Part shown: positions 1 to 64,000 of the stretch, piece by piece
Position numbering within the stretch: position 1 is the first letter of the stretch
Layout of the letters: each line of letters opens with the position of its first letter
DNA from: Hypericum androsaemum
Taxonomy: Eukaryota; Streptophyta; Magnoliopsida; Malpighiales; Hypericaceae
Assembly (NCBI GenBank): GCA_963995505.1
Contig: OZ023182.1
Coordinates: forward strand, 16,343,619 to 16,407,618
Length of the DNA: 64,000 bases
Direction: 5' to 3'
Program-made: the position numbers and the translations under genes
Notes under the pieces: model-generated
The model's input: only the letters and a program-made list of their open reading frames with translations
Database searches by the model: none
What the model was told of the DNA's origin: nothing

Positions 1-639
1 TAATACTTATAAATATTTACTATTTAATACTAAATATAATAAATATATATTTTGTGTTAAAAAAAATCTTCTGTCCAACCAAATAATATCTTGTCCAAAA
101 TATAATACGTGTTTCCAAAGACCAGATACTGTATAATATAACGTGTATTAAAAAATAAGCGACTGATCCACTAAAAAAATCAGATACTGAAAGTAAGTTC
201 CCACGCGAATAGAATCATGGTATGTACAATAATTCCAATTTGTTCACGGGACCCTCCTCCCACAAATCACGCCACCAATTTCAACTGCGAACAAGGATGA
301 GGTTCTATTATATCATAGTTTTAGGGATTAGATTCATATTCTATGCGATATTAGAAAATTTTCAATATCGAATCCATACCTTTATTTTGAGAAGTTTGTA
401 GAGTTCGATCTTTGAAATTTTACTTTCTGATATATTTGCACATAAAATTTTAACTCTTAAGTACACAATTCAAATAAGTTTACGACATTCCATCCATTAA
501 ATATCAATATTTAATAATAACTTTTGTAATTTAAGCTAAATGCTAGAAGGTTCTTCCTTCCAAGCTCTAATTATATAAAGAATTTAATTAAAAAATAAGC
601 TTCTAGTGCGTTATCTTTTAACTTATAAGCTGATTTTTT
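1..639. other. AT-rich intergenic DNA, no gene seen
   Basis: The stretch is strongly AT-rich, with short poly-A and poly-T runs. I found no open frame with family resemblance, no splice-bounded exon and no clear repeat. It ends where the Mutator-like inverted repeat begins. Confidence 0.6.
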
Positions 640-865
640 AGAGCAAATTACTCCTTAGTCCCTGGTATTTGGTCATCCTCTCCCCGGGGTCCCTGAATTT
701 CCAAAAATGATTTTACCGTCCCTCGTCTTTGGTTTTAGAAACTCTCAGGTCCCCGGTGCCAGAATATGTCATTTTCTTGTCAGAATTTGCCATTTTTTCC
801 CACGAACTCCCACTTGAAAAGACAAAAATACTACTCCCACTTTTAAAAAAAAAATCCCTCCATTT
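640..865 (+). repeat. Left terminal inverted repeat of the Pack-MULE
   Basis: This arm pairs with 1546-1770. Homologous landmarks in order are CTCTCCCCGG, TTTCCAAAAATGATTTTA, CTTTGGTTTTAGAAACTC and CTTGAAAAGAC. Confidence 0.8.
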
Positions 866-1071
866 ATCTTCACATTCTCCCCCAATTTATCGTCAACCTC
901 CAAACAAAAGATATATCCCTTCAAATTTCTTTAATTAATCAAAATCAAAATCAACAAAAAATATAATTTCAGCCTCAAAAATCAAAGCCGCGCTAATTTG
1001 TGCTACGGAATAATTAAAACCCAAACATCAAATAAAATACCAATAAAATTAGAAACCAATTCCGTTGTGAC

Positions 1072-1254
1072 TGACGGAGCTGATGTAGACGAGGAGCGCG
1101 GCATTGGCTTCACCGTCCTTAGCAGGCGAGTCTATCTAGAGACGCGAAAGGGAATACCAGTGATGGAGGAGGACTTGGCTCCGGGCTTGGCATGGATTGT
1201 GATGGCACTGTGGGAAGTTGTGATGGCCACCGACGACGGCGCCACCGCTCTCAG
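1072..1254 (-). pseudogene. Captured fragment of a UPF0235/DUF167-family gene
   Basis: On the minus strand the first part reads [18 protein letters not shown]. After a frameshift near 1130 it continues as [20 protein letters not shown]. Both blocks match the core of the plant UPF0235/DUF167 family (IHAKPGSK... and ...DGEANAALLEYISSVLG). The rest of the protein is absent. The fragment directly follows the ERF fragment in the same orientation inside the Pack-MULE, so it was captured rather than being a local gene. The family assignment rests on two conserved blocks in the right order and spacing. Confidence 0.75.
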
Positions 1255-1475
1255 CACCCGCGACCCCTTCCGATTGGGATCCCGGATCTCCGCCGCGAAC
1301 TTCCCCCACGGCCGCTGTCTCACCCCCCGGTGTGCCTACCCTCCGATGCCTGAAGCTGCTCGTCCGGCTCCGGCGGGGAGATCCTCAGCGCCGGCTTCCT
1401 AGTCTCGAAGCTGTGTAACGACTTCCGGTTTGACCTCCACGAATCGAAATCAGATGCAAGGTCAACTCCGATTCC
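1255..1475 (-). pseudogene. Captured AP2/ERF DNA-binding domain fragment
   Basis: The minus strand encodes [20 protein letters not shown], the signature of the first half of an ERF domain, which binds GCC-box promoters. Upstream is an ERF-type linker (PALRISPPEPDEQLQASEG) that is out of frame with the domain because a base appears to be missing just before the domain start, giving a TGA. After KGSRV the sequence leaves the ERF family (the WLGTF block is missing) and becomes the DUF167 fragment. It is a truncated, frameshifted passenger, not a working factor. Confidence 0.8.
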
Positions 1476-1545
1476 AACTTGGAGTTTCTGTGCCCAGGAA
1501 ATTGAGTTTTATTAATCTGGATTTTCTGAATTTAATTTCCTAGTT

Positions 1546-1770
1546 TGAAGTTTGGAGGAAGAAGAAGGGACAAGAAAGAAAGATTTTTTTAAGTGGGAGG
1601 AGATTTTAGTCTTTTCAAGTAGAGTTTGCCGGAGAAAATGGCATATTCCGGCGCCAGGGACCCGAGAGTTTCTAAAACCAAAGACAAAGGACGTTAAAAT
1701 CATTTTTGGAAATCCAAGGACTCCGGGGAGAGGATAACCAAACACCAGAGACTAGGAAATAATTTACCCT
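1546..1770 (-). repeat. Right terminal inverted repeat of the Pack-MULE
   Basis: This is the reverse complement of the arm at 640-865, with scattered mismatches and small indels. The outermost bases are AATTTACCCT. Confidence 0.8.
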
Positions 1771-2697
1771 TTTTTATCAACATAATGAATAAATAAAAGT
1801 TCCTCATAAATATCTGATATAATAATAAAGAAAATCAGTTACATGATACAAATCGTTACTTAGATATTAATTTGTCTATTTTTACAAACAATATAGTCTC
1901 ATTTATACACCCCTAAAAATAGTTAGTATATTAATGCAAAGTGCAAACGACGAAACCATTTGTATTTCTACGGAGATTTTAACAACTCCAAGTCCCAACC
2001 CAGCCCTATTCAATTTGAATCCACAGAGCATTTTTCTGTGAGCTTTGAGAGGGCCCACAGGAATTCCCCACCCTACAGAGAGATGAATAGTTTATCGCTT
2101 TTACCAAGAAAAATGGCCAGTGGGTCCGACCACCAAAGATGGCCAAAATGATGTAGGAAATAGGAATGTCGAGTGTTCCTTTGCTTCCGAAAAGGAAAGT
2201 ACTTCAAGAATTAACTCGTAAAATGTTCTAATTCAACTAAAAATACTCTTCCAACTTTTAAGAACACAATCAAAAACTTAATCAAAGAATTTTATCATTT
2301 TTAAAAAAATTTACTCTACTCAAATTTAACTTAGTCGATTGAACGCGAACCATAAACATAAAAAGAGCTTTATCTAAGGTGGTTTCCGCTTTTGCTTTTC
2401 CAAAGCTTCATCTCAAGTGAGTTGAAAAACTTTACATACCCACAAATTTAATGCTTATTTGACTAACACTCGTTAGGGTCTCACCGAGTACAAATTTTTT
2501 ATCTTCGTTAAAATTATTACAAAAGTTTTACACTGTTTAGAATTTAAATATTACAGTACAAAAAATTACTTAACAAAACGTGCTTGCCTTAAATTTGGAC
2601 ACCAAATTCGAAAATTTTAATTTCGGACTCCAGATTCGTAATTTTCTTTTACTGTAACACATACCCGTCTTCTTCGTCTTTAGGCTCTCTTTTTGTC

Positions 2698-2699
<2 letters not shown>
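1771..2699. other. Intergenic DNA upstream of the ABIL gene
   Basis: AT-rich sequence without a recognisable gene. The last few hundred bases probably hold the promoter of the downstream ABIL gene, but I see no TATA box that I would commit to. Confidence 0.45.
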
Positions 2700-2728
<29 letters not shown>

Positions 2729-3790
2729 AAGTTGCTGCCTTTTTCATGGTGGACAAGTGGGTCCTTCAATTTCCCCACTGGGGCTCCTCGCATTTCGCTG
2801 TTTAGTCAAAACAAAAAGGAAAAGAAAGGGCGGTGCCTCTTCCAATTCAAATACCTCTGCCTCAAAATTTTGGGGTAGGTTGTATTTGAGCGAAAAAGGG
2901 TCTTAGCTTCTGAAGAAGAGCATCTCCAAGTTGTGTTCTTTAAGCTGAATTAGGTCAGTTAGCCCCTACTGCAATAGCTCCATTTACTGAGGGTAGCTAG
3001 TTAAAGTTGTTTCCTTTTAATAATAGAATCGGATTCACGTCTTTTTGTATTCAAGACTTACGAATGACACCATTAGAAGAGTCGTTCGTTCTTTAGGACC
3101 CGATAGTGCTCGACTCTCTCAGTAACACAGATTTCACCCCCAAAAAAAAGCTTCCTTTTGCAGTCTCCTGTGTTCAGTGCAATTGCTACTAGCTGGAATT
3201 ACCAAGTAGTTGGAGACTGCAAAAGTTGCAGTTTTTCATATTTCCTTGGAGAAGCACAGCATTTTCGGGTTGTTTGTAGTTAGTTAGAGTAATGCTGAAG
3301 ATTTTAGGTTGGTGGGAGTTCTGCAGTGTTAGGGTTCTGTAGGCAATCTGATACATCGAAATGCTGCTTTAACTGTTTGATCCCGCCTTTACGAGGAGTT
3401 GTTGTTGTTGTTGGATTTAGGGCCATTTGTAAAGGATGACTGGGTTGTGTTACCAGCTTCAAATGCTTCGGTTTATCTGTTTCGAATCCGCGGGGTTTGA
3501 ATTATGAAGCTGCGAAAGTTTGATGATGTTTTGATGCCAAACACTTGGAAACTTAGTTGCCTCAATGTCACCCTTTTGGACTTTTTCTCCTTAAGAGCTC
3601 AGCTGTTTGCCTCGTGATAAATTTTCAATGTCGATGTTTTCCTACTTCAGAAATTAAGGCTCTGCTAGTAGGTTGATGCTCTAATTTTTCACGAAGTGTC
3701 TTCTGCTTGTTTACGGGCCAGTACCTCTCAATTTCCCCTTTCTGATGATGTTCATGTTCTTTGGCTGCAGGATAACGGGATTGCTCCTCC
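2700..3790 (+). promoter_or_regulatory. Leader region of the ABIL gene, starting with a CT microsatellite
   Basis: A (CT)n tract at 2700-2727 is the pyrimidine-rich patch common around plant transcription starts. No long frame follows until the start codon at 3791. A good acceptor (CTGCAG) ends at about 3770, 20 bases before that ATG, so at least one intron probably lies in the 5' leader. Its donor was not pinned down. Confidence 0.5.
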
Positions 3791-6387
3791 ATGGGGGCAA
3801 CAACAGAATTCTCCATCTCTCGAGGGGGATCAAACTATGATGAGGTCTCTATGCAGCAGAGCTTGCTCTTCTCTGATAGTCTCAAGGTAGATCTGCTTCA
3901 GCTCTTTTAATGATCCAGACCTGCATTATCCTCCTTATCATCCTCGTCTGCTGATTTAGTTGGAAAGTACATTGTTGCCCATCTGCAATGCCTTGGATCC
4001 TGAAATAACATGTCACTATCGTTAAAGTTTTTGTAACCTCTTTTATTTTGCATCTACTTCTCTAAATTGCATTACGTTTGTTGAAACACTGGCCGGTTCT
4101 CTACATGGTAATCGATAACTAACCATAGAGCATTCAAAATCTTTGAAATGCTTTATCTTTCGAAACTTGAAGTTTCTTTTCGTCTTGTAATATAACAGGA
4201 TTTGAAGAATTTGAGAACGCAGTTATACTCAGCTGCTGAGTATTTTGAACTATCCTACACAAATGATGACCAGAAACAGATGTAAGTTGCTTTCTTTCAC
4301 ATTGATCTTCACTGTTTTTGCCGACTAGGAATGAATATTATCTTTTTCTGTTATTTGTCTCTTAAAGAATGAAAATCTCCCATGGATGCAGAGTGGTCGA
4401 GACATTAAAAGACTATGCTATCAAAGCCCTAGTGAATACGGTGGACCATTTGGGCTCAGTCACATATAAAGTTAACGATCTTTTAGATGAGAAGGTTGAT
4501 GAAGTTTCAAGCACGGAGTTCCGTGTCTCTTGCATTGAACAGGTAATCCTCAACTCCCATTGACTAGCCAACTCGTGAATTCTGCTCTTTATTGTGAAAA
4601 AAACTCTTTTGGCCATATTACATGATTAAAGTCTTTCTTGAACCTTGGTGCTAAAAGTTTGTAGAGTTGTGGAATTTCTAATTGTTTCGAATGTCACATG
4701 GCGAACTGTCTTGGAATTCTGGTAGGATTGGTCGGGGTGTCACTTGCTTAGACAACCTTTTCAAATGTTGAACACTGGGTATTGCTCGGGGTGCTTGGAA
4801 AAGATTGGAAAGCATAGAAGCAAAATTCTGGTAGGATTGGTCGAAATAACATGTTCCATAACTTATTGGTTTTGAGAAGTTCTAGAGTTTTGGTATCCCT
4901 GTATACTATGACTGAACTGAGGTCTCAAAGACAGAATCATGCCATGTTCAAACTTGTGACTGACTTTCCAGAAACTGATGTCTTTTTCTACCATTTTATG
5001 GACCCTGTGTTATAACCAATATGTGTATTTCCATGGAGGGTATAGCACACCTGAATGATCTATCACGTTTCTGGCCAAGGTCTCGCTGAAGAATTTATAC
5101 TGACATTCAATGTTTCCTTAACATATAGAGAATGCGGACATGCCAAGAGTACATTGATCATGAGGGCATGACTCAGCAGTCATCAGTGATAAGTACTCCA
5201 AAGTACCATAAACGGTACATCCTGCCTGGTAATGATGTTTGTCATCTATTTTCTCTTTGCTCTTATCTTCCTATCTGTCTTTGCTTTCCACTATAATTTG
5301 ACCTCCCTGTACAAGGACATTTTTTATTTGCGTTATTCATGGCCGTATTAACTTGTCAATTTATGTTTAGTTGGGGAGACTCTGCATGGAGCCAACCACA
5401 CAAAATCAACATACTTAGGATGCAGCTTAGATGATGGAGATGACTGGCACCAATTCAGGAATTGTAAGGCCGCCAGCTAATTCTTGATTTCTATATGTTT
5501 ACAGTATCGTGTCTGTTCTGATGCTTTCCTCTTTTCCATTTGTTTTCGAAGCTGTTCGAGCTACAATTAGAGAAACACCACCGTCTTCAATCAGGTAACA
5601 ACTGTAAATTCTTCCACATTCATCAATGGCGCTATCATGCTTTCTTGGAAGTGATAAACAATGTTGTGGTTGGTGAAGAAAAGGGAATTCTGCATCTCCT
5701 TCTCCACGAATTCCTCAGAGGTCTGCTACATTTTCCTTCACGGCCACTACTCCGAGAAAAGAGATAGGTTTGTATGCAGTTACAATCACTCAAGCCGTCA
5801 AGACCTATCTGTTATTTCACTCTTTATGCCGCACCTCGTATGCTCGTTCGTTTTGAAATCGATTGGCGTCCATCAACTGATAATATCTCTACTGTTTGCA
5901 AGCAGAAAAACGAGCAGCTTCACCACACCGTTTTCCACTCTTGCGTTCTGGGTCTGTATCGAGTAGGTCAACGAGTAGGCCCACAACCCCCACTCCTAGG
6001 CCCACTACTCCTAGCTCTAATGCGGGAAGACGGGTGAGACATGATGCTCTCTCTCTTTCTATCGACAAGCTGTTGTTATGCAAATGTTTTTCTTGTCAAT
6101 CTCCTTTTTCTAAAAGCTCTTCATTCTTATCCATTGTTATATCCTTGTAACAAAAAAAAATGGTTTTACATCCTTGATGAAATAGGTTGTAATCTCTTGC
6201 CTGTCTGCTTTTTCAGTACCCTTCAGAGCCTCGGAAATCAGTTTCAATGCGACTCCCAGCTGAAAAGGATAATTCTAAGGACATTGAACAGTATCCAAGC
6301 AAAAGCAAGCGCCTTCTGAAAGCCTTGCTTAGTCGCCGCAAGTCAAAGAAAGATGATATGCTGTACACATACTTGGATGAATATTGA
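3791..6387 (+). CDS. ABI-like (ABIL) subunit of the SCAR/WAVE complex
   Basis: ABI-like proteins are subunits of the SCAR/WAVE complex, which activates ARP2/3 actin nucleation at the plasma membrane and shapes cells such as trichomes and pavement cells. Nine coding exons fit in phase: 3791-3886, 4199-4281, 4392-4542, 5129-5228, 5371-5463, 5552-5594, 5679-5767, 5906-6033 and 6217-6387, giving 317 residues, near the usual ABIL length of about 300. The N-terminal half has the helical ABI core ([38 protein letters not shown]). The middle is a Ser/Pro/Thr-rich, Arg-rich low-complexity tract ([19 protein letters not shown]). The end is basic ([17 protein letters not shown]), as in plant ABILs. Most introns have GT-AG ends. 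I cannot tell which ABIL paralogue it is. The start codon is the one giving the conserved [12 protein letters not shown] beginning. Confidence 0.9.
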
Positions 6388-7441
6388 TAGAATACACATG
6401 CAAGGGAAAATGAACCAAGGACACTTAAGAAAGTGTGGACCTGGCCAAACCTGCTTAGTTTTTATTCAACTCTCACCTTGTACCTCAGTCAATTTTTTTT
6501 CTTTTCTTTTTCGTTGAATCGTTACTCCCACTTTAGGTACTAGATGATATAGCCATCTATGTATAATTACTTTCGTTTTCTGTGCAAAATCATTTGAACA
6601 TCATGTTACAGTCTATTCCATTAATGAAAGTTGATATGTTTTCTGGTGAAATGGATTATGTTTCTATGCTGGATTAGAGGACCTGTTATTGCAGGATTCT
6701 TCTCTTCCTCACTGTTTTTTTTTTCCTTCTGTTACTCATTACCGATTGTTTCTGCAGAGGATGCAGGCTCCAAAAAGTTCAACTGCTGGATCAATGGAAT
6801 CAATTTAAATGTTACTGAGATACATGTGATGGTAACAGCAGGATCGTTACTTTACACGTTCATTTATTTGGTAAAAGTCCCTTGCAGAGCCAATCCTATT
6901 GTTTAGTGGACTGGTGGCTTTTATTGTTCAAAAGGTGGATACATGATAGATCTGAAGATATATATATTGCGCCTTTCTGTGATCCATATGTAGCTATATC
7001 AGATAATTGAAACTTTCAATACCCTACTGGCGCGCTCCTTCGCCTGCCCAATCTATCCGCGCATGGGCCAACTATATGTTTGACTTCTTACAATTCACAC
7101 CTTACTATTGATTTGTTGCTTTTGTAAAAAAATGCTCTTTGACCTGGCACAAGACGTGTCTTGGAGACTTTGTTAATATGTAATACCAGAAGCGTGTATT
7201 CCAAGGCAGAAAGTCAACTCTTGTCTGTCTTTCCTCTGCAGCAGTTGGCCTCATTTTTCCAGGTACAATTTTTAAGAGAACTTGAAGTTAATTTCTCACA
7301 GATTTAATGGTGTAGAATGTCAGATGCAACTATGATGAAGCCTTTCAACTAAACTAATCTCGATCAGATAGACAGCATCTTCTTTGGCTGTGATTTTGTG
7401 CTTGTGAAGGTGTGGTTTTGGTTTTCTGTTTTAAGTGGTCA
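6388..7441 (+). other. ABIL 3' UTR and promoter/leader of the NAC-LRR gene
   Basis: No supported coding exon. The first part should hold the ABIL 3' UTR. The last few hundred bases must hold the leader of the next gene. The stretches that stay open here start without family resemblance and I do not call them. Confidence 0.5.
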
Positions 7442-10400
7442 ATGGATGAGAAGCAATTGCTGGAGCTGTCTCCTGGGTTCCGGTTCAATCCTACTGATGA
7501 ACAACTTGTGAAGTACTATCTAAAGAGAAAACTGTTGGGAAAACAGGTATCTGCGTTGCTTATTCCGGAGGTTGATATCTACAAGTTTGCACCTTGGGAT
7601 CTTCCTCAAATGGCTGGGTGGAAAGGTGATCAGTCCAAGTGGTACTTCTTTTGTCCCAGAAGCAACAGGTACAATAGATCAAACTGGCGTAGTAATGATT
7701 TCGGGCATTGGAAAACCACAGGCAAGGATAGATCTGTTCGTTGCAACAATGATGTTGTTGGGAAAAAAAGGACTTTGGTTTTCTACAGAGGTAGGGCGCC
7801 TTCAAGGGAGCGGACTGATTGGGTTATGCATGAATATATGATGGAAGAAAAGGAGTTGGATAGCTGCAAACCTGCTCCGGATTGGTTAGTCTTGTGTGGG
7901 ATCTTCAAGAAGAATGGACCAGGATGGAAAACCGATATGCCGTGGGATGCAACTCCATGGAAGAAAGAGGAAATCTGCAATGACGACGTCTTGTCCCAGG
8001 ATTTTCTGACAACAGCAACGTCAGTAGGTTATTTAGTGCCTGCAACTTCAGCTTCCCTTGAGAACCTTTTCACGTCGTGTCAGATCGAGGCTATGCCATC
8101 GTCTCCAAACATCACGTCGGAGATCCTGGACATGGACATCAGCTCATTGGTGAATAATGCCAGTGCAGTTACGGGAGATACCCTTTCAAAAGAATTTATG
8201 GGTGAAGACTCATATTTTTTCCCAAGCGGGTTTCCAGACGGAGATACCTTAGATCTATTCTCTTTTGAGAACTTGTTACCAGGAGGTCCCTCGGAATGCA
8301 ATGACAAAAAGACGAGTGAGGTATATGTTTCATTTTCGACGCTCGACTCCAAAACATAGTTTTTGATGTTTCTGTGGTAGGAGATGCTACATGGTATGGT
8401 TTCTCGTGCATTTGATTCTAACATTGGCAAACTGTTTTGTTCGCTCTCTTTCAAAGACCAAAAATTGGATGATCCTTTGTTCATGGATTGGTGAACAATA
8501 AACGATAGACAGAACATTTCCTCAGAATTCACATTCTTACTAGTTGGATTATCCGTTGTTCTTGTTGCAGCAGTATCTGGATATTTGGGGACCAGCAAGC
8601 TTCAAGAGCAGTGATCGATGGCAGAAAGTGCGGGATAATATCAAGAATCTCATTTATTTACACAGGTGTAGAAAACTTGATCTAGGGAACAAGAAGCCGA
8701 TCATTCTATTCTTTAAGAGTTTATTTTGATTCATTATATAGGTTCTGCCATTAGCTAATTGAATGCCTATTTTGAACAGAGGATATCGAGGCCCTGTAAG
8801 CTTCAGAAGTAGTGCCAGTGATCGATGGCAGAAAGTGCGGGATAACATCAAGAAGCTCATTTTTTTACACAGGTGTGGAAACTTGATCTAGAAAACAACA
8901 AGCTGAAAATTCTCTTCTTCAAGTGTCTTTATTCTGATGCATGCTATAGCTTCTGTCATTAGTTAATTGAATACCTATATTGAATAGAGGATATCGAGGC
9001 CCCGTAAGCTACCAGAAAGCAAAAGATACATCCTTGCAAGAGCTAGCTTCACAAGCATATAGTTGGGACACCACAGTTTGTGATCCAATCCTCTCGGGAG
9101 ATAGTGGGATATGCGTTTCTGCCGGAGCAGAAGAGAAACTCGTCAATTGCAGAAGGCTTAAGAACTCTGATTCCAAAACTGCTGATGACCAGTATTCCTT
9201 ATTAGATTATTCGGCTGGGAGACTTCCTGCTCAGTACCTAAGTAAGCTTGTTAATCTTCTCCTGCTTCTAACTCCTTCAAGATCGCTTACTCCGAATATT
9301 CGTGCTGAATGTCTTGTGAAAGTCTACTTACCTGGTAGCCACAATGTCTTGCTTCAGGTAGGAACTCCTTCAATGTTCCGCTTTTACTTCTCATTTGAAC
9401 ATGGTTTAATAATGCTTGGCAACTTGATGGTGTATGTTTATTCTTTATTAAATTGTACTAATTTCTAAATGTTACAGGATCTTGTGAACCTGAAACATCT
9501 TGACTTAAGTTATTCAAGCTTCATTAAGATGCCAGACCTTTCGAGGGCCTGCAAGCTGCATAATTTGGATCTTCATGGTTGCAATAATCTGGTTGATGTG
9601 TCTCCCGTCCAATATCTTACCGAGCTTGAGTACATCAATCTGAAAGGTTGTACATCATTGATGAGTCTTCCAAGCCTAATGGCACTGAAAATCCTCTGCT
9701 CGCTCGATGTCTCGGACTGCAATAATCTAAGAAGACTTCCCCCGTCACTAGGGTGCCTTTCAAGTCTTACAAGTTTGGATCTCAGAAATTGCAAGAGAAT
9801 TCAGAATCTTCCAAAGGGAATCTTGAGGCTGAAATCATTACAAACTCTATCCATCTCCGGGTGCTCAATGCTCATGGAACATGCTAGTCGAGTACCGACA
9901 CCCACCTTTGTTAATCCTTGCTTCCTCCCTCCTTCATGTTCCCAATCAGGTAACACAGACGACGGTAGAAATTTTAGCTACATGCAACCTTGTTTATATT
10001 CAAGGTTTAATTGAAATGGTTGAGAGTCCTAAGTATCTCATAAAGATAATCAACCGAACCATATGTTCATGATTGTCAGGTCCTGAAGGGATGCTTATTG
10101 AGCATCAGGAGAATCCAAGAGTTCACAGTTCCTTGCATATTTCGGCTGCAGGTATAAACGTTCTTCTCAGTTACTTCGGTTTCGGATCATTCCTCAGGAC
10201 AGAGTTTAAAGTTCTTTCCTATGCAGAAGTAACAGCATCATATCAACCTGTCGGTGAATATGCCTCAAAGATTACCTTACAGCAACCCCCGGAAGAAATA
10301 ATCTGCAATAAATACAACACGGGATTAGAAGATGCAGCAAAACCATCCTCAACAGCCCAGGACCTCGAACGGGTACTACTTGTAGTAACTACATGCAGTA

Positions 10401-10975
10401 GAAATGATTTGGAACATGCCGTTTCCACACTTGCAATCATTTTGGTAACTTAGCCAAGTGTTCTAAACGATTTACTTGGTTTTTTTTTCCTATCATACTT
10501 GCAGATTCCAGTGCGTTATCCTGTCACTTCCCAATCTCTACCGAGTTGTGGCAACTCGGACACAACTCGCTCATTTGATTTATCCACGCAGCATAGAGAA
10601 GTGTTGAAAAGGTACATGAGCATGCCAGTGGAGGCGATTCACCAGGCGAATGCTTTCTATGAGGTTCAAAGAACTGTCGAGTCACTTAATCAACGGAGTT
10701 TCGATCTGCACGAAAGTGCAAGTCTACATGACATGTTGTATTGCTTGGAGGAGCTCCAGGAGAACGTTCCTGCAACGATGGCACGTATGCATGATGCCCA
10801 AGTTTCTAAATCATCCTTCAAAGTGACATTGGCGCACCTTGGTTCGAGCTTTGCCCGAGCAGAGGAGCAGTACAGCTTACTGGCGGCTCAGTTTTTGGTG
10901 ATTTCTGATCAAGAAGAAGAACTGGATGCTGAGATTGAGAGTTTGTTGGCCAAGCGACAAGAGCTGATTGGTTAA
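7442..10975 (+). CDS. Predicted chimera: NAC domain + TNL-type LRRs + coiled-coil tail
   Basis: Eight exons join in frame: 7442-8320, 8571-8665, 8780-8872, 8988-9357, 9478-9949, 10080-10151, 10227-10372 and 10505-10975 (2598 bp, 865 residues). Residues about 9-165 are a complete NAC domain with all five subdomains (SPGFRFNPTDEQLVKYYL, IPEVDIYKFAPWDLP, SNDFGHWKTTGKDR, RTDWVMHEYM, DWLVLCGIFKKNG), a nuclear DNA-binding fold. Residues about 300-356 contain two copies of a segment ending DRWQKVRDNIK-LI-LHR. Residues about 430-610 resemble the LRR region of TIR-NB-LRR receptors (NLKHLDLSYSSFIKMPDLSR, LDLRNCKRIQNLPKG). The last ~150 residues are helical and acidic, ending with a coiled coil. No TIR or NB-ARC domain is present. 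The only ATG giving the NAC start is at 7442. Alternative: intron 1 is retained and the frame stops at 8357-8359, giving a 305-residue NAC protein alone. The NAC and LRR identities are strong; the fusion rests on splice phase only. Confidence 0.75.
8571..8987 (+). repeat. Tandem duplication of one exon plus its intron (2 x ~208 bp)
   Basis: Unit 1 (8571-8779) and unit 2 (8780-8987) match through exon and intron. Both contain AGTGATCGATGGCAGAAAG, end their exon with TTACACAG|GTGT, continue with AACTTGATCTAG in the intron, and close with a similar acceptor before AGGATATCGAGGCCC. That opening sequence also starts the following exon at 8988. Each copy keeps phase 2 at both ends, so the duplication lengthens the protein by 31 residues without breaking the frame. 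Confidence 0.9.
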
Positions 10976-11524
10976 TGCAATGCAACTGTTAGTTGGTTGC
11001 CAAAAAAGGGTACTTGATTGATTGATGGATGGCATAAGACGTTTACGAATTGATAAAAGCTTAGTGTTCAATCCTTGGTCAGTTGCTCCTGTGAGCCATG
11101 GTCAAGTCTTTTGGTGGCTCTCTGCAGGATGAACCACTGTAGTGTCTATAAAATTCAATACAATTAGATGGTGCATCCCGAAACATCTGTCAGAATCTCT
11201 CTTTTTATTCTCAAACATCAGTCAGCTACAAGAGCTATACTCTATCTATTTAGCCTCCTACTATGCCAATGTAATCTCAGCCACCTATCTAGTAGAACCA
11301 AGGTTGGTTTGAATTGAGACAAATTTAAATTATAATTTATCGAATTTGAATTATGAAAATTATGATTCATGTTCGAATTGCCAAAGGACGAATTCGAATA
11401 TGAATTCAGATTTGTATGAGCTTATCCGAATCCGATTAAATTTTTGACGAATTAAATTGAATTGAATCTAAATTGGATTCAATTCATGGTCACTCCCAAC
11501 TAGTCGGATATGTTTGTGCTTTCA
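10976..11524. other. 3' flank of the NAC-LRR gene, no further gene
   Basis: About 300 bases of likely 3' UTR are followed by an AT-rich stretch (about 11300-11490) with many GAATTC-like and AATTGAAT-like words. The latter resembles a decayed transposon, but I could not find matching ends. Confidence 0.45.
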
Positions 11525-11914
11525 CAGGAATATAAATTTACGTGAAACTTATGACTGAGATTTAGAACTAACATTTTCTCAAAAAGTATCACTTATTGCT
11601 AGGAGTGAGCAAATTATCCGATATCCGAATTCTGAATCCGAGTCCGAAAAAAAATTTCAGACTCGGACTCGGATAATTTTCTATTCGGACTCGGATTCGG
11701 ATTATCCGAACCATTTAGTTCGGACTCGGACTCGGACTCGGATTCGGATATTAAAAATTTTAGCTCGGATATCCGAAATATCCGAACTAGTTTTGGGCTG
11801 GGCTTTGAAAATACCTCTGGGCTCTGGCCCTTTTACACTTATACAAATCTCTGAGTCCGAAAATAAATAAGGGGCAAATATATACGGTATACATGTCTCA
11901 CACAGCCACACTCC

Positions 11915-12884
11915 TGTTGGGTTTTGAATGCATTTTTTAATGCATTTGGCCCAAAGTGGAAAGGCCTAAAGTGGAGGCCCAAAAGGGAAATGAATGGGGC
12001 AATACCACATTGATTAGAGCAAGGAGGATTTCCTTGTTTATAAGGAATTCCCCTCCTTGCCTCTCAACTTGATTGGCTACCCAAAAGGCTGACCCACCGC
12101 TAGCTGCCTGCGAGGACGGTGCGAAGCACGAGCACGCGCACGCGCTCGCGCTCGTGCACGCGCACGCGCTCGCGCTCGTGCACGCGCACGTGCGTGTGCG
12201 CATGGCGCATTGGACGCAGGTCGCAATGGGCGCTTTGTGGCGCACTTGGCACGTGCGCATCGTCGCGAGGAGCCTTAAGTATTTTGCCCGAGCCCGGAGG
12301 CAGCTGCGCAGCTACATAAGCGACGAGGAGCTGCGAGCGCCTTCAGGTTGGCCGCCGAAGAGGCACGACGGGGTGGAAAGTCCAGGAGACTTCCAGAAGG
12401 CCGAAGGGCTGCGAGATCCGTCACCGAAGGGCTACGAGCGCAGCCTGGCGCGCCTGGAAGGATCCAGAAGCCACCGAAGGGCCACGAGCGCAGCCAGTCA
12501 GCCTGTTGGCCGAGCGGACGCGTCCCTTCGGGGTGGCTGCCTCCCTGCCTCCTCCAGCCTATAAATAGGCCTGCCCCCCTGCCAGAATTCTCATCCCAGC
12601 AGCACATGCACCTCCTAGCATTGTTGTCTTCTCCTCTCCCCCCGTTCTTCATCTAGAAAAGAGTTCCGAAAGTTCTGGGTATATAAGGGTTCGCCCGAAA
12701 GTTTCGAGATACGTGTGCAACAGTCTTGGAAATGCCCTAAACAGTCGTTGTATCTTGGGGACGATTGCCGAAGCCCGTACCGCACTGAAATATACGGGGC
12801 AATCTCGTCTTACGGAGAAAGTGTCCAACACTTGCCTCGACTGAAGTAGATCCTAATCAAGTACACCAACTCCGACGAACAACA
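11915..12884 (+). repeat. 5' LTR of the copia element (970 bp)
   Basis: It runs from TGTTGGG to CAACA. The U3 region contains a GC-rich minisatellite at about 12124-12205 built from GCACGCGCACGCGCTCGCGC-type units. A TATA box, CTATAAATAGG, lies at 12559-12569, and a second TATATAAG lies at about 12680. The 3' LTR has a different array, (CACGAG)n, at the same U3 position. Confidence 0.9.
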
Positions 12885-12901
12885 ATCGTAAGACGAGATT
12901 G
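12800..12901. promoter_or_regulatory. 15-nt complementarity between LTR and primer-binding site position
   Basis: CAATCTCGTCTTACG at 12800-12814 inside the LTR is perfectly complementary to CGTAAGACGAGATTG at 12887-12901, which starts 2 bases after the LTR end, where a primer-binding site belongs. The usual plant copia site TGGTATCAGAGC is absent. The geometry would let an LTR-derived RNA prime minus-strand synthesis, as Tf1 does, but this is inference. Confidence 0.6.
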
Positions 12902-12912
12902 TGTACTTGAAG

Positions 12913-14349
12913 ATGGCATCGACAAGCTCAGCACCAGTGCCAGCGGTCCCAGGAACTGTCCACGCCGAAAGGCCGGCCAAGTTCAACGGTACCGAATTCA
13001 AGAGGTGGCAACAGAAGATGTTGTTCTACCTGACGACGCTCAACCTGGTCCGATTCTTAAAGGAAGAGGCTCCGAAGGTGGCGAAAAATGAGGCAGATCA
13101 ACAGAAGATCAACGCCCTCGATGCATGGAGTCACAGCGACTTCCTATGCCGGAACTACGTCCTGAATGGACTAGACGACACGCTCTACAACGTCTACGCG
13201 GAAGCTAAGACCGCTAAAGAGCTGTGGAGTTCACTCGAGAAGAAGTACAAAACGGAGGATGCCGGGACGAAGAAATTTATCGTCGAACGATTCCTCGACT
13301 TCAAGATGGTGGACTCCAAGAAGGTCATCGACCAAGTGCAAGAGTTGCAGCTGATCCTTCACGAGATCCAAGCCGAAGGGATGCAACTCAGCGAGTCCTT
13401 CCAAGTAGCTGCGATGATCGAGAAGCTCCCCCCGCTGTGGAAGGACTTCAAGAGCTACCTCAAGCACAAGAAAAAGGACATGGGCCTAGAAGACCTGATA
13501 GTGAGACTAAGGATCGAGGAAGACAACCGAAAATCCGAAGTCAAGCAAGGCAAGGCCAACTCTGAGACCACCGTGCACCTCGCTGAGGGAAAAAGTGGCA
13601 AGAAGAGGAAGAAGTCCGAGGATAAGCAGAAGGAGCAAAAGCCCAAGAAGAAAAAGATCAAGGGCGACTGCTACAAGTGCGGGAAACCCGGACACATGGC
13701 TAAGGACTGTCGCCAGCCGAAGAAGGACGACCAAGGAAGGGCTAACCTGGCTGAAGACTTATCCCAGATGGATCTGTCAGCCGTGGTGTTTGAAGCCAAC
13801 CTGGTGGACAATCCGAGAGAGTGGTTCGTGGACACTGGAGCTACCCGCCACGTCTGCTCGAACAAGGAGATGTTCTCGAACTATATCCCGATCACCGGCC
13901 GAAAGTTGTTCATGGGAAACTCCGCAACGTCCAAGATCGTTGGTCTGGGAAAGGTGGTCCTGAAGCTGACCTCAGGAAAGGAGCTGACCCTCAAGGATGT
14001 GCTGCATGTCCCGGACATCCGCAAGAACTTAGTTTCTGGCTCACTGTTAAGCAAAGCCGGTCTTAAGCTTATATTTGAGGCTGATAAGTTTGTACTGACC
14101 AAAGCGGGTCAATTCATAGGAAAGGGTTATCTAGAGAGGGGGCTCTTTAAGATGAATGTAATAACTGTACATCGCACCTTTAACGGTGAAAATAAAGTTA
14201 ATGCTTCTTCTTACTTGACCGAGTGTTCTAATTTATGGCATGGTAGATTAGGACACGTAAATCTAAACTCGCTAAGAAAGTTAGTAAGTTTAAATTTATT
14301 ACCGAATCTAGAGTTCAACCCATCCGATAAATATGAAGTATGTGTGTAG
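12913..14349 (+). pseudogene. Copia gag and protease region
   Basis: The frame starts at the ATG at 12913, just after the leader. It encodes a gag core of the UBN2 type ([17 protein letters not shown]), a basic tract, a CCHC zinc knuckle ([14 protein letters not shown]), the aspartic protease active site ([13 protein letters not shown]) and the GAG-pre-integrase motif ([17 protein letters not shown]). It ends early at a TAG at 14347-14349 inside the zinc-binding end of the pre-integrase segment, with homologous protein continuing directly after it in the same frame. Gag forms the particle and protease matures the polyprotein. Confidence 0.9.
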
Positions 14350-14355
14350 GCTAAA

Positions 14356-14900
14356 ATGACCAAAGCACCTTTCCATTCAGTGGAAAGAAGTACTACGCCT
14401 TTAGAATTAATTCATACGGACACTTGCGATATGAAACACGTGCAAACTAAAGGCGGGAAGAAATACTTCATCACGTTTATCGATGATTGCACGAGATACT
14501 GTTACGTATATCTCCTAAAGGGCAAAGACGAAGCTCTTGATACTTTTAAGAGATATAAGAATGAGGTTGAAAATCAATTCAGCGTGAAAATCAAAATGAT
14601 CTGAAGTGATCAAGGAGGAGAATATGTAGCTCCGTTTGAGGAACTCTGTCAAGAACATGGCATTATTCATCAGACGACTGCTCCATACTCACCTCAATCG
14701 AATGGCGTAGCTGAACGCAAAAATCGAACTCTTAAGGAGATGATGAACGCTATGTTGATTAGCTCGGGCTTACCCCAGAACATGTGGGGGGAAGCTGTGC
14801 TCTCAGCTAACCACATTCTAAACAAATTGCCACACAAGAAAGGGATAAAACCCCATATGAACTATGGAAAGGAAGGAAGCCTTCCTACGGTTACCTTAAA
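14356..14900 (+). pseudogene. Copia integrase region, broken
   Basis: The integrase core can be followed from HTDTCD (first catalytic Asp) through SDQGGEY (second Asp) to SPQSNGVAERKNRTLKEMM (catalytic Glu). An in-frame TGA at 14602-14604 falls just before SDQGGEY. A single-base loss near 14846 then shifts the frame into an early stop. This copy therefore cannot make a full integrase. Confidence 0.88.
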
Positions 14901-16796
14901 GTGTGGGGGTGCCTAGCAAAGGTCGAAGTACCTAAGCCTAAGCAGGTGCGAATAGGACCCAAGACCATTGATTGCATCTTTATCGGATATGCGCAAAATA
15001 GTAGTGCTTATCGATTCTTGGTGCATAAATCTGAAAATCCTGAGATAAACACGGGAATGGTCATAGAATCAAGGAACGCAACGTTTTTTGAAGATAGCTT
15101 TCCTAATAAGGAAAGAAAGGAAGCAAGTCCGAAGAAAAGGGCTCACGAGACTATGCAAGGGTCAAATCAGAAAGATGATGAACCTAGACGTAGTAAACGG
15201 ACGAAGGTAACCAAATCATTCGGTCCGGACTATCTAACCTATACGTTAGAAGATGAACCCAGGACAATCCAAGAGGCATTGTCCAGTCCAGATGCTCCTC
15301 TCTGGAAGGAAGCTATCAATAGTGAGATAGAATTTATTATGCAAAACCACACGTGGGAAATCGTGGATCTCCCACCGGGCTGCAAACCTTTGGGATGCAG
15401 GTGGATCCTAAAAAGGAAATACAAAGATGATGGATCAATCGACAAGTACAAAGCTCGATTGGTAGCTAAGGGGTTCAAGCAGAAGGAGGGATATGATTTC
15501 TTTGACACGTATTCACCGGTCACAAGAATCACATCGATTAGAGTACTCATAGCTGTTGCAGCACTCTATAACCTCGAGATCCACCAAATGGATGTAAAAA
15601 TAGCTTTCCTAAATAGAGAACTGGAAGAGGAGATATACATGGAGCAACCTGAAGGGTCTGTGGCTCCCGGTCAAGAGCATAAAGTATGTCGACTAGTCAA
15701 GTCACTATACGGGCTAAAACAAGCGCCAAAACAGTGGCACGAGAAATTTGACAGAACAATGTTGTCAAATGGATTTAAGATCAATGAGTGCGATAAATGT
15801 GTTTACATTAAGGGCACACCTGAAGCTTACGTAATTGTATGTCTCTATGTAGATGACTTACTAATTATGGGAAGCAATAAAGAGGTTATTGTGAAAACTA
15901 AGAACGTGTTAAAGAACCACTTTGACATGAAAGATATGGGTTTGGCAGACGTCATACTAGGAATAAAAATTTCTAGGAAAGCTAACGAAATTATCTTGAC
16001 GCAATTCCACTACGTGAAAAGCGTGCTCAAGAAATTTGAAGCTTTTGACAAACCTCCGGTTAAGACTCCAGTAGATTTGAATCTACACTTAGCCAAGAAT
16101 CGAGGGGACCCAGTATCTCAACTGAAGTATGCACAAATTATCGGGAGCTTGATGTATTTAACAAACTGCACTCGTCCCGATATCGCGTACTCGGTTAGTA
16201 AACTTAGTAGATTCACAAGTAATCCAGGAAAGGATCACTGGCTAGCTCTAGAAAGGGTTTTACGGTATTTAAAACATACCATAAACCATGGCACACATTA
16301 TGCTAAATATCCAGCTGTATTAGAAGGATACAGTGACGCAAACTGGATATCAGACACTAAGGACTCCAAATCTACGAGTGGATACGTATTCACCATAGGA
16401 GAAGGAGCTGTGTCTTGGAAGTCCTCTAAACAAACGTGCATAGCTCAATCCACCATGGAGTCGGAGTTTATAGCACTAGACAAAGCTGGGGAAGAAGCTG
16501 AATGGCTCAGAATCTTCCTAGAGGATATTCCGTGCTGGAGTAAACCGGTGCCTCCCGTATTGATACATTGTGATAGCATGTCTGCAATCGGGAGAGCACA
16601 AAGTACATTGTACAACGAAAAGTCTCGACATATCCGTCGGAGACACAATACCGTTAGACAGTTGATCTCTAGTGGGGTGATCACCATTAATTATGTAAAG
16701 TCCAAGGACAACTTAGCTGATCCTCTTACGAAAGGAATCAATAGAGATCAAATGTACAACGCAGTAAGGGGAATGGGATTAAAATCCTCACACTAA
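14901..16796 (+). pseudogene. Copia reverse transcriptase and RNase H region
   Basis: The long open stretch encodes the copia RT fingers and palm ([38 protein letters not shown]), the catalytic [12 protein letters not shown] box, and RNase H with [24 protein letters not shown] and the C-terminal DPLTKGINR. It is intact in itself but is cut off from gag by the upstream frameshift and stops, so it is part of a dead polyprotein. The true integrase-RT boundary lies inside this frame. Confidence 0.9.
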
Positions 16797-17340
16797 AGAA
16801 CGTCCATAGCGGTAACTCAACCATGATGAGTGGAGATCCCACAAACTTGGTTCAATGAGAAAACTAAGTTATGGAGGGTTCAGTTTAATCACCTGGAACC
16901 TATCTCATTCTCAGAAGCTGCCCAGGTGTTAGCCTGCAGCAGTGTGGTAAGGTTAAGCATTACGGTTTTAATAATTCCTATACCTTGATTAAGGTGGAGT
17001 ATGGCAGGATACTCCTGATAGGAGATCACCTATGTAAGTATGAAGTGAGGCCGCTTCAAATGGGAAAAACACTTATGAATCCAAGATACGGTCCATGGCC
17101 GAAACGGACACAACGTGAGAACCTAAATATACTAGGATTATTATTGTGTAAATGTTATTGTCTTGGTTTACACCAAAAGCTGACGGTTCAAGACATCACG
17201 TTCATCGAGCAGCGAGTAAATCTGATAACATATTACTAGAGAAGGTTCAAACCCGCAAGCTACCTGTCTCGATGCAATAATAACACGTCAGAACTTTCGA
17301 TTAGAGTCTGCATGCATTAATCATCATTCATGTGGGGGAT
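16797..17340 (+). other. Copia 3' non-coding region with polypurine tract
   Basis: No coding signal. The purine-rich TGTGGGGGAT at 17331-17340 abuts the 3' LTR and is the expected plus-strand primer. Confidence 0.75.
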
Positions 17341-17543
17341 TGTTGGGTTTTGAATGCATTTTTTAATGCATTTGGCCCAAAGTGGAGGCCCAAAGTGGAA
17401 ATGAATGGGGCAATACCACATTGATTAGAGCAAGGAGGATTTCCTTGTTTATAAGGAATTCCCCTCCTTGCCTCTCAACTTGATTGGCTACCCAAAAGGC
17501 TGACCCACCGCTAGCTGCCTGCGAGGACGGTGCGAAGCACCGT

Positions 17544-17638
<95 letters not shown>
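17341..17638 (+). repeat. 3' LTR of the copia element, first part
   Basis: It matches 11915 onward, with one deletion near 17380 relative to the 5' LTR. It is interrupted after 17638 by the Athila insertion and continues at 27978. Confidence 0.93.
17546..17638 (+). repeat. (CACGAG)n hexanucleotide array, about 15 units
   Basis: A perfect hexamer array sits in the U3 region of the copia 3' LTR. The Athila element inserted inside it, duplicating ACGAG. A few degenerate units remain on the far side at 27978-28000. The 5' LTR has a different, longer-unit array at this spot. Confidence 0.92.
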
Positions 17639-19296
17639 TGACGTACGCAAAATTGACAAGCAATTTTAACGCACAAACAAATAGTATAGTGTATAAGTAA
17701 GGTTCTTGAACTGAGAGAGATAGAACATGAAAATTAAAACAATCAATCGTATGTAGCCAAATTGAAATAAGTTCGTAAAGTAAAGAATGATATGAGGTTG
17801 CAAGACAATAAGTAAACTAAGAAATGTAAATAGACGGTTTGTACTTTAATAAAATAAAGAGAGCACGATGCTTTTATGGACTACCTATCTATGTCAAGAT
17901 CATGGTTATTTATGAAGTTCTAACTAGTACCCGGAGTGTTCTAATGCATCCTCCTAACGCTTTCGCTCATTAGGCCGATAAAACTAAGCTAGAATAGTTC
18001 ACGAATACCAACTAACGCTTTCGCTCATTAATTAGATCGTGAACTAAGCTAAACTCAATTATAAAGTTAACTCCTCGTGGGTTATCCCTTAGTATCAAGA
18101 TGTCTCATTAATACCTAAGAATATGTCAATTGATCCTTCCGTTGAATTTAATGCCTTTCGGTCCACTATCATCAACTAACATCATAATCTAAGTGATCAA
18201 GTTAGATTAAGCATTACGATCATCAATTGACAACTACTACGAAAGTTGATCAAACCATAACCCAACATAGATAAGTAATCACATAATTAAAGCATCGTAC
18301 TCACAAGAAAAACTACTCACAAGTCATGTTCATACAAGAAGAAAACTTATACAAGAAAATGATAGAAAGTAACATTAAAGAGAGAGATAGAGAAAACTCA
18401 AGATGTGGTCAAGAGCTTCCTCAAGCATCCTTCTTCAAGCTCCCTTCTAGCATTCCTCCAATGGTGCTCCTCCTTGGTATTCCTCACAACTCTCAATCTC
18501 ACAACTATATTCTTCAAAAACTAGATATCTCTTTGAGAGCAATTCCCTCCTCTATTTATAGTGAATGAGATGAGAGCTTTTTCTCCACTCATCCATCAAA
18601 AGAGAAGGTGGATGGATGAATATTCTCTCTTTTGAGTTGGAAAGCCTTTCTTTTGATGGTGGAAAGCACTTTGGAGGTGGAAAGCTCCACTTTGGAGGTG
18701 GAAAGCTCTTCTTTCCAACAAGGAGCACCAAGGAGAATTATTTATACAAGGCACTCAAGTTCCCAGCCATGTGAAAGAAAGAAAGGCAATCATGGTCCAT
18801 AATGGTCCTTGAATTTTCGGCCAAATTTGTACAGATTGCTGGCAGAATTAACGCTCGACTTTGGACGTGATTTTTATCCCTTTTGGGCTTCGAATTTGAA
18901 GAAGCCCATCAGAGACAAATGTGTAGCCCAGGATGTCTTCTTTCCGGAGCAACTGAGTTTGCCTTCATCGGTCTTCGGATGAGAAAGTTATCTACATTTA
19001 AGTTACAGGAGGTCAAACTCGCCCACATCTTCGAGTGCCCGATCAAGCGTCAATCTTTTAGGCTACTCCGATAGACTTCAACACGAACCAATGGTGCACC
19101 AACATCCTCCCTCTCATCTCACAAGGGCTTCTAGCAATAAACATGAAAGAAACACAATAAAAATTAAGAGGTTACACGAAAACTAACATAATACGAAATA
19201 AGAGATATTAACATCAAATAACACGTAAACCTACTAGAAATGATAGGAATTCAATGCTAAAACATACGCAAACAATGAATGTTTTCACACTCATCA
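17639..19296 (-). repeat. 3' LTR of the Athila element (1658 bp)
   Basis: TG...CA ends. It is the counterpart of 26321-27977. Compared with that LTR it has CCCATCAG (there CCCATTAG), TTTGCCTTCATC (there one C fewer) and GATAGACTTC (there GATAGAATTC). Confidence 0.95.
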
Positions 19297-20786
19297 CACC
19301 CCCATACTTGAATCATTGCTTGTCCTCAAGCAAACTCAACCATGGAATACTAAACAACATCACAAGAGAAATCAAAACGCAATAAGGGAAAGACTTGGCA
19401 TGATTAATTCAAAATTTAACTCCCCTCAAAATCTCAAACTCACATCAACAGATCACCCTATAACCTAGCTAGTTCATTAACCAAAACACAAAAAGTAAGA
19501 ACCGGTAGACACCTCACCTCTAGATTATTTAACCAAGTATTAACACTATGTAAAATACACTAGAAGGTTGACCACTCAGCGGTTCGGAAATTTTTCGCTC
19601 GCAATTTGTAAGTGGTTAACTTCCTATCTCTCACGTACATGGCCGATTTTTTTCAAAGTATCCGACGTCCTACTCAACAATGTCTCAAAGTCGTGAGATT
19701 GCTTATGATCAGGGGGACTTTCATTCGGGTTGTAATGGGGCTGAGGTACAGGTGAGATAAAATATCTGGATAGTAGTTAAACCACCCAATCCGAGGACAT
19801 TGTACAAATGCAAACTAGTCACTCGTCTATTCTAAACATCCTCACCATAAATAATTCAAGCACACTCCCCAATTCACCCATTTCCTAAGACCGTGTAGAT
19901 CGAGTCATGCCATCTTATTCATGCCTTATTCCATTTTTTTACTTCTCTTTTTCACCACTTTTCATTTCTTTTCTTCTTCTTCTTTTCTTTTTTTTCATTT
20001 TTTTTTTCACAAACTTGACATTTACTAGGCAACAACTCGATTTTTTTTTGCTCTCAATTATCCAAATCACAAACAGATTAAGCCCATATCAACACCAAGT
20101 TTTCAACTAATCCCAATACATATTATCCCCAACCTATGCGTCCACGGATCAAATGACCAAAAGTCGGGAGGATAGTAGGTATAAGGCTTAAAGTTGGCTT
20201 ACATATAATATGATCAAAGAATGGCTAGGCTCAATGGGTTAAAGCAATGGATTCAAGGGATTTTCATCTTTACAGCTCTGGGCTTAATGTCAAAGAAATT
20301 TGCCCCCGTCATCCCACTAACGCACACACGACAAAGACTATGTCAAGTACTAGTCGGATACCTCAATCAACCGAACTCAAGTAGGCACCTCATGAATAAA
20401 TGAAGACGGTTGTCTCCTCCTTCGGCTCAAAGTTCCTCACAAGGTCACTCGTCAACCCTCTAGTCAAATCTACATAGTGAGACCACAAGTCTAAACAACC
20501 GAGGGTGAAGTTTTTACAAGTTTCTAATCTTAGTGCTCGAGTTCAATCCCTAACTAGGTATGTGGCAATCTTCTAACATAAGTTTAATAATTTTGAGGGG
20601 GGTCAAATTTTGAAAAAATTATGCTATACTCATCAAATCATTTCTATGTGGAACCTCTCACCCCCACACTTAAATGACACATTGTCCTCAATGTGGGGGC
20701 AACACACAAAACGAAACATCACATTAAATAACACAAATGAAAATAAAAATAAAGTAAAACAAAGAGAAGTGGACTACTCCCTGAGG
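19297..20786 (-). other. Athila 3' non-coding region and polypurine tract
   Basis: Between the end of integrase and the 3' LTR there is about 1.5 kb without protein signal, including a pyrimidine-rich block at 19920-20010. Athila elements often carry an env-like gene here; I see no convincing remnant. The complement of CACCCCCATA at 19297-19306 is the polypurine tract. Confidence 0.75.
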
Positions 20787-21107
20787 CTAAGGTGCGGATG
20801 GAGGGAGCAAAGTTTGTACTTCTCGAGCGCGCTCCATCTTGCTCCCTAGGTATAGCTTGCACCGCTGGCCATTGACTTTGAATGTTTGGCCCTCCAGATT
20901 CTTCACTTCAATGGCTCCATGAGGGCCGGCATTGACAATCTCGAATGGCCCGCTCCATCTTGATTTTAATTTTCCGGGGAACAGCTTCAAGCGCGAATTA
21001 TAGAGGAGTACTTGTTGACCAACTCGAAAGTCCTTGGCTCCAATATGAGCGTCATGCCTCTTTTTGGTGGTGTCTTTGTAGAGCCGTGCACTTTCAAAGG
21101 CACTTGA
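20787..21107 (-). pseudogene. Athila integrase C-terminal part, after the second stop
   Basis: It is in the same frame as pol and follows the TGA at 21108-21110. It encodes the integrase tail with VGQQVLLYNSRLKLFPGKL and SRWSGPFEIV, followed by FKVNGQRCKLYLG, typical of Athila/Tat integrase ends. It is separated from the rest only by that stop codon. Confidence 0.85.
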
Positions 21108-24100
21108 TCAGAGTTCCTCGAGTTCTTGGAGTTGCAGCACCCGACGTTCTCCCGCAAGCTTGTAGTCATAGTTCAATGTCTTGATTGCCCAAAATGCTCG
21201 GTGTTCAAGCTCCACTGGGAGGTGACACGCCTTGCCGTAGACCAGGCGATATGGCGTTGTGCCTATAGGGGTTTTGAAAGCAGTGCGGTAAGCCCATAAG
21301 GCATCATCAAGCTTACCCAACCAATCTTTCCGTGCTGAGCTCACTGTCTTTTCTAGAATTTTCTTCAGCTCCCTATTAGATACTTCAACTTGACCACTGG
21401 TTTGAGGATGATAAGGTGTGGCAACCTTATGAGTGACTCCATAGCGCCGGAGAAGCGTGGCAAAAGGTTGGTTGCAGAAGTGTGAACCGCCATCACTGAT
21501 GATTGCACGAGGAACACCGAATCGGGCGAAGAGCTGCTTGAGGAATCGTAAGACCACCTTGGCATCGTTTGTTGGAGTAGCCCATGCCTCTACCCATTTG
21601 GAGACGTAGTCGACTCCGACAATGATGTACTTGTTACTTTTAGAGGGAGGGAAAGGACCCATGAAGTCGATCCCCCACACATCAAACAGCTCAACCTCTA
21701 GAATACCAGACTGGGGCATTTCATCTCGTCGAGAAATATTACCTGTTGGTTGACAACGATCACAATGCTCAGTGAATGCTCTTGCATCTTTGAAAATTGT
21801 AGGCCAATAGAACCCACACTCAAGAACTCGTGAAGCTGTTCTTGATGCTCCGAAGTGTCCAGCGTAAACTGATCCATGACACTCTTGGAGAATAGATGGT
21901 ATTTCCTCGTCTGGAATACATCGTCGTAGAAGGCCATCCACACATCTCCTGAATAGATATGGCTCATCCCTCGCATAGAAACGCACATCACTGAGGAACT
22001 TCTTTCTCTGAGGGTAGCTCAAGTCTTCGGGCATGACTTCACTCACCAAATAGTTGGCAAAATCTGCGTACCAAGGAGGCGCCACTGCTTGGACATAGAA
22101 CAAAGCTTCATCTGGGAAGTATTCGAGAATCCTTCCTTCCTTTTCCATTCCATCGTTGTACTCCAAGCGGGACAAGTGATCTGCGACCACGTTCTCCGTG
22201 CCCTTCTTATCCTTAATCACTAGATCAAATTCCTGCAAAAGTAAAATCCAACGGATAAGTCGGGGTTTTGCATCTTGTTTAGCAAAGAGGTACCTCAAGG
22301 CTGCGTGGTCGGTGTAGATGATGACTTTAGAGCCTAACAAGTAAGGCCTGAATTTGTCGCAAGCATACACCACCGCAAGTAGCTCTTTTTCCGTGGTGGT
22401 GTAGTTAAGTTGTGCTCCAGCGAGAACACGACTTGCATAATAGATGACATGCAGCCGCCCTTCCTTTCGTTGTCCGAGGACACAACCCAAGACATCATTG
22501 CTTGCATCACACATAAGCTCAAATGGGAGGTCCCACGATGGTGAAGTGATAATTGGAGCGGTGACCAATGCTTCTTGGAGTGTCCTGAAAGCACTTAGAC
22601 AAGAATCATCAAACTCAAAGGTGACATCCTTATTCAAGAGGTTAGTCAAGGGTTTTGCAATAGAAGAGAATTTCTTTATAAAGCGTCGATAAAACCCTGC
22701 ATGTCCTAGGAATGCGCGGATGCCCTTTACCGTCGTCGGTGGTTGCATTTTTTCGATCGCCTCGGTCTTGGCACGATCAACTTCAATTCCAGCCTTTGAG
22801 ATCTTGTGACCCAATACTATGCCTTCTTCCACCATAAAATGACATTTCTCCCAATTAAGCACGAGCTTCTTCTCTTCGCATCTCTTGAGTACTCTATCCA
22901 AGTTGTGGAGGCAACATTCAAATGAATCTCCAAAGACAGAGAAATCATCCATGAAAACCTCCATGATGTCTTCATTCATCCCCCAAAAGATTGCCATCAT
23001 GCACCGTTGAAAAGTGGCAGGAGCATTGCACAGACCAAAAGGCATTCTCCTGTATGCAAAAGTGCCAAAAGGACAAGTGAAAGTAGTCTTATCTTGGTCT
23101 CCAGGATAGATGAGTACCTGATTATACCCGCAATAACCATCTAGGAAGCAGTAGTAGGCATGTCCAGCAATACGCTCCAACATTTGATCAATAAAGGGAA
23201 GAGGAAAGTGATCCTTCCGAGTAGCGGCATTGAGTTTTCTGTAGTCGATGCATACACGCCACCCAGTAACTACTCTTGTTGAGATGAGTTCCCCTTCCTC
23301 ATTAGTTTGCACCGTCATACCTCCTTTCTTGGGCACACATTGGACAGGGCTCACCCATTCGCTATCTGAAATAAGAAAAATAATTCCAGCATCGAGAAGT
23401 TTGATTACCTCTTTTTTCACAACCTCTCTCATGTTTGGATTTAGTCTTCGTTGACGATCGGCCCTGGGCTTTGACCCTTCCTCTATGTTGATGCGGTGCA
23501 TCACAATGTCAGAGCTAATTCCATGGATATCAGAAATTTGCCATCCCATGGCCTTGATTCTTTTGTTCACCAGTGTAAGAACTTGCTCTTCTTGCTCCGG
23601 AGTAAGCTTGTTGGAGATAATTATTGGCAGCCTTCCTCCTTCTCTTAAGAAAGCATATCGCAAGTGAGGAGGTAACTCTTTCAGCTCCACAGCGGGGGCT
23701 TTAACAGTGGATGGTAGCGTAGGAGCCCCCTTGTAAAATGCTAGCTCCAATTTTTCCTCCTCTTTGTCTACTTCTTCATTTTCTTCGGCCTCTTCAACTT
23801 CGTGCACTTGTTCAAGGGTTTCTGCCTCTTCTTCCTCTGTCAAAGACCAGCTCCACTGTTCTTCAGAATAAAGCATTTCATCGGGCATCGTATCGATGCG
23901 CAGGCAATCTTCATCATCGCGGTGGTGCTGCATTGCTTTGGCCATTTGGTACTCTATTGTTTCTTCCCCAACACGTAGAGTTAGCTTCCCTCCATTGACA
24001 TCGATTAAGGCACGGCTGGTGTTGAGGAATGGCCTTCCTAGGAGAAGAGGACAATTCTTGTCTGGGTCAAAGTCCAAGACTACAAAATCTGCTGGAACAT

Positions 24101-24182
24101 AGAATTGCTCGAATTTGACTAGCACATCCTCCGCAATTCCATGTGGTCTCTTGACAGTCTGGTCTGCCAGCTGAAGACGCAT
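21108..24182 (-). pseudogene. Athila pol: protease end, RT, RNase H, integrase
   Basis: This 1024-codon open stretch covers the end of the protease ([17 protein letters not shown]), RT ([20 protein letters not shown], then the catalytic [10 protein letters not shown]), RNase H ([29 protein letters not shown]), the integrase HHCC zinc finger ([10 protein letters not shown]...CDRC) and the D,D,E core ([30 protein letters not shown]). It is cut upstream by a TGA at 24201-24203 in the protease and ends at a TGA at 21108-21110. Both stops interrupt clear homology in the same frame. Confidence 0.92.
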
Positions 24183-24200
24183 CTCTGTTGGCTTAAGGTC

Positions 24201-26204
24201 TCAAAGTCCTAGTTGCCTGAAGATAGTTAACGGCATGAGGTTAATGCTGGCACCAAGATCACACAAGCACTTAGAAAATTCAACATCACCAATAAAACAA
24301 GGGATAGTAAAACTCCCTGGATCCTTAAGCTTAGCCGGCAAATCCTTGGAGATGAGTGAGCTGCAATTGACGGTTAGAGATATCGTTTCTTCTTTGTCCC
24401 ACTTCTTCTTATTGGTGAGGAGTCCTTTGAGGAATTTGGCATAATGCGGCATTTGATCAAGCATCTCCAAGAAAGAGACACTTATCTGAATACCCTTCAT
24501 CTTTTCAATAAAACCAATGAATCTTTTATCTTCCATTGGTTTCTTCTTGAGTCGTTGAGGAAACGGTGGAGGTGGAATTCTTGGTGGTGGAGGAACATAA
24601 AATTCCTCTTCTTCAATGGGCTGAACTAGCACTTCTTCCTTCTCTTTCTCCTTCACTTTCTCCTTCTCTTTGGATGTCGTAGAGGCTCCTTCGATCTCCT
24701 TGCCACTTCTTAGAGTAACAGCTTTGACATCTCCTCTTGGGTTAGCCTCTGTGTTGCTTGGCAGTGAACCTATCGGTCGTCGAGTATTTGCTGCAGCTAA
24801 GTTTCCAAGTTCAATTTCCATCTTTTTGAGTTGTGTTGCTTGCCCTTTAAGGAATGTCTCAATCTCTTGCTGTCGAACTTCACAACGATCCATCCGCTGC
24901 ACAGTTATGGATTGTTGTTGAATAGACTGCTGGACTACTCCAACTAGCTGGTCGATCTTTGCGAAGACGTTGACTTGGTCGCCCACCAGCTGGTCGATCT
25001 TATCTCCCATTGTTTTGACTTGATCTCCCACATATGGTTTTCTGTGCTCTTGCTGAGTGCCAGTGTTGTATGGCTGCTTTCCAAATCGAGAGAAATTTGG
25101 TTGACTTTGGTTGGAGTAACCTAACCCTCCTGGTTGCCTATCAGCGATAGCTTGAATTTCTTCCAATACTGGACAGTCATTGGTGGGATGCTTTTCTTTG
25201 CAAAGTTCACAAACATCTTGCACTGCAGCTATCTTTTCCTTGCTTTTAGCCAGGTCTTCAAATCTTCTGGTAAGGGCCTCAAGCCTGGCTTCGAGCTTGG
25301 TGTTGCTATCCACTTCCAGTATCCCTCGGGTTGCTCCTCTGTGTGGTATTCTGGCAGACTCCTTTGGCCACATGCCATTGACTTCTGCCATCTCCTCCAT
25401 CAAACGAGTGGCCTCGTCAGCAGTATTTCTTAAGAACACCCCTTGAGATGAGGCATCAATATGATCACGAGATGGGCCATCTAACCCATTGTAGAAGATC
25501 TTCATGAGGTTCTCCTGTGATATGCCATGTTGAGGGAAAGCTCCTTGGAGATCTGTGAATCTCTCCCAAGCTTCATAGATGCTCTCCCCATCTCTTTGGA
25601 CAAAGGTGTTGATTTCTTGCAAGAGTTTGGCCGACTTGGCCATGGAGAAGAACTTTCGCAGGAAAGCATGGGCTAAGTCTATCCAACTCCTTATTGTCTC
25701 TCCTTTCAACTTGTTATACCATACACGAGCTCGATCCTTCAGAGAGAAGTGAAAGAGACGTAGCTTCAAGACGTCATCATCTATTCCGTGAAACTTCATG
25801 ATATTGCATATATCCTCGAATCGAGAAAGATGGTCTTGAGGATCTTCACTCGGTAATCCATAAAACTGGACAGAATTTTGCAGTAATCCCACAATGGCTG
25901 CTGGGATCTGGAATGAGTGGGCTCCTATTGGTGGTTGTTGCAACCCATTAGGATTCCCATTCCATGTAGGAACAGATGACTCCAGCAGGGTCCTTCTTCG
26001 TGGCGCACCTGCAAGGGCTTGGGTTGCTTCCAAAGTAGCGTCATAAAGAGCTTGGGTCGCCTCGTCATTATCATCCTGATTTTGTGCCATGGATCTGGAT
26101 TGGTCTCTCCTTTCACGCCTAATTCTCCTTTCAAGTATATTGATGTCAATCTCAGATAAGGCGTTTGTGTCAGGGCCAAGTCCTGCACTCCGGGTTCTTG
26201 GCAT
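24201..26204 (-). pseudogene. Athila gag and start of protease
   Basis: It starts at an ATG 117 bases inside the 5' LTR border (MPRTRSAGLGPDTN). The retrotransposon gag domain follows (EDPQDHLSRFEDICNIMKFH, RVWYNKLKGETIRSW), then a zinc-knuckle-like CELCKEKHPTNDC, a Lys/Glu-rich and Pro-rich linker, and the protease active site CLCDLGASINLMPL. It terminates a few residues later at TGA 24201-24203, in the middle of the protease fold, so it is not a natural gag end. Confidence 0.92.
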
Positions 26205-26297
26205 GCACTAAAGAGACTCGCAAAAGCGAGTGCACAAAATCAGCAAATATGCTGTACACAAAACCAATTACTTTTGGTTTTATGTCCTAAAATCTCA

Positions 26298-26318
26298 GTT
26301 CCGTGTCGACGGCGCCAA
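26298..26318 (-). promoter_or_regulatory. Athila primer-binding site (tRNA-Asp-like)
   Basis: Two bases inside the 5' LTR the minus strand reads TTGGCGCCGTCGACACGGAA. The first ten or so bases match the TGGCGCCGTT site used by many plant Ty3 elements with tRNA-Asp. The same sequence stands at the LTR of the second element (about 63319-63339). Confidence 0.75.
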
Positions 26319-26320
26319 TT

Positions 26321-27977
26321 TGACGTACGCAAAATTGACAAGCAATTTTAACGCACAAACAAATAGTATAGTGTATAAGTAAGGTTCTTGAACTGAGAGA
26401 GATAGAACATGAAAATTAAAACAATCAATCGTATGTAGCCAAATTGAAATAAGTTCGTAAAGTAAAGAATGATATGAGGTTGCAAGACAATAAGTAAACT
26501 AAGAAATGTAAATAGACGGTTTGTACTTTAATAAAATAAAGAGAGCACGATGCTTTTATGGACTACCTATCTATGTCAAGATCATGGTTATTTATGAAGT
26601 TCTAACTAGTACCCGGAGTGTTCTAATGCATCCTCCTAACGCTTTCGCTCATTAGGCCGATAAAACTAAGCTAGAATAGTTCACGAATACCAACTAACGC
26701 TTTCGCTCATTAATTAGATCGTGAACTAAGCTAAACTCAATTATAAAGTTAACTCCTCGTGGGTTATCCCTTAGTATCAAGATGTCTCATTAATACCTAA
26801 GAATATGTCAATTGATCCTTCCGTTGAATTTAATGCCTTTCGGTCCACTATCATCAACTAACATCATAATCTAAGTGATCAAGTTAGATTAAGCATTACG
26901 ATCATCAATTGACAACTACTACGAAAGTTGATCAAACCATAACCCAACATAGATAAGTAATCACATAATTAAAGCATCGTACTCACAAGAAAAACTACTC
27001 ACAAGTCATGTTCATACAAGAAGAAAACTTATACAAGAAAATGATAGAAAGTAACATTAAAGAGAGAGATAGAGAAAACTCAAGATGTGGTCAAGAGCTT
27101 CCTCAAGCATCCTTCTTCAAGCTCCCTTCTAGCATTCCTCCAATGGTGCTCCTCCTTGGTATTCCTCACAACTCTCAATCTCACAACTATATTCTTCAAA
27201 AACTAGATATCTCTTTGAGAGCAATTCCCTCCTCTATTTATAGTGAATGAGATGAGAGCTTTTTCTCCACTCATCCATCAAAAGAGAAGGTGGATGGATG
27301 AATATTCTCTCTTTTGAGTTGGAAAGCCTTTCTTTTGATGGTGGAAAGCACTTTGGAGGTGGAAAGCTCCACTTTGGAGGTGGAAAGCTCTTCTTTCCAA
27401 CAAGGAGCACCAAGGAGAATTATTTATACAAGGCACTCAAGTTCCCAGCCATGTGAAAGAAAGAAAGGCAATCATGGTCCATAATGGTCCTTGAATTTTC
27501 GGCCAAATTTGTACAGATTGCTGGCAGAATTAACGCTCGACTTTGGACGTGATTTTTATCCCTTTTGGGCTTCGAATTTGAAGAAGCCCATTAGAGACAA
27601 ATGTGTAGCCCAGGATGTCTTCTTTCCGGAGCAACTGAGTTTGCTTCATCGGTCTTCGGATGAGAAAGTTATCTACATTTAAGTTACAGGAGGTCAAACT
27701 CGCCCACATCTTCGAGTGCCCGATCAAGCGTCAATCTTTTAGGCTACTCCGATAGAATTCAACACGAACCAATGGTGCACCAACATCCTCCCTCTCATCT
27801 CACAAGGGCTTCTAGCAATAAACATGAAAGAAACACAATAAAAATTAAGAGGTTACACGAAAACTAACATAATACGAAATAAGAGATATTAACATCAAAT
27901 AACACGTAAACCTACTAGAAATGATAGGAATTCAATGCTAAAACATACGCAAACAATGAATGTTTTCACACTCATCA
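26321..27977 (-). repeat. 5' LTR of the Athila element (1657 bp)
   Basis: It is nearly identical to 17639-19296 and flanked on the right by the ACGAG target duplication. Confidence 0.95.
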
Positions 27978-28645
27978 ACGAGCACGAGCACGTGCACGCG
28001 TACGTGTGTGTGCGCATGGCGCATTGGACGCAGGTCGCAATGGGCGCTTTGTGGCGCACTTGGCACTTCGCACGTGCGCATCGTCACGAGGAGCTGCGAG
28101 CGCCTTCAGGTTGGCCGCCGAAGAGGCACGACGGGGTGGAAAGTCCAGGAGACTTCCAGAAGGCCGAAGGGCTACGAGATCTGTCACCGAAGGGCTACGA
28201 GCGCAGCCTGGCGCGCCTGGAAGGATCCAGAAGCCACCGAAGGGCCACGAGCGCAGCCAGTCAGCCTGTTGGCCGAGCGGACGCGTCCCTTCGGGGTGGC
28301 TACCTCCCTGCCTCCTCCAGCCTATAAATAGGCCTGCCCCCTGCCAGAATTCTCATCCAGCAACACATCCACCTCCTAACATTGTTGTCTTCTCCTCTCC
28401 CCCCGTTCTTCATCTAGAAAAGAGTCCCGAAAGTTCTGGGTATATAAGGGTTCGCCCGAAAGTTTCGAGATACGTGTGCAACGGTCTTGGAAATCCCCTA
28501 AACAGTCGTTGTATCTTGGGGACGATTGCCGAAGCCCGTACCGCACTGAAATATACGGGGCAATCTCGTCTTACGGAGAAAGTGTCCAACACTTGCCTCG
28601 ACTGAAGTAGATCCTAATCAAGTACACCAACTCCAACGAACAACA
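27978..28645 (+). repeat. 3' LTR of the copia element, second part
   Basis: It continues the LTR after the Athila insertion, matching the 5' LTR from about 12180 to 12884. It includes the TATA box (28322-28331) and the CAATCTCGTCTTACG word (about 28561-28575). It ends CAACA and is followed by the copia target duplication ACTCC. Confidence 0.92.
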
Positions 28646-28650
28646 ACTCC

Positions 28651-29271
28651 CAGTCCTAGCCAGCTGCTACGGCCTACGGGATATCTGTCCCAAACTCCAA
28701 ACAAATATTGAAACCCTAAGGGGCTGCCGCTGCTTGCTTCCTTTCACTGCTCCGCCTCCGTTGGTAGCTTGCTTCCTCCCGCTGCTCCGCCTCCGCCACC
28801 GCCTCCGTTGATCGCTTGCTTCCTCCTGCTGCTTCTACATAATGGTAAGTTCATCTAGATATCAGTTGCTTCTTCGACCTGAGATCTCTCTGTCTCCCCG
28901 TGTGTTATCTTTGTTAATTTTTTCATTTGATGTAATGCTACTCTACATAATGGTAAGTTCATCTAGATATCAGTTGCTGCTTCGACCTGAGATCTCTCTG
29001 TCTCCTCGTGTGTTATCCTTGTTAATTTTTTTATTTGATGTAATGCTACTGCCATTTTGTCACTCTTGTGAATTTGTATGCTTTTTTAAGTTAGTTGGTG
29101 AATGAAATCGTGGATGATATAGTAATTCGGATAGTTCGGATTATCCGAGTCCGAGTCCGAAAAAAGTTTGGATATTCGGATTCGGATAATTCACTATTCG
29201 GACTCGGACTCGGATAGTAAAATTTTTATTTCGGATAGTTCGGACTCGGACTATCCGAATGCTCACTCCTA
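28651..29271. other. Right part of the hAT, with a 108-bp tandem duplication
   Basis: The segment holds a GC-rich block with repeated GCTGCTCCGCCTCCG words (28735-28810). Two near-identical 108-bp units follow at 28835-28942 and 28943-29050, each beginning CTACATAATGGTAAGTTCATC. The AT-rich, TCCGAGTCC-repeat subterminal region comes last. The units contain ATG directly followed by a splice-donor consensus (GTAAGT), so this may be a duplicated first-exon/intron border kept from the autonomous parent. Confidence 0.7.
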
Positions 29272-29395
29272 CTTATTGCCATAGATGGGTTATTAAATTT
29301 TAATATTAGTCTCAATGCAGGACTAGGACCGAGACTTCTCGTTAATTTAGAAAGGTTATCACTTTAGAGAATATCGCTTTAAAGTGGTTTTACTG

Positions 29396-31278
29396 TAAAG
29401 TTTAATCTAGAGGTTTTGAGTTCGAGTATTTAATGTTAAATAATTGTTAAGAAATTTGCCATCTTTTAAAAATCGTACTCGGCTTAAACTTGAATTACTC
29501 GGTTACTATATATAAAAAATGTATGTTGGATACAAATGCATAAGAAATAGATGGTCAAAAACGTAAAAACCCTGGCGTGAGGGGCAAACTAAACTTGTGG
29601 ATTCCACCCAAAAAAAAAAACTAAACTTGTGGAGTTGAAACTGTCCCAACTCATGAAACGCAAGTATAATAATAGGATATTCCAAAGGCATGTTCGGTGC
29701 GATGGTACTTTAATTCCATTCTTATGAAGGTATATTCCTCTCTATTTATAGAAAAAATGGAATTGGCACTAATTTAACTTATCTTTTTCTTTTTGGTCAA
29801 GAATATGAATATAACTTATCTTTAACACCGTAAAGGAATTTTTTTTATAAAAAGCCTTCCACTTCTCTCTACCCATGGGGTCATTTGCTCTTCCTCTTGC
29901 AACTTCAAAATCTTCATCCCCGTATCAAGGTACGAAGAAGAAATCCGTAGAAGACCCAGTTCATGATCCAACGGGTAAAGTGATTCGTTTAAGTTTTTAG
30001 AGTTGAATAACTAATTGATTAACCGACTCAGCGAGCACAAGTATATGTATATTAGTCTCCGTGCATATTTTTATTCGGGAGTTTCCTTTTGAATCCGAAT
30101 AGAATTAAAGTCTCTTACCATTTAGAAGGTTAATTTAGAGAGGACGAATTTTCCTTTTGATGATGTTTAGTGCATGTTTGGCATAGCAGTTTGTAAGCAA
30201 ATAGCTGAATACGAATAGTATCTGGAAAAACGCAGATGAAAGACAATAGATTTAGATCGTTGAACTTAAAAAAGTATTGTCCGAGATGAACAATTATTTG
30301 ACGTAATAGTTTATAGCGGAGCGGATATTTGTTATATGCGTGTTTGTTGGTGAGCCAGTGATTACGATTAATTGGCATTATTATCCTTAATTAGGATGGC
30401 AATTGCTCCTAGAGGATCGAATCGAAATATCGAACAACGAAGGGGTATTGATAAGATCTTTTCCATTTTCAAGTTGCTGTTTCTTGAATAGTACGTACAG
30501 GGTGATGGAAGTAAGGTAGCTCTTGTCTTCCAATCTTTTTCCAGTCTGTTTCTTGCACAGGAGATGCAGAAACTTGGTGTTTAACAAAGTGTTGGCAGTT
30601 ACAAGAGTAAAGGGCTTCAAGTATATCTTGGAAGGTGGCTCCCGACGCCTTTCTCCATGGATCCCGACGACAATGCGAGTTCCTCGCATTGTCATCGTCG
30701 AAGTCCAGGTGCGAAAGAGTCGCGCGCCGTTAGAGGTTGCGAAATCAATTAACCCTGCGTGGTCAATGGAAGCACTTTTAGATTAGAACTTGTTTCATTA
30801 TATATGTACTAACTAACATGAGGAAGCCGGAGACAGGGTTGTGCTGGATTGATTACCTGATAAAAAGGAGGTTTAATTGATCTGGATCTCATGGGGATCA
30901 ACTCTGACTGGCTTTAGTCTTCTGTGGACCCTCCCTAGGTACTCGAACAAAAATGCAAAGAGACTATAGATATACAACAGGAATATGTGCAGCTTTTCTA
31001 CAGCACCGAATCGCTTGGAATCCGCGCTCTCCCTTCCAATGGCTATTTCTCTCTCCGAGGAACCTATAGGCAGAGAGCGCGGCAGTCAGTCCCGAGACAA
31101 GAAAGACGCAATATCAAAGTACTGCCGAGGCTTTGGGATTAGTCCTGTCAACTATGTCACTGCCTGAATTGAGTGAGCTACAGCCTTCTGAAATAGGCAT
31201 AATGCTAGCTGTTCTCATAAAAATAGGAATAGCACTAACTATTTTGGTGATTCATAGCAACTTAAACCAACCTCGACA
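29396..31278. other. Intergenic DNA, no supported gene
   Basis: Mixed AT-rich sequence. Short open stretches near 30523-30786 and 30985-31167 have no recognisable family, splice context or partner exons, so I leave them uncalled. The end includes the 3' UTR of the minus-strand hydrolase. Confidence 0.5.
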
Positions 31279-34200
31279 CTAACCAGAGGTTTTCGTGGGC
31301 ACGTTGGTCCAGTCAATTGGGCTTATCCCTTCTTCTGCTGCCTTAATCAACTCGATGAGAGCATTGTTGACCTGCAGCATCCAGATAAGAACGAATGAGT
31401 TACTCTTGGGACATTAAACGCATGTGCGAATTCTAGGATGGGGCGAGTATTTATCTAAAGCTCAGAGCACATGATTGGAATGACCGAATAGCAACTCCTT
31501 CAGGCAACAGAAGCAACTATTGTTGCTCAAGATTGCAAGAATTGCTTCACTTCGGATATTGCAGATTACTTTCCCAATCGAACCTGCATTCCTACATGTT
31601 GCTCATACAATCTGTTTTGCAGGCGTCAAATTTCCTACACTCTACCATATTGATTGCAAGTACTGTGAGTACCTCTTCAGTCCTCTCGTGACTGACGAGA
31701 TGCCCACCATGGAGATCTACCATTCTAGCAGCAGGATACAACTTCTCCGCAAGTCTCTCTGCATAATACATTTGAGCGATGACGTCATACCTACAAGTTG
31801 AAAGGACCTCTGATCAGCCCTAAGCAGGTAAGAGCTCGTGAGCCATATCTATTTGTTGCCACATGTGTCAATAATATTCAAAATTAACATGATTCGTACT
31901 GCAGAAAGAGTGCACTAGTCTTCTCTCACCAAATTAAGTAGACAATGCCAGAATATGGTTTCCTTTTATCAAGCCAGGGAAAAATTATCTTATATGTAGG
32001 AACCGATGAGGAAATAAGCAGCTTTATCTTGACAAACTGAAAGTTCCATTCTCCAGACGGCGAGTACCCAAATGCATCGCATTCAATTTGACTTTTAAAG
32101 AGAGATATTAAACTTTGAAGGGAAAGAAGCAACTGTTGCTTCGGAGATTGTTGCTTAGACTATTCGTTCAAAGGCCATTGTATCTTCTTACTATGAACGC
32201 CATTATTAGAAGTAATGATTAGCAGCTCGGGATTCTGATGTTACAAGGGTTGAAATGCAAAACGAGAAAACTGAGCCTCTTTCGCAGGCAATCTTAAACA
32301 AGAAAACAAAGCAGAAGCTCTTTACTGAATACCTGCCATGAATGACAGACACAAGAAACCCAGCACCACGAATCTTCTCAATCTCTGGTCCTGTCACCTT
32401 ATGCGTCCAACAAGCATTAAGTTGTCCTTCAAAACCATAACTAGACTGCATTCCCGTAGATGATATGCCTTTAACATATTGCTGCAATGAATAGCTTTAA
32501 CGATTAGTTCATTGATGCACCCCAGGATGGAGAGGAGATTCAACAGCAACAGCACACCAATCTGGTGACTATAAACCGAGTCACTTAAACCTGAAGAGGC
32601 AAGATGCGTGCCAAGTGATACTAACTTGCATCCTAAGCATACTTGCACACACAGGATGATGCTATGCTATGATTAACAAGTATTTAGAATCTAGTCATCC
32701 AGAATGAGTTATATCTTGTGTATTGCCTATGGGACCAAGTGGATATATATACTTCTTGCAAGTTAAAAACAGGAAATCCATCCACAAATAGGAAGTTAAT
32801 GAAACCTGATTTATTTACATAAATTATGGTAAAAGCCAGCTAAAAAGCTAATAATCCTGCTGTGCTTACTTCATATAAGATTTCTCTTCTTGTTTTGAGT
32901 CCAACATATTCTTCCAGATATTCCTGCCATCTTCACCAAGTTAGAACAACATACTAGCAGCAGTTTTTCTTGCCAATATAGAGGCAATGGGATGTAGGAA
33001 AGGACATGGTATTAACCTTGGAATAGTGAGTGTCCAAGTCAACTGCGGCCCTTTGTTCAGGAGTTTTCGCCTTCAAGAAGCGGTATGCAATGGATACTGT
33101 TACACGGTCAAACTGCAACGGTTCTCAAGTTATTCAGCATCCAACAGGTAATATAAAGACACAAATGGATTTGGCATTGCAGCAGTGGACACAAGAATAA
33201 GCATTGATCACAAAAGATAATTACAAAATCGGTCGCAAGTTCACTAGGGTACTACTCTTGAAGCCATTTAAATTGAGGGCAAGTCGATACCCAGTTGTTC
33301 CAAATACACGGTTCAGGAATCAAGGGAAGATGAGCTTGGTTATTAGCCGACATCCAAATTTAGTAACAGCCAATACTTGGTTTGACAACGAACAAGTCGT
33401 TCATCTGTGGCTTGTAACAGGGCCTACCTTATTCAACCATTTGACAAATTCCAAAGGAAAGAGGCTGACGTCTAGAAGTGGCTTTCAGCTAGAGTTATTT
33501 CCAATTATAAATTTCTCTTTCTAATAGTATTTAAAGCTGCTTCCACACTCTAACATAAGAACAAGAAACACGTAAACTACCAGAGGCCCACGTCTGATCA
33601 GAAAAACAACAGGTTTGATCTCCCATCAGCTCCCAATAACATACGTGTTCGTGTTGCAGAGAGCACTGGTAGGCTAAAAGCAACACTATGCCAACGATTA
33701 AAATTTAACCGACACTTGCTGTGCTGTATGTTGTCTGCCCTTTCAACATATTCACCAGGTAATAGGTAAATGGCCCAAAAAAACCAAAGGTAGAAGCAAG
33801 TTTCAACCGAGATTTTTTCGGTCTAAAGTCGACATAAGAGCAGTGAACATACAATAAACTTAGCACCAACCCCCATTTGATTTTTCTTTAAAAAAAATCC
33901 CATTTGATTTTAGTTTCCACCTCAGAGAAGAAGAAAGGTCACGGAATTACGCAATTATTTTCAAACTTGATGCAGAAAAGGTCAATGTTGATCAGCTGCA
34001 AAAACTACAGGGATGACTGCAGCGGATTGATACCTTCGGGAAGCATTCGAAACCACCTCCCGTCACATTGAGCAACGCCAATGACAGGACTCGCTCGGGC
34101 ACCAATGCTGCCAACTTGCAAGCAATCATAGCCCCTGCAGAGAAACGAGCACTACTGTTAGCCGTCAAGAGAGGCGTTTCGAAAGGCGGGATTCACGCTC

Positions 34201-34744
34201 GCTCAACTCACCCATGGAATGACCAAAGACATGAGCTTTCTCCCAACCCAGATGATCCAACAAAGCCACCGCGTCCGTCGCCATTATCTGCGTCCTGATC
34301 GTCGATCCCCCCCCACCAAAAAGTCAACATCATCTCACATTCTAATTCCCAATCCACCATTCAAAAAGAAGGAACTCACGTGTATTCTGTTTTCTTGGTG
34401 GGGACGGAGCTCCGCCCCATCCCGCGATTGTCGAAGGCGCACACCTCGACCCCTCCGTCTCCCTCCTCCTCCCCCGCCGCGCCGCCTCCGTTGACCACGT
34501 CGGAGCCCGTCAGCCCCTCTATCTGCGGGCCCCACGAGTCGTGCGTCCCCGCCAATCCTATCCACACAATTTAAAAATTGGATTTTTATTTTTTCCTTTA
34601 AGGAGATAAATAAGATGATCGAGTATATAAGACGATACCGATGATGAGTAGGACTTTGGTGGGCCCCCTGCCGTAAGTCCGGTAGAAGATACCCACGCCA
34701 TTGTCGGAACCTCCATCGCCCTTCGAAACCTCGCAGAACGGCAT
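31279..34744 (-). CDS. Alpha/beta-hydrolase fold protein
   Basis: Nine exons fit in phase on the minus strand: 34744-34639, 34557-34380, 34294-34212, 34134-34034, 33112-33017, 32923-32870, 32481-32333, 31790-31673 and 31371-31279 (978 bp, 325 residues). The start MPFCEVSKGDG is the first ATG of the frame. The fold is shown by the oxyanion-side motif GLAGTHDSWGPQ, FDNRGMGRSS, the nucleophile elbow FGHSMGAMIA with the catalytic Ser, and the catalytic His in DLHGGHLVSHE near the end. There is no clear signal or transit peptide and no membrane segment. The substrate cannot be read from the sequence; plant relatives are mostly annotated only as hydrolases, and members of the superfamily include esterases and hormone receptors. 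It has no functional link to its neighbours. Confidence 0.9.
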
Positions 34745-36772
34745 CGTTCCTTCCTTCCTCCCTCTTCTCCCTCCTTTTGTTGTTATTTTTTCCTCTTCGT
34801 TAAATTTGTGTCCCTTCTTGTTGGCCGGCGCGTTATGTGATAACTAAGATCAGCTAATAAAAGATGCGGCGGAAATGGAGGGAGATGTGGCAGGAGGAGG
34901 AATGATGGAGGTGGGGGATTTTTTTATTTATTTTAAGAAACGCTAATTTTCAGAATCGAACATTGTCGGCTATATTTTAGAGTTCGGAGATTCATTGTTT
35001 TTAGAGGTGGTGGAAGAGTGAGGTGGCGGATAAGGAGTGGCTAGGATATCCACGTAGGACTGGGTCGGCTGGCGCCATGCTGGTGGGAGGGAATGTCAAA
35101 AGTCAAACACGGCGCATGCCAACAACGTGGGGAAACGAAGACGCCGCGAAGCATTATCGTATGACTGGACGCGGGTAAAGGTCAGAAAAATCGTGGATTA
35201 TAGTTTAGATAAAATTTATAAATCGTAATTTAATACGGAAATTTGTAATTAGGATCGTTGTTTAAAAATTAAACTGTCGATTATATGGGAAAAATAAAAA
35301 TCGGTTTTATTATTATATAGAAATTTTAATGTAATTTTCAAAATTAAAGGGTGAATACAAATAAAAGATATATTTTTTTACTTTTATTATGTTATTAATT
35401 TTTCAGTTAAACGCCAGTTTAAATTGCAGGTTATTTTTAATTGATTGACTATCAGAAATACTACTAACTGTAACCGTAATAGTGAATTTATAGTTAAATT
35501 ACAATTTGTTATCGTAATCGTGGTTAATAATTTTTAAACCAAAATATCAATTAACTTGTTAATTGATTACTTAAATTAATAGGTAAAAGAGTTGTTTTAA
35601 CTTAAATAAAAAAATTAGAGAATTTTGTCATAGTTTGATATCAATGCCAATTAGTCAAGTGTCTTTTTTTAGAAGGAATTGGTCAATTATCTAAATACGG
35701 TAAAGTTGAATCTACTTTTCACTCTATATAAATTTAAGAGAGAAAACCTCCGCCATTCAACTCTCAACCACTCATGAGTTGGGTAATTGGGTTGTGACAC
35801 CATCCTTATAATTATTTAGGGGAGACCACCTTTACAAACCTTTCCAGAGGTATTTGGCTCAATTTCACATGCGTTGATTAATAAAATTTTCGTTATTTTT
35901 AAATCTTACTAAAATCTTGACTTCCGAAAAAAACTGAAGTTCTTCAAGTAAAATTGCACAGTTAGTCGATATTACATCAGTTTTTTTCCTGAAATTTTTT
36001 AGTTCGTCTTTTTTAAAATGCTCCTGAAACTCTTAGTTCCTAAAGGTTAGGATATATATTTTCCCAAAGCACTAACTGTTGGCATTTATTCATGATTTAC
36101 AAATATCTTAGACTAATTAGAATGTTAATTTTGAAACATGTGTAAATGAAATTTATAAATGGGATGTCAAACTTATTTAATCTATACTAATCCTTAATTC
36201 AATTTGCAATGGATTTCACAACATGTACATACCAAATAATTGTTTCAAAGCTATCTGGGATAGATCAAGTTATTGGCTCTCGTGCTTTGTCAAGGACGTT
36301 GGACATTGTACATCTTTTGCGTTGAATTATGAGTTTTGGTGTTGGGACTTGAGCTGGCATGAGAATGCGAATTTCGACATTTGTTGATTGAGGTTGATTC
36401 CTCCCTAATTCTACGCTGTGTTGGTTGAGATGTGATACGTATCCATAAATTGTCTGGTTAGTTGAGCGAAGGAGCTCCTCAAGCGTGGCCGGGAGCTGCA
36501 GATATAGAATATATGGAGAGAAGGGAATCTCGTCGCTCATACTCTATCCAAGCATGAATTGACGATGGGTTATGACTATGTTATATTAGATATTATGCCA
36601 GTTTATTGCCTCGATGTGTACCAAAATGATTTGAGAGAATTTTTTAGTAAGTAAAAATTATATTCACCAATCAAAGTTGTACAAATCTATCGATTATGTA
36701 CAGAGAGTTCCAAAAGGAACGAGAACACCAAATGGACAATGCTTAAAGCAAAGTCACAAAAACCATCAAATC
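34745..36772. other. AT-rich intergenic DNA upstream of the hydrolase
   Basis: The first ~200 bases should be the promoter and leader of the minus-strand hydrolase. The rest is AT-rich, with no exon I can support. A stretch open on the minus strand at 36265-36540 has no family resemblance and may be decayed repeat. Confidence 0.5.
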
Positions 36773-37296
36773 CAAGGTTTTAAAAAATGCAGTCCGTCCG
36801 ACCGGTCAGACTACGAATCGGTGTGGAAAGCATTCCGGTTATAACCTAAAACTCGCCTACCTAACGAACCGGACAAAATTCGGTCAGACTGGGCGATTCG
36901 ACCAGGTTTTTGACCCAGATTTTTCCGGTTCGTTAGGTTTTTCCCAATTTTTTTTTAAAAAAATCAAACCCATCTAAATTAAATGCTAAGGCCGACAAAG
37001 AGAGGGAGATGGAGAGTGGGTCAGACTTGGAAGTAAAAAAATCATGACTATTTCTTGGAAGTTGAATTTTTCTTGAAGTTTTTTTTCTTGGAAGTTGAAA
37101 TTGCCTTTCCTAGGGAGTTGAAATTCAGCAGACATGACATGTAGTAGGTAGGAAAAAGTGGAAACATAATTGTTATATTTAATTATATAATAATTTTATA
37201 TAATAAAAATATCCGGTCCGACCGCCGGTCCGACCGGTCGATCCAGAAAACGGGATAAATCCCGGGTCAGCCTCCGGGTCGTTTTTAAGAACCTTG
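36773..37296. mobile_element. Small hAT-type MITE (524 bp)
   Basis: The ends are CAAGGTTTTAAAAAA (left) and, reverse complemented, CAAGGTTCTTAAAAAC (right), with a perfect 8-bp target duplication ATCAAATC at 36765-36772 and 37297-37304. The subterminal regions carry clustered CCGGTCCGACCGG-like words in both orientations. There is no coding capacity. The 8-bp duplication supports the hAT superfamily. Confidence 0.88.
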
Positions 37297-37319
37297 ATCA
37301 AATCCCATAAACAAACAGG

Positions 37320-38738
37320 GAGATGCATGCCTAAAAGAGACAGTCACTGAGAGCCAAAATACAAAAACCAGTGGCATTATCCATTTGATTCCAGAAAAAT
37401 ACCCAAGTCTTGATAAGCATATTGTGATGACAGATTCGACCACATGAGCCACTCTTGAATGTGGAAGAGCACCGAATGCAAGAGAAGCTCGTAATTAATA
37501 GAAGCTTCATTGAAGATAACTTTGTTACGAAGTAGCCAAAGCCCACAAACAACCACAGCAAATATCAAAATCCAGACCTTCTTCAACATACTGTGTCTTA
37601 CCGGTCCATCCCAATGGTCGAAGGAGAAGTGAATAGACCCACTCACACACCAAGATACGCTCAACTTCTTTTTGAAATAACCCTATAGTCTCCATGAAAT
37701 GGGGCAGTGTAAAAGAAGATGAGAGACCGTTTAATCATCCGTGCCATAAAGGGGACATAAGCAGTCCCACGCATCCAGTCGTCTCATACGAATCAAGTTA
37801 TCCCGAGTTTGTAATTTTTCATGGATTGCTTTCCACAAGAAACACTCAACTTCGGATGGAACAAGATTGGTCCAACCTTTTGCTAGAGAGCTTGCAAAAG
37901 GCACACCCCTTCATCTCCGCTATGCTATTTGAGAATCAAAGCCTTAGTTGAGTAATTTTGATCACTTACATCGCTCCAAGTGACAGAGTCAGCTGCATTG
38001 GCTTGTGGGGTCTTGCTATTCAGCAAGGCGAGAAGCGAGGCCTCTTCTTCCATCTCCTAAGCACGTAATGGTCTTCTCCAAGAGAGTTCCCACCGCCAGG
38101 ACTCCCCGCCCCATTCACGACAATCCACGACCCGTGCAAGCTGCTGAGAAGATAGGTTGAAGAGGCAAGGGAAGAGTTCAAAGTTCAAACAGTGGTTCAC
38201 CTGAAAGCCATGGGTCTGACCAGAAAAAAAGGCAGCCACCATCCCCAAGCACAAACTGAAAGGCTGAGAAAAAGTCTCTGGTGAGGCGGTTGTCTTCATT
38301 TGCCAAAGCGCTAATATCCCTCCAAACACCAAAGCTAGTCGGAGAAGGAAAGTGGAGGGAATGCAAGGGGGTGAAGCCATTTATGCTCCAGATGGTTGCG
38401 GCCCAACCTGAATTCCTGTCCTTCACGAACCGCCAGATCCATTTTAGTAATAGGATTTGATTTTTTAGTTGAATACTTCCAACACCTAGGCCTCCTGCTT
38501 CTTTTGGCTTTTGTACAATGTCCCAAGACACCAGGGAGTTCCTGCGAGTCTCACTGTCCCCAGACCAAAGAAAGCGTCTAAATTTCTTTTCAATCTCCCT
38601 CAAGATTCCCGCTAGTATACGATAAATGGAGAGGAAGTAGACGGGTAAACAAGTCATCACTGACTTGATCAAAGTGAGTCTCCCACCAAAGGATATGGGA
38701 TTAGCCTTCTCCCCGTTGTATCCATTTTGATACACCAA
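37320..38738 (-). mobile_element. 5'-truncated LINE (non-LTR retrotransposon) ORF2 end
   Basis: The minus strand encodes the thumb/C-terminal part of plant L1-type reverse transcriptase (SFGGRLTLIKSVMTCLPVYF, FRRFLWSGD, GGLGVGSIQLKN). The zinc-binding zf-RVT region follows in shifted frames (TRDNLIRMRRLDAWDCLCPL). The palm with the FADD-type site and the endonuclease are missing, so it was truncated at the 5' end (about 38738), as LINEs commonly are. At least two frameshifts or stops make it dead. The exact 3' end was not found. Confidence 0.85.
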
Positions 38739-38928
38739 TATGTGGTTAATAAATATTTGTGAGTTAGTTGTACTCCAACTTTAACCCAAAAAAATAACCG
38801 TTTCAAAGATAAAATTGAGTAAATTAAAAGAATTACATTTTGCACCCTTTACGTTTTTGCCAATCATTCTATAGCAAAACACAGAAAATTAAGGACTGCG
38901 CCATGCATTTATTAAATACAGTAAAACC

Positions 38929-39517
38929 TCTCTAAAGTGATATTGTTGGGACCGGAAAAAATTATCACTTTGGAGAGATTATCATATAAGAGGGATTTAT
39001 ATTTTTTTACTACAAAAAATTTATTGTGTAATTCTCATTTGACCAAGACCTCTCTCTCTACTACATTCCGACCAAACAAGATATTGTCGATACAATTTTG
39101 AATCAATTAAACAAAAAAACCAATAAAGTCACGAGATAACTTAAATCTCGGCTTAAAGCGTTATTCAAATACTACACTCGATTGGAATATTTTTTACAAC
39201 AAGACGACGATCACAAAGACCATTTGAAGATAATTCAAAAGATGAATGATGGCGTAAAAATTATCAAACAAGAAAATCTAGCACAAATTAACATCTTAAA
39301 ATAATTTTCAAATTCGCAAAGTACGTAAAAATATATGTATTTATTCAAAAATATTATTTTATGTAAAAATTGGGACCGTAATTTTATACTAAAATTTTCT
39401 GAAAAAGTACCAATTATTACGATAGAGGGGTTATCACATTTTAACACTGGTCCTGACTTTTTATCAGTTTAGAGATGTTATCACTTTAGAGGAGATCACT
39501 TTACAGAAGTTTTACTA
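38929..39517. mobile_element. Emigrant-like MITE (589 bp), intact ends
   Basis: The left end is CAGTAAAACCTCTCTAAAG and the right end, reverse complemented, is TAGTAAAACTTCTGTAAAG, flanked by TA on both sides (38927-38928 and 39518-39519). Terminal CAGTAAAACCTCT with TA duplication is the Emigrant/pogo-related pattern. It shares its right ~130 bp with the interrupted copy around the nest (11525-11599 and 29280-29395). The interior has no open transposase. Confidence 0.8.
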
Positions 39518-39840
39518 TAGCTATTTCGGCATTAAGGAAAAATAATGGAGAAGGCTATAGTAATTAGACTTCATAAATAAATAAATAAGGAGTTAATTAC
39601 CCTTTACACCTTTTTTTATTTGTCGTTGGACAACAAAGGCTAAAATTAAAACTAAAAACTACTTTTTCCCCCTTCGAGAACCGATAATACACAGCCAGAG
39701 AAACACAAAAAATGAACGAGGGAAACAACAAAACACAGAAAAGAAATGGAAGCCATTAAATATTCTTGTGTCACTTCATTTCCTCCCTCGCCAATATTTC
39801 TCCATCGCCAACCCCTTGTCTTCTTCCTCCTGTCCGGAAA

Positions 39841-41746
39841 ATGGACAGGGCGGTAGTTTACACCATCTTCGCTGCCGCAGTGTTCTTCCTCTTCGTCACC
39901 ACCTTCTCGCCACCAAGAAACCACATTGACCACAACCCAAACCACAATGGCCCTTTGAGGCTCATCCTACACCGCCGTCTCGGTTACAAATTCCCCGTCC
40001 CGAAACTCGACCCGCTGATCCTTCAACAGCTATCCGAAGAGAAGCTCCGGGTTGCGAACGAGGGCGGATCGACGGGCTCGGGACACGACAGGGACGTGGA
40101 GTTCTTTTATGGTAATGGAAGGCTGAACATTACGACGAGGTTGCGTATGTTGTTCCCTTTGGTGGATACCTCTCCTGAGGATGGAAAGGTGAGCTTCGAT
40201 GAGCTGGAGAGATGGAACAGAGAGCGAGCCATGGATGGGTTGCGTTATAGGACGCGAAAGGAAATGGAATCGCGTGATAAGGATGGTGATGGTGCAATTA
40301 GCTTCGAGGAGCTCATGCCCCAATTTTCCCCTGTAGATATTGGTATTTTGTTTTTTTTATAATTATTCGTTTATATCATCCGATACTCAAGGGTAATCAA
40401 CGATCATTATTTGATTAATGTTGAATTGAATGTGATACAAACATGCAGCAAAAAATGGAATGGGTCACGGTGAAGCTGGATGGTGGATGGAGCAATTCAG
40501 AAACGCAGATGTGGACCATAATGGGACCCTCAACTTTGAAGAATTCAACAAGTAAACATTAAAAATATATATATACAAACTCTTTCTCCAATCTTTTTTA
40601 TGCATAATACTATTTAATCTTTCGTCCCGGGTAGCTTCTGATATACATATATAATATGTTTGCTAAACGCAGTCTCTTGCACCCAGAAGAGTGCGACAAC
40701 GAGGTAATCCAAATGAGGCTTCTGCGAGAAACGATCAAGTAAGTTATCACTATGCTACGTCACGTCCCAAATTTTTCGGAGGTCCGAGTACAACACGAAT
40801 AACTTGCGTGAAAAAGTTGTTATTTTCAAAGATCATGCTAAAATGGCAATTCGAAGATCACCCGGAATATATTTCGCTCAATCGATTGCTGTTATTTTTG
40901 TAGTTGCTTAATTTTATTACTAATTACGTGTAGGATGATGGACGCTGACAAGGACGGGAACCTAAACCAAGACGAGTTCTCAAAATACGCCTATCCAGCT
41001 TACAAAATCTACGCAGAATTCGAAACCCCGAAAGCTGCCCAACTTCCCACCCAGGAACACAAGTTTTACGAACTCGACTTGAACAAGGATAGGTACGAAA
41101 CCATTGTTTAATCTTATGGAACGAGAAAAATATAGCTCGAGTTCGAAATATCTTTCGTTAACGACTCTTTGGAACTTTTGTGAAGCAGATTGTTGGATGC
41201 TAGGGAATTGATACCTATGCTTGGTTACCTCAAGCCTGGAGAGTTGTCCTATTCTAAATACTACACGGGATTTCTCATGCATGAGGTAAGTTAGGCCAGG
41301 AAGAAGTATATACAGCACTTAATTTTATTTAACATTAAAATGAAAAATGACAAATAATTCGAATCATCCTCTAAATTTATTGTAAATTTTATCATTCAAA
41401 ATCTTAATTTAATCAATTCCAATTCAAACAAAATTATAAAAATCATTCTTTTCAAAAAATATTTTCTATAGGTCAGATCTTGATCGATCGTCCAATCAAA
41501 TTGACCATTAGTCAACTGCGTTAATCACTGATCCAGCCACCCTCTGAATTTGTGGTTAACCCGATTGGACTTTTAAACCACTGAATTTAACTAAGTACTG
41601 CAATTTCCTTTATTTGGAGACAGGCGGATGACGATGGGGATGGTTTTTTAACCATTGAGGAGATGCTACAGCACGAACAGAAGTTCTACGACACCGTCTA
41701 CGGAGATAGCCAAGACTATGATGATTATTACCACGATGAACTGTAA
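39841..41746 (+). CDS. ER-lumenal EF-hand protein of the CREC (reticulocalbin/calumenin) type
   Basis: Six exons in phase: 39841-40342, 40449-40551, 40673-40738, 40934-41092, 41189-41285 and 41624-41746 (349 residues). The protein starts with an N-terminal hydrophobic signal/anchor (VVYTIFAAAVFFLFVTTF). It has six EF-hand loops in order: DTSPEDGKVSFDE, SRDKDGDGAISFEE, DVDHNGTLNFEE, DADKDGNLNQDE, DLNKDRLLDARE and DDDGDGFLTIEE. The C-terminus is YHDEL, so it carries an HDEL-type ER retrieval signal. Six EF-hands plus signal plus HDEL is the CREC layout: a low-affinity calcium binder of the secretory pathway. The fifth loop lacks the usual Gly at position 6 and may bind poorly. The first loop is also irregular. 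Start choice: ATG giving the hydrophobic signal directly. Confidence 0.92.
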
Positions 41747-42034
41747 AAGGGCGACCAGTCATTTTATTTTAAGTTTTTGGCAATTATTCACTTTTTTTTA
41801 ATTAGTGGTAAGAAGATGACGAAACAAGTAATTTCTCGGAGTAGATGATTTAGGTGTAACTCAGATTTATTGAGAAATTAGTCTTGATTAGGGCGAGTTT
41901 AATGGTGCACTTCTTTGATGTCAGATATGAAGTTGACCGACAAATGTTTCAGTGTGTTGGGAGAGTTATTTAGAGCAGAAAAAAACTCATTTCGATATTT
42001 TTATAGTACAGGGTTGGATTCAGTATTGTTGGGG

Positions 42035-42200
42035 CCCCACCAACAATTTGCTCATCCAACGATACATCGTCTCCAGCGACAAAATATCCCATCGGCACAT
42101 CATCCCAATGGCACATAAATTTTAACAGCAAATTATCCAAACGATACATCATCCCAACGACAAAATCATCCAAACGACACATCACCCCAACGACACAAAA
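42035..42200. repeat. Degenerate CCAACGACACATCATCC-type tandem repeat
   Basis: Several imperfect copies of words such as CCAAACGATACATCATCCCAA and CCAACGACACAAAA follow one another, with spacing varying from roughly 15 to 40 bases. It reads like a decayed minisatellite. Confidence 0.55.
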
Positions 42201-42436
42201 ATTCCAACGAAAAAATCGACAGCTCATCAATTTTCAAAAAATAAAGCCTTAATTCGTGTAGATCGTTAAATTCTCTTTCTGAAAATATATTATAGTAGCA
42301 AAAATTTCAAACGAATCAAAAATTATGATCCGTCGAAGTTTTAATTTTTTTATTAAAAAAAACTCAGACGCGCGCCAGACATGCAGCATGATAAAGTAGG
42401 TTTGGGAATAGTTTAAGTTAAATTTGTTTAATTATT

Positions 42437-42456
42437 GACGTGGCATGCCACATCAA
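42437..42456. promoter_or_regulatory. Near-palindrome with paired ACGTGGC cores
   Basis: TGACGTGGCATGCCACATCA is a 20-bp palindrome with one mismatch; a second TGACGTGGCGTGCCA follows at 42466. A perfect version occurs at 57542-57561. ACGTGGC is the ABRE/G-box core, but here it lies in repeat-like DNA. Confidence 0.5.
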
Positions 42457-43419
42457 CAAATTATTGACGTGGCGTGCCATGTGTATGAAATTAACTATGT
42501 GGCAGGATAAATGTCACTTGGTTGCTAACTAGACGAAACATCAGTCACCTCGTAGACGAATTTGAAACCACAAGGTAGTGGTGTGCCAAAGGCTAAAACC
42601 ACAGGATATGCAAGTGGACTTTTACCTATTTTATTTGGTGCAATTATGTGGGGTATTTGTTACCAAAGAAATTACAGTCTTTGAGGAGACCGTATCAAAA
42701 CAAGAATTTCTTCTCCATTTTATTCTCTTCCGAGTTCAAGAATAACAACGATGGTCAAATTCGACCTCAAAATTAAGGGGCCAAGATTTGATACTATATC
42801 TAGAGTCCCCTGGGCTTTGATCCGCCCACTATGTCGCCTGGTTTGTTGGGTTGGAATTGGGTATTAATTTTTTTCTGGATTGGGCCTGGCCCATTTTGTG
42901 GACATATGAGATTTCTTGCCACGTTACTTATAAACAGCAAAAAAAACTCACTTGGGAAAGAAAACTAAAAAATGATTACCAATAGGAGTTGGTTTAACTA
43001 ATAAAAAATTCAAACCTTATGTAAATAAACGATACTGATACTATTAAAACAAATTGTCTCCCAGATAAAAGTTGATAATGTTCGTTTTTCACCAAAAAAG
43101 CAAACTAAAAGATGATAATTCCACCCAAAAAAACTAAAAGATGATAAACAGCAAAAAAGCGGGGCCCGCTATTACAGCTGAAACTGGGTCCCAAATATTC
43201 GCGTCTATGGAACGTGTACCAGCCAATAATATTGGCCCTCCCTCCTGACTATTTTATGGAAAAAATCAAATCTATTTTTAATTCGGAGGGATGGCCCATT
43301 ATTATTGGATTTTAATTATTGCGACAGCGAGAAAACCCCAAATTATTGCTAAATTAAATTAATAATACGCATAAACAACCTAAAAAAAAAATAGAGTTTT
43401 ACGCCATTCAATTCAAGTC

Positions 43420-43421
<2 letters not shown>

Positions 43422-43450
<29 letters not shown>
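43422..43450 (+). promoter_or_regulatory. CT microsatellite at the importin beta transcription start region
   Basis: A (CT)n pyrimidine patch is followed by CCCTCCCTCCCC and a GTCTCTCTCTTAGGGTTTCG leader, the usual look of a plant housekeeping start region. Confidence 0.6.
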
Positions 43451-43454
<4 letters not shown>

Positions 43455-43568
43455 CCTCCCCGGAAACAAACACACACACACTGTCTCTCTCTTAGGGTTT
43501 CGACGCGCCGTTCTCCTCCAAAAAGGGGAAATCCAATATCAGAAAATAAAAAAAAGGACGAACCGAAG

Positions 43569-44456
43569 GTAAACCTTATTCTCTCTCTCTATTACGCCTG
43601 AAGATTAGGGTTTCTTCCCGGTCGGAGTAAGTAATCCACCGCCCGATCTCTCTTATATTCTACCTGACTGGGTCCCACTCGCTGATATTAAGTCTAGAGA
43701 GCTCGATGCGATCTCTTTCTCCCGATTGTTTTCCCCCTTGAACTGTTTGGTCTCCGAGGAGGAGGTTATATTCTGATCGGTTAGTGGGTCGGTGAATTTG
43801 ATTTGTGTGCCCGGAATCGGATTCGATCTAGGGATTTTGTTCATGATCGGACGGATTGCTTATTTATTTTTATCGGTTTGGAATGATTTAGTTAAACTGC
43901 TTATTGAAAAAAGGCGAATCGAATACGAGTTGGAGTTGGGTTTGATTTTAGCAGGAAGTTCACTGTTTGTTTTTCTAGTTGTTCCCTGGGCATTTGTTTT
44001 TGTATCTTTTCGAGTTAGCTCGGCGGTGGACAGTGTTGACTTGGGATTGTTACCGTGGCTTGGACTTGGAAGGTAGTTGGAGGGGAAGTTTCTATGGATT
44101 TCGGGTTTGCTTCATAGTCGTGAATTTTGTTGGGGAGGATTGAAATTGCGGGATTCCATTTTTGTTGGTTTATGGGAGGCTTAGATCCAGTGCTGGAGTG
44201 GCTCGCAAAGTAGTTGGAACAAGTTTGTGAGGGTTATTTTTTTCCTTCCAAACTTTATTATTTAATTTGGAGTTTCAGATGCTATCCAACACCTTTCGTT
44301 CAAGTGGTTTATGGTTGTGTCTAACCTTTGTTGCATGTCTGCACTGACCGGAAGTTATTGTTCTTGTTGGTGCAACTGGGTACTGAATTGCTTCTGTTGA
44401 TAATGTTGGTTCTTTTAGTTATTATCGGTTACTTGACTGTTGAAGTGCACTTCCAG
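43569..44456 (+). other. Intron in the 5' UTR of the importin beta gene
   Basis: The donor AACCGAAG|GTAAAC and the acceptor CTTCCAG|GTACAAT leave the start codon 7 bases into the next exon. Long first introns in the leader are common in plant housekeeping genes and often raise expression. No coding signal inside. Confidence 0.7.
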
Positions 44457-44463
44457 GTACAAT

Positions 44464-47171
44464 ATGGCTATGGAAGTTACACAGGTGCTATTAAATGCAC
44501 AATCTATTGATGGAAATGTGCGGAAGCATGCTGAGGAAAGTCTAAGGCAGTTTCAGGAGCAAAATCTACCTATTTTTTTGCTTTCTCTCTCTGCTGAGCT
44601 AGCTAATGATGAGAAGCCTGTTGAAAGCCGTAAGCTAGCTGGTTTAGTCCTGAAGAATGCCTTGGATGCAAAGGAACAACATAGAAAGCTTGAACTTGTT
44701 CAAAGATGGTTGTCACTAGATTTGAATGTTAAAGGTCAAATCAAGGCATATTTATTGAAGACGTTGTCTTCTCCTGCACCTGATGCTCGGTCAACTGCAT
44801 CTCAAGTCATTGCCAAGGTTGCGGGCATTGAACTACCCCAAAAACAGTGGCCTGAGCTCATAGGATCACTTTTGTCAAATATTCACCAACTACCAGCTCA
44901 TGTCAAGCAAGCCACTTTGGAGACTCTTGGTTACTTATGTGAAGAAGTTTCTCCTGATGTCATAGACCAGGATCATGTCAACAAGATACTTACAGCAGTA
45001 GTTCAGGGCATGAATGCAGCTGAAGGAAACAATGACGTCCGGCTTGCTGCCACAAGGTCACTGTATAATGCTCTTGGATTTGCTCAGGCAAATTTCAATA
45101 ACGACATGGAACGCGACTATATTATGAGGGTTGTCTGTGAGGCCACTCTTTCGCCTGAAGTGAAGATACGGCAGGCGGCATTTGAGTGTTTGGTCTCTAT
45201 TTCTTCAACTTATTATGAAAAATTGGCTCCTTACATTCAAGATGTATTTAATATCACTGCCAAGGCAGTGAGGGAGGACCAGGAACCTGTAGCTCTTCAA
45301 GCTGTTGAATTTTGGAGTTCGATATGTGACGAGGAGATAGACATCTTGGAGGAATATGGAGGTGATTTCACAGGGGACTCTGATATCCCTTGCTTTTATT
45401 TCATCAAGCAGGCGCTTCCTGCTCTTGTACCCATGCTGTTGGAAACACTACTCAAGCAAGAAGAGGATCAAGATCAGGATGAAGGGGCTTGGAACATATC
45501 AATGGCAGGGGGCACTTGCCTTGGTTTGGTAGCACGCACGGTGGGTGATGATATTGTTCCGCTCGTTATGCCATTTATTGAAGAGAATATTACAAAACCT
45601 GAATGGAGGCAACGGGAAGCTGCAACATATGCATTCGGCTCAATCTTGGAGGGGCCGTCTCCTGACAAGTTGACACCTATTGTTAATGTTGCTCTGAATT
45701 TTATGCTCACTGCGTTGACAAAAGACCCAAACAACCATGTCAAAGATACCACTGCTTGGACTCTTGGGAGAATCTTCGAATTTCTTCATGGTTCAGCTTT
45801 GGATGCACCTATAATCACTCAGGCTAATTGCCAGCAGATCGTAACAGTTCTGCTTCAGAGCATGAAAGATGTGCCAAATGTTGCCGAGAAGGCATGTGGT
45901 GCGCTGTATTTCCTTGCACAGGGTTATGAAGATGTTGGGCCATCGTCTCCTTTGACCCCTTATTTCCAGGAAATTGTTCATGCTCTTCTCACAGTTACTC
46001 ACCGAGAAGACGCAGGAGAATCACGTCTAAGAACTGCTGCTTATGAAACATTGAATGAAGTGGTGAGATGCTCCACCGAGGAAACTTCACCGATGGTTCT
46101 GCAACTAATTCCTGTCATCATGAATGAGCTCCACAACACGCTTGAAGGACAAAAACTTTCCTCCGATGAAAGGGAGAAGCAGAGTGAATTGCAGGGTCTC
46201 CTTTGTGGTTGTTTACAAGTAATTATTCAGAAGATAGGGTCATCAGATCCAACCAAGCATGTCTTTATGCAGTATGCAGACCAGATGATGGGGCTTTTCT
46301 TGAAAGTTTTTGCTTGTAGAAGTGCCACTGTACATGAAGAGGCCATGCTGGCTATTGGGGCTTTTGCTTATGCCACTGGTCCAGATTTTGCAAAATACAT
46401 GCCTGAGTTCTACAAGTACTTGGAGATGGGTCTGCAGAACTTCGAAGAATACCAAGTATGCTCTGTTACTGTTGGAGTTGTGGGTGATATTTGCAGGGCA
46501 TTGGAAGACAAGATTTTACCTTACTGTGATGGCATTATGACACAACTTCTCAAGGATCTATCAAGTAACCAGCTTCATCGATCTGTGAAGCCTCCCATCT
46601 TCTCATGTTTCGGTGACATTGCACTGGCAATTGGAGAGAATTTTGAGAAGTACTTGATGTACGCCATGCCCATGCTCCAAAGTGCTGCAGAATTATCTGC
46701 TCATGTACCAGGTGCTGATGATGAGATGACTGAGTACACAAATTCTCTGAGAAATGGAATATTGGAAGCATATTCAGGACTTCTTCAAGGGTTCAAAAAC
46801 TCACCAAAGACCCAGCTCTTGATTCCTTATGCACCTCACATCCTTCAGTTTTTGGATAGCATCTATATGGAGAAAGATATGTGAGTACTGCTGAACATCC
46901 TCTCATTTTTTGTAATACTATTTAGTAAATCAGAATTGTGGTTTATCGTGCATTATTTTGTTTTTTGTGCAGGGATGATCTGGTAATGAAAACTGCTATT
47001 GGGGTACTTGGGGACCTAGCGGATACACTGGGAAATCACGCTGGATCTTTGATTCAGCAATCTCTCTCTTGCAAGGAATTTTTAACTGAATGTTTGTCTT
47101 CTGACGACCATATGATTAAGGAATCCGCTGAGTGGGCCAAGTTGGCCATCACCCGTGCCATTTCTGTTTAA
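44464..47171 (+). CDS. KPNB1: Importin subunit beta-1 (karyopherin beta 1)
   Basis: Importin beta carries importin-alpha/NLS cargo through nuclear pores and releases it on Ran-GTP binding; plant KPNB1 also affects ABA responses. Two coding exons, 44464-46880 and 46973-47171, give 871 residues, matching the usual ~870. The N-terminus (MAMEVTQVLLNAQSIDGNVR) begins the importin-beta N-terminal HEAT region (HAEESLRQFQEQNLP, SRKLAGLVLKNALDAKE). The whole protein is HEAT-repeat-like helices. The acidic loop around EEDQDQDEGAWNISMAGGTC matches the conserved acidic loop near HEAT 8, and REAATYAFGSILEGP is also conserved. The ATG chosen is the first after the leader intron. The gene is intact, with no odd residues noted. 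Confidence 0.97.
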
Positions 47172-48475
47172 GGTTATTGCAGCTCAGCATGTCGTTTCCT
47201 TTTAGAAGTCCCTGCATGCATTTGGGTGTATTCAGTCATGGTCCCGGTTTGCATCTGTGTCAGGTATCTACCATTGTTGGATAACAGAAGTTATCGGTCT
47301 TCTGGTCATCACTGTCTCTTGCATCAGCATCTTGGGGTCAGTTGGTTCAGTCTCGTGTGGATCGGGTAGTAATTGTGCTGCATATTCAACCAAAGACATA
47401 CTTCCTTAAACCTCGAGTCATAGAAGAGAGCATAGAGTGGTACAAGTGTGGGCAGCATCCTTTTTCTGTGAGATGATGGTTGGGGTATTGGTCATGAAAT
47501 CTTCTCAGACAACCTGTATCATCTTGGTCTTCTCCGAAGCACATTTAGGTTGAGTTGGACTGGACACCTGCTGTGAGGTTGATCAAAGTTTTGTAACATT
47601 CAGACACCACCCCGGTGCCACAAATTCAGAAGACAGTTTTTTGTCCATGAATTTCCACCCCTTGTTCTTTTTGTTTGGTAATGTCTTGTACCAGCATCGT
47701 TTTTCCGCATGGTCGAGTTGTATTTGAACTGTTCCACCATTTTGGTATACATGGTTGGGGGTCTACAACACACACTAGTGAGGGTTTTTTACATTATGCA
47801 TCCAATTATTTATTTTTCCTTACATTGTTCTATAGGTTTTGATGGCAAATGTTACATATCTTTCATTTTTTATATCCCTAAGCAGTGCCTTGCTGTCCTT
47901 CGAAGTCCCATGTCTCCATGTCCTCCTGTCTGCTCAATATTTCTGTGTACCTTTTGTTGTTGGACATGGCAGAAGGCCTTATATCAAACGTCGAGATTCC
48001 GGTTTGAAGTTGTTGGCTCTGTTTTGTGTAGTAGGATGTACTGCTCTGTTTACGTCGTCTCTCTCTGATTCCATGCCCGCAGCCGGTGTAAGGTTGAATT
48101 GATGCCATCCTTTCATGGATACTAAGCTGGACATGGCTTTTTCTTCTCTTTTCCTTCTTCTAGCTGTCAACTGTAAATGTTGTTGTTCGGAGGAAATATT
48201 GTTATTTCCAACTAAAGAATGTCACTTTTATTTTTCAATTGGAGATTGGTGTTTTGTGAGACTGGAAGTATGGTGTTTACGGGTTCATAGCCCTCGAAGT
48301 GGCGCTTTTTGAGAGAGATCATCAGCTAGCCTTCGCTGCTAGATGAACAAATGAAGCATTCCAGATCTCGGAATAGGATGTCTTATTAGTGAAAGATCAC
48401 ATCTTTACACCATTATACGACACACTTTGGACAGTTTATACAAGAGCAAGGCTCGTTCATCATCAAAAAATTACA
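47172..48475. other. Importin 3' UTR and convergent intergenic DNA
   Basis: No coding family is seen. The importin gene (+) and the APO gene (-) point towards each other here, so this stretch holds both 3' ends. Confidence 0.6.
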
Positions 48476-49891
48476 TCATGCTACCAAATCTAATTCAACA
48501 CTATCTGGGATTATGATGTCAAGCCTCATCATGCGTTTGTATATGTCGGGAATTTCGGCACCCGCTTGCGTGCATATTTCAACCACGGCAGGCGTTTTGC
48601 CGTAGAATCTCTTGAGCTTGTTCTGTAACGGAGGCCCTTTAGGGTCTCTGACATGCCACACATAAGCGGGCGGGAAAACTTCATCGACGGTAGCATCCTG
48701 CCAACCATGCTTACCGTCCCTCCACTGGTGCTTGTGAGCTCCACAGAGCTTAACACGGTGGCCCCGTGGTCCTACGTGAACCTCTGAGCAATATCCACAT
48801 GCCTTCACTGCATATTTGTTCATCAACTTCGTCAAGCCTGATCTAACCATGTCAAAGGCGTCCATAGTCTCCTTTGCAATCCCGGGCACTTCAGATTGCA
48901 AAGGTGCAGCATGGTTTGAAGCACCACATGTATCCAAATTGACAAGAACCGAAGAATTTCCATATCTATATGGCCTAGGGTCTGTTATAGACCCCCCTTT
49001 GTGTATCACCTTCCTTCCAATCATTCTAACTGGTTCTGTTCTTCGACGTGAAGGATACTCGGGTATATCCACACCAGCTTGAATGCAGAGTTCCATAATT
49101 GCTGGAATCCTATCATGGCCAAACCGATCTGCATGATCGATGCGTAGACCGAAAGGGTCATACATATGATACGACTCAATTGGAACTAGTATATCATTGA
49201 CGGACGCCTTGACCCATGAATGGAAGTAATAACGTCTACCATTAGTTGGACCAAGACAGTCACGAATTTCATGACCAATCTCGGCAACATGAACCGCTGA
49301 GCAATCACTGCAAATAACATAGCTTTAGAGAATTAATGTCAATCACCAAAGACACCCATATAGAACTACTGCATTCTGGCATTTTCACAAACAAATCACA
49401 GGAAAAACATACCAAATTTACCTGCAAGCATACACGGGAATAACCTGCAGGAGTTGCGAGATGCCCCTTATTAAAATTTTCCAAGAATTCAATACATTGT
49501 GTGCCACAGGAACAAGATCAGGAACAAGCAAGCCATTCTTTGGAGGTTCAAGGGGTTGCTCTATGCCGCTGCGCTCAAGCTCTTTATTCTCCCGTCCAAT
49601 TTTTTTCAACTCCTTGACCGGAACAGGATAAGGTTTCTTTTTCTTGGTTAGTACGGTGGGAAGATCCACGTTCTGAGGATGGTGCCTCAATCTCCTAGAA
49701 GATGGATTCTGACTGGGACTCTGGTACTCACAGATGACAGCCCCATATATAGGCCCAGTTCTTTGAACTCGACGCTGCAGTTTGAATTGAATGTGGTTGG
49801 TTGCAGTCAGTAATACAGCAAGATCAATCCAAGCCTCATTTTCAATAGAAGCATATTGATTGATACATGAGCGAGAGCACGACGATATCAT
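48476..49891 (-). CDS. APO-family organellar RNA-binding protein (APO3/APO4-like)
   Basis: APO proteins bind RNA with zinc-coordinating repeats and support organellar intron splicing or RNA metabolism; the four plant members act in chloroplasts or mitochondria. Two main exons: 49891-49422 and 49307-48476, joined in phase as VYAC|SDC. Two APO repeats are visible. Repeat 1 is ACSDCSAVHVAEIGHEIRDC with KASVNDILVPIESYHMYDP; repeat 2 is ACGYCSEVHVGPRGHRVKLC with WQDATVDEVFPPAYVWHVRD. Upstream lies SSRRLRHHPQNVDLPTVL, shared with APO3/4-type proteins. The start is uncertain. The ATG at 49891 is open, but its first ~50 codons look partly intronic (branch-like CTGAC before CTGCAG). An upstream ATG at 50547 can also be spliced in frame through 50417-50360. 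Confidence 0.88.
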
Positions 49892-51804
49892 ACTATAGTA
49901 ACACAAATACCAGGGAAAAGCTTTGGCGTAACAGTGACTTGCTTAATTGGCATCCAGCCGATCATAGATTCAAGACATGGAGAAAACCTATTAACCAAAA
50001 TGAAATTTCGGGTACGAAAGCGGCTGATATTGGAAGTAAGTAACCTTATTGCAGAATTACAAAGGCAAGGTTGTGCACAAATGCCTGCACCCTATCCTAT
50101 CCTATCCTACCCAACACCAACTCCGTCCAAGTCAACGCCCACGGGACGATAGACTAGCCAACATGAGTGTTCCTCTTCCCCATCAACCGAAACTCGGGCT
50201 AGGACAGTGAGTGCTTCATTGGCAGGCACACATTACCATTTCTAAAAGACGGAATACCCAATTGTCCATTCAAAACAAAAAAAAATAAAAAATAAAAAAA
50301 AATATATATATATATATATGGAAAATCAGAGAAAGAAGTGTAATTTTAGGACCTTGCACCTACGGAAATCTGAGCACCGAATTGGAGATTGGGGGTCGGC
50401 GCCAATCCAAAATACTCCTGCAAATCACCAAAACGGTTGGGTTAGCCCAAAACCCCAATCTTCCATCCATTTTTGTAATTATTTACCGATTCTGGATAAA
50501 ATTCTCAGACAATTAACATACTGACCTTGCCCCCCACAGTGGAGCATCCTTCTTCGAGCCAAACCTAACGCTCCGAATCGGAAAGCAGCGAGTGTGATAT
50601 GGTTGAATTTGTTAAGAGGCTTTTCGTCGAACGCCTTACCTTCAGTGAAAAGTTAAAATCGGTTAAGGAAATATTACACCCAGACCGTTTCAATATTCGA
50701 TGATCGAGTAATATAAGTTCGGGTATTCGGTTTTCGTTATGGGATAGCTGGTCGGGTCGAAGTCCACCTGTAACTTCAGCAGCTGGCCACACAAACAAGA
50801 TGCTTTGAAAAGAATGACGCGGGACTTCTTCTGGACCGTCGGAGATGGATAACAAATGCAATTGTTTTGACAATTTGATAGAAAGAGTTTATTATTATCT
50901 TTGATAGTTGTCGGCAGCTTAAAACTTAATTAGTTGGTTACATAGGTATTCAAATATCAAATAACTATTACCATTTAAAAATATATAATTTATAAAATTA
51001 GTTTGTTTACGTATGAGATTAGCTTAGCCTTCTTTTTCATGGTGTTATTTAACCATCTTTTAATATTGTCAAATTATTATGTTGTGAGCATGAATTCTTT
51101 TACCAATATGAGTTGCTTCAAATATAAAAAGACGACGTTTATGCTCATAAATAGATTTTCAATTTATGTCACAAGTATGAAAATAATACCAAAAAATTAT
51201 ATCTAAATAAGACTCGACAATAATGGTACAACCCTTGACCAAATAATGAAATTAAGCATTGGTATCCTTTTTGATGTATTGAGCTAATGTGATGTAGGAG
51301 ATAGGGACATTGAGAAACTGCAAATATTTTCCCCGGCCAAAAGAAATATAATTTTTATTCTGTAACTGAGTTAACAAGTTTATGTATACTGTGCTAAAAA
51401 CGAGCAGAAGAAGCATGTTCAATATTTAAGATAATTTTTACACCATGATTATAATTGTCAGGGTTTGAACCCTAATTCTCTTAGACTCTTTGTGTCGTTA
51501 GGCTAAATATCTTTTGACGCAGAAGAAATATGTTATAGTTTTGTTCTGTGAACCTCTATATTAAGAGTTGAGTACTGTCGGTACTATTTAAAAAGCGGTT
51601 CTTGCAAATTTATTATTATTTAGATCAACTAGCATCGATAAGCATGTTATAGTTTGTATAATGTAAAGATGTCAAGTGTTTCATAACCTTTTTTCTCACT
51701 GTAAACCTGAGCTTCCAAGCATACAGGTAGAGACACATGCAAAGGAAAACTGTGTTGACATCTAAGCTGAGTTCATATATACAACGCCAGTACTACTACC
51801 AGAT
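49892..51804. other. APO leader exons and intergenic DNA
   Basis: Minus-strand splice signals suggest leader or extra N-terminal exons at about 50547-50526 and 50417-50360. These stay in frame with the APO exon through the acceptor at 49892. From 50600 to 51800 the DNA is AT-rich with no exon I can support, apart from the 3' UTR of the next gene. Confidence 0.45.
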
Positions 51805-54402
51805 TTATAAAGGAAACTGAGACGACATCCATATGCCGAGCAAGACGACGCCAACCGTCGCGAATGCCTGCCCCAGTTCATAGAAGAAGTTCTGCTGCTG
51901 CACCGGGAGCGCTTGCCAATCCGTCCGCCTGCACCGATAATTTCGTGATAAAGAGAGTGGAGATCTCAACAAGGATGTTCTCAACAATCTGTCAGGCAGG
52001 AAAAAACCTTAACATTGTGTTGCAGACATGTACTTACCCCAAATCGGCAATAACGATGCTTATATTATCTTGTGAACGGCGATCCTGGAAAATTCCGGGG
52101 TTCTTGATCAGTATTGCATCAGAGAAAAATCAAATATTGTGGAAGAGTAGTTAGGACAAGTATTACCAAAGCAGTGTGAGCAAGTTCTTCGCAAGCTAAC
52201 TGGAATAGAAGAACAGGTTAAGTTAGAAACCTCGGGTCTGGACAAATGCAGAGATTCTAGCAGGAATTTCGTACCTGAACATCTCCATGTTTTCGAAGTC
52301 GATTCCTAACAAAGTTAACCGCTTCAGAGCTGAAATGGACAATAGCATAGACGTTGAAGGACGTGATTTTTCTTCTTCTCTCAATGGCTAGAGATAAATC
52401 TAATCGAGGTTGCTAAATGTGCAGGAAACTTATAGCATGAAGGGCGGTTTCAGATCAAGTAAGATTAAACACAGAAGGATGACTAAGCTCAAACCTGTTT
52501 ATGTAATCCCATAAGCCATCAGATGCCAACAATACAAATTCTGAATCTGACTCCAGAGGAATTTGATAAACATCAGGTGACGCGACAACTAAGTCACCGC
52601 TGAATCGAACTCTGTCAAGGCATTAATCCAGGCCACATTTCAGGCATAAGAGTTAGTTAGTCCAATATGTCTAAAATTATTTTCCAGTTTGACCGTGGAA
52701 CTCAAATGAAGGCTTCGGTAGTCCTAATCTAAGACCAAAAGAGTTCCAACCTCGAAATAAATTTTTCAGACCATCTCCCTTCCAGGACTCCTTTCTGCAA
52801 CATTCTGTCACAGAAAAGAGTATCACGCAAATTAGGAAGTACTACAAGTATTTGCAATATTGTAAGGATGTGGTGTATGTCTGTTGGTACTATGGTGCAA
52901 GTTGCATACTCGTTCTTCTTTGTCTTGAATCGGATGTCACCAAAAGCGCGGGATACAGCAATGTCCGCGCAGATCCTTCCATTATTGATCTACAGTCCGA
53001 TAAAAATCATCATTATAACGAAAATGAAAAGCTGACTTAGCCTACGAGTATGGTTAGGGTCCTGTGCTTTTCGGATCCTACTCATCTTTAGAAATTTCCT
53101 TCATCAAGAGTGGTATAGTTTTCTAGAACGGATTAGGACAAATCCAGAAGATGGAAAAATATGAAGAACAGAAAAACACACCCATCCACCTGCTTCTCTG
53201 ATTCTCTTAATTTCTTGAAGGGATGATTTGCTGCTCCCATATGGTCGATGAGGATCAGTCAGCACTTTTGCTTTTCCAGATCGGGATAGAACCTGCACCG
53301 ACACATCTGCTGAGAAGAATCACAACTTCATGCTAACTTCTTCCGGAGTTTCTGTTACCACAAACATGTTCCCATTTCTCTACTCGACTTAATTGCAAGG
53401 TTGGTAAAAAAAATCGGCTTTCACTTACCACTGATGAATCACCAATATGTGCAACGATAAGCACATCATTTCCCATAAGAATAACAGTGGCAGTTGAACC
53501 AGATTCGTCTCCATCTCCAATCATTTGAAGCCTGAAACATACAAACAAACAACTAAACCTCAACAACAACAAGATCACAAGGCATCTGCTAAACCGAGGA
53601 CGACAAGTGTTATATCACTGGTTTACCTATCTAACAATCTTGCATCAACATTTTCAAAAGCCTCTTTCAATGAATCTGTAATGGCATTGAAATCCTTCCC
53701 ACTCAACAACAATCCACCTTGTAAAGCTGCAGCGCATTCCTTGTAAAGCTCCTCCCTGTGATTCATAGACAAACCCAATTACAAACTACAATCACACATA
53801 TCTCCAGTTTTTCCATCCTCACTCACACGCATCCCAGAAACTTTCCCGGAGTCACCACCTATCCTGAAATCGCCCAGGTTTTAACCTTAAGAGTTGTTCC
53901 AAAATGTGTGTCAGATAGGTGCACCGTATTGATATGGATAGTCAAATCAAATTACTTAAGCCTTTCACACAGATGATATCATTTACGGGTATCACATCCC
54001 ACTAATTCAGGTTCGGGTTAGGCAGTCACAGACTCGAACTCGCGATACACACGCATCATAACTAATCGAAAACCTCAACACGAACCTGAGGAACTTGACA
54101 GAAGACACGCCACCGTGACCATCCAGAACAGCAGCAAAGGAGAAGCCATCAAGGGCATCCACTCTAACCACGACCTCATCCTCCATCTCCTCCCTCAGCC
54201 CCTGCAAGCTGGTAGACCCCCACCTGATCCCGGCCAGCGACGAAGAGGTCGGGGCCTCGATCGCCATCGCGGAGCACTGGCTGCTCCTCCCTCTAACCGA
54301 GACAAGGCCAGTACCAGCGCTGCTCTTCCCGGTGTAGCTGCTTCTTGAGCAATGGAGCTTGGTTAGGAGGAACCTCTCCAACTGTGGGCTCAACAAAGCC
54401 AT
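51805..54402 (-). CDS. TAP38/PPH1: Chloroplast PP2C phosphatase TAP38/PPH1 (LHCII dephosphorylation)
   Basis: TAP38/PPH1 dephosphorylates LHCII in the thylakoid membrane and drives the state 2 to state 1 transition, opposing the STN7 kinase. Eleven exons fit in phase: 54402-54086, 53755-53627, 53531-53429, 53292-53182, 52989-52910, 52804-52751, 52611-52495, 52329-52275, 52199-52167, 52084-52038 and 51928-51805, giving 389 residues; the Arabidopsis protein is about the same length. It has an N-terminal transit peptide rich in Ser/Arg. PP2C metal motifs are [43 protein letters not shown] and [15 protein letters not shown]. It ends in a hydrophobic anchor, [16 protein letters not shown]. The [15 protein letters not shown] start of the domain matches TAP38 specifically. 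One odd residue is [14 protein letters not shown], where the family usually has [14 protein letters not shown]. Confidence 0.95.
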
Positions 54403-55762
54403 TGCTTCAGCTGGATGAAGCTCCGTGGAGGTGGTGGTTAACTTTATTTTTTTAATAATTTTTTTTCGAATTTTTTTAGTGTCTTGGCTTTCTCCTTTTG
54501 GGAGAAAGATAAGAGAGCGAACCTAAACCTCTTAACTGATTTTAACGATTAGATTCTGTGGAGGGACGAGTCTGATTCCGTGTGTAGGTTCCGTTAGGAA
54601 CCTTATAGTGGGTCCCACTTCTGGTGGGCCATGTTATATGACGTGGCGGCATCCGGGCGTTAGAATATGCTCTAGTGGACGGATATGTGGGACCTCAATT
54701 GTTGGTTTTAGGAGTACGTGTACTGCAATTTCTGGTACAACTTTTTCTTTTGGTAAATTAAGTGACTTGATATATTTTTTTAAAATTCTAAAAAAATATC
54801 ATGTGTTTTAAAAATGTCTGATAAGTATCATAGAATTAAAATTTTAAATAATAAATCAGAAAAATGTTCATAAGAAAAATATTAGGACAGAGATGAGTTT
54901 TTTACTATTTTCTGATTTAGTTTTAGAAAATTTAAAATCAGTTTTTTCCAAAATTATAGGTTGGGTGATTGTCCAACAAAATTATTCAAATACTAGAATG
55001 TCAACCAAATAAACATCTATCACCGAGTCAAACATTTTCAAATCACAAGAGTAGTGGTGTAGAAGTCGTAACGTAGTGATCTGATAGACTGTCTCTACAG
55101 ATCAACACGAGTTTTTTCTAGCATATTTTGTCATAACTCACACGCATCCTAAAAAACTTCTTGGGAGGTCGTCTATTTTGAAACTACTCCAGACTAAGTT
55201 TGCTAAATCTTGGAATTATTTCGAGATGTTTGCCAGAAAAGTAGTTGCATCTTGTTGATATAGATAGTACTATCAAATTACTTAAATTTTTTTTAATATA
55301 TCTGAATACTACAGAAGTCAATCAAACTTTTACATTTTTTTTATATCAATTTGTGGCAGAATTGGGAGATGGAACTTCATCTACGAGATCCGGCTTGAAG
55401 CGTCTGCGTCTATTAAGGATTTCAGCTTGCAGGTTTTCATTTTCCATGTTTGGTTATTCTTTGTTGGTGATACCTGCTTACTTTTTTATCTTGTTTGGAA
55501 CCAAATCCCATAAAAAAAAGATTTCATTTCTAATTTTTAATAGAAATGGGAAGTGATTCAATTCTTATTTTCTTGTTTGGAACAAAAATTTAAAACTTAA
55601 GAAATGATTTGCTTTAATTACATTAAGACCCTTACAATTTACCACATCAATCACTAACACCTAGTAGTCTAGCTAAGTTATTAGCATAATTATATTATTT
55701 TTCTTTAATGCCTTGTGCAGCAACATTGCTGCAACTCTGCTGCACAATTTTGCAGCAGATTC
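54403..55762. other. TAP38 promoter and AT-rich intergenic DNA
   Basis: The first hundreds of bases should hold the TAP38 promoter and leader. The rest is AT-rich, with no gene. A CAGCAACATTGCTGCAACTCTGC-type GCTGC-rich patch at 55718-55760 borders the OEP16-3 fragment. Confidence 0.5.
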
Positions 55763-56028
55763 ATCATCCTATTATGCTGCACCAGCTGCTCAACACTAAT
55801 ATAAACTCTTTCGATAGCAGCAAATGTCAAACCATGGTTAGCCATCATCTTGATGGTCCTAATAAAACCCGGGAGAGCAACGTTCTTCTCAACACGCGGT
55901 ATGTCATGCCAAGTGGCAACAACAGTTTCCCAAATGGTTCCAACCGCCATACCCATAGTGACAGCCTTCATCGTCTTCATCAATGGACTACCATCGTCCT
56001 CCAAGTACCTCTGCTCTGCGGGATCCAT
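55763..56028 (-). pseudogene. Fragment of OEP16-3 / complex I B14.7-like gene
   Basis: The minus strand encodes MDPAEQRYLEDDGSPLMKTM, VTMGMAVGTIW, DIPRVEKNVALPGFIRTIKM and VYISVEQLVQHNRM. These match the N-terminal ~85 residues of the plant OEP16-3/B14.7 protein (Tim17/Tim22/Tim23 family, found with mitochondrial complex I) in order and spacing. Homology stops after HNRM and unrelated GCTGC-rich DNA follows, so half the protein is missing. Within it, AAIERVYISV replaces the normally Gly-rich AAIGGVYIGV. It lies directly downstream of, and in the same orientation as, the CCCH fragment. Confidence 0.8.
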
Positions 56029-56059
56029 CGCTGTCTTCTAAGCTTCCGATGCGCAGAAG

Positions 56060-57290
56060 GAGATCGATAGTTTATGAGCAAAGTGGCATTCATCACCAAA
56101 TGGGCAGTGACAAGAGATGTCCTACTTAGGACACAACTTGGTCTTCCAGTATAAGGGTGAGCAAACACCCCGGACCGGACCGGACCGGACACAGACCGGA
56201 CTAGAAAAACTGGAACTGGGAAACAAGAAAAAATAAGAACCGAACTGGACCGGACTTATCACTAAACCGGACTGAAAACTGGATCATATTTCCAGTTTAA
56301 ACCAGAACTGAACCAAAAAACCGAATTAAACGTGCATTGCCATCATTCTCGAGCTCATCAATCCGAAAATCATCAAAATTAAATGTGAAATCCTCGTCTA
56401 TCAGAATTCACAGCCATTATTCAAAAAAACCAGTACCCAAAACCCCAATCAAGAAACCCACATCAAAAAATTCAATCTTTCTTTGCACAATCACAAAAAA
56501 TACAAGCAAAGGAAGATATTGTCTTGAAACCAGAGAGCAATTATAAAAAAATCCCAATTTTGAAACCATAATTTAAGAAATTCTCAATTTTGAAACCCTA
56601 TTTTATTTTTGAAATTTAGAAAAAGGGTGGCCGAGTCTGTCGGAGGCGTGGTGGTGGCTGAACGTCGCTGGTTGCTGGCGCCGGAGACCATCGGACTTCG
56701 GTGGTTTGGACTTTGGTCTTGCGTGGTAATTTGTTTTTGGAGAGTGAGTGAGTGTGAGATTCTTTTTTTAAGGAAAGAGTGAGAGTCTGTGTGGTTTCGA
56801 GGAGAGAGAAGAGAGGAAGTATATTAGAATTTAGATGGCAAATTTTCAGTTCGGTCCAGTTATTTCTAGTTTTGTGCAAAAAAACTCGGACCAGAACCGG
56901 AAACCAAATTTCGCACATTTGCTAGACCGGACTGGACCATTTTTGACAATGGTTCGGTTTGGTCCAGTTTTTTGAGTCTAGTTTGGTTCGATTTGATGAT
57001 TTTCATTTAGTTTGCTCACCCCTATTCCGGTACATGTTTGCTCTAGCATCAAGACCAGGGTTGTTCTCGGAACTGTTAACATCACCAACAAGTACAAAAG
57101 AACCATTGTTACCATGTCCCGTGGGTGGCCCTGAAGTACCAATAATAATGGCAGCACTCTCCCTGGAACTCTCTATACTTTCCTGTTTCCTCCCTGAACT
57201 TGGACGGATCTTCATGCAGGAAGTTGCATCGATCACCATAAGGGCACTCCTTCCCATTATCAATGTAGCTTATATTTCAGCCCTTCTAAC
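56060..57290 (-). pseudogene. CCCH zinc-finger gene fragment, split by a hAT element
   Basis: Right of the hAT the minus strand reads GKECPYGDRCNFLHEDPSKF (end of one C-x5-C-x3-H finger). After a frameshift it continues as RESAAIIIGTSGPPTGHGNN. The sequence resumes left of the hAT, and across the junction it gives YRKTKLC, a TAG stop and CPFGDECHFAHK: a second finger with C-x8-C-x5-C-x3-H spacing if the stop is counted as a residue. Order and linker resemble plant C3H12/C3H39-type RNA-binding proteins. The frameshift, stop and hAT insertion make it a pseudogene. Left of the second finger it runs straight into the OEP16-3 fragment. Confidence 0.75.
56152..57024. mobile_element. Non-autonomous hAT element (873 bp)
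   Basis: The ends are TAAGGGTGAGCAAAC on the left and, reverse complemented, TAGGGGTGAGCAAAC on the right, with target duplication TTCCAGTA (56144-56151) / TTCCGGTA (57025-57032), 7 of 8 matching. Subterminal GGACCGGAC/GGTCCAGT words occur in both orientations. It has no transposase. It is related in terminal motif to the hAT at 11600-29271, but its subterminal repeats differ. Confidence 0.88.
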
Positions 57291-57588
57291 TGAAATTAAA
57301 CCCCAAAGAACAAACAAGTTCTTCAATAAACGTGCCAACCATTCTTGAACATAATAGATATTTGAAATTTAGAAAAAGTCTACTTTAGTACCCTGTGATA
57401 TAGTCCAAAATCACTTTAGTACCCTGTGGTAAAAAACTGACCAATCAAGTTATACTTATTCCAATTAACATCAAAAAGGTCCACGGGCAGCTACCCGGAC
57501 CTGCCCGAACCGAGCTGGTTGAAACGACGTCGTTTTAATAATGACGTGGCATGCCACGTCAGATTTTCTAGCATACTTGTAAACACGA
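57291..57588. other. Transposon-like flank with a perfect 20-bp palindrome
   Basis: From about 57368 the DNA repeats GTCTACTTTAGTACCCTGTG / AATCACTTTAGTACCCTGTGG, the look of a DNA-transposon end; a similar sequence in the other orientation ends near 42630. The second Athila element lies inside it. TGACGTGGCATGCCACGTCA at 57542-57561 is a perfect palindrome. Confidence 0.55.
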
Positions 57589-59125
57589 TGATATACGAAA
57601 AATTGATAAGCAATTAAACGCACAACCAAATAGTATAGTGAATAAGTAGGATTTCGAACTGAGGGTTGAACACGAAATCAACGCAAATAATTATGTGAAG
57701 CGAGAGAATTAAAAGATTGTAAAGATTGCAGGTAAATAAATGAAATCGAAAACGCAAATAAAAGATGAGTTGTAAATCAATGGAGATAAACGTGCACGAT
57801 ACCCTTATGGACTACCCATCTATGTCGAGACTACAGTTTTTATGAAGTTCTAACTAGTACCCGGAGTGTTCTAATGCATCTTCCTAACGCTTCCGCTCAT
57901 TAGGATGACAAAACTAAGCTAGAGTAGTTCATGATTAGTAATCAATATTTCTGCTCATTAATTAGACCAAGAGCTAAGCTAAACGCTATAAAGTTAACTC
58001 CTAGCAGGTTATCTCTTAGTATCAAGATTCCTCATTAATACCTTAAGACATGTCAATTGACTCTTCTATTGATTCTAATGCCTTTCGGTCCATTATTATC
58101 AACTAAATATCATAATCTAAGTGATCAAATTAGATTAAGCATTAAGATCATCAATTGACAACTACTACGAAAGATAATCAAACCATAGCTAACATGAACG
58201 AGTAATCACATAATTAGGACATCGCACTCACAAGAGAACTATTCGCTAAGCATGTTAACAAAGCACAATAAATTAATGAAGAACATGATAGCAATTAACA
58301 TAAAGGTAGAGATAGAGAAAGCTTAGTCGTGATGATCAAGCTTTGCTAATCCTTTCCCCATAGCTAACTCGAATCGCGATTTTATTAAGCTCAAAGGGCT
58401 GTCTCAATGTTGCAGTAGTAACGTCCCTTTAAAACCTAAGAGACTAAGGCCTATATATAGCCAAAAGTCTAACACGAAAATAGAAAAATCTAGAGGAGGT
58501 TTAACCTAAACTATAAGTCTTGCTAGCCAAGTAATAATATAATTATGGTCCTAGGGCCAAAACAAGAGGCCAAGAGTCGAATACTTCTTAAACGAGTCAA
58601 ATTTCTAACTAAATACGACGTCCGAAATAAGCTGACATCGGGCAACTTGCGGACGCTAGTTGACTTGCGGCTGCTAGTTGGGTCTTCAATCAACATTCTG
58701 TGTCCCCTCACTAGCGGCTGCTAGTTGACTAGCGACGGGGAGTTGCCCAGCTTTCCGCTATATCTGCTTTATCGTATCTTCATATTTTGTAGTTTTGGCC
58801 CTCTTCTACTTCGAATTTGGCTTCGGCTATAAAAGATGAAATATAGATCTCTCTTCAAGATTTCCAACGGTGTCTTATTTGATACAATCGGATACTCGAG
58901 CAGAAAGTTATGACTCTTGCAATATGATCTCTCGAAATCACCCCTCCAACGACCTTCATTGAGCCCCAATTTCCTACAAAATATGAAAATGGGTAGAAAT
59001 CCATTTCCCAACATAAATATGCTAAAACGATTATAAGACTTGACATGACATGATAAATATAACTCAAAACTTGACTAAATACGCTCGAAATATATGACAA
59101 AATATGAGCATTTACACACTCATCA
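57589..59125 (-). repeat. 3' LTR of the second Athila-related element (1537 bp)
   Basis: TG...CA ends. It matches 63342 onward at the other side. On its inner side CCCCCCCACAC (59126 on) is the complement of the polypurine tract. Confidence 0.88.
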
Positions 59126-60536
59126 CCCCCCACACTTATTTCCTTGCTTGTCCTCAAGTAAGGCGCATTAGACACACCCCACAATTCCAATCTTATTAAA
59201 AGACCATCCCACGACCGAGTAGTGTACGTACCTGAGCACAAGGAGTAAGAACGTGTAGACACTGCATCCTTGATGGTTTAACCCAGTTTTTGCACTTAGT
59301 AGATTATACTAGAAGGTTGACCACTCAGAGGTTCAGAAATTTAAGCTCACATATATGAGTAGTCAACTACCTATCACTCGCGTACACATCCGGGATCTGA
59401 AAGTTTCATACGTCTCACTCAGTGGTGCCTCGATAAATGCGGGGCTCATGATCAATGAGACTTTTCATTAGGTTGTAATGGGGTCAGGGTCAGGTGAGGA
59501 TAAAATATGTGGGAAGTAGCTAAACCACCCGGCCGAGGAGCTCTCAAAAATGTTCTAGCTCTCGTCTACTCTAAATACCTCACACTATATCTAATATGTA
59601 CTCACCCCAAGATTACACCTAAATCCTATTGACCACTTAGCTCGAGCCGTGCCATTTATTCACTTTCCAACCTCTTTCCAAACTTTCCACTTTTCATCAT
59701 TAAACATTTGTTCCATTTCCAACTTTCACATTCCCTTTTCATCACCTTTTCACTTTTTTCTTCTTCTTTTCCTTCACTTCTCTTTTTTTTCACTTTTCAC
59801 AACCTTCCTCAATCACATGAAATTCATCACATTACACATCAAAGGCAACTGGTCTCGGCTTCTTTGTTGGCCTCATTTCTACCCATTTTCCCCATTGTTC
59901 ATTCCCGAGATATTCTACCAAATGAACCCTTACAATTATACCCCAAAGATAAAAACCTAATACATCCTCGGACCCAAGTGATCAAAGGTGGGTAAGATTA
60001 TGGATATAGGGCTTATATTGGCTTACATATAATATTTCAAGGAAAAAGGCTTAAGCTCAACGTTTGTAAACAAGGGATATACAGGGTTTTCAGCTCTAAG
60101 GCTCTAGGCTCAAAATCAAAGACGGCTCACGTCCTGTCACTTACACCCACACCACCAAAACGGTACCAAGTGATGGCATAAAACCCAATGACCAGAGCAA
60201 TGTAGGCACCTCATGCTATGCGAAGACGGTTGTCTCCTCCTTTGGCTCTAAAATCTCACAGGGTCGCTCATCAATGCCGCTAGTATAATTTACCAAGTGC
60301 AATCACTAACCTAAACAACCAAGGGTGTTGTTCCTACACGTCTTTACTCATCGTGTTCAAACTTGATTCTTAACAAGGTATGGGATTTAACTTCTAACAA
60401 AAGTTCAAAATTCGAGGGGAGAGATTCATCATCTGCTTTTGATAACACTTCATTCACATACACAAACAAACACACTCCTAAATTCAGACCTAGACTCGAT
60501 CACATACACCAAACCGAAATGAAAATGCACGTTGAC

Positions 60537-60567
<31 letters not shown>

Positions 60568-60913
60568 ACACACTTATTAAATACATTGTCCTCAATGTAG
60601 GGGACACAAGCAAATAGCACATCATAGAAATAAAGACCACACGGACATAACAGACACTACGATAACATACAATAAGAAAGGGAAGGGATTGGTACTGCCC
60701 GTCAATCATCGGCGGGAGGCGGTGGGAAAAGTTGGTAGAGTTTTGCTCTAACTGCCTTTTTGCACAACAAAGTTTGTGTATGGACTGGCGAATTCTGCTG
60801 CAGCTCGATTTTTCTCTTTTTGAAACCTCCTGCAAAGGCCAGTAAAATACTAAATGAACATAACAATACTGAAATAAATACAAAATATAATGAAAAATTA
60901 AATACTAAATGTG
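59126..60913 (-). other. Non-coding interior of the second element
   Basis: It corresponds to the 3' non-coding region of the first Athila, including a T/C-rich block (59660-59800). It joins almost directly to the protease relic at 60914, so pol is deleted here. A poly-C run (60536-60553) abuts a CA repeat (to 60573). Confidence 0.7.
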
Positions 60914-61555
60914 CTAATTTAGAGTCGTTAGCTTGACTGTGTTACTCCCTTTGGCACTATGGTGGACGAAGACCTTATCGGTTACTTGGAACTCTATTTT
61001 ATCTAGGCCTATGCGAAGAAGTTGCTTGCCATTGTGAACATCTACCATTGCATGATAAGTGTTGAGGAATGGACATCCTAGAATCAATGGACAACTTGCA
61101 TCTACAACGTAGTCCAGCACTACAAAGTCTACGAGTATAAGAGACTTGTCGACTTTGATATGCACATCTTCCACAATTCCATGTTGTTTTTTCTTAGTGT
61201 GATCTGCAAGCTCTATCATCATAGATGTAGGTTTGATATCTACTAAATTGAGTTTCCTGAAAGTAGCCAAAGGCATAAGATTAATATTGGCACCCAAATC
61301 ACATAAACAATGTAAAAACTGAACACCGTCAATAGTACAAGGAATAGTGAAACTCCCTAGATCTTTTAGTTTTGGCGGTATGTCATTTTCTACCAAAGGG
61401 GTCGTCTTGCCATCATTCCGCCTCTTCTTCCTTGCGATGATTTTCTTCAAAAACTCGGCATATTGTGGCTTTTTATCTAACATCTCCAAGAAAGAGACAT
61501 GGATTTGAATTTCTTCCATTGTCTCTATAAATTCATGGGCCTTCTCATCGATCAC
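60914..61555 (-). pseudogene. Protease-region relic of the second element
   Basis: It carries the active site CLCDLGANINLMPLATFRKL and the downstream LILGCPFLNTYHAMVDVHNG, homologous to the protease of the first Athila. It stays open through the point where the first element has its TGA stop. It then ends without any RT sequence. Confidence 0.85.
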
Positions 61556-61627
61556 TGCTACTTTCTTGACTTGTTGAGGTGACGGTGGAGGAACATAAGA
61601 ATTTTTTTTTGCACTGATATAGGCTAG

Positions 61628-63225
61628 TTACTCCTTCTTCTCAGTAACTACCTCATCCTCTACGGCTGGCTTGATCGGTTCGGCATACTCTTTTGGAGAG
61701 GACTTGTTCTCAAGTGGTGGCTTTCTCCATAGTCTTTGCGGGAATAGAGGTGGAGGGACATAAGGTGGTGGAGGAATATATGGTTCATCATCCTCGTCCA
61801 TACTCCTTACTGTGATGGCCATCACCTGTCCTCGCAGGTTTGACTCGGTGTTACTGGGTAGAACACATATTTCCCTTTGAGTATTTGATGCAGCCAAATT
61901 TCTGAGTTCGATCTCCATCTTCTTTAGTTGTGTGGCCTGCCCCTTTAGGTATGTCTCAAACTCTTATTGACACGCTTCACAATGATTCATCCGCTGCACA
62001 GTAATACTTTGTTGTTGGATGGACTGCTAGACCACTCTTACCAATTGATCAATCTTGTCACCCATTTCCTTGACTTGCTCGCCAAATATGGTTTCCTGGA
62101 GTTTTGCTGGGCACTAGTGTTGTGTGCTTGCTGACCAAATCGAGAGAAATTTGGCTGAGCATTAGCTTGTTGTGAGTAGCCCATTCCTGGTGGTGTTCAA
62201 TCAGCAATGGCCTGGATCTCTTCCAACATTGGACAGTCAGTTGTGGGATGTGCCCCTTTGCAAAGCTGACAAATATCTTGCACCACAGCTGCTTATTCCT
62301 TGTCCTTGGTCAGCTTGTCAAGTCTTTTGGTAAGTGCTTCTATTTGAGCTTCGAGCTTCATGTTGGTATTTACTTCGAGTACTCCTCGGGCTGCTTCCTT
62401 ACGTGGTTGCCTAGCACGTTCATTTGGCCACATACCATTGACTTCAGCCATTTCCTCCATTAAGCGAGCAGCTTCATCAGCAGTCTTTCTCAAGAACACC
62501 CCTTGAGAGGAGGCATCAATATGATCACGGGATGGGCCATCTAACCCGTTGTAGAAGATTTTCATGAGGTTGTCTTGAGTTATACCATGTTGAAGGAAGG
62601 CACTTTGGAGATCCGTGAACCGTTCCCAGCCTTCATAGATGCTCTCCCCATCTCCTTGGATAAACGTGTTAATTTCTTGCAAGAGTTTGGCTGACTTGGC
62701 CATAGAAAAGAACTTCCGGAGGAAAGCATGGGCCAGATCATTCCAACTCTCAATCGTTTCTCCTTTCAACTTGTTGTACCAAACACGAGCTCGCTCTTTC
62801 AAAAAAAAGTAAAAGAGGCGCAGCTTCAAGACATCATCATCGACATTTTGGAATTTCATGATGTTGCAGATATCTTCAAATCAAGATAGATGGTCTTGAG
62901 GATCTTCGCTTGGCAAGCCGCCAAATTGGACTGAGTTTTGCAGTAGTCTGACAATCGCAGCTGGAATCTGGAAAGAGTGGGGACGTACAGGTGGTTGTTG
63001 TAGACCATTAGGGTTCCCATTCCATGTAGGAACAGATGATTCTAATAGCATCCTTCTTCGTGGAGCGTCCCCTACAGCTTGGAGCGCTCCGTCTTCCGGA
63101 TTTTGTGCCATTGCTCTCGCTTGGTCTCTCTTTTCACGCCTAATTACCATTTCGAGTACTCCGATGTCAACCTCAAGCACAGTATTTGTGTCAAGGTCCA
63201 GTCCTTCACTCCGGGTTCTTGGCAT
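61628..63225 (-). pseudogene. Gag relic of the second element, broken by stops and frameshifts
   Basis: Three open pieces keep gag homology: 63225-62881 (MPRTRSEGLDLDTN start), 62859-62293 (RVWYNKLKGETIESWNDLAH, DGPSRDHIDASSQGVFL) and 61918-61628. The gaps hold stop codons, for example between 62880 and 62860 and around 62280-61920, where the zinc-knuckle region lies. It cannot make an intact gag. Confidence 0.88.
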
Positions 63226-63341
63226 GCACTAGAGAATCCTGAAAAAGAAATCACAAAAAAATTCAGCAAGTTTGCCACACAAAACTAATTGCTTTTGATT
63301 CTATGTCCTAAAATCTCAGTTCCGTGTCGACGGCGCCAATT

Positions 63342-64000
63342 TGATATACTAAAAATTGATAAACAATTAAACGCACAACCAAATAGTATAATGAATAAGT
63401 AGAGTTTCGAACTGAGGATTGAACACAAAATCAACGCAAATAATTATGTGAAGTGAGAGAATTAAAAGATTGCAGGTGAATAAACAAAATTGAAAATGTA
63501 AATAAAAGATGAGTTGTAAATCAATGGAGATAAACGAGCACGATACCCTTATGGACTACCCATCTATGTCGAGACTATGGTTTTTATGAAGTTCTAACTA
63601 GTATCCGGAGTGTTCTAATGCATCTCCCTAACGCTTCCGCTCATTAGAATGACAAAACTAAGCTAGAGTAGTTCATAATTACTAATCAATGCTTCCGCTC
63701 ATTAATTAGACCAAGAGCTAAGCTAAACTCAATTATGAAGTTAACTCCTAGCGGGTTATCTCTTAGTATCAAGATTCCTCATTAATACCTTAAGACATGT
63801 CAATTGATTCTTCCGTTGATTCTAATGCCTTCCGGTCCATTATTATCAACTAAACATCATAATCTAAGTGATCAAATTAGATTAAGCATTAAGATCATCA
63901 ATTGACAACTACTACGAAAGATAATCAAACCATAGCTAACATGGACGAGTAATCACATAATTAGGGCATCGCACTCACAAGAGAACTACTCGCTAAGCAT
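63342..64000 (-). repeat. 5' LTR of the second element, partial
   Basis: It begins TGATATACTAAAAATTG next to the primer-binding site and matches 57589-58260 with scattered differences. The window ends inside it. Confidence 0.88.

Follow-up and report, generated by a model that had tools for sequence, protein, structure and literature searches.

Whether a NAC transcription factor domain and an LRR region of the type known from TIR-NB-ARC-LRR proteins (TNLs) belong to one gene, and what such a gene might do, is the question raised by a locus on the + strand of Hypericum androsaemum (contig OZ023182.1). In the window, i.e., the whole analysed stretch of 64,000 nucleotides, the original prediction connected both parts by eight exons with agreeing phases, and this chain (7442..10975) proved to be stop-free over 2598 bp and 865 codons, with GT-AG borders at all seven introns. 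The exons displayed a G+C content of 42–47% versus 31–40% for the introns, which were also T-richer. The donor at 10372 appeared weak when scored against an approximate consensus, and four other GT sites nearby would keep the frame as well. Codon-usage scoring, based on a small training set with one of three training frames unverified, rated the LRR exon badly.

Exon 1 (7442..8320) encodes the NAC domain and a linker. The domain, predicted to be complete, matched the Pfam family NAM over positions 2–121 of 122 (7472–7840, E 6.1e-41). In the tree, it fell on the NAC82 side with an unsure placement on a long branch (1.25), the end branch being about eight times the median. To our knowledge, ANAC082 itself carries no LRR. 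Judging from the accessible part of its description (PMC5767325), ANAC082 and the window gene have the NAC82-type NAC domain in common, that of the window having diverged. The NAC domains of the window and of locus L017 shared 75% DNA identity over 537 bp, with a dN/dS of 0.55 (a point estimate without significance test). Among 55 nearly invariant NAC positions, 47 were kept and eight changed; R14 is retained, and Q21 replaces the E at the site of ANAC019 Glu26, a residue present in all 196 aligned NACs. According to the available text of PMC11644316, Glu26 forms a salt bridge with Arg19 in the ANAC019 dimer, so that this pair is incomplete in the window NAC. We rejected the idea that the NAC exon lacks introns because it is a retrocopy, since its closest NAC paralogues, located on C9 and C2, likewise show an open frame across the NAC domain.

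Exons 2 (8571..8665) and 3 (8780..8872; 93 bp, phase 2-2) are the first and second copy of a tandem-duplicated exon, with 8609–8802 repeated as 8816–9010 (feature 8609..9010, 86% identity). Exon 4 (8988..9357) begins with a head-specific part, continues from about 9076 with a part common to loci L017, L018, and L019, and ends with the first LRR. The LRR-tail module shared with these three loci spans 9076..10993, the window blocks having DNA identities of 76–93%. The LRR had been thought to begin in exon 5 (9478..9949), where TNL-type LRRs, about six repeats with LRR family matches, were indeed found; the final part of exon 4 already encodes one more repeat, so that the LRR begins there and stays collinear with TNLs on both sides of the phase-0 intron (9358..9477). 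When exon 4 alone was aligned to the LRRs of TNLs, 6 of 1000 shuffles scored higher; an earlier LRR profile from five sequences was not significant on this exon, and a Pfam search with it gave no match at E 1. A derivation of exon 4 from NAC82 was discarded: none of 300 shuffles reached the score, but the match was to a single Tetracentron protein and the motif did not turn up in other NACs. Exons 6 (10080..10151) and 7 (10227..10372, ending in the weak donor) encode post-LRR linkers, and exon 8 (10505..10975) the C-terminal tail and the stop. In regard to this tail, proposed to be a coiled coil, helices were predicted by AlphaFold from the single sequence (mean pLDDT 53.5), while no Pfam family exceeded the cut-off for exon 8. 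Searches for TIR and NB-ARC were negative both for the window and for the 19.8 kb preceding it, in agreement with the original prediction.

In the plant's own genome, the tail gave 12 matches and exon 5 at least 31. The 12 tails comprised nine LRR-tail modules without TIR and NB-ARC, including that of the window, a tenth module behind TIR, NB-ARC, and LRR in the TNL L036, a decayed NAC with tail (L037), and an orphan tail piece (L031), decayed as well. For the eight sister loci, TIR and NB-ARC were not found in the stretches examined, 5.5–8.6 kb upstream of the LRR exon. At all nine loci, the module is preceded on its own strand by a foreign domain, and the nine heads or head sets were all different, namely NAC (window), NAC+WRKY (L017), WRKY, ARF (B3), Zf_WRKY19 repeats, VQ, AP2, MYB, and HMA (L035). 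The distance from head to LRR start ranged from 247 to 1455 bp, measured for L019 from where the ARF-like frame ends and for L030 from the last repeat motif. The HMA head revealed similarities to a rice HMA-type chain (E 1.3e-8) and to the HMA of Pik-1 (2e-8); its first part lies outside the open frame, and an exon for it was not found there. Different domains thus occupy one position in related receptor modules, and the same tail also ends a TNL. The suggested likeness to integrated decoys with the switch removed is supported.

Head domain and LRR start share a single open frame at two of the nine loci (L030 and L035); at the other seven, the link consists of their proximity and of splicing that is possible between them. 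Splice pairs that keep the frame numbered 18 to 197 in each of seven links at six loci tried, which makes them weak evidence, as many arise by chance; likewise, 8 of 20 donor-acceptor pairs at the NAC junction (8320/8571) remain open through exon 4, so that the in-phase joining of NAC and exon 2 says little by itself. Eight loci have the phase-0 intron that follows the LRR start (9358–9477 as predicted), and in L018 exactly this intron is missing; the best explanation for this pattern in the genomic sequence is that exons 4 and 5 are joined by splicing. At L017, the NAC frame hits a stop before WRKY and LRR, and a NAC beside the module thus need not be a fusion. This closed frame speaks for an explanation in which LRR-tail modules, dispersed by duplication, happen to lie behind transcription factor genes; the window would then hold a NAC gene with its end at 8359 or around 8494, followed by an independent LRR gene or remnant. 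Intron 1 (8321..8570) includes a NAC-only stop (8357–8359), a possible extra exon (8381–8494), and AATAAA at 8497, so that a NAC-only product is possible, and the window shares with L017 and L019 an in-frame Met that directly precedes exon 5. However, this Met sits in what appears to be a spliced intron, given its exact absence from L018, and the composition of 8381–8497 is intron-like. Exons 2–4 of the window are free of Met over 186 codons, and a separate in-frame start from intron 1 would have only five ATG-donor combinations, of which one has a good donor and yields a first exon of one residue. Since, in addition, L030 and L035 join head and LRR start in one frame and the heads lie on the same strand in 9/9 cases, we consider mere neighbourhood unlikely, and the window chain probably encodes one protein. 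The decayed L037 copies the window unit from the 5' flank as far as the tail, including NAC, intron 1, and the intron between exons 2 and 3, with the start of window intron 1 kept.

The reading that we favor, with moderate confidence, is that the window gene belongs to an integrated-domain-LRR family derived from TNLs, whose heads are baits working with intact TNLs. A C-terminal TNL module of short LRR and helical tail would have been joined repeatedly behind domains of other genes, TIR and NB-ARC being lost from the head-LRR-tail copies. An effector would touch the head as bait, and LRR and tail would couple the head to an intact TNL of common stock; this TNL would hold the switch and the TIR signal. 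Several of the head domain kinds are known effector targets, and the heads presumably have a bait function; docking of the module to a TNL is likewise presumed. One such pair may be represented by the HMA copy L035 and the TNL L036, which lie head to head with starts 11 kb apart, so that L035 has a canonical NLR less than 15 kb away, a TNL-type NB-ARC being located 13.5 kb from L035 (at least 105 matches with a related NB-ARC query). For the other eight loci, no TNL NB-ARC was present within 180 kb among the matches listed, and five lie on contigs without any of these matches. The TNL-type search refers to the best 105 of 335 candidates scored, L036 included, and a general NB-ARC search to 125 of 373, L036 not among them; as the neighbour search covered TNL NB-ARCs, other NLR classes may lie near the eight loci. 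The TNL partner would therefore be unlinked for eight of nine loci, and this result lowered our confidence in the bait family and slightly raised two of the rival explanations.

A comparison of dN/dS along both parts had been proposed, and among paralogues of the own genome it revealed values of 0.19–0.47 for the LRR and 0.31–0.53 for the tail between the four C3 copies (point estimates without significance test); the NAC value given above is also below one, but exon 4 reached 1.1 (L017/L019) and 0.81 (window/L018). These values bear on a further explanation, that the loci are debris of TNL shuffling, i.e., short-lived chimeras without function. Decay of L037 and L031, the degenerate-looking duplicates of exons 2 and 3, and the long NAC branch are in line with it; against it, the LRR and tail pieces were open in 10/10 copies used, and dN/dS over LRR and tail stayed at 0.19–0.53 in 12/12 pairwise comparisons of four copies, which renders it quite improbable. 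That the heads bind DNA under the control of LRR and tail, as originally suggested, has become less supported and seems very doubtful, because the sister heads include HMA, VQ, and Zf_WRKY19 and the window NAC combines eight changed positions and the Q at the Glu26 site with its eightfold end branch, even though recognisable DNA-binding domains are kept in the NAC, WRKY, B3, AP2, and MYB heads and most nearly invariant positions in the window NAC.

Returning to the bait family, known integrated decoys, e.g., RRS1-WRKY and Pik-1/RGA5-HMA, are carried by an NLR chassis that includes the ATPase switch, and the NLRs with integrated domains (NLR-IDs) known to us retain the NB-ARC. The loci described here resemble them in the NLR-type LRR and in domains of the NAM, WRKY, B3, or HMA kind, and one copy has a TNL as its head-to-head neighbour; in contrast, TIR and NB-ARC were not found in 9/9, and the head precedes the LRR. 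As judged from sequence, the head-LRR-tail loci without NB-ARC would be what is new. The assumption that no established family has this layout held for the listed proteins of other species, among which an NB-less version was absent, and a literature search, with most subscription papers outside its reach, revealed no NB-less family with swapped heads. Related arrangements do exist, as NAC-TNL fusions that include the NB-ARC occur in Malus (P0016) and Populus (P0022); their heads belong to the NAC17 clade, whereas that of the window groups on the NAC82 side. As far as the accessible texts go, NAM is an integrated domain in B. napus, M. domestica, P. trichocarpa, S. bicolor, and S. italica (PMC4759884), and NLRs with NAC domains are on record (PMC5067614), including a Sorghum NLR that combines WRKY with an extra NAC (RW6 in PMC4350883), similar to L017 in this respect; there, the NB-ARC is present, while the L017 NAC frame closes before WRKY. 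The R protein-WRKY group RW7 of Gossypium raimondii (LRR-WRKY-WRKY-CaM-WRKY) is listed in the same excerpt (PMC4350883) without NB-ARC, as here, but differs in domain order, has two members, and comes without description of a helical tail. In major integration clade 1 (MIC1) of the grasses, as presented in the available part of PMC5819176, one receptor stock takes many domains at one place and moves between chromosomes, as is the case here; MIC1 is defined on the NB-ARC with domains mostly after the LRR, whereas here the stock is TNL, the NB-ARC is gone, domains precede the LRR, and a TNL neighbour occurs in one of nine cases among the matches listed.

Taken further, the nine loci suggest a swappable sensor family. 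We tentatively propose, as a possibility rather than an expectation, that the TNL LRR-tail serves as a standard adaptor for any effector target, giving at least nine baits by head swap in switch-less immune sensors that act via shared intact TNLs elsewhere. If true, LRR and tail alone could carry a bait, sensing would be split from switching, and a natural template of interchangeable adaptors would be available; the HMA, WRKY, NAC, MYB, AP2, VQ, ARF, and Zf_WRKY19 heads would then hint at pathogen targets in the host plant.

A minor observation concerns exons 2 and 3, in whose duplicates 4 of 80 exon sites versus 20 of 113 intron sites were changed (Fisher p 0.008). Our guess that they represent a degenerate WRKY half was not significant in free local alignment (score reached by 1086 of 2000 shuffles). 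When the phase-2 R|GY intron was used to set the register, the numbers for the spans of 22 and 20 were 3906 and 8312 of 20000 shuffles against L017 and 240 and 767 of 20000 against L018; exon 2 alone gave 1230 of 20000.

Reconstruction of the originally predicted chimeric gene at 7442–10975 on the forward strand, in which a NAC domain is followed by a TNL-type LRR region and a coiled-coil tail, yielded eight in-frame exons with a total of 2598 bp, separated by seven GT-AG introns and encoding 865 residues uninterrupted by a stop codon. In Pfam, exon 1 (7442–8320) matched NAM at E 6.1e-41 and exon 5 (9478–9949) matched LRR families, while exon 4 (8988–9357), which ends with the first LRR, had no Pfam match and exon 8 (10505–10975), the helical C-terminal tail, only weak ones, all below the cut-off. 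Predicted exons and introns were distinct in base composition. Since the frame was open through exon 4 in 8 of 20 donor-acceptor pairs around the NAC junction, an in-phase junction arises easily by chance at this point. Exons 2–4 lack Met, so that a protein made from them must start upstream. The predicted chain does exist in the sequence, and it probably constitutes a genuine gene.

The meaning of this gene lies in its family: a single genome contains nine LRR-tail loci that lack the switch, with a different head or combination of heads at each. In the assembly searched (G000, 385 Mb, 29 contigs; window at C3:16343619–16407618), the peptide of exons 2–4 matched three further modules of LRR and tail on contig C3 (L017, L018, and L019), and aligned LRR and tail blocks of the four C3 copies revealed 72–93% DNA identity. 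With 150 of 1046 candidates scored, the LRR gave at least 31 genome matches at an E-value of 1e-12 or below; the tail gave 12, and all 12 tail places were read. At nine of them an LRR and a tail were present, and neither TIR nor NB-ARC was found within the stretch read at each. Locus L036 (C14) carries TIR, NB-ARC, LRR, and tail in sequence, its NB-ARC frame being open for 421 codons, and L037 (C11) is a decayed NAC with tail. L031 (C9:1487700–1497499), at a distance of 9.5 kb from the tail of L030, is an orphan tail piece that has neither an LRR nor an identifiable head.

Heads were identified upstream of all nine modules, each time on the same strand, with 247–1455 bp between the end of the head match and the LRR start. 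These were NAM in the window, NAM and WRKY (group III by motif reading) in L017, WRKY (group IIe by motif reading) in L018, B3 (ARF by motif reading) in L019, Zf_WRKY19 repeats in 11 stretches in L030, VQ in L032, AP2 (ERF by motif reading) in L033, MYB (R2R3 by motif reading) in L034, and a fragment of a heavy-metal-associated domain (HMA) in L035. Pfam makes no call on the latter, which was recognised by PDB sequence matches, the best being a rice chain (OSIGBa0128P10.9, E 1.3e-8), an ancestral Pik-1 HMA (2e-8), and RGA5 and Pik-1 HMA entries. About 27 residues of the chain precede the start of the match, so that the open frame lacks the beginning of the domain.

A single open frame spans the head and the LRR start at L030 and L035, so that no splice guess is necessary there. 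At the other seven loci, the link is based on their order, shared strand, and spacing; the in-frame splice pairs that exist there are too numerous to serve as a test. A phase-0 GT donor for the intron between LRR start and main LRR exon was detected in eight of the nine loci. In L018, exons 4 and 5 are fused precisely at the predicted splice site, an intronless join for which the best explanation is that a spliced RNA was copied, and which places the Met ahead of exon 5 (9469) within an apparently spliced intron. L037 retains, in order, window segments 7001–8097, 8230–8402, 8879–8946, 10637–10805, and 10890–11000; the region running from ahead of the NAC to the tail thus appears to have been duplicated in one piece onto a different chromosome and to have decayed afterwards.

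Pairwise Nei-Gojobori estimates among the four C3 copies gave dN/dS of 0.19–0.47 for the LRR exon and 0.31–0.53 for the tail exon (all 12 comparisons), 0.29–1.1 for exon 4 (six comparisons), and 0.55 for the NAC (window vs L017); judged by these values, constraint is weaker on the NAC than on the LRR. LRR and tail pieces were open in all ten copies of a module tree, in which the window paired with L018 and L017 with L019, L030 joined these four, and the VQ, AP2, and MYB copies formed a group. Since the NAC is common to the window and L017 (and L037) only, and the window and L017 modules are not sisters, heads and modules have swapped partners through duplication or conversion. A shared stretch of 2.1 kb at 87% in L017 and L019 begins ahead of exon 4, as though a block that brought its own splice acceptor had been inserted after each of two different genes. 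The L017 NAC frame runs into a short module piece and then a stop, which counts against a simple NAC-LRR protein at that locus.

Protein searches at E 0.001 or better yielded 1942 proteins for the chimera (7988 scored; best 120 used), 98 for residues 294–865 (7993 scored; all used), and 7092 for the NAC-only form (7989 scored; best 120 used). These place the NAC among NAC82-type proteins and the LRR among NLRs, and no NAC with LRR but without NB-ARC occurred among the proteins so listed. Two genes (three rows) among the matches listed combine a full TNL with a NAC, which comes first in Malus (P0016) and last in Populus (P0022/P0023). In a tree of 46 rows hand-picked from 316 proteins, these NAC heads fell into the NAC17 clade, whereas the window NAC stood on the NAC82 side; its terminal branch was 1.25 long against a median of 0.15, which makes its placement unsure. 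Compared with 196 NAC rows (of 316, after dropping 98 from the LRR search, 8 odd ones, and 14 too short or without start motif), it was altered at 8 of 55 positions conserved to at least 95% (other rows: mean 0.6, maximum 7), and carries Q where all 196 have E. This is the site of ANAC019 Glu26, which, according to PMC11644316, acts together with Arg19 to stabilise the dimer. The nearest NAC paralogues (C9:11217895, C9:10968743, C2:7387431, and C2:6962715) likewise keep an open frame across the NAC domain, unlike many NAC matches elsewhere in the genome, which are split.

The most probable reading is that the predicted head-LRR-tail proteins are baits. Several of the heads belong to domain kinds that the literature describes either as integrated domains of NLRs or as targets of effectors. 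In the accessible parts of the sources, NAM, B3, and WRKY are among integrated kinds and AP2, HMA, and NAM among effector targets (PMC4759884), and RGA5 carries HMA (PMC5819176); MYB, VQ, and Zf_WRKY19 do not appear among the domain kinds in those parts. LRR and tail would dock onto a TNL derived from the same stock, and that TNL would supply the switch. The idea is the same as in known NLR-IDs, but the family extends it: NLR-IDs keep the NB-ARC, whereas none was found at the nine H. androsaemum loci. An LRR-WRKY group without NB-ARC in its listing, RW7, has already been published (PMC4350883).

L035 and L036 stand head to head, with 11 kb from the HMA frame start to the TIR match. Using the NB-ARC of a related TNL as query, at least 105 matches were obtained (105 of 335 scored), among which L036 alone lay close to a module, its distance to L035 being 13.5 kb. 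The nearest ones listed lie 185 kb from L033, 560 kb from L032, and 3.4 Mb from L034, and none listed lies on C3 or C9. These distances, from a TNL-type query and a match list that is a lower bound, speak against a linked-pair rule. Two further TNLs are head to head in L042 (C20:5693000–5702900), with TIR frames identical over 175 residues; in the minus-strand one, the NB-ARC frame is broken by a stop, and its end lies close to an LRR that shares 51% identity with the window LRR. An LRR cluster at C14:6758688–6860063, 43–49% identical to the window LRR and without tail matches, lies among TNL NB-ARC matches.

Just downstream of the NAC-LRR gene, the window harbors an LTR retrotransposon (11915–17609, Copia-like by reading) with an interrupted coding frame and 87% identical ends (11915–12193 and 17341–17609). 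Stretches 17639–18500 and 26321–27182 are 100% identical over at least 862 bases, the query having ended at 18500, and copies at 78–80% occur at 57584 and 63352. Two long open frames at 21111–26207 on the reverse strand represent a candidate Gypsy-type element by reading. Further genes encode an importin beta (44467–46878, forward strand) and an APO RNA-binding protein (48479–49324, reverse strand).
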